Assembly (NCBI GenBank): GCA_029550925.1
Contig: JAKPGL010000232.1
Location: 1-44,419, forward strand
DNA: 44,419 bases
Source: Planctomycetota bacterium
Lineage (GTDB): Bacteria; Planctomycetota; Planctomycetia; Pirellulales; Thermoguttaceae
Direction of reading: 5' to 3'
Below the pieces are notes generated by a model. The model was not told the DNA's origin and ran no database searches. It was given only the letters and a program-made list of their open reading frames with translations. Every line of letters begins with the position of its first letter. The first letter of the stretch is position 1. This document shows positions 1 through 44,419 of this stretch, in pieces. Both the position numbers and the translations under genes were made by a program.

Positions 1-678
1 CCGCTAAAAAATCCCGGTTGGCTCTCGGTGGGCTTTGCCGGACTGTTGTGGCTACTGGGTATGGCGGGGTTTAGCGTGGGGGAGTTCATCCGGGAGGCAG
101 TCCGCAAACCGTACGTCATTTACAACGTGGTCTTCGGCCATCAGGTCTTCCCGGAGGAAGTGGCCCTGATGCGTCGGCAGGGGTTTTTAGAAAGCGGTCT
201 GTGGACCAGGGCGTGGATGGCCGCCCATTATCCCGAGGTTTTTATGCCGGATGAGCCGGCAACGGCGTCGGCCAGTCCGTCCGCAGCGGCAACATCTTCC
301 TCCGCCGGCTCTTCACCTGCCACTTTTTCCCCACCTTCCCCGGCTACCACTTCTCCGGCGGGCCAAATCGACGAAGCACGCTTGTTGCAATTGCCTCCGG
401 CCGATCGGATAAAAATCGGCCGGGTGCTCTTCATGTACCACTGCAACGATTGCCATGCGGAACGGGACGGCTATTCAGCGGCCGGTCGGCTCCTGCAAGG
501 AATGCCCAAGCCGATGATGGTCGATCTGGTTCGGCATTTGCATTATCATCAGTTTGTCATGCCGCCCTGGACCGGCACGGATGAAGAGGTTCAAGTGTTG
601 GCCGAATACCTGGTTACGATCACGCCGCCCCGCCCAGCCGGGATGGCCCCTGAGCTAGAAGACTCGCCGAGTCCCTGA
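1..678 (+). CDS. Membrane-anchored cytochrome c protein, 5' end cut by window
   Basis: The frame is open from base 1, so the true start lies upstream; GTG at 28 is only an internal candidate. What remains is a transmembrane helix (about residues 2-22 from the GTG), an Arg-rich stretch (EFIREAVRKPY), a low-complexity Pro/Ala/Ser linker (about 75-112) and a C-terminal class I cytochrome c domain. That domain has the haem motif CNDCH and a downstream Met (FVMPPW) that could be the sixth haem ligand. The next gene, 18 bp on, encodes a polytopic membrane protein. A final membrane helix followed by a fused haem c domain resembles the cytochrome-c-bearing CydA-like subunits of the bd oxidase superfamily. 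That assignment is inference, because the haem b part would be outside the window. The cytochrome c domain itself is well supported. Confidence 0.7.
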   Translation, partial: PLKNPGWLSVGFAGLLWLLGMAGFSVGEFIREAVRKPYVIYNVVFGHQVFPEEVALMRRQGFLESGLWTRAWMAAHYPEVFMPDEPATASASPSAAATSSSAGSSPATFSPPSPATTSPAGQIDEARLLQLPPADRIKIGRVLFMYHCNDCHAERDGYSAAGRLLQGMPKPMMVDLVRHLHYHQFVMPPWTGTDEEVQVLAEYLVTITPPRPAGMAPELEDSPSP

Positions 679-696
679 ACGAGGAGAACCTCCCAC

Positions 697-1890
697 ATGA
701 CGCCGACGGTGCTTGTCGAACAAACCGGCGGTTTCCTGCCGGCGCCTTGGTGGTTTGTTCAGTTTTTCAAGGTGCTGGGCTTTACGCTCCATGCGGTGCT
801 GATGCACCTATGGTATGCGGGCCTCGTCTGGGCGATGGTGTCGGCGGTGCGGGGGTCGGCCAGTGGTCGAGAAGCCGCCGGACGGCTCATGCGCCAAATG
901 CCCATTTTGGTGGCCCTGGGCATCAACCTGGGCATTGTGCCGCTGCTGTTTTTGCAGGCGGCCTATGCGAAGGTGTTTTACCCGGCTACGATCTACATGG
1001 CCTGGTTTTGGCTGGGCATCGTCATCCTGCTGATCCCGGCCTATTATGGCGTGTATATTTATGCTATTGGTCTTCGAAATAGCACGTCGGGGTCGGAACC
1101 GGAGAGAAACGCTTCTTCTTCTCTACCACCTTTTAGACCGATGCCTCTTTGGCGCACGGCGGCCGGATGGATAGCGGCGGTATTTTTCATCGTGATTGGA
1201 TTTCTATTTGTCAACGGCCTGACGCTGATGACCCGGCAGGAGCTTTTTCGGCAGGAAGATTGGCAAGCGGTTTGGGGGTCGCACACGGCAGCCGGCGCCG
1301 CTTTGGGAACGGGGCTGAACCTGGCCGATCTGCGCCTGCTGCCCCGTTGGCTTATGTTTTTCAGCCTGGCTTGGACGACGCTTGTTGTCTGGCTGGTGGT
1401 GGATACGGCCTGGCGGGCCAGTGCCCCGTCGGAAACCTACCGAACCTGGGTTGCTCGAAGCAGTTGGAAGCTGTATCTGGCGGGAATGGTCGGCTTTGCG
1501 CTTTTTGGCTCGTGGTATTTGCACACCTGGTCGGCAGAAGTGCGGGCCACCATGTTGAGCTGGCCGATCCTTGTTCTGACAGGCCTGACGGCTGTTTTTC
1601 CGGGGCCGGTTTGGCTGGGGCTTGCCTGGTCGGCCCGAAGGGGCAAGCCGCCAGACCGAGGATTGGCCGCCCTGTTGGCGCTGGGCCAATTGCTCGTCAT
1701 CGCCCTGAACGCCACAAGCCGACAAGTGGTCCAAAACCTCGAACTACGCCAGTTTTTTGCTGTCTCCCAACAGCCGGAGGCGGTCCAGTGGAGTCCGCTC
1801 ATTGTGTTTCTAGTGCTTTTTGTGCTGGGCGCCGGGGTGGTGGGTTGGATGTTGTGGCAACTGTGGCGGCATCGGCAGGTTGAGACATAA
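697..1890 (+). CDS. Polytopic membrane protein, probable oxidase partner subunit
   Basis: 397 residues with about nine predicted membrane helices (roughly 18-50, 69-90, 97-125, 150-177, 214-240, 260-280, 288-312, 325-345, 368-392). The ATG is preceded by GAGGAG about 10 bases upstream and lies 18 bp after the cytochrome c gene, so the two are very likely co-transcribed. Helix 1 carries two histidines (TLHAVLMHLW) that could bind haem or quinone. A loop near 180-190 (LMTRQELF) sits where bd-type subunits have quinone-site loops. I read the pair as a two-subunit membrane oxidoreductase of the cytochrome bd superfamily. I could not identify the family from a signature motif, so the membrane topology is firm and the function is a guess from context. 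Confidence 0.55.
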   Translation: MTPTVLVEQTGGFLPAPWWFVQFFKVLGFTLHAVLMHLWYAGLVWAMVSAVRGSASGREAAGRLMRQMPILVALGINLGIVPLLFLQAAYAKVFYPATIYMAWFWLGIVILLIPAYYGVYIYAIGLRNSTSGSEPERNASSSLPPFRPMPLWRTAAGWIAAVFFIVIGFLFVNGLTLMTRQELFRQEDWQAVWGSHTAAGAALGTGLNLADLRLLPRWLMFFSLAWTTLVVWLVVDTAWRASAPSETYRTWVARSSWKLYLAGMVGFALFGSWYLHTWSAEVRATMLSWPILVLTGLTAVFPGPVWLGLAWSARRGKPPDRGLAALLALGQLLVIALNATSRQVVQNLELRQFFAVSQQPEAVQWSPLIVFLVLFVLGAGVVGWMLWQLWRHRQVET

Positions 1891-1944
1891 AATTCCAGTC
1901 GATCGAAGTCGGCATTGGTATCATCCAAGTGGATGCCATCTCTT

Positions 1945-1971
1945 GTCATTCCCGCGCAAGCGGGAATCCAG
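1945..1971. repeat. Dispersed palindromic repeat, copy A (core only)
   Basis: A 27-base inverted repeat with core CATTCCCGC / GCGGGAATC lies in the convergent gap between the membrane protein and prmC (1891-2050). The same core recurs at 11109, 17679, about 25252 and 29638. The longer ends seen in the other copies are weak here. Only an AAAATTCCAGTCGA-like stretch near 1889 resembles the left end. The rest of the gap holds a second hairpin at 1993-2016. Confidence 0.7.
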
Positions 1972-1992
1972 GTCCCCTTCATCCGGCCAGCC

Positions 1993-2016
1993 GGAGGCTG
2001 ACCAGCCTCTTGACGC
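1993..2016. repeat. Short hairpin shared with 29891-29915
   Basis: GAGGCTGACCAGCCTC forms a 6-bp stem with a 4-base loop and is followed by TTGACGC. A closely related hairpin with the same GCCTCTTGACGC tail occurs on the opposite strand at 29891-29915. It could act as a weak terminator between the convergent genes or be a second short repeat family. No T-tract follows it. Confidence 0.45.
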
Positions 2017-2050
2017 GGAGGAGAGAGGCGAGTTCTTTTCCCCAGTTGGG

Positions 2051-2929
2051 CTACCGGCGTTGGGCTTGAATGACCCGGGGCAGGCGCGCCAGATCGAAAA
2101 GCGTTGGCCCTAATTGCCATCGGCCATCCTGCTGGAGAATCGCCTGGACTTGATCATGGATCATCGGACTGATTTCCACCAGCAGCCAGCCGCCTGGCAG
2201 TAAGTGTTCGGCGGCCTGCGGGACAAGTCGGGCGATCAGTTCGGTTCCGGTTGGCCCGGCCACCAAGGCCAGCCGGGGTTCATGATCTCGCACATCGGGC
2301 GGCAAGTTGGCCCATTCCGCTTCAGAGACATACGGCGGATTGGAAAGGATAAAGTGAAACCGGACCTCCGACCTCAGCCAACTGAGTAAATCTCCATCGA
2401 CGAACTGGACCCGGTTTCCCACGCCGTGATCTTGGCAGTTTTGCCGAGCCACTTGGAGGGCCTTCGGACTTCGGTCCACCGCCCAGATGCGGGCGGTGGG
2501 CAGATATTTGGCGGCGCAGACGGCCAGGATGCCGCTGCCGGTGCCCACATCGCAAATCTCGAGTGGGCCGTCAAACGCGCCGTCTTTCACTAAATCCAAC
2601 AGAGCCACCACCAACAGCTCGGTTTCCGGCCGGGGGATGAGCACATCCGGAGTAACCCGGAAACTCAGCGAATAGAACTCTTTTCGGCCCAATAGATAGG
2701 CCACCGGTTCTCCGGCGGCCCGGCGGCGCACCAACTCCCGGAATTTTGCCCGCACTTCGTCCGAAGCTACTCGATCGAAAGATGTATAAAGTTCAATACG
2801 GGCGCACCCAATCGCATCGGCCAACAGCAGTTCGGCGTCGAGCCGGGGGCTGCCGGAACCATGCCGGCGCAGATATTCCGTAGTCCATTGCAGCAGTCGG
2901 CCAACGGTCCACGTCTCAGCGGTTGCCAT
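2051..2929 (-). CDS. prmC: Peptide chain release factor N5-glutamine methyltransferase
   Basis: PrmC/HemK methylates the glutamine of the GGQ motif in release factors, using S-adenosylmethionine in the cytoplasm. The protein has the expected N-terminal helical domain, the linker segment LIPRPETE, the SAM-binding loop DVGTGSG, and the diagnostic catalytic NPPY motif that binds the glutamine. I chose the ATG at 2929 (292 residues) because PrmC homology begins there and a GGAAAG lies upstream. An in-frame ATG at 3016 would add 29 residues unlike the family. It directly follows prfA, its substrate gene, on the same strand, which is a classic conserved pairing. The assignment is secure; only the start is open. 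Confidence 0.95.
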   Translation of the reverse strand: MATAETWTVGRLLQWTTEYLRRHGSGSPRLDAELLLADAIGCARIELYTSFDRVASDEVRAKFRELVRRRAAGEPVAYLLGRKEFYSLSFRVTPDVLIPRPETELLVVALLDLVKDGAFDGPLEICDVGTGSGILAVCAAKYLPTARIWAVDRSPKALQVARQNCQDHGVGNRVQFVDGDLLSWLRSEVRFHFILSNPPYVSEAEWANLPPDVRDHEPRLALVAGPTGTELIARLVPQAAEHLLPGGWLLVEISPMIHDQVQAILQQDGRWQLGPTLFDLARLPRVIQAQRR

Positions 2930-3069
2930 GCCCACAGGCTTTCCGACAGCCAGGAAGGTCCAACAGCAGGAGATGTTTCCCCGAGCGAAGAAGGCGGCAG
3001 TTTCCGCCGGAATCATGTTCTATTTCGCCCGCCGGCGGAAATGTTCCACTCCGCGAAACGCTGCGGCGA

Positions 3070-4155
3070 TTATTCCATCGGGCCGAATAGCGCCCGAAGT
3101 TCTTGGCGTTCGTGATCTTGGAGGGCGTCGATAATGGGTTGTAAATTGCCCGCCAGGATACTGTCCAATTGATAAAGGTCCAATCCGATCCGATGGTCGG
3201 TAACCCGGTTTTGGGGGAAGTTGTAAGTGCGGATACGTTCATTGCGGTCGCCGGAACCGATCTTGCTTTTTCGTTCGGCGGCCCGCTTGCGGCGTTCCTG
3301 TTCCTGGAAAAAGTTATAAAGCCGGGTTTTGAGCATGCGTAGGGCCTTGGCCCGGTTTTTGTGCTGACTGCGTTCGTCCTGGCACTGGACCACAATGCCG
3401 GTGGCCAAGTGGGTGAGCCGAATGGCCGAAGCCGTCTTATTCACATGTTGACCGCCCGGTCCGCTGGACGAGAAGACATCTTCCCGATAATCTTCCGGCT
3501 TGAGGTCGATTTCGACTTCTTCCGGCTCGGCCATGACGGCCACGGTGGCCGCCGAGGTGTGGATTCGGCCTTTGGCCTCGGTTTGGGGGACCCGTTGGAC
3601 GCGATGGCCGCCGCTTTCATATTGCAACGCCCGATAGGCGCCTTCGCCCTCGACGGCCACGATCACCTCTTTGAACCCGCCCAGATCGGTCGGATTCATA
3701 TCCAACACTTCAAACTTCCAACCGCGGTCTTCGCAGTAATGCTTATACATATCGAACAGGTCGCGGGCGAACAGGGCGGCTTCTTCGCCGCCGGTGCCGG
3801 CCCGGATTTCCAAAATGCACTTTTTCCGCTCCAGGTCTTCATCGCCCAGGGTCAATTCCAGCAGTTCGTCCCAGAGGCGATCCCGCTGGGCTTTCAGATC
3901 GGGCAGTTCGGCCTCGGCCAATTCGCGCAATTCCAGGTCCGGCCCTTCGAGCAATTCTTGGGTCTGGCGGATTTGTTCGTTCAGTTGCTTAAACTGGCGA
4001 TAGCGGGTGGCCAGTTTGGCCAACTGACCTCGTTCCCTCGCCACAGCGGCCAACCGGGAGGAATTGGCCAGCACCGTCGGGTCCATCATCATCTGCTCCA
4101 GCGATTCGTATCGCTGGAGTTTTTCGTCCAAAGTTTCCCGAAGAGAACGCCCCAT
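3070..4155 (-). CDS. prfA: Peptide chain release factor 1
   Basis: RF1 recognises UAA and UAG stop codons and triggers release of the finished peptide on the ribosome. At 361 residues it has the normal length. The domain 3 GGQ motif is at residues 234-236 in the context [13 protein letters not shown], and the stop-codon-reading PxT motif is at 190-192 (PQT, followed by [12 protein letters not shown]), which marks it as RF1 and not RF2. The ATG at 4155 gives the usual N-terminus. It lies between rpmE and prmC in the common order rpmE-prfA-prmC, so the three are probably co-transcribed. Confidence 0.97.
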
Positions 4156-4216
4156 AGGAGAAGCCCTTTTGGGCGGCGGCTAGAAAATCCGGAATGGCCC
4201 AGCAAGAACCCGCCGG

Positions 4217-4492
4217 TTACGTTTCGGCATCCTCTTCCGAAGGAGGCGGGGCCGCGGGTTTGCGCTTTTTCGGTCGCTGAAGGCTGGCATAGCCGCCTTC
4301 GCCAAATTTACGCTGGAATTTTTCAATCCGACCCGCTGTATCGACGTATTTCAGCTTTCCGGTAAAGAACGGATGGCAGGCGTTGCAGATGTCGATCTTC
4401 ATCTCCGGCACAGTACCGCCGGTTACGAAACTATTTCCACACCCGCACGTAACCTTCATCTGATAATACTTCGGATGAATGCCTTCTTTCAT
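4217..4492 (-). CDS. rpmE: 50S ribosomal protein bL31, zinc-binding form
   Basis: This 91-residue protein matches bL31: MKEGIHPKYY at the start, then zinc-ligand cysteines at 16, 18, 36 and 39 (CGCGNSF and CNACHPFFTG). The four cysteines mark the zinc-containing C+ type, which many bacteria replace by a C-minus paralogue under zinc limitation; no paralogue is in this window. A Lys/Pro/Glu-rich tail (about 72-91) extends beyond the usual end. It is the first gene of the leftward rpmE-prfA-prmC set, 61 bp before prfA, and a GGAG lies about 12 bases before the ATG. Its upstream region is long and hairpin-rich. Confidence 0.96.
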   Translation of the reverse strand: MKEGIHPKYYQMKVTCGCGNSFVTGGTVPEMKIDICNACHPFFTGKLKYVDTAGRIEKFQRKFGEGGYASLQRPKKRKPAAPPPSEEDAET

Positions 4493-4780
4493 GGTCTTTC
4501 TCGCTCCTATTGTTCTACGACTTCCGCCGTTTGACGGGGCTGCCTATTTTTTTTGTCCTCCCAAAGGGGCTTGGTGTCTCCTGCACCAGGGGGCACTGGT
4601 TCCGGTTGTAGGAAACGCCGTCTGTCCGACGGTAACCCCATCTGCCCAGACACCAGCCTGCCTGTCTAACAGACTGGGTTCCCAAACCGCCGCTGTTTAC
4701 GCAGCAGGCGCCGGGACCGCCATTGGGCCGACTTGTTACTGCGATTCGGCGTTCTAGCAGAAACCCACAATTATAAATGC
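4493..4780 (-). promoter_or_regulatory. Hairpin-rich upstream region of rpmE, possible structured leader
   Basis: No convincing gene lies here. Read on the minus strand toward rpmE, the stretch contains successive short hairpins: GCTGCGTAAACAGC, GTCTGTTAGAC, CCGTCGGACAGACGG, ACCAGTGCCCCCTGGT and TGGTGCAGGAGACACCA. A further one (GCCTTTT with AAAAGGC) sits near 4776-4794. The cluster runs almost to the start codon, as a 5' leader would. Autogenous control of bL31 through its leader is known in Escherichia coli, so a regulatory role is plausible, but no known riboswitch or leader class was recognised. The hairpins also resemble short palindromes elsewhere in the window, so a repeat cluster is the alternative. 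Confidence 0.35.
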
Positions 4781-4860
4781 CTTTTCAAAAAAAGGCAAGG
4801 TCTCCCTTTTTTGGGGGGATCGCAAGGGTCCCCGCCAAAACGGCAACCCTTTCGGGGTAC

Positions 4861-4898
4861 CTAAAAAAGGGGGGCATCCCCTTAAGGAAATGCCCCCT
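4861..4898 (-). terminator. Rho-independent terminator after the Gfo/Idh/MocA gene
   Basis: On the minus strand, an 8-bp stem (GGGGGCAT with ATGCCCCC; arms 4890-4897 and 4870-4877) is followed within a few bases by six T residues (4868-4863). It lies about 60 bases beyond the stop of the leftward gene ending at 4955, and before the rpmE upstream region, so it would insulate the two units. Confidence 0.75.
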
Positions 4899-4954
4899 GA
4901 AGCTTGCCTATATTGTCCCCTCTGGGGCCTTGAGCCGTCTTGGGAACCCCCCAT

Positions 4955-6280
4955 CTATTTGAACTGGGTTACCCCCGGGACGGCCAGCGGATAGAGACCG
5001 TCCGGACCGGGCAGAACCGGCGGCTCCGCATCAAACCGATATGCTTTCGGCGACAAATCTTCCTGCGAGTTGATGGCCTGCTCCCAGGTGATCACCTGGC
5101 CGGTGTAGGTTACCATCCGGCCCAGAATGGCCAACATGGTGCTTAGGGCCATGTAATGACCGTTGTTGATCGGTTTGCCAGAGCGGATCGACTTGAACAG
5201 GGCGTCGTGCTCCAGTTCGTACATATTACCCTGAGGGCCGTCGTATTTCCAAACCGCCTGCCCGCTGCGATCGGTAATTTTGTACTGGGGCAGGACCACA
5301 CAGGTTCCTTTGGTCCCGAAGACATGATCGGACACATCGCCCCAGGCGCCGCGTTGCTGTCGGCAGTAGGAGTACATGCGGACGCCGTTTTCGTATTCAT
5401 AGACCACGGCATGGTGGTCGTAGATGTTGCCGAATTCGGGTTCTCGGCCTCGGCTTTGGCGTCCGCCGGTTCCCCACGCCCGGACCGGGGGTTTATCGCC
5501 CATGATCCAGGAGCCTTTGTCTAAGCTGTGGACGTGCTGTTCCACGTTATGGTCGCCCGAGAGCCAATGGAAGTTGTACCAGTTGCGCATCTGGAACTCC
5601 ATTTCGGTCTGATTGGGCTGTCGGGGACGCGCCCAGGGGAGCGAAGTGAGATAGGTCTCCTGGATGGTTACGATCTCGCCGATGGCCCCGTCGTGGATTC
5701 GCTTCATGGTCTCGATCACGGCCGGGTGATACCGCCAACATAGACCGGAAACAATGCTGAGGCCCTTTTGCTCGGCCAATTTGCAGGTTTCCAGGATGGA
5801 ACGGATTCCGGGGGCGTCAACGGCCACGGGTTTTTCGCAGAAAACGTGTTTGCCGGCGTCGATGGCTGCTCGCAAGTGCATGGGGCGGAAATGCGGCGTT
5901 TCGCACAAAAGCACCACATCGACGTCGCTCTGGATGAGCTGTTTATAGGCCTCAAACCCCACAAAGACATGGTCGTCCTTGATGGCCGTCTGTTCGGGTT
6001 TCTGTTGTTGAAGGGTTTTTCGGCAACCTTGGGCGCGATCTTCAAATGAGTCGGCCAGGGCGACCACTTTGACCTGTTTATCGGCGGCCATGGCGTTCAG
6101 CGCCGCCCCGGTACCGCGGCCCCCGCAGCCAACTAGCCCCACTCGTAGAACGTCGCTGCCGGCGGCATGGGCGAAACGGGCAAGAGGAACAGAAGCCAAC
6201 ACTCCGGCCCCGGCTGTCAGGCTGGATTGTTTCAAAAAATCACGGCGGGTTGAGGTCCCCAGGCGGGTAGTAGAATGCAT
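4955..6280 (-). CDS. Tat-exported Gfo/Idh/MocA family oxidoreductase
   Basis: A predicted NAD(P)-dependent sugar or polyol oxidoreductase of the Gfo/Idh/MocA family, in a form common in planctomycetes. The start at 6280 is supported by AAGGAG ten bases upstream and gives 441 residues. A twin-arginine signal (RRDFLK, Arg12-Arg13, then a hydrophobic Ala-rich stretch to about residue 40) predicts folded export. The Rossmann loop GLVGCGGRG is at 48-56 and the family motif EKP, with the usual catalytic lysine, at 149-151. The C-terminal half is the typical alpha/beta substrate domain. It is a clear paralogue of the gene at 31995-33341; both share the PINNG and YTGQVITWEQA segments near the C-terminus. 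It stands alone, with a terminator behind it. The substrate cannot be read from the sequence. Confidence 0.88.
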   Translation of the reverse strand: MHSTTRLGTSTRRDFLKQSSLTAGAGVLASVPLARFAHAAGSDVLRVGLVGCGGRGTGAALNAMAADKQVKVVALADSFEDRAQGCRKTLQQQKPEQTAIKDDHVFVGFEAYKQLIQSDVDVVLLCETPHFRPMHLRAAIDAGKHVFCEKPVAVDAPGIRSILETCKLAEQKGLSIVSGLCWRYHPAVIETMKRIHDGAIGEIVTIQETYLTSLPWARPRQPNQTEMEFQMRNWYNFHWLSGDHNVEQHVHSLDKGSWIMGDKPPVRAWGTGGRQSRGREPEFGNIYDHHAVVYEYENGVRMYSYCRQQRGAWGDVSDHVFGTKGTCVVLPQYKITDRSGQAVWKYDGPQGNMYELEHDALFKSIRSGKPINNGHYMALSTMLAILGRMVTYTGQVITWEQAINSQEDLSPKAYRFDAEPPVLPGPDGLYPLAVPGVTQFK

Positions 6281-6802
6281 TGGTGGGACTCCTTCAGGAA
6301 GGCAGGTAGATAAAATACACAAGCTGGGAAACATGTTTTATCATACCCCGCTTTTAGCACGCCAACAAGGAAGGCCCTGGCTAGGAGAAGGCTTTGGGAG
6401 GGGATGGAAAGGATACTTTCGGGGGGCAACCCCAGCTATCCCCAACACTAACAAGGAAATGTCCATTCCCAACGAAACAACGTTTTCCCATTCGCTTTTG
6501 GCCAAGTAGAGAATCCTTCCCAGGGCTTGAAAGACTCTGACAGACGGTGTTACCCAAGGCGTTCCCTATGCGGAGCCCTACTTTTGATCTGCTTAGAATG
6601 TCTGGCTGCCCCTAGGCGCAAGGTTCTGGACTGTCGTTTTTTGGAAACAAAAGCGAACCGCCGGATAATGCTCCTTTGGGATACCCTTCCAACGGCGGAA
6701 GTGGTACATTTTGAGGAAATCAGGGAAGGGTGCGGAGACGTACTTCCCTCTGCCATGGCGGAGCTAGCAGGAGTTTTCTTTTCCAAGGGAGTTCCCCGGG
6801 GG
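6281..6802. other. Divergent intergenic region
   Basis: This 520-base stretch separates the leftward oxidoreductase from the rightward glycosyltransferase and should hold both promoters. The frame of the glycosyltransferase is open back to 6527, but those residues lack family similarity or a ribosome-binding site. I see no RNA gene, long repeat or recognisable promoter consensus. Confidence 0.5.
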
Positions 6803-8752
6803 ATGTCCGATTCCAAGTCCGCGGATAAAAGGGTTGAAGAGACTTTCCCGCCCGTTGGGGGGCGGCCGGAGGGAATAGGCTCGGCGTTGCTCCGTGATCG
6901 TCCGGCGGTTGCTGGAGGCTATGGGGCAATTCTGGGGGTGTTGGCGGCGGCGTTGGTCTGCCGGGCAGGGGCCGCCTTCTGGTGGGGCGATCTGTTGTGG
7001 GCCGACGCGGTCTTTTATCGTCAGATCGTCCTGGCCCTGCAACGAGGAGATTTCACCAAGGCCTTTGACTCTTTAGGGTTGAATCTTTACCCGGTGATTT
7101 TAATGTGGCTGGATCGGCTGGGGGCTTGGGTAGGGGCGGATTGGACGGTGGTAGGCAAGTGGTGGAGCGTCCTACTGGCCAGCTTGGCGGTGTTGCCATT
7201 CTACGGCTGGGTTCGGCGGATATTCGACGACCGGGTGGCCTTTTGGGCTGGCCTATTTTATGTCATCCATCCGCACCTGGTCGGTCATAGTCCTTTAATC
7301 ATCCGGGACCCGACCTATTGGTTCCTTTTTAATCTGGCCTTGTATCTAAGCTGGCGGGCGGTAACGGAAGCTCGGCTTGGCGTGTTTCTCGGTGCGGGGG
7401 TGTGCATAGGACTTGCCGCCTATACCCGGACAGAAGGTTGCTTGCTCCTTGGAGTCTTGCTTGGGTGGGCCTTGTGTCGGGCAGCGTCCGTCCGCGAGGC
7501 CCGATGGCGATTGGCCTTTGGTCTGCTGTTGGCCGCGGCCGTTATTCCCGCCGGGGTGGCAGCGGTCAATCTCACCTGGCTCCGCAACCACCCCCGATGG
7601 GAATGGGGCCGAGTGCCGCTATTTCAGCGGACCTGGAATTGGACTATTGAGCGAATGGAAGAAATTTTTTCCTCACAAACCGGCGATAAGCTTCTTCGGG
7701 GCGCTGAGTCGGTGGGGGAAAATGGAACGACTTTTTCCCTAATCAGGTCCACCGGGATAAATCCGATTCGGCAGGCAAAGCTGGCTAGTATCAAGCAGCT
7801 TTGTTCCCGCCAACAAAACACCCACTTCCCAGCCGCAAAGCCAATCCCCACCCAAAAACAACAATCCCTCGGCAATTCCTCTGCAGTCAACCGCTGCCAG
7901 TTCGAATCGGCTCTGGAAGGAAAAGCGGCCAATTCGAAAGGACAAATAGCCAAGCCCTCCGAATGGGTGCAGGTACGTCGGGTGGCTTTTCGCCTGATCA
8001 AAGCCCTGACGTATCCTTATGCCTTATTGATCGGCGTCGGCCTGGTGCGTGCCTGGCGGATTTTGCTCCGAGCCGACCAGATTGTGGTCTCTCTTCATAA
8101 CCTCCTGCTGTTTTTAGCCACCTGGTTCTATCAGTCCTTTTCTTCAGGAATTGATTTTCGATATCTTTTCCCAATTCTTCTGACCGCCCTTCCTTATGCA
8201 GCCGTGGGATTTGAGGCCGTGCTGGCGGGCATCTGTTGGCTGGCAACCGCAGGGAGGAGGGGTTGGCGTCCAGGAGGACGGATCACCGTCGTTGGCGGCG
8301 TGGTGCTTCTGGTTGGGCTTGGCCTTCTGGATGTCCAACCCAGCGCTACCAAATTGATGCGTCAACAGACCGCCTTGGGCCAATGGGTCCTCCGCAGCCT
8401 GGGACCGGGAAGCAAAATCTTTTGCCCCGAAAGTGCGTCGATCCTTCTGGGCTATCATGCCCAAGCAGAATGCCAAAGTTGGCCCCGCCAGGAGGAAGCC
8501 AACTTCACGGCCCTTCGGGAACTCCTGCTTCAGGATCGGCCGGATGTGGTTATCCTCTGGGACGATCCGCTGTATCCAGATCGCCGATGGATGCAACTCG
8601 TCGCGGAGCTGTGTTCAGAATTCGGTTATCAGAAGACGCCTGCTGACGAGCTTCCAGAGCCGGCACGCCGTTGTCAAGTCTGGGTTCGGCCGCAAAACTG
8701 CCCGTTGCCGGAGGGAAACACCCCCGTCCGTTCCTCCTCAGAAGAGCAGTAG
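6803..8752 (+). CDS. GT-C type membrane glycosyltransferase (ArnT/PMT-like)
   Basis: A polytopic protein of 649 residues resembling the dolichyl-phosphate-mannose/ArnT superfamily, which transfers sugars from polyprenyl-phosphate donors on the outer face of the membrane. About ten hydrophobic helices follow a polar N-terminus. The first periplasmic loop has acidic residues in GDLLWADAVFY, where GT-C enzymes carry the catalytic Asp, and RTEGCLLLG further on fits the family. I chose ATG 6803 because AAGGGAG lies upstream; an open frame back to 6527 would add 92 residues of unconvincing sequence. Between two helices (about 7650-7975) there is a long polar insert rich in Gln, Asn, Ser and Lys. 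The C-terminus is a soluble domain. The acceptor is unknown. Confidence 0.72.
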   Translation: MSDSKSADKRVEETFPPVGGRPEGIGSALLRDRPAVAGGYGAILGVLAAALVCRAGAAFWWGDLLWADAVFYRQIVLALQRGDFTKAFDSLGLNLYPVILMWLDRLGAWVGADWTVVGKWWSVLLASLAVLPFYGWVRRIFDDRVAFWAGLFYVIHPHLVGHSPLIIRDPTYWFLFNLALYLSWRAVTEARLGVFLGAGVCIGLAAYTRTEGCLLLGVLLGWALCRAASVREARWRLAFGLLLAAAVIPAGVAAVNLTWLRNHPRWEWGRVPLFQRTWNWTIERMEEIFSSQTGDKLLRGAESVGENGTTFSLIRSTGINPIRQAKLASIKQLCSRQQNTHFPAAKPIPTQKQQSLGNSSAVNRCQFESALEGKAANSKGQIAKPSEWVQVRRVAFRLIKALTYPYALLIGVGLVRAWRILLRADQIVVSLHNLLLFLATWFYQSFSSGIDFRYLFPILLTALPYAAVGFEAVLAGICWLATAGRRGWRPGGRITVVGGVVLLVGLGLLDVQPSATKLMRQQTALGQWVLRSLGPGSKIFCPESASILLGYHAQAECQSWPRQEEANFTALRELLLQDRPDVVILWDDPLYPDRRWMQLVAELCSEFGYQKTPADELPEPARRCQVWVRPQNCPLPEGNTPVRSSSEEQ

Positions 8753-8875
8753 GCCTGCTGCGAAACCGATGGTTGCATCGGCGGCCCTATTGCTCAACTA
8801 CTTAGACCAAGTTCCTCTGGAGGATAGAGGCCAATAGATACCTTTCTGGTCTCCAGTTTCCCTCGCCTGGCCCCA

Positions 8876-9703
8876 CTACTTTTGCCCCAGAAGATATAGC
8901 ATTTTATAGAGAGAAATGGGGGTGGAGGGCGTAATCGGTGTAAGAGGTTCCGGTTGGGCCAGGCCATCGCAGAGTTCGGGCGGCACCGGTTGCAACGGTC
9001 CGTAAAACAGCCGTTTCAGCCACGCCTTGCCTCGCATCGTTTTGGGGATCAGCCGAAGGGCCGCTGCTGCCCGGCGCAAGGCACGGATCGCCCGCCGCCG
9101 GAGCGAATCGGCTCGATCGGGAAACCCCACCCACATTTGGACCCCGAAGCCCGCTTCTTCCGCTAAAGCGGCAAGTTCTTTAGCAGTATAATAGCGCACA
9201 CTATAAGGACTGGGATTAAATCCCGGCCATTGGCAATTGACGCTCGAAACCAGCACCTGTCCCTGGGGCCGCAGCACCCGATGGGCCTCGGCAAAAAAAC
9301 GTTCCGGATGCGGCAGATAATAGATCGCTTCAAAGAGCAACACCAGATCAAACGAACCATCGTCGAAGGGCATCTCCTGAGCGTCGAACTGCTGGAGCTC
9401 GATGCCTGTTCGGCCCCGGTAGGATGCTTCGGCGTAGGTCAGGTTGTTTGGATCAATATCGCCGCCTACGACTCGGCGGGCCGTCCGACGCAAATATCCT
9501 AATCCCTGCCCCGCCCCACAGGCCGCCTCTAGCACCTCCCGATCCCGGGCGTACTGGGCGGCCCAATGATAACGGGTCATCAATATGGACAACTGTTCCT
9601 TATGGGCCAGATTGCCCGGCAGCTCGGTTACTCCAGTATAATCCGCCGTCCTACAGGGAGTTTTCTTACCCCGGCCAATTTCTTCTGCCAAAAGCAGGCC
9701 CAT
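8876..9703 (-). CDS. SAM-dependent methyltransferase, class I
   Basis: A 275-residue methyltransferase of the Methyltransf_11 type. The SAM-binding motif I is VLEAACGAGQGLG (about 57-69), followed by the acidic motif GGDIDPNN, the FDAQEMPFDDGSFD segment and the post-motif FFAEAHRVLRPQG. The ATG at 9703 is preceded by AAAGGAA and leaves 62 bp after the aminotransferase; the open frame extends further back but would overlap that gene. The basic C-terminal third (SLRRRAIRALRRAAAALRL) may contact membrane or a glycan substrate. It lies at the downstream end of the leftward polysaccharide locus, so a sugar or lipid-linked glycan is a reasonable but unproven substrate. Confidence 0.82.
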   Translation of the reverse strand: MGLLLAEEIGRGKKTPCRTADYTGVTELPGNLAHKEQLSILMTRYHWAAQYARDREVLEAACGAGQGLGYLRRTARRVVGGDIDPNNLTYAEASYRGRTGIELQQFDAQEMPFDDGSFDLVLLFEAIYYLPHPERFFAEAHRVLRPQGQVLVSSVNCQWPGFNPSPYSVRYYTAKELAALAEEAGFGVQMWVGFPDRADSLRRRAIRALRRAAAALRLIPKTMRGKAWLKRLFYGPLQPVPPELCDGLAQPEPLTPITPSTPISLYKMLYLLGQK

Positions 9704-9765
9704 CTGGTTTTCCTTTCGTATTCTGCCTCGGAAAAGAACGTGGAGGAAAGAAAGGAGGTTTTGCT

Positions 9766-10989
9766 TCAGGCGCATTTCCGCCGACACGGAGACGCCCCCG
9801 ACGAACAGTTCGTCCTGCTGGCCGAGCTGCTGTCGCCGCCCAGGCTCCGCAGCCGTCGGCAGGCCTCGTCGATATCGGCTTCCGGTTTGGCGTAGCAAAA
9901 CCGGAGGAAGTTTTCTCCACTGTCGTCATGGAAAAACGCCTCGCCCGGCACGCTGGCCACTTTGGTCTTCTCCAAAAGATACATGGCTTTTTCTTTACTG
10001 GTTCGGCCCGGCAACCTGGAGGCATCGGCCAGGATGTAATAGGCGCCCTGCGGTGCATACGGTTGCAGGCCCGTCTCCGCCAGGGCCGAACAGAGTTTGT
10101 CCCGCTTCCGCACAAAACTATCCCGAAGCTCCTGGTAGAAACTATCAGGCAATTGTTCGATACCGGCGGCTACGCCTACCTGCAGCGGCGCCGGCGCACA
10201 TACATATACAAGATCGTTCACATACCCGATCATCTCCGCCCAGCGCCGATCTGACACACTGTAACCGATTCGCCACCCGGTGATGCTAAACGTCTTGGAA
10301 TATCCCGAAATCGTAATGGTCCGGTCGGCAATTTCCGGCATAGCCCCAGGGCTGAGGTGTTGTCTGCCATCGTAAACAAAATATTCGTAAATCTCGTCGG
10401 TAAAAACAAATAGGTCATGTTCCAACGCCGCCGCCGCAATCGCTTCCAATTCCTCCCGGCTGAACACTTTGCCGGAGGGGTTGGCCGGCGTGCATACCAT
10501 GATCCCTTTTGTTCGAGGGGTAATGGCCCGCCGAAGTTCTGCCGGATCGAATCGCCAATCCGGCGGCGTCAGCCGAACATAGGCCGGAACCGCACCGACC
10601 GCCAGAAGAGTGTTCAAATGATACCCATAATACGGCTCAAACAAAATCACCTCATCGCCCGGATCCAGCAGGGCCAAACACGCACAATAAAACGCCCCGG
10701 TCGAACCGGCGCTGACCACGATGTCCGTCTCCGGATCGGCCAAAATCCCGTTGTACCGGAGCATCTTTTGGGCGATCGCCCGACGCAGCACGGCAAGACC
10801 GTCATACCGGGTGTAGGTATTGATTCCTTGCCGGATGGCTTCCTGGGCCGCCCGGGCCACCGGTTCCGGAACCCCACAATCGCATATTCCCTGGGCCAGG
10901 TTGATACCGCCCAGCCGGTCGCATTCGATCGTCATCACCCGGATTTCCGCCTGGGCAATGCTCGCAGATCGCTCACTTAAGCTTAACAC
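9766..10989 (-). CDS. Class I/II PLP-dependent aminotransferase
   Basis: A fold-type I aminotransferase of the aspartate/kynurenine aminotransferase group, 407 residues. Visible landmarks are NPSG (Asn170), the cofactor Asp198 (FTDEIY), Tyr201, the PLP lysine K232 in SGYSKTFSITGWRIGY and the carboxylate-binding R240 in the same segment. The start is GTG at 10989 with AGAGGAGAG upstream. The last 25 or so residues (rich in Ser, Cys and Arg) go beyond the usual end and may be a recent read-through extension. It follows the E1 pair and DegT gene, after a repeat-containing gap of about 270 bp, so it may belong to the same pathway or be an amino-acid enzyme by chance next door. Confidence 0.88.
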   Translation of the reverse strand: MLSLSERSASIAQAEIRVMTIECDRLGGINLAQGICDCGVPEPVARAAQEAIRQGINTYTRYDGLAVLRRAIAQKMLRYNGILADPETDIVVSAGSTGAFYCACLALLDPGDEVILFEPYYGYHLNTLLAVGAVPAYVRLTPPDWRFDPAELRRAITPRTKGIMVCTPANPSGKVFSREELEAIAAAALEHDLFVFTDEIYEYFVYDGRQHLSPGAMPEIADRTITISGYSKTFSITGWRIGYSVSDRRWAEMIGYVNDLVYVCAPAPLQVGVAAGIEQLPDSFYQELRDSFVRKRDKLCSALAETGLQPYAPQGAYYILADASRLPGRTSKEKAMYLLEKTKVASVPGEAFFHDDSGENFLRFCYAKPEADIDEACRRLRSLGGDSSSASRTNCSSGASPCRRKCA

Positions 10990-11049
10990 CGCTTCGACTC
11001 TCCTCTGGCGAAAACAAACTCTCTTCTGGGATTAAAAACTCTTTGCTAC

Positions 11050-11221
11050 AGTAATACTTCCTCTAAGTGAAGAAACTCCCATTTTTCCGAAAAGAAAGTC
11101 CAAAGGTTGTCATTCCAGCGCAAGCGGGAATCCAGTTTTGGGACAACAAGCCCCTTTTCTGCCTCCTCGCTTTCGTGGGGATGACACGAAGAGTTCCTCC
11201 CCTTTGGCTAAAATGTTATCT
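11050..11221. repeat. Dispersed palindromic element, copy B
   Basis: This gap between two aminotransferase genes holds the repeat core (11109-11135, one base different from copy A). A second partial inverted core lies at about 11170-11188 (CTTTCGTGGGGATGACA). The right end is GGCTAAAATGTTATC, the reverse complement of the GATAACATTTTAGCC type of terminus. The left end near 11050 (GTAATACTTCC) is degenerate, so that boundary is uncertain. Confidence 0.6.
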
Positions 11222-11260
11222 GCAATCAAAAATGTTCCGCTCCATCCCACTGGGAAAAGA

Positions 11261-12391
11261 CTATTTCCCGTAAAACGAGCGAACCACTTCGATTACATAA
11301 TCTATCTCTTCTTCATCGATTTCCACGTTCATGGGGAGCGAACATACTTCCCTGCTCAACGCCTCCGTTTCCGGAAAACCCCGATCCACCAATTTCAATG
11401 CTTTGTGTTTGTAGTACGGCTTCCGGAATTGGGTCAGCACTTCTACGCCGTTTTCTTTCAGGTAATTGGAAAAGGCATCGCCCTGTTTAGAACGAACCAC
11501 ATAGTTTTGATACACATGGACAAACCCAGGTTTTTCATAGTGGGGCAACGCCAGGTCGGGAATGTCTTCCAGACCTTGGCGGTACTGTTCCGCCAGCGCC
11601 TGGCGACGTTGAATCCAATGCGGCAGATGCCGAAGTTTGACGTCCAGAAACGCTGCCTGCAAGTTATCTAGCAGACAGGTAAATCCATGTCCATGATATT
11701 CCCCCGTATCTCTATCTTCCCCGTTAAACCGCATCCGCCGCACAAAAAGCGCTACATCGGGGTCATCCGTGGTAATGGCCCCTCCGTCTCCGTATCCGCC
11801 CAGGATCTTGAACGGATAAAAACTCCAGCAGCCTGTTAGTCCCCACGAGCCGGCTTTTTTTCCGTGGATGCTTGCTCCCAGACTCTGGCAGGCATCTTCC
11901 ACCACCACCAGGTTGTAGCGCCGGGCAATCTCCATAATCCGGGGCATATCGGCCATCCAACCGTTCAGATGCACCGGAATAATCGCTCGTGTGCGGGGCG
12001 TGATGGCTTCCTCGATCAGGTCCACGTTGATATTAAAATCCGGCCCCACATCGACCAAAACCGGCGTAGCCCCCACATTGACCACCGCCGAACAGGTCGC
12101 CACAAAGGTATGGGCCGGTACTATTACCTCATCGCCCGGTGCAATGCCTGCCGCTCGAAGCGACAAATGCAACGCATCATACCCGCTATTCAAGCCCACC
12201 GCATATTTGGTCCCTACAAACCGGGCCAGGTTCTCTTCAAATTCCCTAAGCTGCCTTCGATCGATCAAGTCCCCTTTCGTCATCACTTCGAAATAGGCTT
12301 GATCCAACTCCTCTTTCAACATCCGGTACAATTTCCCCGGATCCACAAACCGCACTTTCCGTTTCGGTCGTTCCAATATGGTCGGCGTCAT
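11261..12391 (-). CDS. DegT/DnrJ/EryC1/StrS family aminotransferase
   Basis: A PLP enzyme of the sugar aminotransferase family, 376 residues. It shows SGYDALHLSLRA, the cofactor Asp166 in VVEDACQSLGA and the PLP lysine K195 in SFYPFKILGGYGDGG. Such enzymes convert a keto-sugar nucleotide to an amino sugar, using glutamate. The ATG at 12391 has GGAAAGGG before it. It overlaps the end of the E1 beta gene by 146 bases, far more than the usual 4-base coupling. Together with the E1 alpha and beta genes it suggests a keto intermediate made by a TPP enzyme and then aminated; that link is inference. It differs from the wbpE-like gene at 26869, so the two probably act on different sugars. Confidence 0.87.
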   Translation of the reverse strand: MTPTILERPKRKVRFVDPGKLYRMLKEELDQAYFEVMTKGDLIDRRQLREFEENLARFVGTKYAVGLNSGYDALHLSLRAAGIAPGDEVIVPAHTFVATCSAVVNVGATPVLVDVGPDFNINVDLIEEAITPRTRAIIPVHLNGWMADMPRIMEIARRYNLVVVEDACQSLGASIHGKKAGSWGLTGCWSFYPFKILGGYGDGGAITTDDPDVALFVRRMRFNGEDRDTGEYHGHGFTCLLDNLQAAFLDVKLRHLPHWIQRRQALAEQYRQGLEDIPDLALPHYEKPGFVHVYQNYVVRSKQGDAFSNYLKENGVEVLTQFRKPYYKHKALKLVDRGFPETEALSREVCSLPMNVEIDEEEIDYVIEVVRSFYGK

Positions 12392-13370
12392 AAATTACCC
12401 TTTCCACCGCGTGGATGATCCTCTCTGGCGTCAAGTAATACGCTTGTTCCAACGATCGGCTTGTAGGAGCTGGCAGGTCCGGCAACGTTACCCGAACGAT
12501 CGGCCCCTTTATATATTTGAATACCATTTCGCTCATTCGGGCCGCTATCTCCGCCGCCGCCCCGCAGGTCCGCCATCCCCCGTCCACTACCACAAGCCGT
12601 CCCGTCTTCCGCACCGAATCGGCTACCAACTCCGCATCCCATGGTTTCAGACTCCGCAGATCGATCAGTTCCGCTTCGATGCCCCGATGGGCTAGTTCCC
12701 TACAGGCGGCCTCGGCCAAATGGACGGCATACGACCATGCCGCCACCGTGATATCCCGCCCCGGACGCCGGATTACCCCTCGCCCCAGGGGAACTTCATA
12801 CATCTCCTCCGGTACTTCCCCTTCCACATCATATAGCCACCGATCATCAATGTAGATGACCGGATTTTCATCCCGCACCGCCGCAATCAGCAGCCCCTTC
12901 GCGTCATACGGCGTGCTAGGCATCACCACCTTCAACCCCGGCACATGCATAAAAAAGGCGTGGAGGGCCTGAGAATGTTGGGCGCCTTGTTCTCCCCCGC
13001 GATTGATCGCCGCTCGAATCACCACCGGCACCGATATCTTTCCTCGGAATAAATACGACCAATTGGCCGCCTGATTGATGATCGGATCCATCGCCAAGAG
13101 CATGAAATCCATACGCGGGTGAAACACAATTGGGCGCATTCCAGCCATCGCCGCCCCAATCGCCGCCCCCGTTACCGTATTTTCTGAAACCGGACTATCC
13201 AGCACCCGATCCCGCCCAAAACGCTTATCCAAGTCCTTCAAACTGGCGCCCGCATACCAAGGACTCCATAATCCTTGGCCAATCAAAAACACGCGAGCGT
13301 CCGTTTCCAAAAGCTGCCAATGGGCCTCACAGATTGCCTGGGCATAGCTGATTCGTCGCATAGGGGCCAT
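12246..13370 (-). CDS. 2-oxo acid dehydrogenase E1 component, beta subunit-like
   Basis: This matches the E1 beta subunit of pyruvate, acetoin or branched-chain 2-oxo acid dehydrogenases. It has a transketolase pyrimidine domain in the first half (LDSPVSENTVTGAAIGAAMAG, including the glutamate that activates TPP) and a transketolase C-terminal domain (VVDGGWRTCGAAAEIAARM). ATG 13370 has GGAGG eight bases upstream. At 374 residues it is about 45 longer than usual. The extra tail after AVERVIYD reads across the start of the DegT gene and looks unlike the family, so the stop may have been displaced by a small indel. A 261-bp AT-rich gap without a gene separates it from E1 alpha. No E2 or E3 gene is present. 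Confidence 0.85.
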   Translation of the reverse strand: MAPMRRISYAQAICEAHWQLLETDARVFLIGQGLWSPWYAGASLKDLDKRFGRDRVLDSPVSENTVTGAAIGAAMAGMRPIVFHPRMDFMLLAMDPIINQAANWSYLFRGKISVPVVIRAAINRGGEQGAQHSQALHAFFMHVPGLKVVMPSTPYDAKGLLIAAVRDENPVIYIDDRWLYDVEGEVPEEMYEVPLGRGVIRRPGRDITVAAWSYAVHLAEAACRELAHRGIEAELIDLRSLKPWDAELVADSVRKTGRLVVVDGGWRTCGAAAEIAARMSEMVFKYIKGPIVRVTLPDLPAPTSRSLEQAYYLTPERIIHAVERVIYDADHIGTTETESAVCGSGEIVPDVERGVGSSLFRSDDERGLDRSKAA

Positions 13371-13631
13371 CCCTTGCCTCCTGCGAGAAGGAACCCCTCA
13401 TCCTTCACTGATGAACTTCGTCTGGGCCACGCTTTCCTCGAGGAGACTCTTTTGTTCTCTTATGGAAAGGATGAATGAAACACGCACTTTGGATAAAAGT
13501 CAGATAATTTACACAAAATAGATAAACCTTCTTGTTTTTAAGACGTTGCTCCCAATCTCTTTTTCTTCGGTGGAAAAACTACAAATGAAACCCCATCTTT
13601 TGAAAAACAACGGGCATTTATCCTTCCAATT

Positions 13632-14630
13632 CTATACATACACATACTCTCCCACTGTTTCTGGTCCTGGCAGGGGAGATTGCCGGGCAAATTGAAGGGC
13701 CGATTCTACTTCCTTTTCCACTTCCTCTTCAAGAGCATTTAACTGATCCTCCGAAACTCCCCACTTTAGCAGGGATCGCCGGAATCGAGCTAATGGGCAA
13801 CGGTCTAACCATTCCTGCAGTTCATCCCGCCGTTTCACCCCCACATCTTCGTCCCACCGATGCCCCACATGGCCACGCCACCGATAAGTCCGACACTCCA
13901 ACAGGCTCGGGCCTTGGCCTGTTCTCGCTCGGCTAGCCGCCTCGACCGCCGCCCGATACACGGCCAGCACATCATTCCCATCCAGCCGAATGCTCGGAAT
14001 CCCAAATAACCCTCCAATTTGATCCAAGTTGTCCAACGGCCGACGCTCGCTCAGATGCATATGACTAGCATAGAGGTTATTTTCAAGGACAAAAATCACC
14101 GGCAACCGATATAAGGCAGCCAGATTCACCGATTCAAAAAAATGCCCCTCTTCCGTGGCGCCATCGCCGAAAAATGCCGCCGCTACGTGTCGTTTGCCCT
14201 GCAGTTTGTAGGCCAATCCCGCCCCCACCGCCAGAGGAATCGTCCCCGCCACAATCGGCACGGTACCTAAAATTCCCACCTCCTTGGCCACCAAATGCAT
14301 CGAACCTCCCCGGCCGCCCGCACATCCAGTCTCTCGGCCCAATATCTCCGCCATCATCGCATGGAGATCGCCCCCCTTGGCCAAATAATGTCCATGCGAC
14401 CGATGATTCCCCCAGATCGTGTCTTCCGGCTCTAAGGCGGCGCAGACTCCCACGGCAATCGCCTCTTGTCCAATATACAAATGACAAGGACATTTCACTT
14501 CCCCGGCCGCCACCAGATCCGCCGCCACCTCCTCAAACCGCCGAATCCGCCGCATCATCCGATACATATGGATAAATAAAACCGTCTCTTTCTCGCTCGG
14601 ACATCCCGGTACTCGTTCTTGCTGTTCCAT
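13632..14630 (-). CDS. 2-oxo acid dehydrogenase E1 component, alpha subunit-like
   Basis: The alpha subunit carries the TPP-binding motif from GDG (155-157, FFGDGATEEGHFFE) to ENN (183-185), and the conserved HRSHGHYLAKG and GRGGSMHL segments. At 332 residues it is of normal length. AGGAGGG precedes the ATG at 14630. With the beta subunit it should form an alpha2beta2 decarboxylase that makes an activated aldehyde on TPP. Normally a lipoyl E2 takes this up, but none is nearby. In a polysaccharide locus beside a DegT aminotransferase, the pair may instead transfer the two-carbon (acyloin) unit to a sugar or keto acid. This role is inference; borrowing an E2 from elsewhere in the genome is the plain alternative. 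Confidence 0.87.
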   Translation of the reverse strand: MEQQERVPGCPSEKETVLFIHMYRMMRRIRRFEEVAADLVAAGEVKCPCHLYIGQEAIAVGVCAALEPEDTIWGNHRSHGHYLAKGGDLHAMMAEILGRETGCAGGRGGSMHLVAKEVGILGTVPIVAGTIPLAVGAGLAYKLQGKRHVAAAFFGDGATEEGHFFESVNLAALYRLPVIFVLENNLYASHMHLSERRPLDNLDQIGGLFGIPSIRLDGNDVLAVYRAAVEAASRARTGQGPSLLECRTYRWRGHVGHRWDEDVGVKRRDELQEWLDRCPLARFRRSLLKWGVSEDQLNALEEEVEKEVESALQFARQSPLPGPETVGEYVYV

Positions 14631-14684
14631 CTGACTTCCCTCCTGATGGTTGCTCCCAATTCTCCTTTCCTCCCACGACGCCTC

Positions 14685-15344
14685 TTAAGCCGCCATCCGT
14701 TGTTTGGGCGCCTCCGGTCGCCCGTAGGAGGCCAATTCCTTGGGCAGCCAATCCTTTCGGAATATTTTGATGAGTGTATAAATAATGATCTTCACATCGA
14801 TCCATACACTGTGCCGCCGAACATACTCCAATTGAAGCCGAAGTTTCGTCGGCCGAATCCACAACTCATACGCCCGGTCCGGGTCCTCCACCCCAGCCAA
14901 AACGGCACCTTCGTCCGCGTTCCATAAAGACGCCCAATCCGTAATCCCAGGCCGAATCGTTAATATCGCCCGCTCCTCCTCTGTATAAAGTTCTACATAT
15001 CGGGGGACTTCCGGCCTCGGCCCCACTAGGCTCATCTCCCCGCGAAGGACATTCAGCAGTTGCGGCAACTCGTCGATCTTATACTTCCGAAGCCAACGCC
15101 CAACACGGGTAATCCGACTGTCTTCGTCCGATGTGGAACTGACCCCCGTCCGCTCCGCATCAACCACCATGGTCCGAAACTTAAAAATCCGAAATAGCTT
15201 CCCGCCCCGACCCACTCGCCATCCCCGATAAAACACCGGCCCAGGCGAATTCAACTTGATCCACACCGCCGCAGCCGCCCATATCGGCCAGGTAAGCAAA
15301 ATCCCGAACAGACTCCCTGCAATATCAAGCAACCGCTTTAACAT
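14685..15344 (-). CDS. Initiating phosphoglycosyl transferase (PglC/WcaJ core type)
   Basis: This monotopic enzyme transfers a sugar phosphate from a UDP-sugar to undecaprenyl phosphate, starting the lipid-linked repeat unit on the cytoplasmic face. At 219 residues it is the small PglC-like form without the extra WcaJ helices. It has an N-terminal re-entrant hydrophobic segment with a proline break (LLTWPIW, 17-23), SPGPVFYR (33-40), KLFRIFKFRTM (49-59), the catalytic Asp-Glu pair in DELPQLLNVL (91-100) and GEMSLVGPRPE (102-112). It overlaps the preceding methyltransferase gene by 20 bases. It is the only initiating transferase in the locus. The sugar cannot be inferred from sequence alone; a diacetamido sugar or GlcNAc is a fair guess from the neighbours. 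Confidence 0.92.
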   Translation of the reverse strand: MLKRLLDIAGSLFGILLTWPIWAAAAVWIKLNSPGPVFYRGWRVGRGGKLFRIFKFRTMVVDAERTGVSSTSDEDSRITRVGRWLRKYKIDELPQLLNVLRGEMSLVGPRPEVPRYVELYTEEERAILTIRPGITDWASLWNADEGAVLAGVEDPDRAYELWIRPTKLRLQLEYVRRHSVWIDVKIIIYTLIKIFRKDWLPKELASYGRPEAPKQRMAA

Positions 15345-16158
15345 CGCTCTTAACCTCCTTGTATTCTAAATCGCTCTTGAGAATGCCAGCAGCCTTCTTT
15401 GGCTCGGCAAGCACAAATACCGCCATCCAGGCCCACCATTTCAGTCCTGGCAGTTTCAATAACACGGAGTCCACCGCTTCCAGGCATCGCCGGAGGAAGT
15501 GAAAACCAGAGAAACGACGAAATGGCACAGCGCCAAGAGTTGCCAAATGGAAAAATTGGAGAACTTCTACTTTGCTAAAGTATTTTCTAGCACCCTCGAT
15601 TTCTTTTTTGCCCAAAATATGCTCTGTTTCCCAGGCAGTTCGCAGATGAGGCGTTACTTTCCGGTATAGGTGAAACAGAGGATTGTGCCGTAATGCCTCT
15701 GTACAAATTACTATCCCATCTGGTTTAAGTATGCGAGCTAATTCGCTGTACGCCCTCTCCAAATTGAGGTGGTGAAGCGCTCCGTTGACCACGGCAAAGT
15801 CGAAAAAGTCATCGCTAAAACTCGTCGCCTCTGCGTCTCCTACTAGGAATCGAGCTTGGTGTCCTAGTCCTCTGGTAATCGCCTTGTTGGTGGCATTCTC
15901 AATGGACACTGGCGAAATATCTATGCCATACGCCATAGCTCCATTTTCAGCAAGCCAAATCGCAAAATTTCCATCCCCGCAGCAATAGTCTAGGACTCGC
16001 TTCCCCTTACTTCGCTCGAGAAGCCAGTTCTTTACAAACTCTCGATTACTTTGGGTGATCGTATAAAACTTCTTGTTCGAGGTATAGTACGAATCAGTTT
16101 TCAAATCTCCTCGCAACTGATCATGGAGAGTCTTTTCTTCTAACTTTCTTTGTTCCAT
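15325..16158 (-). CDS. SAM-dependent methyltransferase in polysaccharide locus
   Basis: A class I methyltransferase, 277 residues from the ATG at 16158, which has AGGAGAA seven bases upstream; an upstream in-frame start at 16248 lacks such a site. Motif I is VLDYCCGDGNFAIWL (55-69), then YGIDISP (77-83), AVVNGALHHL and ARILKPDGIVI. The C-terminal region contains Trp-rich hydrophobic segments (LKWWAWMAVFVL), as seen in methyltransferases working on lipid-linked glycans. It sits between a GT4 glycosyltransferase and the initiating transferase, so it probably methylates a sugar hydroxyl or caps the glycan. The gene is AT-richer than its flanks. Confidence 0.83.
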   Translation of the reverse strand: MEQRKLEEKTLHDQLRGDLKTDSYYTSNKKFYTITQSNREFVKNWLLERSKGKRVLDYCCGDGNFAIWLAENGAMAYGIDISPVSIENATNKAITRGLGHQARFLVGDAEATSFSDDFFDFAVVNGALHHLNLERAYSELARILKPDGIVICTEALRHNPLFHLYRKVTPHLRTAWETEHILGKKEIEGARKYFSKVEVLQFFHLATLGAVPFRRFSGFHFLRRCLEAVDSVLLKLPGLKWWAWMAVFVLAEPKKAAGILKSDLEYKEVKSDVKAVA

Positions 16159-16322
16159 CTTGAATTCTCCTATGCTAAAGGAATTGTTACTACCCAAAGG
16201 CAACTCCTTCTCAAAGAGTCCTCTGAATGACCATTGTCCCTCCGACAACTCCCCATATCTCTTCGGAAATTTCTCCTTTTGATTCTTCTGAGGATATGGG
16301 ACGTAAGGTTCTCTCTTTTCTT

Positions 16323-17600
16323 TTACGCTGCTTGGCGATGAACCCGTCCTATTTTGGCCGCCTCTTCGATATACTCCACATAGGCAGGATAAATCTTTTC
16401 TGCGTCAAAATAGTCTGCAAAAAGTTTTTTCGCCCGCATGGACATCCTGCTTAATTCATCCCTCTGGTGGATGATTTGTTTCACAAGAGATGCCAACCCT
16501 CCTACATTCGTAGGTTCATAGTTCCACCCACACTGATACCTTTCTAACAGTTCGTCCACTCCCCCAATGAGGGTCGAAAGGATTGGTAATCCCCCAGAAA
16601 GGTATTCCCCGATCTTATTGGGAAATGCTCCGTAAAAATTTGGTGTTTGAGGATAAGGGGCCAATCCGACGTCGGCACGCTTCATCAAACTCTGGATTTG
16701 GATGCCATCGACCCATCCCGGTAGAAAGACGGACCTTAGAGCTTTGGCTCGGTACCGAAGCCTCTCCAAAGCGTCTCCGCCTCCACATAAAATCCACCGC
16801 ACCGAGATTCCTTCTGTTTCGAGGATTCGGGCAGTTTCAACTACCGGCTCCAATATAAACTGTTGACTCATTGTTCCAAAAAAACAGATGGTCAAGTCTT
16901 CTGAGCCGGCCCGAACACCATGTCTATCCCAAAAATCTTTTCCCTCTTCCAAAACGCTTTCCGAATACTTTCGCGGTTGGTAGCCCAAGATGAATACACG
17001 ATCTCGTTGGCTCTGGACTCGACCTGCATAAGTAAGACCCCAGCAAAGCAATTCCGGGGTAACTCCTACCAGTCCTGCGGCCTGGCGGCACGCCCGTAAC
17101 GTCTGCGCAAAAAAGGGACGAAGCAAAAACCGCCCTACCTTGCGAAGCCATTTAGGAAACAATTCTAAAAATACGTCTGGCCATTGGTCCCGCAAATCCA
17201 CGATCAAGGGTATGCCTCGTTTGGCCGCATACTCGGCTCCGGCCGCACAAAAATCCTGGCTAGGAAGACTTGCTACAATAATATCCGGCGCCGGCTCCCG
17301 AGGGGCTAATTTCGCAAACTCACGAGCCACTTGAAAGTGGTCCACTATTCGCCATAAAGACACATTTTTTCGATACCCACAACTTGCCAATAAATACACT
17401 TCGCCCCTATCCCAAAGGGGTACTTTCACTGAGCGACGAACCCGATGCCGTTTATTGATATGGTCAAATGCCCCCGACCACCAAACAACCTCATGGCCCC
17501 TTGCTAAAAGACGCTCTGCCAAAACAGCAGTCCGCAGCAACCGAACCTGCGGCCCATCCATCGGTAGTGGTTCGCTAATCTGCAGCAGCCAAACTCGCAT
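16323..17600 (-). CDS. Glycosyltransferase family 4 (WbuB-like)
   Basis: A two-domain GT-B retaining glycosyltransferase, 425 residues. The N-terminal domain starts MRVWLLQISEPL and has an internal RDQWPD segment typical of WbuB-like enzymes. The C-terminal donor domain contains CFFGTMSQQF, VRWILCGGG, LPGWVDGIQIQSLMKRADVGLAPY and the nucleotide-sugar binding stretch FPNKIGEYLSGGLPIL, where the family's conserved glutamate lies. AAAGAGG precedes the ATG at 17600. WbuB-type enzymes often add the second sugar, frequently an N-acetyl amino sugar, to the lipid-linked primer. That would fit its place close to the initiating transferase, but donor and acceptor are not readable. Confidence 0.87.
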   Translation of the reverse strand: MRVWLLQISEPLPMDGPQVRLLRTAVLAERLLARGHEVVWWSGAFDHINKRHRVRRSVKVPLWDRGEVYLLASCGYRKNVSLWRIVDHFQVAREFAKLAPREPAPDIIVASLPSQDFCAAGAEYAAKRGIPLIVDLRDQWPDVFLELFPKWLRKVGRFLLRPFFAQTLRACRQAAGLVGVTPELLCWGLTYAGRVQSQRDRVFILGYQPRKYSESVLEEGKDFWDRHGVRAGSEDLTICFFGTMSQQFILEPVVETARILETEGISVRWILCGGGDALERLRYRAKALRSVFLPGWVDGIQIQSLMKRADVGLAPYPQTPNFYGAFPNKIGEYLSGGLPILSTLIGGVDELLERYQCGWNYEPTNVGGLASLVKQIIHQRDELSRMSMRAKKLFADYFDAEKIYPAYVEYIEEAAKIGRVHRQAA

Positions 17601-17649
17601 AAACCTCTTTCCATTTCCTACCAGTTAACTTCGGCGGAATTAAACTCCA

Positions 17650-17790
17650 CGTAACATTTTAGCCGAATGCAGTACCTCGTCATTCCCGCGCAAGCGGGAA
17701 TCCAAATTTTTACCGTCTGTTTATTTTCAACCGGATCCCCGTTTCCGCGGGGATGACAAAAGGGATACTCCGTTCTGCTGAAGTGGTACG
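17650..17790. repeat. Dispersed palindromic element, copy C
   Basis: A 141-base element between two glycosyltransferase genes. The left end CGTAACATTTTAGCCGAATG and the right end, read on the other strand as CGTACCACTTCAGCAGAACG, form imperfect terminal inverted repeats. Inside are the repeat core (17679-17704) and a second hairpin, CCCCGTTTCCGCGGGG (17737-17752). It has no coding capacity, like a miniature transposable element or a large REP-type unit. The rest of the 17601-17907 gap is AT-rich and holds no gene. Confidence 0.75.
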
Positions 17791-17907
17791 AAAAATCAAA
17801 TCTCTTATTTTTAGCTCTACTGTTTGATGATGCGAATTGCATCATCTGAATATATAAGAATTTTTCCTTAAAATTCTTATCTAATCATGAACAAATAGCC
17901 CTATATC

Positions 17908-19044
17908 CTATGCCGCCTGAGCGTATTTTCGGTTTTGGTTACTGAGAGCAGAATACAAGTCCAAAAGTTTCGGCAGCTCCTTTTCCCAATGGTACTGTTC
18001 TACTACCGCCTGCCGGCCTCGATCGCCCATTGCCTGGGCCTCCTCCCGATGCGAAAGTACCCATCGCATTGCAGCGGCAATGCTCTCTGGATCCAACGGA
18101 TTGACCAATAACCCACAGCGGGCCGTTTCCACAATGGTTCGCCATAGCGGGAAATCCGAAGCAATCACCGGGGCACCTGCCGACATGTATTCAAAAAGTT
18201 TATTGGGTTGGGATTCCACATGGTTTCCAAGAGGGTGGAAAAGCACCATCCCCGCTTGCGCTCGGTGAAGCAACCGCCGGACCGCCTCCCGATCCAAAAA
18301 ACCCAGCTCTTCCACCTGAGACCATCCCGGCAGTTGGCTGCATTCCGCCCGCAGACAGGACGATTCCCACTGGCCCGCCAAGGCCAACCGGGCTTCCGGC
18401 CCCGCCATCTTCAGAGCGGTAATCATCTCCCGGATGCCCCGGATTTTACTAATGCCTCCTACATACACAAAAAGTCCTTTTTCTCGGGGACCATTGTTGA
18501 CTGCCAACGGCGCTAATTCATCCCGCCAAGGAAAATTTTGCACTACAATACATCGAGGATGCTTGGCAAATCTTCTGGCAATGGCCGGCGTGGCCGCCAC
18601 AATCCCATCCACCCGCTTCGCACCATAATCTTCGATCCACCCTGTGATCCTGGCAACCAGAGTCCGGCTCCACCGAGGCAACCACTCTTTATTCCGGATC
18701 TGGAGGCGAACATCTTCATGCACATCATATACCACTGGCCGACCTGTTTTCTTCCGCAGCTTTAAACTCCACGGCAACAGCTCCGGATCATGAAAGTGAT
18801 AGATATCTGCTGGGATAGTCCTTGCCAGTTGAGACACTTCCGCCGCGGTTTTGAACATCCGGCTCCAACGCGACCTTGCCCAAGGGACCCGATGAACGAA
18901 CACTCCCTCTCGGCAGGCGGCGTCGGGGGCGTTCGTCGCCGCCAGATGTACCTCATGGCCGAGGCGGATGAGGCTCATCGCCATTTTGTTGTAAATTCGT
19001 ATATCATTCCAAGGATGCGCACTGGTAAGCATGCAAATTTTCAT
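17908..19044 (-). CDS. Glycosyltransferase family 4
   Basis: A GT-B fold glycosyltransferase of 378 residues. It begins MKICMLTSAHPWNDIRIY, with the usual first beta strand and loop, has DIYHFHDPELL in the acceptor domain, and in the donor domain shows LFVYVGGISKIRGI, VEELGFLDREAVRRLL and SQPNKLFEYMSAGAPVIAS, which contains the conserved family glutamate. AAGGAGA lies nine bases before the ATG. It overlaps the end of the C5-epimerase gene by 41 bases, so the two are translationally linked. With the preceding GT4 it gives only two cytoplasmic glycosyltransferases, which would build a short repeat unit unless others lie outside the window. Confidence 0.88.
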   Translation of the reverse strand: MKICMLTSAHPWNDIRIYNKMAMSLIRLGHEVHLAATNAPDAACREGVFVHRVPWARSRWSRMFKTAAEVSQLARTIPADIYHFHDPELLPWSLKLRKKTGRPVVYDVHEDVRLQIRNKEWLPRWSRTLVARITGWIEDYGAKRVDGIVAATPAIARRFAKHPRCIVVQNFPWRDELAPLAVNNGPREKGLFVYVGGISKIRGIREMITALKMAGPEARLALAGQWESSCLRAECSQLPGWSQVEELGFLDREAVRRLLHRAQAGMVLFHPLGNHVESQPNKLFEYMSAGAPVIASDFPLWRTIVETARCGLLVNPLDPESIAAAMRWVLSHREEAQAMGDRGRQAVVEQYHWEKELPKLLDLYSALSNQNRKYAQAA

Positions 19045-20182
19045 CCCATCCGTCTCCTTTTTCGGATCGGAGGTCTTTCTTCTTTCGTCGCATCCGGCGA
19101 ATAAAATATTCGACGCTGAAATAGGCGCCTGCTATGGGCGCCGCTGCGAGGAACATATTTGCGACGAATAAAACTGTGTAAAACCGAAGCGGTTTTTGCC
19201 AAAGGAAATATCGTGTAAAGTAATCACTTCGATAATTTTTCCATCGCTGAGCGGTATCTATTAAAAATCTTTCGTTGGTCAATTGCCCCAGGTGTTCTAG
19301 GGTGTTTATATTGATGTGGTGATACTTAAGCTTGGCAATTTGCCCCAGTTGATCGTAGTAGGTCCATTGTCCTGTGTCGTACTTTGGCAGTTCCTGTTTC
19401 AGAACATGGAGGCCTTTCTGAAGTAATTCAGCAGATTGTGGATCGCCGGTTTCTTTCCAATAATGGTAAATTCCAATCAGTGTATGGGTCATCCCATTAA
19501 GAACCCGGGACTCTTTGCAGGCGGCAGAAGCATACTCTTCGTACCACCAAGCATCTTCGCGGTCTTTCCGGAGGACTCCCCCCGCTTCTACCGGGATGAA
19601 GAAGGCAGTAAGAGCTTTTCGAGCAGCATCAAGATACTTTGAATCTCCAGATTCTCGATAGGCTTGGACCAGGACCTCGATCCCGCAGCCTTGCGCCATT
19701 CCAGAAACCCATGGAGGCTCTAAATTGTACACTTGCCACGGAAAGGAATATTCCCAAACATAAAAAGTTTCCCCCGCGCATTCTCTTGGTTTTAGACAGC
19801 TTGCGAGCCAATCGGCGCAAGAAAAAAAACAATTTCGGTATTCCTCTGAGGAAAGTCCGTTAGGGGGGCAAAACGCATAGTACTTTAGGAAATAATCGTA
19901 GTCGTGCGAATCTTTCCAAAGTTGATAATAGCCATAAGCATAAATGCACACATATACAGGATTGTCGAAAGCCTTCTTTAATCGGAGATAGTAAACTTGG
20001 GGGACCCCTTTCTCATCTAAAGGATGTAAAGAAAATCGGCCGCTTTGGATAAAAATCAATCCTTGTTCAATAGGGTAGGTGAGAAAAGGTTCCGTCCAGG
20101 TGGCTATAGGGATTGCTCCCAAGAAGCAGAGTCCCAAACCGAGACCGATTTTGAGGCCTAGCCAGAGACAGCGTTTCGCCAT
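19004..20182 (-). CDS. Membrane-anchored glucuronyl C5-epimerase family protein
   Basis: Resembles the C-terminal catalytic domain of D-glucuronyl C5-epimerases, which invert C5 of uronic acids within a polysaccharide. The ATG at 20182 (392 residues) has GGGAGG upstream. An N-terminal signal-anchor helix (about 5-28) and a C-terminal helix (about 334-356), followed by a very basic tail (RRMRRKKK), put the catalytic domain in the periplasm. Family landmarks are WVSGMAQG (158-165), WYEEY (213-217), LNGMTHTLIG (228-237), YDTGQWTYYD (268-277) and YHHININ (287-293). These hold the tyrosines equivalent to the catalytic ones of the animal enzymes, though the spacing between the last two motifs is shorter here. 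It overlaps wzy and a GT4 gene. The substrate may be glucuronate or the diacetamido-uronate made by the Wbp enzymes. Confidence 0.85.
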   Translation of the reverse strand: MAKRCLWLGLKIGLGLGLCFLGAIPIATWTEPFLTYPIEQGLIFIQSGRFSLHPLDEKGVPQVYYLRLKKAFDNPVYVCIYAYGYYQLWKDSHDYDYFLKYYAFCPPNGLSSEEYRNCFFSCADWLASCLKPRECAGETFYVWEYSFPWQVYNLEPPWVSGMAQGCGIEVLVQAYRESGDSKYLDAARKALTAFFIPVEAGGVLRKDREDAWWYEEYASAACKESRVLNGMTHTLIGIYHYWKETGDPQSAELLQKGLHVLKQELPKYDTGQWTYYDQLGQIAKLKYHHININTLEHLGQLTNERFLIDTAQRWKNYRSDYFTRYFLWQKPLRFYTVLFVANMFLAAAPIAGAYFSVEYFIRRMRRKKKDLRSEKGDGWDENLHAYQCASLE

Positions 20183-21504
20183 GAAACCTCCCCCCCCTTG
20201 AAAACATTCCACCGGGTCCGCAAGAAAACTAAGCCAATAGGCAATAAAAGTCCGCCGTACGAAAGCATACAAGCAAAGAAATCCGTTCGATTGATTTCAA
20301 AAAAGGAATAAAAGAGGACTGCTTGAGTTGCTAGTACGAAAACATTTTTGGGCTGCCGGAGAAGCCAAACTTGAACACTTTGAAGAATAAATCCGATCAG
20401 GAGCCCGTATAGAGGAGGGCCTACTAAGCCCCAATTAGCATAGGCTGTCCCTACAAAAGGAGCAGGGGCATTTCCCTGATATGGCAAATCAGGAAATAGA
20501 CGCCGGTAAACTTCTTGAGAAATAGGGAAATACTCATATCCCGGGTAAAACAACCCTCCTATGCTAGCAAGTTTCCCGATCCCCCTACCATATAGAAAAT
20601 CGATTTGTTCTGGGAAAATTCGTATATATTCGAAATTCAACTTGGCAGGAGCATAGAAAATTCGTTCCTCAAGTCCGATCCAAATACTTTCCCAAGAACG
20701 AGAAGGATCGTGAAGAAAGAGTACGACAATAGGAATAGCGAATATCAGGATAGGAGCCAGAAGCATCACCCTAAATGGCATTCTTCCCTTTCGCAGAAGA
20801 TAGTAGAAGAGAAAGATTACAATAAATAAAACTGCCGGAGGAGAACGGGTTAGGGTCGCACTACAATAAACCAGAGCGAAAACGAAAACCACCGCGAGTC
20901 CTATCCATTGCTTTATCGACCATCGTTCTGTAGAAGCCGCCCCCAACCAACAGCTTAATATAAACGCCCATCCGAATTGTCGAAGGATAAAATATATATA
21001 GTTAAAAGGAGAAGGTAGAGTCGCGGTTACACTTTCCCGTAAATGAGCCAGGAAGTCGTATTCGCCGGGATGTAAAAAGGCTTGAAAAATGGGAGGAACG
21101 CCGGTTTCCAAGAAGAATAATATTGAAAAGAAAATCGCTATTCCGGTAAGTATAATAAGCCTTTTCCGTTCCCAAGAGAGAATAGCTGGCAGATCAGCGG
21201 AGTAAAATTTATCGATTTCTTCCGGATAGAAACGCCAAACTGCATTGGCCGTCAGAATCCCGAGTGGGATCGTCAGTACTCCCAAGAGTACTAATCCTAG
21301 CGTTAAATCTCCTTGGGGAGGTGCGTCGGAAATTACTATTTTGATAGAAGGGATAACGAGGAAAAAGAGATAAGCAAACCAAATAGTTACCGGAAGAGTC
21401 AGACGAGTCCATCGAAGAGGTTGCGTATGTTTAAGAAGTAAGAATCCAGCGATTCCTATTAGAATAACACCTACTATAAGAAGAAATTGGTCGATTGTTT
21501 CCAT
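20158..21504 (-). CDS. Wzy-like oligosaccharide repeat-unit polymerase
   Basis: A 448-residue polytopic membrane protein with about eleven helices and one large periplasmic loop in the second half (about 280-350, with RIFYAPAKLNFEYIRIFPEQ and FPDLPYQGNAPAP). That is the architecture of Wzy polymerases, which join lipid-linked repeat units on the periplasmic side. Sequence similarity in this family is always low, so the call rests on topology and on the place between wzx and the epimerase. It starts three bases after the wzx stop and overlaps the epimerase by 25 bases. The DNA is clearly AT-richer than the flanks: a hand count of 20761-20820 gives 24 G+C in 60, against 40 in 60 at 36121-36180. 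Confidence 0.8.
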   Translation of the reverse strand: METIDQFLLIVGVILIGIAGFLLLKHTQPLRWTRLTLPVTIWFAYLFFLVIPSIKIVISDAPPQGDLTLGLVLLGVLTIPLGILTANAVWRFYPEEIDKFYSADLPAILSWERKRLIILTGIAIFFSILFFLETGVPPIFQAFLHPGEYDFLAHLRESVTATLPSPFNYIYFILRQFGWAFILSCWLGAASTERWSIKQWIGLAVVFVFALVYCSATLTRSPPAVLFIVIFLFYYLLRKGRMPFRVMLLAPILIFAIPIVVLFLHDPSRSWESIWIGLEERIFYAPAKLNFEYIRIFPEQIDFLYGRGIGKLASIGGLFYPGYEYFPISQEVYRRLFPDLPYQGNAPAPFVGTAYANWGLVGPPLYGLLIGFILQSVQVWLLRQPKNVFVLATQAVLFYSFFEINRTDFFACMLSYGGLLLPIGLVFLRTRWNVFKGGEVSWRNAVSG

Positions 21505-21507
21505 ACC

Positions 21508-22890
21508 TCATCCTTTGATGTTATTTCTGACGTTTAAGTCTATGGAAGGGCGAGTACCCAATAGGCGACCACGCATGGTTTCCATTAAAAGAACCCCTTG
21601 CGTTAAATAAGCTATAGCTTCGGCGGCGGCATAGATGCCGACGATGGCCGCGGGTTCCCAGTGCAGTGCTGCCGCTATCGCTACGCTGCCGCAGACAGAA
21701 ATGCTATAGAACGTATCCCATACTAATTGAAGCCCTTGTCGTTCGGAGAGGAATAAAGTAGTCGAAACCGGAGAGACTACGAATTGTAAAAGTATAGCCG
21801 GGGCTAACATACGGGCAAATTGGCCGGCGGTTTCCCAGTTGTTTCCGAAAATAAATTTAAAAATTACCGGCGATAAAAAGTAAATAGCTAACATAGGCCC
21901 TGAGGCCAAAACCGCTAACCAAAAGATAAATTTCAGGAAGAAGGATCTACATGTTTGCGGCGAATTGCGGCGCCGTTCTGAAAATTCTCCTATATATACC
22001 CGCGCCAGATTTTGGCCCAAAAGGCTTGTCGGCACATGGAGCACCCAGTCGGCGAGCATCAGGTGGCCTAAAATCGCAGGAGGAAAGACGCCCGCCATGA
22101 TCAATTTAGGCAGGTGAGACGCGGTCCGATTCAGCAGAGTCGAGGGGAGGGTAAGGACTGGGAATCGCCAAAATCGTTTTGCGACCTTCCAGAGAGACCG
22201 AAAGGAAACCGTAGAAGGGAAAGCGGCAATCTGGGCGACAATTGGTCGTCCTAACCAGTTAATTCCCAAGGCGCGTCCTGCCAAATCTCCTACTAGAAGC
22301 CCTAAAGGGCCCCCTCTCGTCAAGCCCCAACCGAGTTGGCATCCTATCATCCCCGCCCCTTGATATATTTTAGTCCATGCAAGCCGGGTAAAAGCTTTTG
22401 TCCGGGCGGCGTAGTATGTAAGCGCTTCGTAGAGAGAAATGAAGAAACAAGCGGGGGCTACCAGCCATATATATTTTTCTAAACCCCCCGCACCGCCTTC
22501 GTAAACAAACATGGGCCTGAAACACAAAATGCCCATCAGCAACAGCGCTGTCATCAGGAGCAAAATCAAACCGCACAAGCTAACCAGGGAAATCGCTTCA
22601 GTTTCTTTAGTAGGTAAAGGAATTGCCCGTTCGTAGCCCAAGCATCCCACAGTGGTCAGAAGTCCTACCAGGGCGGTGAAGGCGGCCAAAACGCCAAAGT
22701 CGTCGGGTGTGTACAATCGTGTGAGCGCCGGAGCGGCAACCGCCGCCATCAGATGGGCGGCCGCGCTCCCCACAGTGAGGGTAGCTACCCCTTGAACCAC
22801 CTGGTTGCCAAGCACTTTTTTGGGAGAGGGCAGATTCGGAAGAAAAGGGGCTTTTTGTTTGGCAACAGGCGGGGAAAGGGTCGTCGTCAT
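21508..22890 (-). CDS. Wzx-type polysaccharide flippase
   Basis: A MOP-superfamily exporter of 460 residues with about twelve to fourteen helices, which moves lipid-linked repeat units across the inner membrane. The N-terminus after a short polar leader (TLTVGSAAAHLMAAVAAPALTRLY, then TPDDFGVLAAFTALVG) is characteristic of Wzx/RfbX proteins, as is the central KLIMAGVFPPAILGHLMLA. I chose ATG 22890 because it has AGGAG upstream and overlaps the stop of the wbpI-like gene in an ATGA junction. The in-frame start at 22977 would add a very basic, unlikely leader. Together with Wzy and the initiating transferase it defines a Wzx/Wzy-dependent pathway. Confidence 0.9.
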   Translation of the reverse strand: MTTTLSPPVAKQKAPFLPNLPSPKKVLGNQVVQGVATLTVGSAAAHLMAAVAAPALTRLYTPDDFGVLAAFTALVGLLTTVGCLGYERAIPLPTKETEAISLVSLCGLILLLMTALLLMGILCFRPMFVYEGGAGGLEKYIWLVAPACFFISLYEALTYYAARTKAFTRLAWTKIYQGAGMIGCQLGWGLTRGGPLGLLVGDLAGRALGINWLGRPIVAQIAAFPSTVSFRSLWKVAKRFWRFPVLTLPSTLLNRTASHLPKLIMAGVFPPAILGHLMLADWVLHVPTSLLGQNLARVYIGEFSERRRNSPQTCRSFFLKFIFWLAVLASGPMLAIYFLSPVIFKFIFGNNWETAGQFARMLAPAILLQFVVSPVSTTLFLSERQGLQLVWDTFYSISVCGSVAIAAALHWEPAAIVGIYAAAEAIAYLTQGVLLMETMRGRLLGTRPSIDLNVRNNIKG

Positions 22891-24011
22891 AGCGAGTTCT
22901 CCTGGAGGAGATAGGCGACGACTTTTCCGGCGGCTTGACCGTCCCCGTACTCTACGATTGGTTCTAAAGGAGTCCAAGGCGTCATCTGGGCAATGCGGTC
23001 AGGATTGGCCCCCACCACTCGGTTCCAACCGGTCTGCACCGTCTCGACCCATTCGGTTTCTTCTCGCAGGGTTACACAGGGCACGCGGTGGAAGTAGGCT
23101 TCTTTTTGCACACCGCCGGAGTCGGTAAGGATGAGGGCGGCCTCTTGTTCCAGGCGGATCATATCCAAAAAGCCGACCGGCTCGATGATCCGAAGCCCAT
23201 TGTTCCCGGAAGCGGCGTCGGCAAGTTCCGACAGTCCCCACTGTTGCAAGGCATGTCGGGTCCGCGGATGTAAAGGAAGAACCACCGGACGAGTTTTGCT
23301 CAATCGGCGAAGTCCCTCCCAGATTCCGGCCAGGCGATCCGGCTGATCCGTATTTTCGGCCCGATGGAGGGTGGCAAGGTAATAGTGTTTCGGCTGGAGC
23401 CGGAGGGTTTCTAGGATTCGGCTTTTTTGGCGGGCGATGGGGGCGAAGAGCAAGGCGGCATCGTACATCACATCGCCGACGTGAAACACTCCTTCGATAA
23501 TCCCTTCTCGGGCGAGGTTTTCCACCGCCGTCTGCGTCGGGCAGAAATGCAGTTGGGCCAAGTGGTCGGCGACTACCCGATTGATTTCTTCAGGCATTCG
23601 GCGGTTAAAAGAACGAAGGCCCGCCTCGACATGGGCGACTGGGATGTGAAGTTTGGCGGCGGCCAACGCCCCGGCCAACGTAGAGTTTGTATCTCCATAG
23701 ACCAAGACCCAGTCCGGTCGATGGGTTTCCATCAGGGGTTCCAATTTCTCCAACATGCGGGCGGTCATCTGGCCGTGCGGTCCAGAACCGACGCCAAGAT
23801 TTGCCGTCGGCGGCGGCAGTCCCAATTCGTCGAAGAAAATCTGACTCATTTGGGCGTCATAATGTTGGCCCGTGTGAACAATTTCTTCATGGAGAGACGG
23901 CGTACGTCCTTGCCGGTTGTGTTCGGCAATAGCCCGGCTGACCACCGCCGCTTTGACAAATTGCGGCCTGGCGCCAAGAACTGTCAGAATTCGCACACAT
24001 GGACGCGACAT
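22887..24011 (-). CDS. wbpI: UDP-2,3-diacetamido-2,3-dideoxyglucuronate 2-epimerase-like
   Basis: A non-hydrolysing UDP-sugar 2-epimerase of the WecB/WbpI family, 374 residues. Motifs are GARPQFVKAA (13-22), HTGQHYDAQMSQIFF, VYGDTNSTLAGALAA, VAHVEAGLRSFNRRMPEEINR, GDVMYDA and SGGVQKEAYF. WecB itself acts on UDP-GlcNAc. Here the neighbours wbpA, B, D and E point to the WbpI role, inversion of C2 of UDP-GlcNAc(3NAc)A to give UDP-ManNAc(3NAc)A, the last step of that route. The gene ends in an ATGA overlap with wzx. Family membership is firm; the exact substrate rests on context. Confidence 0.88.
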   Translation of the reverse strand: MSRPCVRILTVLGARPQFVKAAVVSRAIAEHNRQGRTPSLHEEIVHTGQHYDAQMSQIFFDELGLPPPTANLGVGSGPHGQMTARMLEKLEPLMETHRPDWVLVYGDTNSTLAGALAAAKLHIPVAHVEAGLRSFNRRMPEEINRVVADHLAQLHFCPTQTAVENLAREGIIEGVFHVGDVMYDAALLFAPIARQKSRILETLRLQPKHYYLATLHRAENTDQPDRLAGIWEGLRRLSKTRPVVLPLHPRTRHALQQWGLSELADAASGNNGLRIIEPVGFLDMIRLEQEAALILTDSGGVQKEAYFHRVPCVTLREETEWVETVQTGWNRVVGANPDRIAQMTPWTPLEPIVEYGDGQAAGKVVAYLLQENSL

Positions 24012-24087
24012 TTTGGACGATAAAGGTTCGGTTTACAATAGACGCCTTTTTTACCACAGAACCAACGACAATCGTCTTTGGGAGGTA

Positions 24088-24116
24088 CCTGTCGTCTGTC
24101 AGACGGCGGCAATCCA
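24088..24116. repeat. Short palindrome in the wbpB-wbpI gap
   Basis: The 139-bp gap contains a CGTCTGTCAGACG palindrome next to GCGGC and a short spacer ending in AACCCAGTC. The arrangement closely resembles the hairpin cluster upstream of rpmE (GACTGGGTT, spacer, CCGCCGCTG, hairpin). No gene is visible in the gap, although the neighbouring operon genes are packed tightly. It may be a repeat or a processing hairpin. Confidence 0.35.
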
Positions 24117-24150
24117 ACCCAGTCTCACCGACCGAGGTACTGTAAACTTT

Positions 24151-25098
24151 TTACGCCGCTTGCGGCAAACGGAGAGGTATCTGCGCCGGCGTTCCTACCG
24201 GCGTCGCATGACGGAGTTGATATACCAACTCGATAGAGGGTTTTGCGTCAGCGACGCCGAACCCTCGGCCAGCCAAGACCTCTTCATAAATCCGGGTATG
24301 TAGGTCAGTAAACCCTTCGGAAAATTCCACCTCTTGGCCGTCAATCCGAATGGATCGGTACGTGGTCTGGCCGGGTTTTAACCCCGTAGAGGGCAAATCC
24401 CGGCGATCGACCGAAAGGAACCAATGGACCCTGGCCCGCTGCAATTCCAGATAACCGCACGTACGGGTAGGTTCGGCCGCATAAACTTGGCTTGTTTCGA
24501 CCGGGCCGAATATCCAGATTAGCATGTCAAAAAAGTGAATGCCGATATTGGTAGCCAATCCGCCGGATCGACTGACGTCGCCTTTCCAAGAGTGCAGATA
24601 CCATTGGCCCCGGCTGGTGATATACGTCAATTGGACATCGTGTTTTTCGTCGCCCGGTTGGCGATATTGTTCATACAACGCCCGGATCGTAGGATGGAGA
24701 CGTAATTGGAGGACTGTATAGACTCGGCGGCCGGTTTCGGCTTCCAGTTCGGCCAAGGCGTCGCAGTTCCACGGGTTTAACACGAGGGGTTTTTCGCAGA
24801 TGGCATCGGCGCCTACTCGGAGAGCGAATCGGATGTGGGCGTCGTGGAGGTAATTGGGAGAGCAGATACTTACATAATGAATACGCTCCTGTTCGGAGCG
24901 GCGGCGGAGTTTTTCTACATGGCGGTCGAATCGCTCAAACTCGCGAAAATAGGCTACGTCGAAAAAGTAACGGTCCAAAATCCCTACGGAATCATGCGGG
25001 TCCACGGCGGCTACCAGCCGATTGCCGGTCTCTTTGATCGCCGTCAAATGACGCGGCGCTATATATCCGGCGACGCCTGTAATCGCAAAGTTTTTCAT
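24151..25098 (-). CDS. wbpB: UDP-N-acetyl-glucosaminuronate 3-dehydrogenase-like
   Basis: A cytoplasmic Gfo/Idh/MocA enzyme of 315 residues from ATG 25098. The N-terminus MKNFAITGVAGYIAPRHLTA, followed by VAAVDPHDSVGILDRYF and FERFDRHVEKLRR, is the distinctive WbpB/WlbA signature. The EKP motif (AICEKPLVLNPWN) supplies the usual catalytic lysine. WbpB oxidises C3 of UDP-GlcNAcA to a ketone and is coupled with the transaminase WbpE. Unlike the two Tat-exported members elsewhere in the window, it has no signal peptide. It lies between wbpA and wbpI, with repeat copy D just upstream. Confidence 0.92.
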   Translation of the reverse strand: MKNFAITGVAGYIAPRHLTAIKETGNRLVAAVDPHDSVGILDRYFFDVAYFREFERFDRHVEKLRRRSEQERIHYVSICSPNYLHDAHIRFALRVGADAICEKPLVLNPWNCDALAELEAETGRRVYTVLQLRLHPTIRALYEQYRQPGDEKHDVQLTYITSRGQWYLHSWKGDVSRSGGLATNIGIHFFDMLIWIFGPVETSQVYAAEPTRTCGYLELQRARVHWFLSVDRRDLPSTGLKPGQTTYRSIRIDGQEVEFSEGFTDLHTRIYEEVLAGRGFGVADAKPSIELVYQLRHATPVGTPAQIPLRLPQAA

Positions 25099-25123
25099 CC
25101 TCAGGGTCCTTCCTTTGGAAAAA

Positions 25124-25312
25124 CGTAACATTTCAACTGAATGGAGTAGCCTGCCATCCCCGCGAAAACAGGGAGCCAATATCCTAGGAACGGGCTACCC
25201 TGGCGTCCCTTCGGACAAAAGGAACCTCGGAACCAGACGCAACCAAGTCTGGATTCCCGCTTGCGCGGGAACGACAAGAGAGGGAGGGCCTCCATTTGGC
25301 TGAATTGTTACG
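25124..25312. repeat. Dispersed palindromic element, copy D
   Basis: A 189-base element in the wbpA-wbpB gap with the best terminal inverted repeats of the family. The left end CGTAACATTTCAACTGAATG pairs with the right end, which reads CGTAACAATTCAGCCAAATG on the other strand; only a few positions differ. Inside are two inverted, diverged core copies, at about 25155-25175 (weak) and 25252-25274 (GGATTCCCGCTTGCGCGGGAA). It carries no gene. Confidence 0.8.
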
Positions 25313-25412
25313 GGAAAACAAAGAAACGGCTATTTCTCCAATATCTTACGAGTACGTGTTCTGATGTTTTTGATAGTATAGTTTTGGAACGATCTTATTC
25401 TCGAAAAACCTT

Positions 25413-26741
25413 TTATGCTTTTACGATACGGGCTTTGGGCATCTGAACACGGGCCATGGCGTTTCGAGTGTCAATCACTAGCCGGGCGTGCTGGCCGAGC
25501 AGGGCGTAATCCACCGGCGTATGGTCCGTAGCGATAAGAACCGCATCATACCGAGCAAGGCTTTCGGCGGTTAACGGGACGGACTTCATTTGATATTGGT
25601 ATTTTCTTCCCGGATGCAATTGAGGAACGAACGGATCGTGATAATCCACCTCGGCGCCGGCGCGGAACAGAAGTTCCATCAACCGATAGCTGGGCGATTC
25701 ACGGTCGTCGTCCACGTCTTTTTTATAGGCGACACCGATAAGTAGGATTCGGCTTCCTTTGAGGCTCTTTTGCTCCTCGTTGAGGGCCTCGATCAGTCGG
25801 CTGACGACGTATTCGGGCATCGAGGTATTGATTTCGCCGGCCAGTTCGATGAACCGAGTGGTAATTTCAAACTCTCGGGCTCGCCAGGTGAGATAAAATG
25901 GATCAATCGGAATACAATGTCCACCGAGTCCTGGACCGGGATAAAACGGCATGAAGCCGAATGGTTTCGTGCTTGCGGCCTGGATCACTTCCCAGATGTC
26001 GATACCCATCCGCTGAAAGACGACCTTCAGTTCATTGACCAGAGCGATATTGACCGAGCGGAAGATATTTTCCAACAGTTTGGTCGCTTCGGCCGCATCG
26101 GGGCTGGAAACCGGGACGGTTCGAGGGACAATGGTTTCGTAAAGGGTACACGCTAGCCGAAGGGTTTCTTCTCCCAGGCCGCCGACCACCTTCGGAATGG
26201 TGCGGGTGGAAAACTTAGGATTTCCGGGGTCTTCCCGTTCGGGAGAGAAAGCCAAAAAGAAATCCACGCCCGCCCGTAAACCGGAGCGTTCCAGGATCGG
26301 CTGGACCACCTCGCGGGTGGTGCCGGGATACGTGGTGCTTTCCAGGATTACCAATTGCCCCGCGCGAAGCCGGGCGGCAATCGAGGCGGCCGTGTTTTCT
26401 ATATAAGAAAGATCGGGTTCCCGATTTTTCGTCAGCGGCGTCGGTACGCAAATCAGGATACAATCCGGTTCGTTCAGCCGGGAGAAATCGGCGGTGGCGT
26501 CGCAATTTTTCCCTCGGCTGAGCGGTTGAAGACGTTCGGCGCTAATATGACGGATATAAGACCGACCAGCGCGGATGGCCTCCACTTTTTTGACGTCCAA
26601 ATCGAATCCCAACACCGCAAAGCCTGCCTGGGCGAACTCAATGGCCAACGGCAAACCTACATAGCCCAGACCGATCACGCCCACACAGGCAGTACGTTGT
26701 TGTATCTTTTCTAGTAAGGCATCTGCCAAGGTATTTTCCAT
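25413..26741 (-). CDS. wbpA: UDP-N-acetyl-D-glucosamine 6-dehydrogenase-like
   Basis: A UDP-sugar dehydrogenase of 442 residues that oxidises C6 of UDP-GlcNAc twice to give UDP-GlcNAcA, the first step of the diacetamido-uronate route. Visible are the NAD-binding GLGYVGLP (24-31), ESTTYPGTT, FSPEREDPGN, the active-site cysteine C276 in GLGGHCIPIDP and the C-terminal domain segment YKKDVDDDRESPS. GGGAGGG precedes the ATG at 26741. The Tyr-rich YPGPGLGGHCIPIDPFYL region and the neighbouring wbpB, D, E and I favour UDP-GlcNAc over UDP-glucose as substrate. Confidence 0.93.
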   Translation of the reverse strand: MENTLADALLEKIQQRTACVGVIGLGYVGLPLAIEFAQAGFAVLGFDLDVKKVEAIRAGRSYIRHISAERLQPLSRGKNCDATADFSRLNEPDCILICVPTPLTKNREPDLSYIENTAASIAARLRAGQLVILESTTYPGTTREVVQPILERSGLRAGVDFFLAFSPEREDPGNPKFSTRTIPKVVGGLGEETLRLACTLYETIVPRTVPVSSPDAAEATKLLENIFRSVNIALVNELKVVFQRMGIDIWEVIQAASTKPFGFMPFYPGPGLGGHCIPIDPFYLTWRAREFEITTRFIELAGEINTSMPEYVVSRLIEALNEEQKSLKGSRILLIGVAYKKDVDDDRESPSYRLMELLFRAGAEVDYHDPFVPQLHPGRKYQYQMKSVPLTAESLARYDAVLIATDHTPVDYALLGQHARLVIDTRNAMARVQMPKARIVKA

Positions 26742-26868
26742 AAAGCCCTCCCTGGCTGGAATTGGAAAGAAGACCTTCTTGCGGGCGAACTCAACTTCCT
26801 TTCCAGGAGGAAGATAGGTAACGCTCCGAGGTTTTGTAGCAGGGTTCCATAAAATCTGCTAAGGGACA

Positions 26869-28041
26869 TTATGCCGCGGACCGGTTTTGTTTAGTTTTTT
26901 GTTCCTTGGATTGTTGACCGATTTGTTCTTCATAGAACTCGACAATGGCCCGCAAGACCTCTTGGCGTTCTTCGGGCCGAAGTTCCGGAAAGATGGGCAA
27001 GGCCAGCGTCTGGAGGGCGGCTTGCTCGGCGTGGGGATAATCGCCCTGCTTGCCGCCCAAAAAGGCCAAGGCCTCTTGAAGATGGAATGGCCGAGGATAA
27101 TACACCTCGCAGCCGATCCCCCGCTTGCGAAGATGCTCCATCAACTGATCCCGCCAAGGGGTCCGGATGACAAACTGATTGAACACATGACGACAGCCGG
27201 GAGCCGTAGTCGGGGGCTTCACGTATTTGGGGACCAACCCCTGGCGTTGGAGTTGGGCGGCGTACCAAGCGGCGTTTTCCTGCCGGGCCAGCGTCCACTG
27301 CTCTAAATAGGGCAGTTTCACCAGAAGCACCGCCGCCTGTAAGGCGTCCAGCCGAAAGTTACCGCCCACCAAACTGTGGTAGTATTTCGGCTTGGCCCCA
27401 TGATTTCGTAGGCGCACCAGGCGTTCAGCCAAGGCCGGATCATTGGTAACTACCAGGCCGCCGTCGCCCATACAGCCTAAGTTCTTGCTGGGGAAGAAAG
27501 AAAAACAGCCGATCGTCCCCAGGGTGCCTGCGTATTTGCCTTGATACGTAGCGCCGATGGCCTGGGCGGCGTCTTCCACGACGGCGATGTTCCGCCGCCG
27601 AGCCGCCTCCAGGATCGGGCCCATTTCGGCGCATTGGCCAAATAGATGCACCGGCAGGATCGCCTTCGTGCGGTCGGTAATCCGGGCGACCGCTTCATGG
27701 GGGTCGATGTTATAGGTCTCCGGATCAATATCTGCAAAGATCGGCCGGGCGCCCAGACGGACAATCGCCCCTACCGTGGCAAAAAAGGAATACGGAGTGG
27801 TAATCACCTCGTCGCCCGGCCCAACGCCCAGGGCCATCAATGCCATGAGCAGGGCGTCCGTCCCGGAGGAAACCGCCGTGGCATGTTGTACGCCGAGATA
27901 CTCGGCCATTTTCCTTTCGAGCATCTCCACCTTCGGCCCGTTGATATAGTGCGTGCTCCGAGCGGTCTCCAACAGGGCCGACTCCAATTCCTGCTGAAGG
28001 ACGGCGTATTGGCGAGATAGATCCAAAAGTGGGACGCTCAT
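26869..28041 (-). CDS. wbpE: UDP-2-acetamido-2-deoxy-3-oxo-glucuronate aminotransferase-like
   Basis: A DegT-family PLP enzyme of 390 residues that aminates the 3-keto sugar formed by WbpB. Landmarks are [20 protein letters not shown] (59-78), the cofactor Asp in [11 protein letters not shown] (154-164), the PLP lysine K186 in [14 protein letters not shown] and [11 protein letters not shown]. It begins within the last bases of the wbpD-like gene (ATGA overlap), so synthesis of the two is coupled. A short Gln/Lys-rich tail follows the conserved fold. Family and pathway are well supported by the intact wbpA-B-D-E-I set. Confidence 0.92.
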
Positions 28042-28736
28042 GCGGCTTTTTCCTTCGGAAGTTGTTCTGAAGAAGTTTCGTTGCGGCGAGTTAGGATGGG
28101 GGCAGACGTGCTGGGGTGCTCCTTGGACGGCGATTCCGCAGCTCCGCTCTCCGAAGGGATTTCGCGCCAGACCACGCCGTCTTGAAGAATATAGACGGCG
28201 CCGTCTTGGCCTTTGGCCCGGCCTGTCGTATCAAAGACCAATTTAACGCCTGTGGTATCGACCCAGCCGTGAAGCCGCCCCGGATTGCCATAGACCAACC
28301 CAAAAGCCGGTACATCTCTGGTAACCACAGCACCGGCCCCGATCATGGCATAAGGACCGATGGTATGGCCGCAGACAACGACGGCCCCCGCTCCGATGGT
28401 GGCCCCCCGACAGACCCGGGTAGGCCGAAACTCTTGTTTCCGTTCAATAAAGGCCCGCGGGTTGATCACATTCGTAAAAATCATGTGCGGGCCGCAAAAT
28501 ACCTCGTCTTCCAGAATCACCCCCTCGTAAATACTGACCCCGTTTTGGATTTTCACGCGGTCGCCGATCCGCACCCGTGGGGCGACGTAACAACCTTGGC
28601 CCAAAATACATCCCCGGCCAATCACCGCCCCGGACGAGACATGGCAGAAATGCCAGATTTTGCTTCCTTGGCCGATCTCGGCCCCAGGGTCCACGATGCT
28701 TGTCGGATGAATGAAGGTTTCCACAGGAGGAGTCAT
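28038..28736 (-). CDS. wbpD: UDP-3-amino sugar-uronate N-acetyltransferase-like
   Basis: A left-handed beta-helix acetyltransferase of 232 residues. Hexapeptide repeats run from about 10 to 160 ([23 protein letters not shown] and similar), and the [11 protein letters not shown] segment is typical of WbpD/WlbB. It acetylates the 3-amino group using acetyl-CoA, giving UDP-2,3-diacetamido-2,3-dideoxyglucuronate. A tail of about 45 residues rich in Ser, Glu and Pro goes beyond the usual length. It is the first gene of the leftward polysaccharide operon, so the operon promoter should lie in the gene-poor stretch to its right. The ribosome-binding site is weak. Confidence 0.92.
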
Positions 28737-29587
28737 CGGATTGATCTACCTATAGACAGTTTTCGAGGATTTCTCTCTGAGAGACGATCTCCCAAAGAGC
28801 GAACGGCTAAGCCCTCTCGCAGTGAAAACAATCGCAGATACCCCCCAGGGGATCGAAAAAAGAATGAGTTTCGTCCCTTTTCCTAAAAGCGATATCCCTT
28901 TGAGGGGATTGGCCTCCCTAAAATGGAGATCAGAAAGGGGCTTGCTCAAGCATCCACGAAAAGCCCCTCTGACCACCCAACAATCCCTTGCCGTACTACA
29001 GCAAATGGGGGTATCAACATACCAAATAAGCCCTTTTGAGGACAAGATCAGTTCCAGAGTAAAAGAGATCAAGGAGGTTTCCTACCACCTGTTAGAGGAG
29101 GTCTTGATGGGGTATTTTCCCAAGGAGGAATACTTCCGGGCCGATCGAGAGAACTTTGGCGAAGGCTAATACGCCCGGAGATGGTGTCCGAACCGGTCAG
29201 CGGTTTATCCTCTTTGAAGATGTTCCAGGGGAGTGGCTTCTCAAATACCGTAAAATATGTTTCAGAGGAACCCTTTTGCGACGAAAACCTTCGGATGGCT
29301 ACAAGAGGGGGAAAATTGAAAAAATAGGCAAAACGAGAAGGGCGGGAAGTTTAAGATAAGCAAAATGGAAAGTTTGGGTAGAATGAGAGTTTCGGTGAAT
29401 GGGTCCGCTCTGCTTAGGGGTTCCCGGTTTCGATAGACGAGGGGTTAAGGAAATTTTTCCGTCTTTCCTAATTTTCTTCTTTTCTCAGGGTTGGGGAATT
29501 CACGGAAATATGGCACAATAAAGTGGGATGGGATATTTGTAAGGCATGAGTTGAGGTGGGGGCCGAAGAAAAGAAAGCTTTCGGTTG

Positions 29588-29723
29588 GGTAACATTTTAG
29601 TCGAGTGGAGCGATTTGGCGATTTTTTTGGCAAAACTGTCATTCCCGCTTGCATGGGGAACAAGTCTGGATTCCTGCTTGCGCGGGAATGACAACGTACT
29701 GCATTCGGCCTTAAAATGTTACC
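29588..29723. repeat. Dispersed palindromic element, copy E
   Basis: A 136-base element with clear terminal inverted repeats. The left end is GGTAACATTTTAGTCGAG, and the right end reads GGTAACATTTTAAGGCCGAA on the other strand. Inside are two core-like copies near 29638-29662 and 29668-29694, the second being ATTCCTGCTTGCGCGGGAAT. This is the most complete copy and the best one for defining the family ends. Confidence 0.8.
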
Positions 29724-29890
29724 TGGTTGGAATAATGGAGGATAAATAGGGAGAGGGCGTCCGGGAACTAGGAAAACGACCCATCGGGGTTGGAGTAATC
29801 CTTCGGCCGGGTGAAAAGGCTGCCTCTGGAGGAGGGCTTTTTGTCATTGCTGCCCAAGCGGCCGTTCAGGTATTTCGGCTTCAGTCCGCT

Positions 29891-29915
29891 GCGTCAAGAG
29901 GCCGGGGTGAGCCTC
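29891..29915. repeat. Short hairpin shared with 1993-2016
   Basis: GCGTCAAGAGGCCGGGGTGAGCC includes a GAGGC/GCCTC stem and is the reverse-strand counterpart of the hairpin at 1993-2016. Both share the twelve-base GCGTCAAGAGGC. Its role is unknown. Confidence 0.4.
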
Positions 29916-30089
29916 AGCCGAAGTGTTCCAACGATTTGAAGGTCCCAGAATCCTCGAGGGCGAGCAGGAGGATAGCGGGGAGCACGGGGACGAGAGGGGT
30001 GGCATGGATTCGCTTGGGTTTGGGGACGTCCAAGCCGTAGAGAGCTGGAGAAGAAGATCGGTTTAGGAAATTGGGAATGGTTTGTGGGG

Positions 30090-30341
30090 ATGGGCGGTTT
30101 GACCAGTGAATTATGGATTTGGGTGGTGGTATTGGCGGCGGTGATGGGGGTGGGAGTGTATGTTTTGGAGAAATTGCGACATTTATCCGTTTCGAGCCGC
30201 TCTATGCCCCAGGAATGGCTAACTCAATTTCGGGAAATGCATTCTCAGGGTGTGCTGAGCGATCAAGAATTCCGAACCATTAAAACGGTCCTGACGCCGA
30301 AGGTTCAGCAAGAGATAAACAACGACAAAACCGCCGAATAG
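30090..30341 (+). CDS. Small membrane protein with SHOCT-like C-terminus
   Basis: 83 residues from the ATG at 30090; a GTG at 30084 is also possible. One membrane helix (about 7-26, WIWVVVLAAVMGVGVYVL) is followed by a short cytoplasmic part that ends MPQEWLTQFREMHSQGVLSDQEFRTIKTVL. The pattern 'E..G.LSDQEF..IK' resembles the SHOCT short C-terminal domain, often fused to membrane or other domains and of uncertain function. It is on the same strand as clpX, about 150 bp ahead, so the two may share a transcript. No function can be assigned. Confidence 0.6.
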   Translation: MGGLTSELWIWVVVLAAVMGVGVYVLEKLRHLSVSSRSMPQEWLTQFREMHSQGVLSDQEFRTIKTVLTPKVQQEINNDKTAE

Positions 30342-30489
30342 GTCGGTTGTACCTACCGGGAGCGAGGGATCGGGTCTTCAGAAAACGCCAATTATACCGA
30401 CCGAAGAGAGAACCTTCAAACCCAGGGCCTTCCTATGACGTAACAACTTGAGAGTCGCTTGTTCGCCGCACCTAGAGAAAGGATTCAGA

Positions 30490-31776
30490 ATGCCTTTGGG
30501 ACGGGACTTTGACGGGGGCCGCCGGGGCGCCGGGACCACCAAAAAAAGCGCCTTTTGCTCTTTTTGTCGGAAGAGCTATCGGGACGTAGGCCCGCTGGTG
30601 GAAGGCCCGGGGGAGGTCTTTATCTGCGGCGAATGCGTCGATCTGTGCCAGTCGATCCTGGAGCAGGAACGGCGTCGCCGGGGCTTGAGCAAGCCGCTGT
30701 TCGCACGCATCCCTACTCCGCGGGAAATATGCCAAAAGTTAGACGAATATGTGGTAGGCCAGGATCACGCCAAAAAGGTCCTCTCGGTGGCGGTGCATAA
30801 CCATTACCGTCGGCTTAGCCACGAAACGGAACTGCCCGGCGATGTGGAGATCGACAAGTCGAATATTCTCTTGATCGGGCCGACCGGGTCGGGCAAGACG
30901 CTCTTGGCCCAGACGTTGGCCCGTATCCTGGACGTGCCGTTTGCCATCGGCGACGCCACCACGCTCACCGAAGCAGGCTATGTGGGCGAGGACGTGGAGA
31001 ATCTGCTGCTGAAACTTTTACATGCAGCGGATTTCGACATCGAGTCGGCTCAACGCGGCATTATCTATATCGACGAAATCGACAAAATCGCCAAAACCAG
31101 CTTCAACGTTTCAATCACCCGCGATGTTTCCGGCGAAGGGGTCCAGCAGGCCCTGTTGAAGATGCTCGAAGGCACCATCTCGAACGTCCCGCCCCAGGGA
31201 GGCCGAAAACATCCAGAACAGCAGTATATCCAAGTAGATACAAGAGATATTTTGTTCATTTGCGGGGGGACCTTCGTCGGCCTGGAAGATATCGTCGCCC
31301 GTCGGATCGGACGCCGGACGATCGGTTTTACTCAAGACCTCCGCACCAAAACGGAAATGGGCCTGGCGGAACTATTGCCGCTGGTTACCCCGGACGACCT
31401 GCTGGAGTTTGGGATGATCCCGGAGTTTGTCGGCAGGTTGCCCGTCATCTCCACGTTGGCGCCGTTGGATCATGCCGCCTTGATCCGGGTGCTCACCGAA
31501 CCGAAAAACGCCGTGGTCAAGCAGTATCAGGCGCTGTTTGCCATGGCCGGAGCGGAATTGGAGTTTACCGGCGGCGCCTTGGATGCAATCGCTGCGTTGG
31601 CCTTGGAACGCGACACCGGCGCCCGAGGACTCCGGGCCATCATGGAAAACCTGATGCTCGACGTGATGTTTGAACTTCCCGATCAATCGCCGGGCGCTCG
31701 ATATGTGATTACCGAAGACGTTGTTTATGGCCGAACCCCTTTGGCCCCTGTTCGGGAAGCTAAGCAAAGCGCATAA
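30490..31776 (+). CDS. clpX: ATP-dependent protease ATP-binding subunit ClpX
   Basis: ClpX unfolds tagged proteins and feeds them to ClpP. From ATG 30490 (428 residues, AGAAAGGA upstream) it shows the N-terminal zinc-binding domain (Cys23, 26, 46, 49), Walker A GPTGSGKT (130-137), pore loop GYVGED (163-168), Walker B IIYIDE (191-196), the RKH pore loop ([14 protein letters not shown]), the IGF loop for docking to ClpP (RTIGFTQ) and [16 protein letters not shown] near the end. It is somewhat divergent and lacks clpP or tig neighbours here. A second ClpX or ClpP elsewhere in the genome is likely. A strong terminator follows. Confidence 0.95.
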
Positions 31777-31906
31777 CGGCCGCCTGAAAATCGCCGTTTT
31801 GGAATCAATATTCATCGGCTCTTTGAAAATAATTTCCCTGCGGCGACGTCCAGCCCGCTGGTTGGCAAAGCCCCGGCGGCGCCTCAAGTCGCTGCTAGAG
31901 GCCCTA

Positions 31907-31948
31907 GGCCCGGGATCGGAACAAACGCCGATCCCGGGCTTTTTCTTT
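31907..31948 (+). terminator. Rho-independent terminator after clpX
   Basis: A perfect 12-bp stem (GCCCGGGATCGG, 31907-31918, with CCGATCCCGGGC, 31927-31938) has an 8-base loop and is followed by a T-rich tract (TTTTTCTTTT). It lies 130 bases after clpX and before the stop of the convergent oxidoreductase gene. Confidence 0.93.
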
Positions 31949-31994
31949 TCGCGGAACATTCTAGCGGCAAGGACAACTCCCCGAACCGCTTCGA

Positions 31995-33341
31995 TTATTC
32001 AAAGCGGGTAACTCCGGGCGTGGGCATGGGGTAGTTGCCCTGGGCGTCCGGTTTGGTGGGCGGATCGGCGTCCAGAGCTAGCCGCTGCGGGGCAATCACC
32101 CGCTTGGATGCCATCGCCTGTTCCCAGGTGATCACCTGTCCTGTATAGCCCACCCAGGTCATCATGATAGCCATCATGCTGCTTCGGGCCATGTAAAGGC
32201 CGTTGTTGATCGGCTGGCCGTTTCGGATCGACTGCAACAGGGCGCTCTGTTCCAGCTCAAACCGATTGCACGGCGATCCCTGGTATTGCCAGTTCACTTT
32301 GCCCACGATCCGGTTTCGCAAAAGGTCGCATCGGCCTTCCGTGCCGTAGAATCGGTCGGAGATTTCCGTGGCTGTGCCGTCTTGCTGGCGGCAGTAGCCA
32401 AACAGTTTCACGCCGTTGGCGTATTCAAACACAGCGGCGAAATGATCCCAGGCGTCGCCGTATTGTGGGCCGACCCGGCTTTGCCGACCGGCCATGCCCC
32501 AGCAGCGTACCGGCGGCTCGTCGCGCATGGCCCAAGCCGCCTTGTCCAAATTGTGCACCATGTTCAAGCCCGGCAAGTCGCAGGCCAACCAGAAAAAGTT
32601 ATACCAATCTCGCAATTGGTACTCCATTTCGGTCCATTCGGGACGGCGCGGCACAGAGCGCAGAAATCCGGTGTTGCAGATTTCCTCGATGGCCACGATC
32701 TGCCCGATGGCCCCGTCGTGCACCCGCTTCATGGTTTCCTGCACCCCGATGTCGTATCGCCAGGCCAGGCCGGAAACAATGGAAAGCCCCTTTTTCTTGG
32801 CCAGTTCCGCCGCTTCCAAAACCATGCGCACGCCGGGGGCATCGACCGCATGGATCTTTTCGCAAAAGACGTGTTTGCCCGCTTCCACCGCCGCTTTGAG
32901 ATAATGGGGATGGAAAAAGGTGGGCAGGGCCAAAAGGACCACATCAGAACACTCGATCACATGCTGATACGCATCAAACCCCAAAAACGCCCTTTCCTCC
33001 GGCACATCGACCCGATCGGCAAAAAGCGTTTGGAGATTTTTTCGGCTCCCCTGGAGCCTGTCTCGAAACACGTCGCCCATGGCGACCAGTTTGGTATGCG
33101 GATCGGCCCGGAGGGCGTCGGCCGCTGCGCCGGTTCCCCTGCCGCCGCAGCCCACTAGACCAATCTTCAAGATGTCGCTTCCCTGGGCGTGGACGGCCCG
33201 CTCCAGGGGCACTAGGCCCAACCCGGCCGCACCGGCCGCCCCTGTGACCGCCGCCCCTCCGCCAAAAATCCGCAAATATTCCCGCCGGGTCATGCGGGGG
33301 CTTGAGCAATTCTTGGGCTCTTGATTGCTGGTAGATCGCAT
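31995..33341 (-). CDS. Tat-exported Gfo/Idh/MocA family protein with altered EKP motif
   Basis: 448 residues; ATG 33341 is preceded by AAGGAGG. A twin-arginine signal (TRREYLR, Arg19-Arg20, then a Gly/Ala-rich hydrophobic stretch to about residue 52) predicts export of the folded, cofactor-loaded protein. The Rossmann loop GLVGCGGRG is at 61-69. The family EKP motif reads EKI (161-163) here: the lysine is kept but the proline is replaced. The paralogue at 4955 keeps EKP. Both have PINNG and YTGQVITWEQA near the C-terminus. It is divergent from the triple sulfatase with only 168 bp between, which suggests shared control and perhaps a role in processing sugars freed from sulfated glycans; that is inference. 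Confidence 0.86.
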   Translation of the reverse strand: MRSTSNQEPKNCSSPRMTRREYLRIFGGGAAVTGAAGAAGLGLVPLERAVHAQGSDILKIGLVGCGGRGTGAAADALRADPHTKLVAMGDVFRDRLQGSRKNLQTLFADRVDVPEERAFLGFDAYQHVIECSDVVLLALPTFFHPHYLKAAVEAGKHVFCEKIHAVDAPGVRMVLEAAELAKKKGLSIVSGLAWRYDIGVQETMKRVHDGAIGQIVAIEEICNTGFLRSVPRRPEWTEMEYQLRDWYNFFWLACDLPGLNMVHNLDKAAWAMRDEPPVRCWGMAGRQSRVGPQYGDAWDHFAAVFEYANGVKLFGYCRQQDGTATEISDRFYGTEGRCDLLRNRIVGKVNWQYQGSPCNRFELEQSALLQSIRNGQPINNGLYMARSSMMAIMMTWVGYTGQVITWEQAMASKRVIAPQRLALDADPPTKPDAQGNYPMPTPGVTRFE

Positions 33342-33509
33342 GGTCTCATCCTCCTTATGGAAATTGTCTTATACCAGGCGAGCGGCTTTACTGGACACCG
33401 AACACTTCTTTTGTTAGGTAGTACCTCCTGGGATATTTTGCCATTCTAGCCGGTCGGGTATCATGGAGCAAAGCTTAGGGGTTGCTTTTGCTCAAAGGAG
33501 GGTTCAGTG

Positions 33510-36500
33510 ATGCGCCGAGTTCTGATGGCTTCGGTAGCCGGGTTTGGCCTGGCTGTCTTGGCGGTACAGGTTTCGGCGGCTGAATCGGTCGAACCTGCCA
33601 AAATACCCAATCGGCCGAACATCGTTTTTATTCTGGCCGATGACCTGGGCGTGTATGATCTGGCCTGTTACGGACGCAGCGAGCATCACACGCCCCATCT
33701 GGACCGGTTGGCTTCCCAGGGGCTACGGTTTACCAGCGCCTATGCCGCCTCGCCGGTTTGTTCGCCCAGTCGGGCGGCTCTCCTGACCGGCAAAGACCCG
33801 GCCCGATTGCATCTGACCACGTTTCTGCCCGGTCGGCCTGATACGCCTTCGCAAAAACTGCTCCATCCTCAGATTGCCCTGCAATTGCCGCTGGAAGAAA
33901 TCACATTGGCCGAGCGGCTCAAGCAGGCCGGGTATGCTACCGCCTGCATTGGCAAATGGCACCTGGGCGGCCAGGGGTTCGGGCCGGCGGAGCAAGGGTT
34001 TGATTTTGTTCATCCTGGCAAGGCCAACACCACCCCTTCCGACGCCGAGGGCGGCAAAGGAGAATATGATCTGACCGTAGCTGCTGAACGGTTCATCCAG
34101 GAAAACCGCCATCGGCCCTTTTTCGTCTATCTTGCCCATAATTCGCCGCATATCCCGTACACCGCCCGGCAAGCCCTGATCGAAAAAAACGCCAAGGCCC
34201 TGGAGCCGGTCTATGCAGCGGTCATCGAAACCTTAGACGATTCGGTCGGCCGATTGCTGGGGACGTTGGATCGGCTAGGGCTAACGGATCGGACCATCGT
34301 CATCTTCACTTCCGATAACGGCGGCTTGCATGTGCCGGAAGGCCCGCATCGGCTGATTACCCACAACGGCCCCTATCGGGCAGGCAAAGGCTACTTGTAT
34401 GAAGGCGGCCTGCGCGTGCCGCTCATAGTGCGTTGGCCAGGCCGGGTGCCGGCCGGCAAAGTAATCCATCAGCCCATGATCCACACGGATTGGGTCCCCA
34501 CGCTTTTGGAGTTGGTGGGCCTGCCGGTGCCGAAGGACCTGGACGGCCAGAGCATGGCCCAGTTGCTCTGTTCGCCTGGCCAGCCTACCTCCTCAGAGCA
34601 AACCCAAAAAGAGAGCAGCCGACTGTTTTTCTGGCATTTTCCCCACTATACCAATCAGGGCGGCCGACCCGGCGGTGCGGTGCGCCAAGGCCCCTGGAAA
34701 CTCATCCAGCAGTACGAAACCGGCCAACTGGAACTCTATAATCTGGATCAGGATGTCGGCGAAACCACGAATCTGGCCGACGGCCAGCCGGAACTTGCCC
34801 ATCGGCTCTGCCAGGCCCTGGAAACCTGGCGGCGCAAGATCGGCGCCCAAGAGAACAAACCTAATCCGAATTTTGACCCGGCCCTGCACCGGGCTTTGTA
34901 CATCGACGTAGATCCGTCGAAATTCCATCCACAAAAAGCCAGCCCTGCTGAGCTCCAGCGGATGCAAGAGTGGCGCCGCCAGATGAACGCCGTCCTGCCC
35001 CGCCCAGAAAAACCCAAACCCAAAGCAACATCAAAACCCAAACCAGCATCTGAGGTTGAAAAAGCCCCGGTTGAATCGTTTCCGGCAAAACCGCCCTCGG
35101 CTGGCCAACCTACCCTGCAGGCCCCCAGGCCGAACGTGGTCATCATCCTGGCCGACGATATGGGCTATTCCGACCTGGGTTGTTATGGCGGGGAGATTAA
35201 GACACCCCATTTGGATCGGCTGGCGGTAGGTGGACTAAGATTTACGCAGTGTTACAATTCGGCCCGCTGCTGGCCGTCCCGGGCGGCCATTATGACCGGC
35301 TACTATCCCCAGCAAGTGCGGCGGGATAGCGTACCGGGCGTGCGCAGCGGCAACCAGGGTCAACGGCCTCCCTGGGCGCCACTGCTTTCCGAAGTGCTCC
35401 GGCAGCATGGGTATAGATGTTACCACAGCGGCAAATGGCATATCGACGGCTCACCGCTTCAGGGCGGCTTTGACCACAGCTACCTTTTGGAAGACCACAA
35501 TCGGTTTTTTACGCCGAAAAACCATCGGGAGGACGATCGGCCTCTGCCGCAGCCCGGGCCGGAAGACGGCTACTACGCCACCACCGCCATTGCCCAGTAT
35601 GCCGTCAAATACTTGCAGGAGCACCAGCAGCAGTACCGGGACCGGCCGTTTTTCCTCTATCTGTGTTTTACCGTCCCGCATTTTCCGCTTCATGCGCCGC
35701 AGGAGGCGGTGGCCCGGTATTTGGAGCGGTATCGGGTCGGCTGGAACGAGATCCAAAAAGAGCGAGGTCGGCGTCTGCGGCAGATGGGCCTAGTGCGGCA
35801 TGATCCGCCGCCGATGGAGCGCCATCTTGGCCCGCCCTACTACTTCCCCGAAGCGTTCAAGATTTTGGGGCCTGGTGAGGTCAATCGGCCCATCCCCTGG
35901 CAGGAGTTGACGCCGGAGCAACAGGCGTTTCAATCGGCCAAAATGGCCGTCCATGCGGCGATGGTCCATCTGATGGACGAGGCGATCGGCCAGGTGCTGG
36001 AACAACTGCGGAAGATGGACGCCTGGGAGAATACGCTCATTGTGTTTGCTTCGGATAACGGGGCCAGTGCGGAGATCATGGTCCGGGGCGACGGCCATGA
36101 CCCCAAGGCGCCGCCGGGAAGTGGACAGACGTTTCTCTGCCTGGGGCCCGGCTGGTCCAGCGCCTCCAATACCCCCTTCCGACGCCATAAGGTCTGGGTC
36201 CATGAAGGCGGCATTTCCACGCCGCTTATTGTGCATTGGCCGGCTGGCATCCGTTCGGCAGGCCAACTCCGGCACACACCGGTCCATTTCATCGACGTTT
36301 TCCCAACGGTGCTGGACCTGGCGGGTGTGCCGGCGCCCAAACCCGCAGAAGGAGAGTCGAAGCCGCCCATGCCGGGCAAAAGCATCGTGCCGCTTTTTGA
36401 AAAAGACGGCACCGTGCAGCATGAATATTTCTGGTTTTTGCACGAGGGGCATCGGGCCATCCGCTGCGGCGATTGGAAACTGGTGTCCGCCCGGGGCGAT

Positions 36501-38147
36501 CCCTGGGAACTGTACAACCTGGCCGACGACCGTGGGGAAACCAAAAACCTGATTTCCCAATACCCCGAAAAGGCCCAGGAGTTGGAAACCCTCTGGAACC
36601 GCCTTTGGGCGGAGTTTCAGCAGGATGCCAAGCGGGACCTGCCGCCGTCGCAGCTTCAGCCAAAGCCAAAGCCTCGTCCGGCCAAACCGGCCTCCCCGTC
36701 CCAACCTGAAAATGTCCAAAAAACCACTTCACTTTCTGGCCCCAAGCCGCCCGATCGGCCCAATGTGGTCTTTTTGCTTACGGATCAATGGCGGGCCAAG
36801 GCTACCCCGTGGGAAGGCGATCCGAACGTGCATACGCCGAACCTGGATCGGCTGGCCCGGCAGGCGATCCGGTTCGATCGGGCCATTTCCGTCTGCCCGG
36901 TCTGCACTCCGTATCGGGCCGCCCTGCTTACCGGCCGAGTGCCTACCACCACCGGCATGTTCATGAACGACCTGTATCTACCCGCTGAAGAAATTACCAT
37001 GGCCGAGCTGTTCCAGCAGGCCGGGTACCGGACCGCGTACATCGGCAAATGGCACCTGGACGGCCACGGCCGACAGGCCTACATCCCGCCGGAGCGTCGG
37101 CAGGGGTTTGAGTTCTGGATGGCCGCCGAATGTGATCATAATTATCTTAAGTCTCATTGTTACACCGGCCAAAGCGACCAGAAGCGGTTTTGGGAAGGCT
37201 ACGATGCTTATGCCCAGACGAAGGCGGCCGTAGAGTATCTTCGGCAGGCAGCTCGGCAGGGGGAGCCGTTTTTTTTGTTCGTCTCCTATGGGCCGCCGCA
37301 TTTTCCGCATCATACGGCCCCGCCGGATTGCCAGGCCCTTTGCCCGCCGGAGAAGATCCGTTTTGCGCCCAATGTGCCGCCGCAGATGCAGACGGAAAAG
37401 CTCCGGCAAGAGGCAGCCGGCTACTACGGCCACTGCGCCGCCCTAGACCGCTGTGTGGGCGACATCGTAAAGACATTAGAAGAGACCGGCTTGGCCGAGC
37501 GGACCATTCTGGTCTTTACTTCCGACCACGGCGAGATGCTTGGCAGCCAGGGCCTGCCCCCTTATCGGAAACAGGTGCCGTATGATGAGTCGGTGCGGGT
37601 GCCGCTTCTGGTGCGATGGCCTGCCCTGCACGGGCGCCAGGGCCGGGTCGTCCAGACGCCGATCAGCACCGTTGATCTTATGCCAACGCTCTTGGCCCTG
37701 GCCGGGCTGCCAGTGCCAAAAACCGTCGAAGGCGAAGACCTTTCGCACCTGCTGCGCGACGGACCGGCAGAAGCGGATCGGACCGTGCTGATCATGAATG
37801 TCGCCCCCTTTGCCGACAACTTCGAAGGCAAAGAATACCGAGGACTCCGCACCAGCCGATATACTTATGTTTTGGACCTCGAAGGCCCCTGGCTTCTGTT
37901 TGACGACCAGCGAGACCCGTACCAGATGAAAAACCTGGTGGGCCTGCCGGAATATGCAGAAGTTCAGCATCAGTTGGACCACCGGCTCCAGGCGATGCTT
38001 CGGCGGATTGGCGACGATTTTCGGCCCCGAGCGGAGTATCTGCGCCGATGGGGCTACGAGGTGGATCGCCGGGGCGCCATCCCCTACGGCCCTGACGCCA
38101 AAGTGCAATCGCCGCGAAAACCCACAGCCGCCCAACCGACGCCCTAA
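33510..38147 (+). CDS. Secreted triple-domain sulfatase (three tandem sulfatase modules)
   Basis: One continuous frame of 1545 residues encodes three complete type I sulfatases joined by Pro/Lys-rich linkers. ATG 33510 has AAAGGAGG upstream (GTG 33507 is the alternative) and a Sec signal peptide (about 1-24). Module 1 (about 35-490) starts RPNIVFILADDLG and has the formylglycine motif CSPSR (Cys84). Module 2 (about 540-1040) starts RPNVVIILADDMG, with CWPSR (Cys587). Module 3 (about 1083-1530) starts RPNVVFLLTDQWR, with CTPYR (Cys1132). All three keep the family GKWH segment and a SDN or SDH metal-site segment, so all could be active if the cysteine is converted to formylglycine; no maturation enzyme is in the window. 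Single-module sulfatases are usually about 450-600 residues. Sulfated polysaccharides are the likely substrates. Confidence 0.95.
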   Translation: MRRVLMASVAGFGLAVLAVQVSAAESVEPAKIPNRPNIVFILADDLGVYDLACYGRSEHHTPHLDRLASQGLRFTSAYAASPVCSPSRAALLTGKDPARLHLTTFLPGRPDTPSQKLLHPQIALQLPLEEITLAERLKQAGYATACIGKWHLGGQGFGPAEQGFDFVHPGKANTTPSDAEGGKGEYDLTVAAERFIQENRHRPFFVYLAHNSPHIPYTARQALIEKNAKALEPVYAAVIETLDDSVGRLLGTLDRLGLTDRTIVIFTSDNGGLHVPEGPHRLITHNGPYRAGKGYLYEGGLRVPLIVRWPGRVPAGKVIHQPMIHTDWVPTLLELVGLPVPKDLDGQSMAQLLCSPGQPTSSEQTQKESSRLFFWHFPHYTNQGGRPGGAVRQGPWKLIQQYETGQLELYNLDQDVGETTNLADGQPELAHRLCQALETWRRKIGAQENKPNPNFDPALHRALYIDVDPSKFHPQKASPAELQRMQEWRRQMNAVLPRPEKPKPKATSKPKPASEVEKAPVESFPAKPPSAGQPTLQAPRPNVVIILADDMGYSDLGCYGGEIKTPHLDRLAVGGLRFTQCYNSARCWPSRAAIMTGYYPQQVRRDSVPGVRSGNQGQRPPWAPLLSEVLRQHGYRCYHSGKWHIDGSPLQGGFDHSYLLEDHNRFFTPKNHREDDRPLPQPGPEDGYYATTAIAQYAVKYLQEHQQQYRDRPFFLYLCFTVPHFPLHAPQEAVARYLERYRVGWNEIQKERGRRLRQMGLVRHDPPPMERHLGPPYYFPEAFKILGPGEVNRPIPWQELTPEQQAFQSAKMAVHAAMVHLMDEAIGQVLEQLRKMDAWENTLIVFASDNGASAEIMVRGDGHDPKAPPGSGQTFLCLGPGWSSASNTPFRRHKVWVHEGGISTPLIVHWPAGIRSAGQLRHTPVHFIDVFPTVLDLAGVPAPKPAEGESKPPMPGKSIVPLFEKDGTVQHEYFWFLHEGHRAIRCGDWKLVSARGDPWELYNLADDRGETKNLISQYPEKAQELETLWNRLWAEFQQDAKRDLPPSQLQPKPKPRPAKPASPSQPENVQKTTSLSGPKPPDRPNVVFLLTDQWRAKATPWEGDPNVHTPNLDRLARQAIRFDRAISVCPVCTPYRAALLTGRVPTTTGMFMNDLYLPAEEITMAELFQQAGYRTAYIGKWHLDGHGRQAYIPPERRQGFEFWMAAECDHNYLKSHCYTGQSDQKRFWEGYDAYAQTKAAVEYLRQAARQGEPFFLFVSYGPPHFPHHTAPPDCQALCPPEKIRFAPNVPPQMQTEKLRQEAAGYYGHCAALDRCVGDIVKTLEETGLAERTILVFTSDHGEMLGSQGLPPYRKQVPYDESVRVPLLVRWPALHGRQGRVVQTPISTVDLMPTLLALAGLPVPKTVEGEDLSHLLRDGPAEADRTVLIMNVAPFADNFEGKEYRGLRTSRYTYVLDLEGPWLLFDDQRDPYQMKNLVGLPEYAEVQHQLDHRLQAMLRRIGDDFRPRAEYLRRWGYEVDRRGAIPYGPDAKVQSPRKPTAAQPTP

Positions 38148-39625
38148 CCTACCGAAGGGGAAGGGGACGATGGCGGCAGACGATCCGGCGGCACGATTTC
38201 GGCGATGTCTCGGATCCAGCCCCGGCGCACCTGTTCCAGCGGGCAATACCAGAAGCAGCGGGCGCAGGAGACGCAGCGGGCGCGGTCCGTCTGGTAATCC
38301 GTCCGGTGCGGGTAGATAGACAAATGGATCAATTTCCCGCCGACCACCAGTCCCACCCAGGCCCCGAGCAGCATCCCGGCCCAGCGGTACCACCGCCGCA
38401 GCCGAAGGGCCTCCGCATAAAGCTGGCCTTTGGATCGGCCGTGCGCCCGGAAGGCTTCCAGGGCCTGCGTGGTCGGCAGCGGAATGCCTTGGGCCTGGGC
38501 CGATTCTTCGAGTCGTACTTGTTCGGCCAGCCGAACGGTCGGATGCATCCAGGCCAACGCCCGATCCAGCATAGCGCCCAACCCGGCGCCCAGAGCTACC
38601 AGGATGGGCAAGGCCAGGAGCATGACGGCCAGACGCCGCCGGGCTATGGGCCGGTGGGTCGGTTCCAGCGGCGCACTGGGCGTCTGGATCGCCCCATAAG
38701 GACACGCCTCTTCACACAATCGGCAATTGATGCACGCTTCCGGGGCGATCGAGACATGCCATTTGGAACATTTGGCTAGTAGTCCCAGGATTGCCCCGTA
38801 AGGACAAAGGAATCGGCAATACGGTCGGCCCACAAAGACGCCCAACAGCAGCACACAGGCGCCGAAAAGCAGCAAGGCCCGGTCGCCGCCAAGGCGGAAA
38901 AAGTTCACAAATGGGTCGTATTGGCAGATCAAAAAGCCGGCCCCGGAAGCCGCCCACACCACGGCCAACCCCAAATATACATAAGGAACAAGCCCCAGGA
39001 CGTGTTCCAGCCAGTTGGGCACTCGCACAGGTCGGAGGGCAGCCAACTCCTGAATCGCCCCCAACGGGCAAACCGCTGCACAAAAGGTCCGGCCGAAAAA
39101 CAACGTAGCCACAAGCGGTAACAGAAAAATCACTAGCACCGACCAGGGAACCAGAAAGGCCGGATCGGCCAATCCGGCCGCCACATTCTGAATGGCCCCG
39201 ATCGGGCAGACGCAGCCTTTGCGCCAAAAGCCAAGCCACACCAGGCTAACCACAGCCAGGAGCAAAAGCCCAGTTCGGCTTCGGCGGCGTAGGGCCAGCC
39301 AACTTGCCAGGGCCAGCCCAACGGCCAGATAGCCCACATCAAGCCATTCTTGCCAGGTCGGTTTCGGAGCGGCCCGCTGATAGGCCGTCTGCCAATCCGG
39401 CGTTTGATACCCGGGAATCTCCGGCCGAACCAGCAGCTCTTCCGCCCAACCGGACGAGGGAAACCCCTGGGCGGAACAAAAAACCAGTATGCCCATGAGG
39501 GCAACCAATAACCGTGGTTTCGCTTTTCCGAGGTGGATTCCGACGGCAAATCTGCCGCCGCCTGTTTCGGCATCGGCCGCCTTTCGACTGGCCGGAACAA
39601 TCCTCGGTCGTCGTGGCCGGTTCAT
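38144..39625 (-). CDS. NapH/NosR-like membrane polyferredoxin
   Basis: A 493-residue membrane iron-sulfur protein. A signal-like helix near the start and several further helices carry CP motifs on loops: CVCPIGAIQ (138), CAAVCPLGAIQ (182), CRFLCPYGAI (270). A cluster motif CINCRLCEEACP (298-309) and a C-terminal CVSCARCFWYCP (about 450-462) complete it. NapH/NosR/CcoG-type proteins pass electrons from quinol or to periplasmic partners. ATG 39625 has AAGGAG upstream and an ATGA overlap with the ferredoxin gene; the longer frame from 39739 would run inside that gene. Its stop codon overlaps that of the convergent sulfatase gene. The partner enzyme is not known. Confidence 0.85.
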   Translation of the reverse strand: MNRPRRPRIVPASRKAADAETGGGRFAVGIHLGKAKPRLLVALMGILVFCSAQGFPSSGWAEELLVRPEIPGYQTPDWQTAYQRAAPKPTWQEWLDVGYLAVGLALASWLALRRRSRTGLLLLAVVSLVWLGFWRKGCVCPIGAIQNVAAGLADPAFLVPWSVLVIFLLPLVATLFFGRTFCAAVCPLGAIQELAALRPVRVPNWLEHVLGLVPYVYLGLAVVWAASGAGFLICQYDPFVNFFRLGGDRALLLFGACVLLLGVFVGRPYCRFLCPYGAILGLLAKCSKWHVSIAPEACINCRLCEEACPYGAIQTPSAPLEPTHRPIARRRLAVMLLALPILVALGAGLGAMLDRALAWMHPTVRLAEQVRLEESAQAQGIPLPTTQALEAFRAHGRSKGQLYAEALRLRRWYRWAGMLLGAWVGLVVGGKLIHLSIYPHRTDYQTDRARCVSCARCFWYCPLEQVRRGWIRDIAEIVPPDRLPPSSPSPSVG

Positions 39626-40281
39626 CCCTGATGCTCCTTGGCGGCCAGGATGGCTTGGGCTTTGCGTTTCAGCAGATACGGCCGGCTGGCCGGCACCCGG
39701 CGAAACGCTTGGGCCGGGCAAGCCAAGGCGATAGTGCATTGGTTACAGTTACAACACCGGTCATGCCGAACCTGCAAATACAGCGAGCCGTTCATCATCG
39801 CACACCCGACTACGCATTTGCCGCAGCCAATACAGAGCGGTTCGTCGATGTGGTATTCAAACCTGGGCACGCCGGCCTGCTCGGCTACCAGGACCCGGCG
39901 GATGGCCCCGGTGGGACAGATTTGGTTTTCGGCCGCTGTGGTTCGTTCTCGATGGTTCGGGTCGAAATAGCCGGTGCATACGTCGCACATCGCACACAGC
40001 GGATAAAACTGCACCGCTTTGACAGCCGACGGGTCCAGCACACACTCGGTCGCGCAGCGTCCGCAGGCGGTGCAAAGGTCAGGGTCGATCTGCCAGACCA
40101 TTGGCTCTTTCTCGCCGCTATGGGCGGCCAGACCCACTGCGCCAGCGCCCAATAACACCGCTCCGGCCGCTCGAACTCCCTCGGTCAAAAACTGGCGCCG
40201 GTCCACGGACGTGAGCGGCCCGGACCGAGAATCGCTTTTTTCCGGCCTAGGGCTTTCCGGCGAATGCATGGGACAACTCAT
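39622..40281 (-). CDS. Tat-exported ferredoxin with four [4Fe-4S] motifs
   Basis: 219 residues with a twin-arginine signal (VDRRQFLTEG, Arg28-Arg29, then a hydrophobic stretch to about 53). Cysteine groups are at 70/73/76/80, 96/99/102 with 122, 150/153/156/160, and 176 or 177/179/182/188. This gives four probable [4Fe-4S] clusters, in a NapG-like arrangement. It should sit in the periplasm and exchange electrons with the membrane polyferredoxin, whose gene overlaps its stop by four bases. The first group (CTACGRCATECVLDP) is slightly unusual in the spacing after the third cysteine. No redox enzyme gene is next to it apart from the propeller proteins upstream. Confidence 0.88.
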   Translation of the reverse strand: MSCPMHSPESPRPEKSDSRSGPLTSVDRRQFLTEGVRAAGAVLLGAGAVGLAAHSGEKEPMVWQIDPDLCTACGRCATECVLDPSAVKAVQFYPLCAMCDVCTGYFDPNHRERTTAAENQICPTGAIRRVLVAEQAGVPRFEYHIDEPLCIGCGKCVVGCAMMNGSLYLQVRHDRCCNCNQCTIALACPAQAFRRVPASRPYLLKRKAQAILAAKEHQG

Positions 40282-40370
40282 CGGTTAGGCTCCGGGGGAG
40301 ATTCTTTTGCCTGGGACAGATCGCCATTGTTTATGCTAACGTCTCAGCCGAACACAGGGGGCCCCCCCTT

Positions 40371-40544
40371 TCCCCTCTCCCTTGGCGGGAGAGGGTCAGG
40401 GGGAGGGGGTCTTTCCTCTCTCCCCTGGCGGGGGAGGGTCAGGGTGAGGGGGAAGGAAAAGGGCATCGTCGCCTGTTTTTTTGTTCCCCCTCACCCGGTC
40501 TCGGCTTCGCCTCGGCCGGCCTCTCCCACCAAGGGAGAGGCGAG
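40371..40544. repeat. Cluster of three CCCTCTCCC-type inverted repeats
   Basis: Three related units lie in the gap between the ferredoxin and the small Cys-rich gene. Two are in one orientation (40371-40409 and 40414-40452, centred on CTTGGCGGGAGAGGGTCAGG or similar) and one is inverted (40485-40544, ending CTCTCCCACCAAGGGAGAGG). Each folds into a strong hairpin. A further copy is at 43668-43705. Such repeats are found in many high-GC genomes as intergenic elements. There is no gene in 40282-40548. Confidence 0.75.
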
Positions 40545-40548
40545 TTTT

Positions 40549-40836
40549 TCATTCGGTGAAACCGTTCCTCTCACCGAAACATCGCTGATATTCGGGGCAG
40601 GATCGGCATCCGGCATAGGTAATTTCGCCTCCGTTAGGGCTGAGCCGAAAAGGCTGGTACTCTTTGGGACAACCCGAATGAGGCGGCGATGCGGGTTTGC
40701 CGGGGCGAAGCCCCAGGAGGGCGGCCAAGGCAGCTAGCCCGGCCAAACTCACCTGCCGACCGAGCCAGCAGAACCATTCCCGCCGTCGGTAGCCGGCCGG
40801 TTGCTCTTCCGGATAGGTTCGGTTTTCTGTCGTCAT
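40549..40836 (-). CDS. Small exported Cys-rich protein
   Basis: 95 residues from ATG 40836; an upstream TTG start would add 16. A twin-arginine-like N-terminus (GYRRREWFCWLGRQVSL, followed by an Ala/Leu stretch to about 43) is followed by a short domain with cysteines at 56, 77, 80 and 86 (CPKEYQPF..., CRSCPEYQRC). The spacing could hold a single iron-sulfur cluster or other metal. The family was not recognised. It lies between the NHL gene and the ferredoxin gene in the same direction, so it probably belongs to the same redox operon. Confidence 0.62.
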   Translation of the reverse strand: MTTENRTYPEEQPAGYRRREWFCWLGRQVSLAGLAALAALLGLRPGKPASPPHSGCPKEYQPFRLSPNGGEITYAGCRSCPEYQRCFGERNGFTE

Positions 40837-40973
40837 CGGAGGGTCTTTTGAAAAAAGGGCAATGGTCGGCTTTTGCCTCCCCAAGGCGTCCGTCGGCCGG
40901 ACGATCTTGGATAATTTTACGAGGAAAGGGGCGGGGTTGGCCAGGGGTTTAGGGAGCCGCCGGCAGAGGGAGG

Positions 40974-42059
40974 TCAGGGGGGAGAGACAGGATCAAATAA
41001 GTACACTTTGCTATTGGCCAGATACAGGACGACGATCCGGCCCTGGGAGTCGGCGGCCAGGTCGGCGGCCACGATCCGCTCTGTCCAATGCTCTGGTTTG
41101 GCAGCTTCGTTATCCACCCGATTCGACTCGGCCAATTTTTGCCATTCCGACGGGCTTATCACCCAGCCCTCCCAATCGCCGTCGGGACCGTACACTTTCA
41201 AGCGCAAACGTCCTTTTTCGGCGGTAACAAAGCGTCCGTCGGGCAATATACAAAAATGTGCTGGATTACAACAACCGAAAAAGCCGGCCGGTCCTTGCAG
41301 GTTCTGGCCTCCCCAGAAGCGTTCCAGCCGACCATCCCCGGACCGATACGCCTCTAAGCGTCGAAGCCCCGGATTGGCCACCCAAACAAGCCCCTCCGAA
41401 TCCACCGCCACATCACAATAAGGGCTGGGCATGATCAGGCCGGTATAGCCGCGGGCAGGATCGGATTTGCCGATCTGGCCCAATAGCCTTCCATCGGCGT
41501 CGAACCGATAGACGCATTTGGCCGCAAAATCGGCCACAAAGATTTCCTTCTGGCTCAGGGCGATGGAGGTTGGCTCGGCCTGCGGCGTAGGAAGCGCCCA
41601 GCCGCCAAACGGTTCCCCCTTATCCGTACGCATTTCCACCCTGCCGGAATATCCGAGATAAATCGCTCCGGGCCGACAGTGGTCGGCCGGTGCGGCCGCA
41701 ATGCATCGGACCGATTCTTTCAGCTCCCATTGGCCGAGCACTGTGCCGGTGTGGTCAAAAACTTGTACGCCCGTCTGGCCTGCCACATAGATTCTCTGTT
41801 TGGGATCGACGGCCACTCCCACCGGCCGGCCCACATTGGCGGCCCATTGTCGGCTAAGCCGATACAGGATGGGGGCCGCCGGGGTATCTAGTTCTTCATC
41901 CGCCACTTCGGCTGATACGGGGCCTGGGGGAGGAATCTGGCGGCCCGGATGGAAGCCAAACCACTCGTCCAAGATCAAGATCGTCCCTATCACCAGTGCC
42001 CCCAACAACACGAGCAAAACCAGAAGCCAGAAAATAATCAGTACATAGATGGTTTTCAT
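40974..42059 (-). CDS. Membrane-anchored NHL-type beta-propeller protein
   Basis: 361 residues: an N-terminal membrane helix (about 4-30, YVLIIFWLLVLLVLLGALVIGTILIL), then a linker and a six-bladed propeller of NHL-like repeats, such as GRPVGVAVDPKQRIYVAGQTGVQVFDHTG, TSIALSQKEIFVADFAAKCVYRFDADG and CDVAVDSEGLVWVANPG. A conserved-looking Cys pair (FFGCCNPAHFCILPDG, about residue 265-280) is a candidate metal or disulfide site. The gene starts four bases after the stop of the PQQ-like propeller gene. In this operon it may be a docking protein for the ferredoxins. The fold is clear and the function is not known. Confidence 0.8.
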   Translation of the reverse strand: MKTIYVLIIFWLLVLLVLLGALVIGTILILDEWFGFHPGRQIPPPGPVSAEVADEELDTPAAPILYRLSRQWAANVGRPVGVAVDPKQRIYVAGQTGVQVFDHTGTVLGQWELKESVRCIAAAPADHCRPGAIYLGYSGRVEMRTDKGEPFGGWALPTPQAEPTSIALSQKEIFVADFAAKCVYRFDADGRLLGQIGKSDPARGYTGLIMPSPYCDVAVDSEGLVWVANPGLRRLEAYRSGDGRLERFWGGQNLQGPAGFFGCCNPAHFCILPDGRFVTAEKGRLRLKVYGPDGDWEGWVISPSEWQKLAESNRVDNEAAKPEHWTERIVAADLAADSQGRIVVLYLANSKVYLFDPVSPP

Positions 42060-42063
42060 GGAG

Positions 42064-43500
42064 CTACTTTCCAGACCGGACCGTGGGATGGGCGTTTGTC
42101 ATGTCCAGGCAGATCATGCGGGTAAGGTCTCGGAGGATAAGTCGTCCGCCGACCATCGCCAGCGGCCCCCAAGCGTCCTGGGCCTCTGGGATGGCCTGGA
42201 AGCGGGCCAAGGGGCGGTAGGCTTCGGGCGTGGCTTCGACCATGACCAGCAGTCCCCGTTCGCTCAGGACATAGAGTTTTCCATCGGCCAGGAGCAACGG
42301 TCCCCGACCGAACCGGTCCGGGCCGCTATTCCACCGCTCACGCCCCTCCGGATCGAAACAGACCAGTTGATCCGGGGCGGGACTACAACGGATGCCGTAG
42401 AGATAGCCCTGATAAAAGATCGGCGTATGGTGTTCGGCGCCGAACTGCCGGGGCGTCCACCGGCGGAGGACCCGGACGTGGAACCGGCCGTTTTGCTCTT
42501 CTAGTTGTAACAGCACGCTGCCGGCCCCATAGCCGCCGCTGCAGAAAAGCCGACCATCGCCCAGCGGGACAGGCGATGGACAAGTGGCCATCTTTCCAAC
42601 CCAATCCGTCGATTGCCAAAGGAGCCGACCGTCCTCGGCCGCCACGCCGGCAATGCCGCCAGAACCGCAATAAACATACATTCGACGGCCGGCAAACTCC
42701 ATCGGCACGACCGACACATGAGTCATTTCCCAGTTACTCACTTTAGGAGTTTGCCAGACTACGGCGCCGGTCCGGCAATCCAGAGCCAACATGAACACAT
42801 CGCCGCAAGGGGCCAGGATCACCCGGCCCTGGTCAATAAGCGGACACTGGCCGGCATACCACGGCGGCACCTTCGCCCCGTACTGGCGGACCAAATCCAC
42901 AAACCAGAGGCATCGGCCGGTCTGCACGTCCCAGCCGGCCACATGACACTTCGGACCAAATGTTACCACCGTATCCTCCCAGACGGCCGGGACGGTGCGG
43001 GAGGAGCCATGGTTTTCCGGCACTTCCACCGGGTAGCTATTGCGCCAGATTTCCCGGCCGTCGTCCAGAGATAGACAGCGGAGGGTGTCGGCCTGGGCGG
43101 CCACATCGTAATCCAGCACAAAGACCCGTCCCTGGGCTACGGCGGCGCCGGCATGGCCTGGGCCAAGCTGGATTTGCCAGAGCACCGGCGGACCGGTGGT
43201 GGGCCAGCGATCGGCCAGACGAACTGGTTCCCAGCAGATGCCGTCCCGTTGGGGGCCTCGGAAGCAGGGCCATGCGCCGGCTAGCTTGGAGGGGACGCCG
43301 TCCGAAAAGATCGCCTGGCCCGGTTGGACGGTGGTTTTGGCCTCTTGGAGTACCACCAGGGGGCCGGTCTGCCGGTCCAGACCTGGCGTGCGAAGTTCCA
43401 TAGGCCCGGTCCAATCCCCGCCCAGCCAGAAACCGATCGCCCCTAGGCCCAGAAAGCCCACCAAACCGGGAACAACAATTGCTAACCAAGGAAAACGCAT
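42064..43500 (-). CDS. PQQ-like beta-propeller repeat protein, membrane-anchored
   Basis: 478 residues: an N-terminal hydrophobic anchor (about 5-27, LAIVVPGLVGFLGLGAIGFWL), then a propeller of PQQ-type repeats, each with a Trp-containing strand, for example AWPCFRGPQRDGI, GPPVLWQIQLGPGHAGAAVAQGRVFVLDYD, REIWRNSYPV, GAVVWQTPKVSNWEMTHVSV and RLLWQSTDWVG. The WPCFRGPQRDGI segment near residue 77 is typical of the planctomycete family with this fold. It lacks the residues I would need to call a PQQ dehydrogenase. First gene of a leftward operon with the NHL, Cys-rich, ferredoxin and polyferredoxin genes. Confidence 0.82.
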   Translation of the reverse strand: MRFPWLAIVVPGLVGFLGLGAIGFWLGGDWTGPMELRTPGLDRQTGPLVVLQEAKTTVQPGQAIFSDGVPSKLAGAWPCFRGPQRDGICWEPVRLADRWPTTGPPVLWQIQLGPGHAGAAVAQGRVFVLDYDVAAQADTLRCLSLDDGREIWRNSYPVEVPENHGSSRTVPAVWEDTVVTFGPKCHVAGWDVQTGRCLWFVDLVRQYGAKVPPWYAGQCPLIDQGRVILAPCGDVFMLALDCRTGAVVWQTPKVSNWEMTHVSVVPMEFAGRRMYVYCGSGGIAGVAAEDGRLLWQSTDWVGKMATCPSPVPLGDGRLFCSGGYGAGSVLLQLEEQNGRFHVRVLRRWTPRQFGAEHHTPIFYQGYLYGIRCSPAPDQLVCFDPEGRERWNSGPDRFGRGPLLLADGKLYVLSERGLLVMVEATPEAYRPLARFQAIPEAQDAWGPLAMVGGRLILRDLTRMICLDMTNAHPTVRSGK

Positions 43501-43667
43501 GACAGACGTAAGGTGCTAGTGATATCGGAGGACTTGTTGACCAGGTCGCAGGGCCGCCGGGGGAGAGGGGGCAATACGCAAAGGGGCGTCCGATGGCCGC
43601 TGCTTAACGCAGCGTGGCTTTTGATTTTCTCAACCCGCCCCCTTGCGGCGGCGAGTCTGTACCATCC

Positions 43668-43705
43668 TCCTCACCCGAACCCTCTCGACGGCCGGGGGAG
43701 AGGAG
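43668..43705. repeat. CCCTCTCCC-type inverted repeat, further copy
   Basis: TCCTCACCCGAACCCTCTCG...GGGGGAGAGGA is a diverged copy of the repeats at 40371-40544. The gap 43501-43744 also holds a hairpin near 43600 (GCTGCTTAACGCAGC). It resembles the GCTGTTTACGCAGC hairpin in the rpmE upstream region. No gene is seen. Confidence 0.6.
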
Positions 43706-43744
43706 AATTTTGCAGACGGATGGCCACGTTGTCAGAAATACCTT

Positions 43745-44419
43745 CTAGCTAAACGCTTTGATTACTTTCACCAAGGCGGCGCCGATCTGTTTCATGTCTT
43801 CTTCTTCGAAGGTGGGATAGGCGAAACAGGTGAAGGTGTGCGACTCGTGCCAGCGGGCGTTGGGCACTTCCACTTTCGAGTAATCGACGCTTTCCGGATC
43901 GGCGTATTCTTTGGAGGTGAAGGGAAAACCAGAGCGGCCAAAACCGCGATGCTCCCGGTAGGCCTTTTCCGTGTGGCACTGGGGCCAGAAGACCTTCCAG
44001 ACCGGAGCGCCCTCGGCGATGGCCGCATCCACGAATTGCTGGATCGTGCAGCCCATGTTTTCAATATCGAGCGAGAAGGCCAGCACATAGAAGCCGTTGC
44101 GCCGCTCCGGCGTGTCGATCGGCATGTATTTGATTTTCTCACCGACATGTTCGCCGAGGATGTCCATCAGGATATGGGCGTTTCGGCGTCGGCGGGGCAT
44201 GTTCCAGGAGTCCATGCGGGCCAGTTCCGCCCGGCCAATGGCCGACTGCATCTCGGTCATCCGGTAATTCCAGCCCAAACGGTTATGGATATAAGGCAAC
44301 TTCTGCTCCAGGGCCAACAGGTTCAACCGTTCTTTCACGTCGTAGCCGTGGTCCCGGAAACTGCGGGCTTCCCAAGCCAGGTCTTCGTCGTCGGTAGTTA
44401 CCATGCCGCCTTCGCCGCC
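43745..44419 (-). CDS. DegT/DnrJ/EryC1/StrS aminotransferase, N-terminus beyond window
   Basis: The frame runs off the right edge; the upstream codons read GGEGG before the ATG at 44404, which matches the GxGGxxxT loop after the PLP lysine of DegT enzymes. So the start and the lysine itself lie outside. The visible 224 residues show HGYDVKERLN, RLGWNYRMTEMQSAIGRAELARMD (dimer-interface segment of the family) and a normal C-terminal domain ending in FPFTSKEYADPES and FAYPTFEEEDMKQIGAALVKV. It differs from both other DegT proteins of the window. Its neighbours on the right would show its role. Confidence 0.85.
   Translation of the reverse strand, partial: GGEGGMVTTDDEDLAWEARSFRDHGYDVKERLNLLALEQKLPYIHNRLGWNYRMTEMQSAIGRAELARMDSWNMPRRRRNAHILMDILGEHVGEKIKYMPIDTPERRNGFYVLAFSLDIENMGCTIQQFVDAAIAEGAPVWKVFWPQCHTEKAYREHRGFGRSGFPFTSKEYADPESVDYSKVEVPNARWHESHTFTCFAYPTFEEEDMKQIGAALVKVIKAFS

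Follow-up and report, generated by a model that had tools for sequence, protein, structure and literature searches.

Sulfatases are required to degrade the sulfated glycans of algae and hosts, and to our knowledge nearly all that have been characterised are single enzymes. Several proteins that carry sulfatases within a larger architecture have been described. Kim et al. reported a gene with two sulfatase domains in the planctomycetes P1 and P2 and explained it as a gene fusion (Kim et al., 2016, PMC4807772). In the portion of that paper considered here, the P1/P2 gene resembles the protein described below in that unrelated sulfatase genes are fused in one planctomycete protein, but it has two domains rather than three, and the two proteins are compared by description and not by sequence. 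The SulfAtlas paper also mentions proteins with several FGly-sulfatase modules, in a passage that gives no module number, organism or function (Barbeyron et al., 2016, PMC5066984). P36 of Formosa agariphila is likewise described as multimodular, but it combines one S1_25 sulfatase with a glycosidase, a GH78 rhamnosidase, the two acting in consecutive steps on ulvan oligomers (section consulted of PMC8511951). No description of a protein with at least three sulfatase modules was found in a literature search by titles and abstract openings, in which subscription journals and preprints were little covered. If a multi-sulfatase fusion is defined as a single frame holding at least two sulfatase modules that differ in origin, the protein reported here is one; such proteins are thus already known, and what appears to be new, or hardly described, is that two separate lineages combine three to five different modules.

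The window (the whole stretch of DNA analysed) is one entire 44.4-kb contig from a Thermoguttaceae planctomycete, whose genome (G000) comprises 4.9 Mb in 233 contigs. The features of the sulfatase locus, with its modules designated M1, M2 and M3, are as follows.

31995..33341, minus strand: GFO/IDH/MocA oxidoreductase, divergent neighbour; also at the G001 locus and beside the stand-alone M1 of G044
33510..38147, plus strand: three-module sulfatase frame, 1545 aa; open frame with three PF00884 matches
33510..33581, plus strand: signal-peptide-like N-terminus MRRVLMASVAGFGLAVLAVQVSAA, by eye from the translation; MRR start as in G001 and G002
33609..35009, plus strand: M1, S1_16-like sulfatase (PF00884 at 33615-34520); nearest solved structure 9FO1 (S1_16), E 6.5e-118
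33759..33773, plus strand: M1 formylglycine motif CSPSR (Cys84), sequence motif
35010..35120, plus strand: linker 1, Pro/Lys-rich; 37 aa in the window, 114 aa in G001, 76 aa in G002
35121..36659, plus strand: M2, S1_4-like sulfatase (PF00884 at 35130-36329); nearest solved structure 7ALL (BT4683, S1_4), E 7.7e-88
35268..35282, plus strand: M2 formylglycine motif CWPSR (Cys587), sequence motif
36660..36749, plus strand: linker 2, Pro/Lys-rich; 30 aa in the window, 35 aa in G001
36750..38099, plus strand: M3, S1 sulfatase (PF00884 at 36759-37706); nearest solved structure 2QZU, E 3e-55
36903..36917, plus strand: M3 formylglycine motif CTPYR (Cys1132), sequence motif
38144..39739, minus strand: 4Fe-4S (Fer4) protein, convergent neighbour; also at the G001 and G002 loci

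The initial annotation had described a single 4.6-kb frame with three full sulfatase modules, and this is borne out by an uninterrupted open frame of 1545 aa plus stop on the plus strand (a stop-free run of 1546 codons has a chance of about 7e-26 at the base composition of the window) and by three near-full-length matches to the Pfam Sulfatase profile PF00884 (profile positions 1-300, 1-301 and 1-300 of 301). A GTG at 33507 offers an alternative in-frame start, while the MRR start at 33510 is common to the aligned frames of the window, G001 and G002 and has AGGAGG a few bases 5' of it. From this start the N-terminus resembles a Sec-type signal peptide and the protein, called secreted in the same annotation, is probably exported. 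The modules span approximately residues 34-500, 538-1050 and 1081-1530. Each has its own Cys-x-Pro-x-Arg motif and GKWH segment, three of each, as had been noted, and the linkers described as Pro/Lys-rich contain 40% (linker 1) and 43% (linker 2) Pro+Lys versus 14% in the whole protein. The gaps between the modules contain no hydrophobic segment (12-residue hydropathy peaks at -0.23 and -0.83), and a single-sequence structure prediction of M2-M3 gave a mean pLDDT of 37. The pairwise identity among M1, M2 and M3 is only 32-40% and each has its own relatives outside the protein, so a recent tandem duplication is excluded, in agreement with the earlier reading.

Ten catalytic positions were aligned (D44, D45, C84, R88, K149, H151, H214, D269, N270 and K293 in M1 numbering). 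M1 and M2 both carry DDCRKHHDNK at these positions and M3 carries DQCRKHHDHK; the same DQ and DH recur in 2QZU, the nearest solved relative of M3. The loss of metal or formylglycine residues that had been raised as a possible objection was thus seen in none of the three; all modules keep the formylglycine cysteine and the metal ligands and are apparently intact, and dead modules are excluded by this alignment. The strict PS00523 pattern is fitted by M1 only, M2 and M3 fitting a relaxed form.

The modules differ in their closest solved relatives. M1 is nearest to 9FO1 and then to 6UST (E 3.9e-84), both treated as S1_16 in the relevant passages of PMC11760155, which describe AMOR_S1_16A (9FO1) as an exo-acting 4-O kappa-carrageenan sulfatase. 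Unlike the window protein, that enzyme is reported as a single sulfatase. The same passages call Trp79 of AMOR_S1_16A conserved in S1_16; sought in M1, this residue is replaced by Phe105, and M1 is therefore termed S1_16-like and not a member. For M2 the best matches after BT4683 (7ALL), an S1_4 enzyme acting on 3S-Gal (PMC10154620, in the part cited), are AtsA (1HDH, E 4.7e-66), also listed as S1_4 (PMC5066984, in the part cited), and then a different family at E 3.2e-47; BT4683 and AtsA, though the closest solved relatives of M2, are chains of one-sulfatase length (523 and 536 aa). M3 has several relatives at similar distance, with 8DI0 (E 1e-54), 6S21 (E 5.4e-51) and others close behind 2QZU, and no one S1 subfamily, S1_11 and S1_8 included, stands out as the best. 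Judged by nearest solved structures only, M1 and M2 would act on galactose-type sulfates. The whole protein scores 515.5 bits against the NCBIfam arylsulfatase model NF010322 and 435.2 bits against the choline-sulfatase model TIGR03417, but it exceeds the curated cut-offs (481 and 433 bits) because three module scores sum; single modules reach 129-234 bits, below both, and both names were rejected for the whole protein.

Two further genomes of the same genus carry the locus. In G001, M1-M2-M3 are in one frame with 84% identity to the window protein, and in G002 only M1-M2 are present, in a frame that ends with a normal stop and has the convergent Fer4 genes downstream as in the window. The M1-M2 joint is hence common to three genomes (84% and 81% identity) and M1-M2-M3 to two; the downstream genes are identical in kind at all three loci and the upstream gene at two, the oxidoreductase gene having no match in the short G002 contig. 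The linkers had been singled out as places where a stop or frameshift might have been missed; none was found there, and the three-module frame recurs in the second genome. That separate genes were joined by an error of assembly or reading frame could be suspected given that both relatives are metagenome-assembled and that the window genome is in 233 contigs, yet the recurrence of these joints with matching flanking genes rules it out, and we regard it as refuted in practice.

Between G000 and G001, dN/dS is 0.114 for M1, 0.080 for M2 and 0.091 for M3, at dS values of 0.77-0.96, and each module is under purifying selection. The signal region and the linkers are far more diverged than the modules. 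Linker 1 measures 37 aa in G000, 114 aa in G001 and 76 aa in G002, which means that no fixed geometry is kept. Part of the G001 linker matches a repeat at 40486-40542 of the window (86% over 57 bases), so that insertion of a repeat may have lengthened it. The same repeat also occurs twice in the G002 contig.

Linkers that are Lys-rich, fast-evolving and free in length would also suit a polyprotein, exported whole and then cleaved at its Pro/Lys-rich linkers to yield three ordinary sulfatases, with joint export and equal dosage as the only gain. Homologues of M1, M2 and M3 that exist as single-module frames are consistent with it too, but no cleavage motif common to the three linker-1 sequences could be seen by eye in the alignment, and we consider such processing rather unlikely.

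The absence of M3 from G002 was examined at two levels. In this genome, which is 93% complete, the sole match to M3 at E <= 1e-30 was G002's own M1, and a search of its contig for an M3 remnant picked up only the similarity that M3 shares with M1 and M2. The rpoB tree, (G000,(G001,G002)), groups G001 with G002 (support 97), which points rather to M3 having been lost in G002. In the M1 tree G002 comes first, an order that would also allow a later gain of M3 by the others.

The relatives of the modules were sought in 119 genomes of the window's family (match cut-off E <= 1e-110, at most four candidates scored per genome), 38 of which gave matches. Among these candidates, frames of more than 1000 aa with an M2 match occurred in the three genomes of the window genus and in G047. 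The G047 frame was discarded as an M2 fusion, as on reading it proved to be a separate frame of 592 aa. At this locus (L164:7318-12309) three adjacent, unfused sulfatase frames lie on one strand, the first being the M2 homologue with 64% identity. Single-module homologues are found in other genera for M2 (75-78%; G043, G105 and G103), M3 (66%; G040) and M1 (68%; G009), and those of G043, G105, G040 and G009 have, on reading, their own N-termini. Since the counterparts of all three modules are single-module proteins, the three-module frame is, as far as these homologues tell, a gene fusion rather than an assembly error or a recent duplication. Some of the single-module homologues end in Lys/Pro-rich tails, which suggests that such tails became the linkers. 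Other two-sulfatase frames in the window's family are those of G004, G008 (at a contig end) and G009.

Another genus (G044, L158:6470-8464) has M1 as a stand-alone frame, again with the oxidoreductase gene next to it. This M1 is 87% identical to the M1 of G001, with an rpoB identity of only 75-76%, and in a five-sequence M1 tree it groups with G001 (support 94); a tree keeping the window genus together was rejected by the AU test (p 0.0015). Its tail resembles the G001 linker by eye. For these reasons we doubt that G044 preserves the state before fusion; a transfer between genera, which is likely, or the breakage of a fused copy would both fit better.

Long frames with an M2-like match were also sought across the order, in a sample of 246 genomes with at most two candidates scored per genome. 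Outside the window's family, all such frames of more than 1000 aa belonged to one family, f8, except those of G313 and G229, which on reading were separate frames and were dismissed as M2 fusions. An M2-like match at E <= 1e-130 is present in 60 of the 72 f8 genomes, seven of which have M2-like frames of 428-578 aa. The other 53 have frames that reach 1000 aa or more; with a module counted from 170 matched residues, their M2-bearing frame holds two modules in 30 genomes, three in 17, four in five and five in one; ten of these 53 frames reach a contig end (eight two-module ones and those of G239 and G278), and the third module of G213 is without a C-x-P-x-R motif. The five-module frame (G228, L190:5941-14034) encodes 2461 aa from the chosen start, and its modules keep the ten catalytic positions except for one His replaced by Gly in the last. 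The view in the initial annotation that three-fold sulfatase fusions are very unusual therefore holds for the searched literature but is not supported by the genomes, since 23 of the 72 in f8 carry three to five modules in one frame.

The recurring motif order in f8 is [CNPSR]-CWP(S/T)R-[CSASR]-C(S/A)PTR-[CAPSR]-[CTPSR], with members left out in places and with exceptions in label in G278, which ends in CVPSR, and G332, which ends in CSPSR. As only M2 was treed among the f8 modules, equal motif labels are no proof of orthology. Missing members can adjoin as separate frames, such as CNPSR just upstream in L211, L213, L214 and L219. The f8 multi-module loci are L035, L189-L206, L209-L224 and L229-L246, and in several of them further sulfatase genes adjoin. 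The inter-module gaps of the M2-bearing frames comprise 6-93 residues and their best 12-residue hydropathy reaches 1.8 and 1.77 in two of them, values given here with no control set; a hidden start may be present at some of these gaps. Long f8 frames also occur at 48-50% G+C (L195, L197 and L200) and are accordingly not an effect of G+C content. Another type of two-module frame was observed in f8 (L035:2745-5648, L205:8895-11999 and L210:321-3173), in which the first module is sulfatase-like but without C-x-P-x-R and the second is M1-like and carries CSPSR or CSPTR; in L035 the motif Arg is, by eye, apparently replaced by Leu.

A FastTree analysis of 53 M2-type modules placed the three of the window genus in a clade (0.973) next to the single-module genes of G043, G105 and G103; the 19 f8 modules in the set formed a second clade (0.904). 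On this tree, the fusions of the window genus and of f8 are separate events. In a phylum survey, M2-type matches at E <= 1e-110 were obtained in 17 of 199 genomes, and in the 14 of these outside the order the M2-type frames measure 426-836 aa, the one exception being a frame of 998 aa that lies at the end of its contig.

These surveys also bear on a near-neutral accident, in which sulfatase genes were fused through the loss of a stop and a signal peptide and the joining brings no gain. Planctomycetes often have sulfatase genes side by side, according to the portion of Kim et al. considered here (Kim et al., 2016, PMC4807772), f8 shows single-module frames as well as two to five fused modules, and M3 is absent from G002. 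The three-module frame has, however, been kept in two genomes at the above dS with purifying selection on every module, and M2-type sulfatases were fused in two separate clades, which makes an accident of this kind quite improbable in our view.

We contend that the window protein is, with somewhat better than even probability, a secreted, tethered poly-sulfatase that arose by fusion of three different single-module S1 sulfatase genes. Three such genes would have been joined into one, an FGE- or anSME-type maturation enzyme would convert each of the three cysteines to formylglycine, and different positions of one sulfated glycan would then be desulfated by the three sites, while flexible linkers hold the modules together and so fix their ratio and place. 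Both the maturation at all three sites and the tethered action are proposed from sequence features, and the sequential desulfation machine suggested in the initial annotation would be a possible form of them. The three complete active sites, the three-module frame and its purifying selection in G001, the single-module homologues, the fast-evolving linkers, the non-hydrophobic gaps, the FGE-domain matches in the genome and the parallel case of f8 argue for the tethered protein; neighbours other than glycoside hydrolases or lyases, the M1-M2 frame of G002, the unfixed length of linker 1 and the breadth of the FGE-domain profile argue against it. A similar solution would have arisen separately in f8 and gone further, with up to five modules. 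It can be proposed, as a tentative generalisation that we hold at somewhat less than even probability, that Pirellulales-type planctomycetes repeatedly turn sulfatase gene clusters into poly-sulfatases, secreted as single chains with three to five different functional active sites, that strip multiply sulfated glycans cooperatively, with the window as an independent three-site case and f8 as a series from one to five modules. Chains of three to five different sulfatases would offer a natural test of whether tethering helps and would provide ready enzyme sets for multiply sulfated substrates; they also form a graded series, with separate modules at one end and a long fused protein at the other.

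The window genome has 16 PF00884 matches, three in this frame and the rest in frames of 450-675 aa, and four matches over the cut-off to PF03781, the FGE domain, a profile that is wider than true FGE. The immediate neighbours of the sulfatase gene encode the oxidoreductase and Fer4 proteins and not glycoside hydrolases or lyases. Further upstream, at about 11300-28700 on the minus strand, the window contains genes for a UDP-GlcNAc 2-epimerase, a UDP-sugar dehydrogenase and a DegT aminotransferase, interspersed with what appear to be glycosyltransferase genes, and this region is probably an exopolysaccharide cluster.
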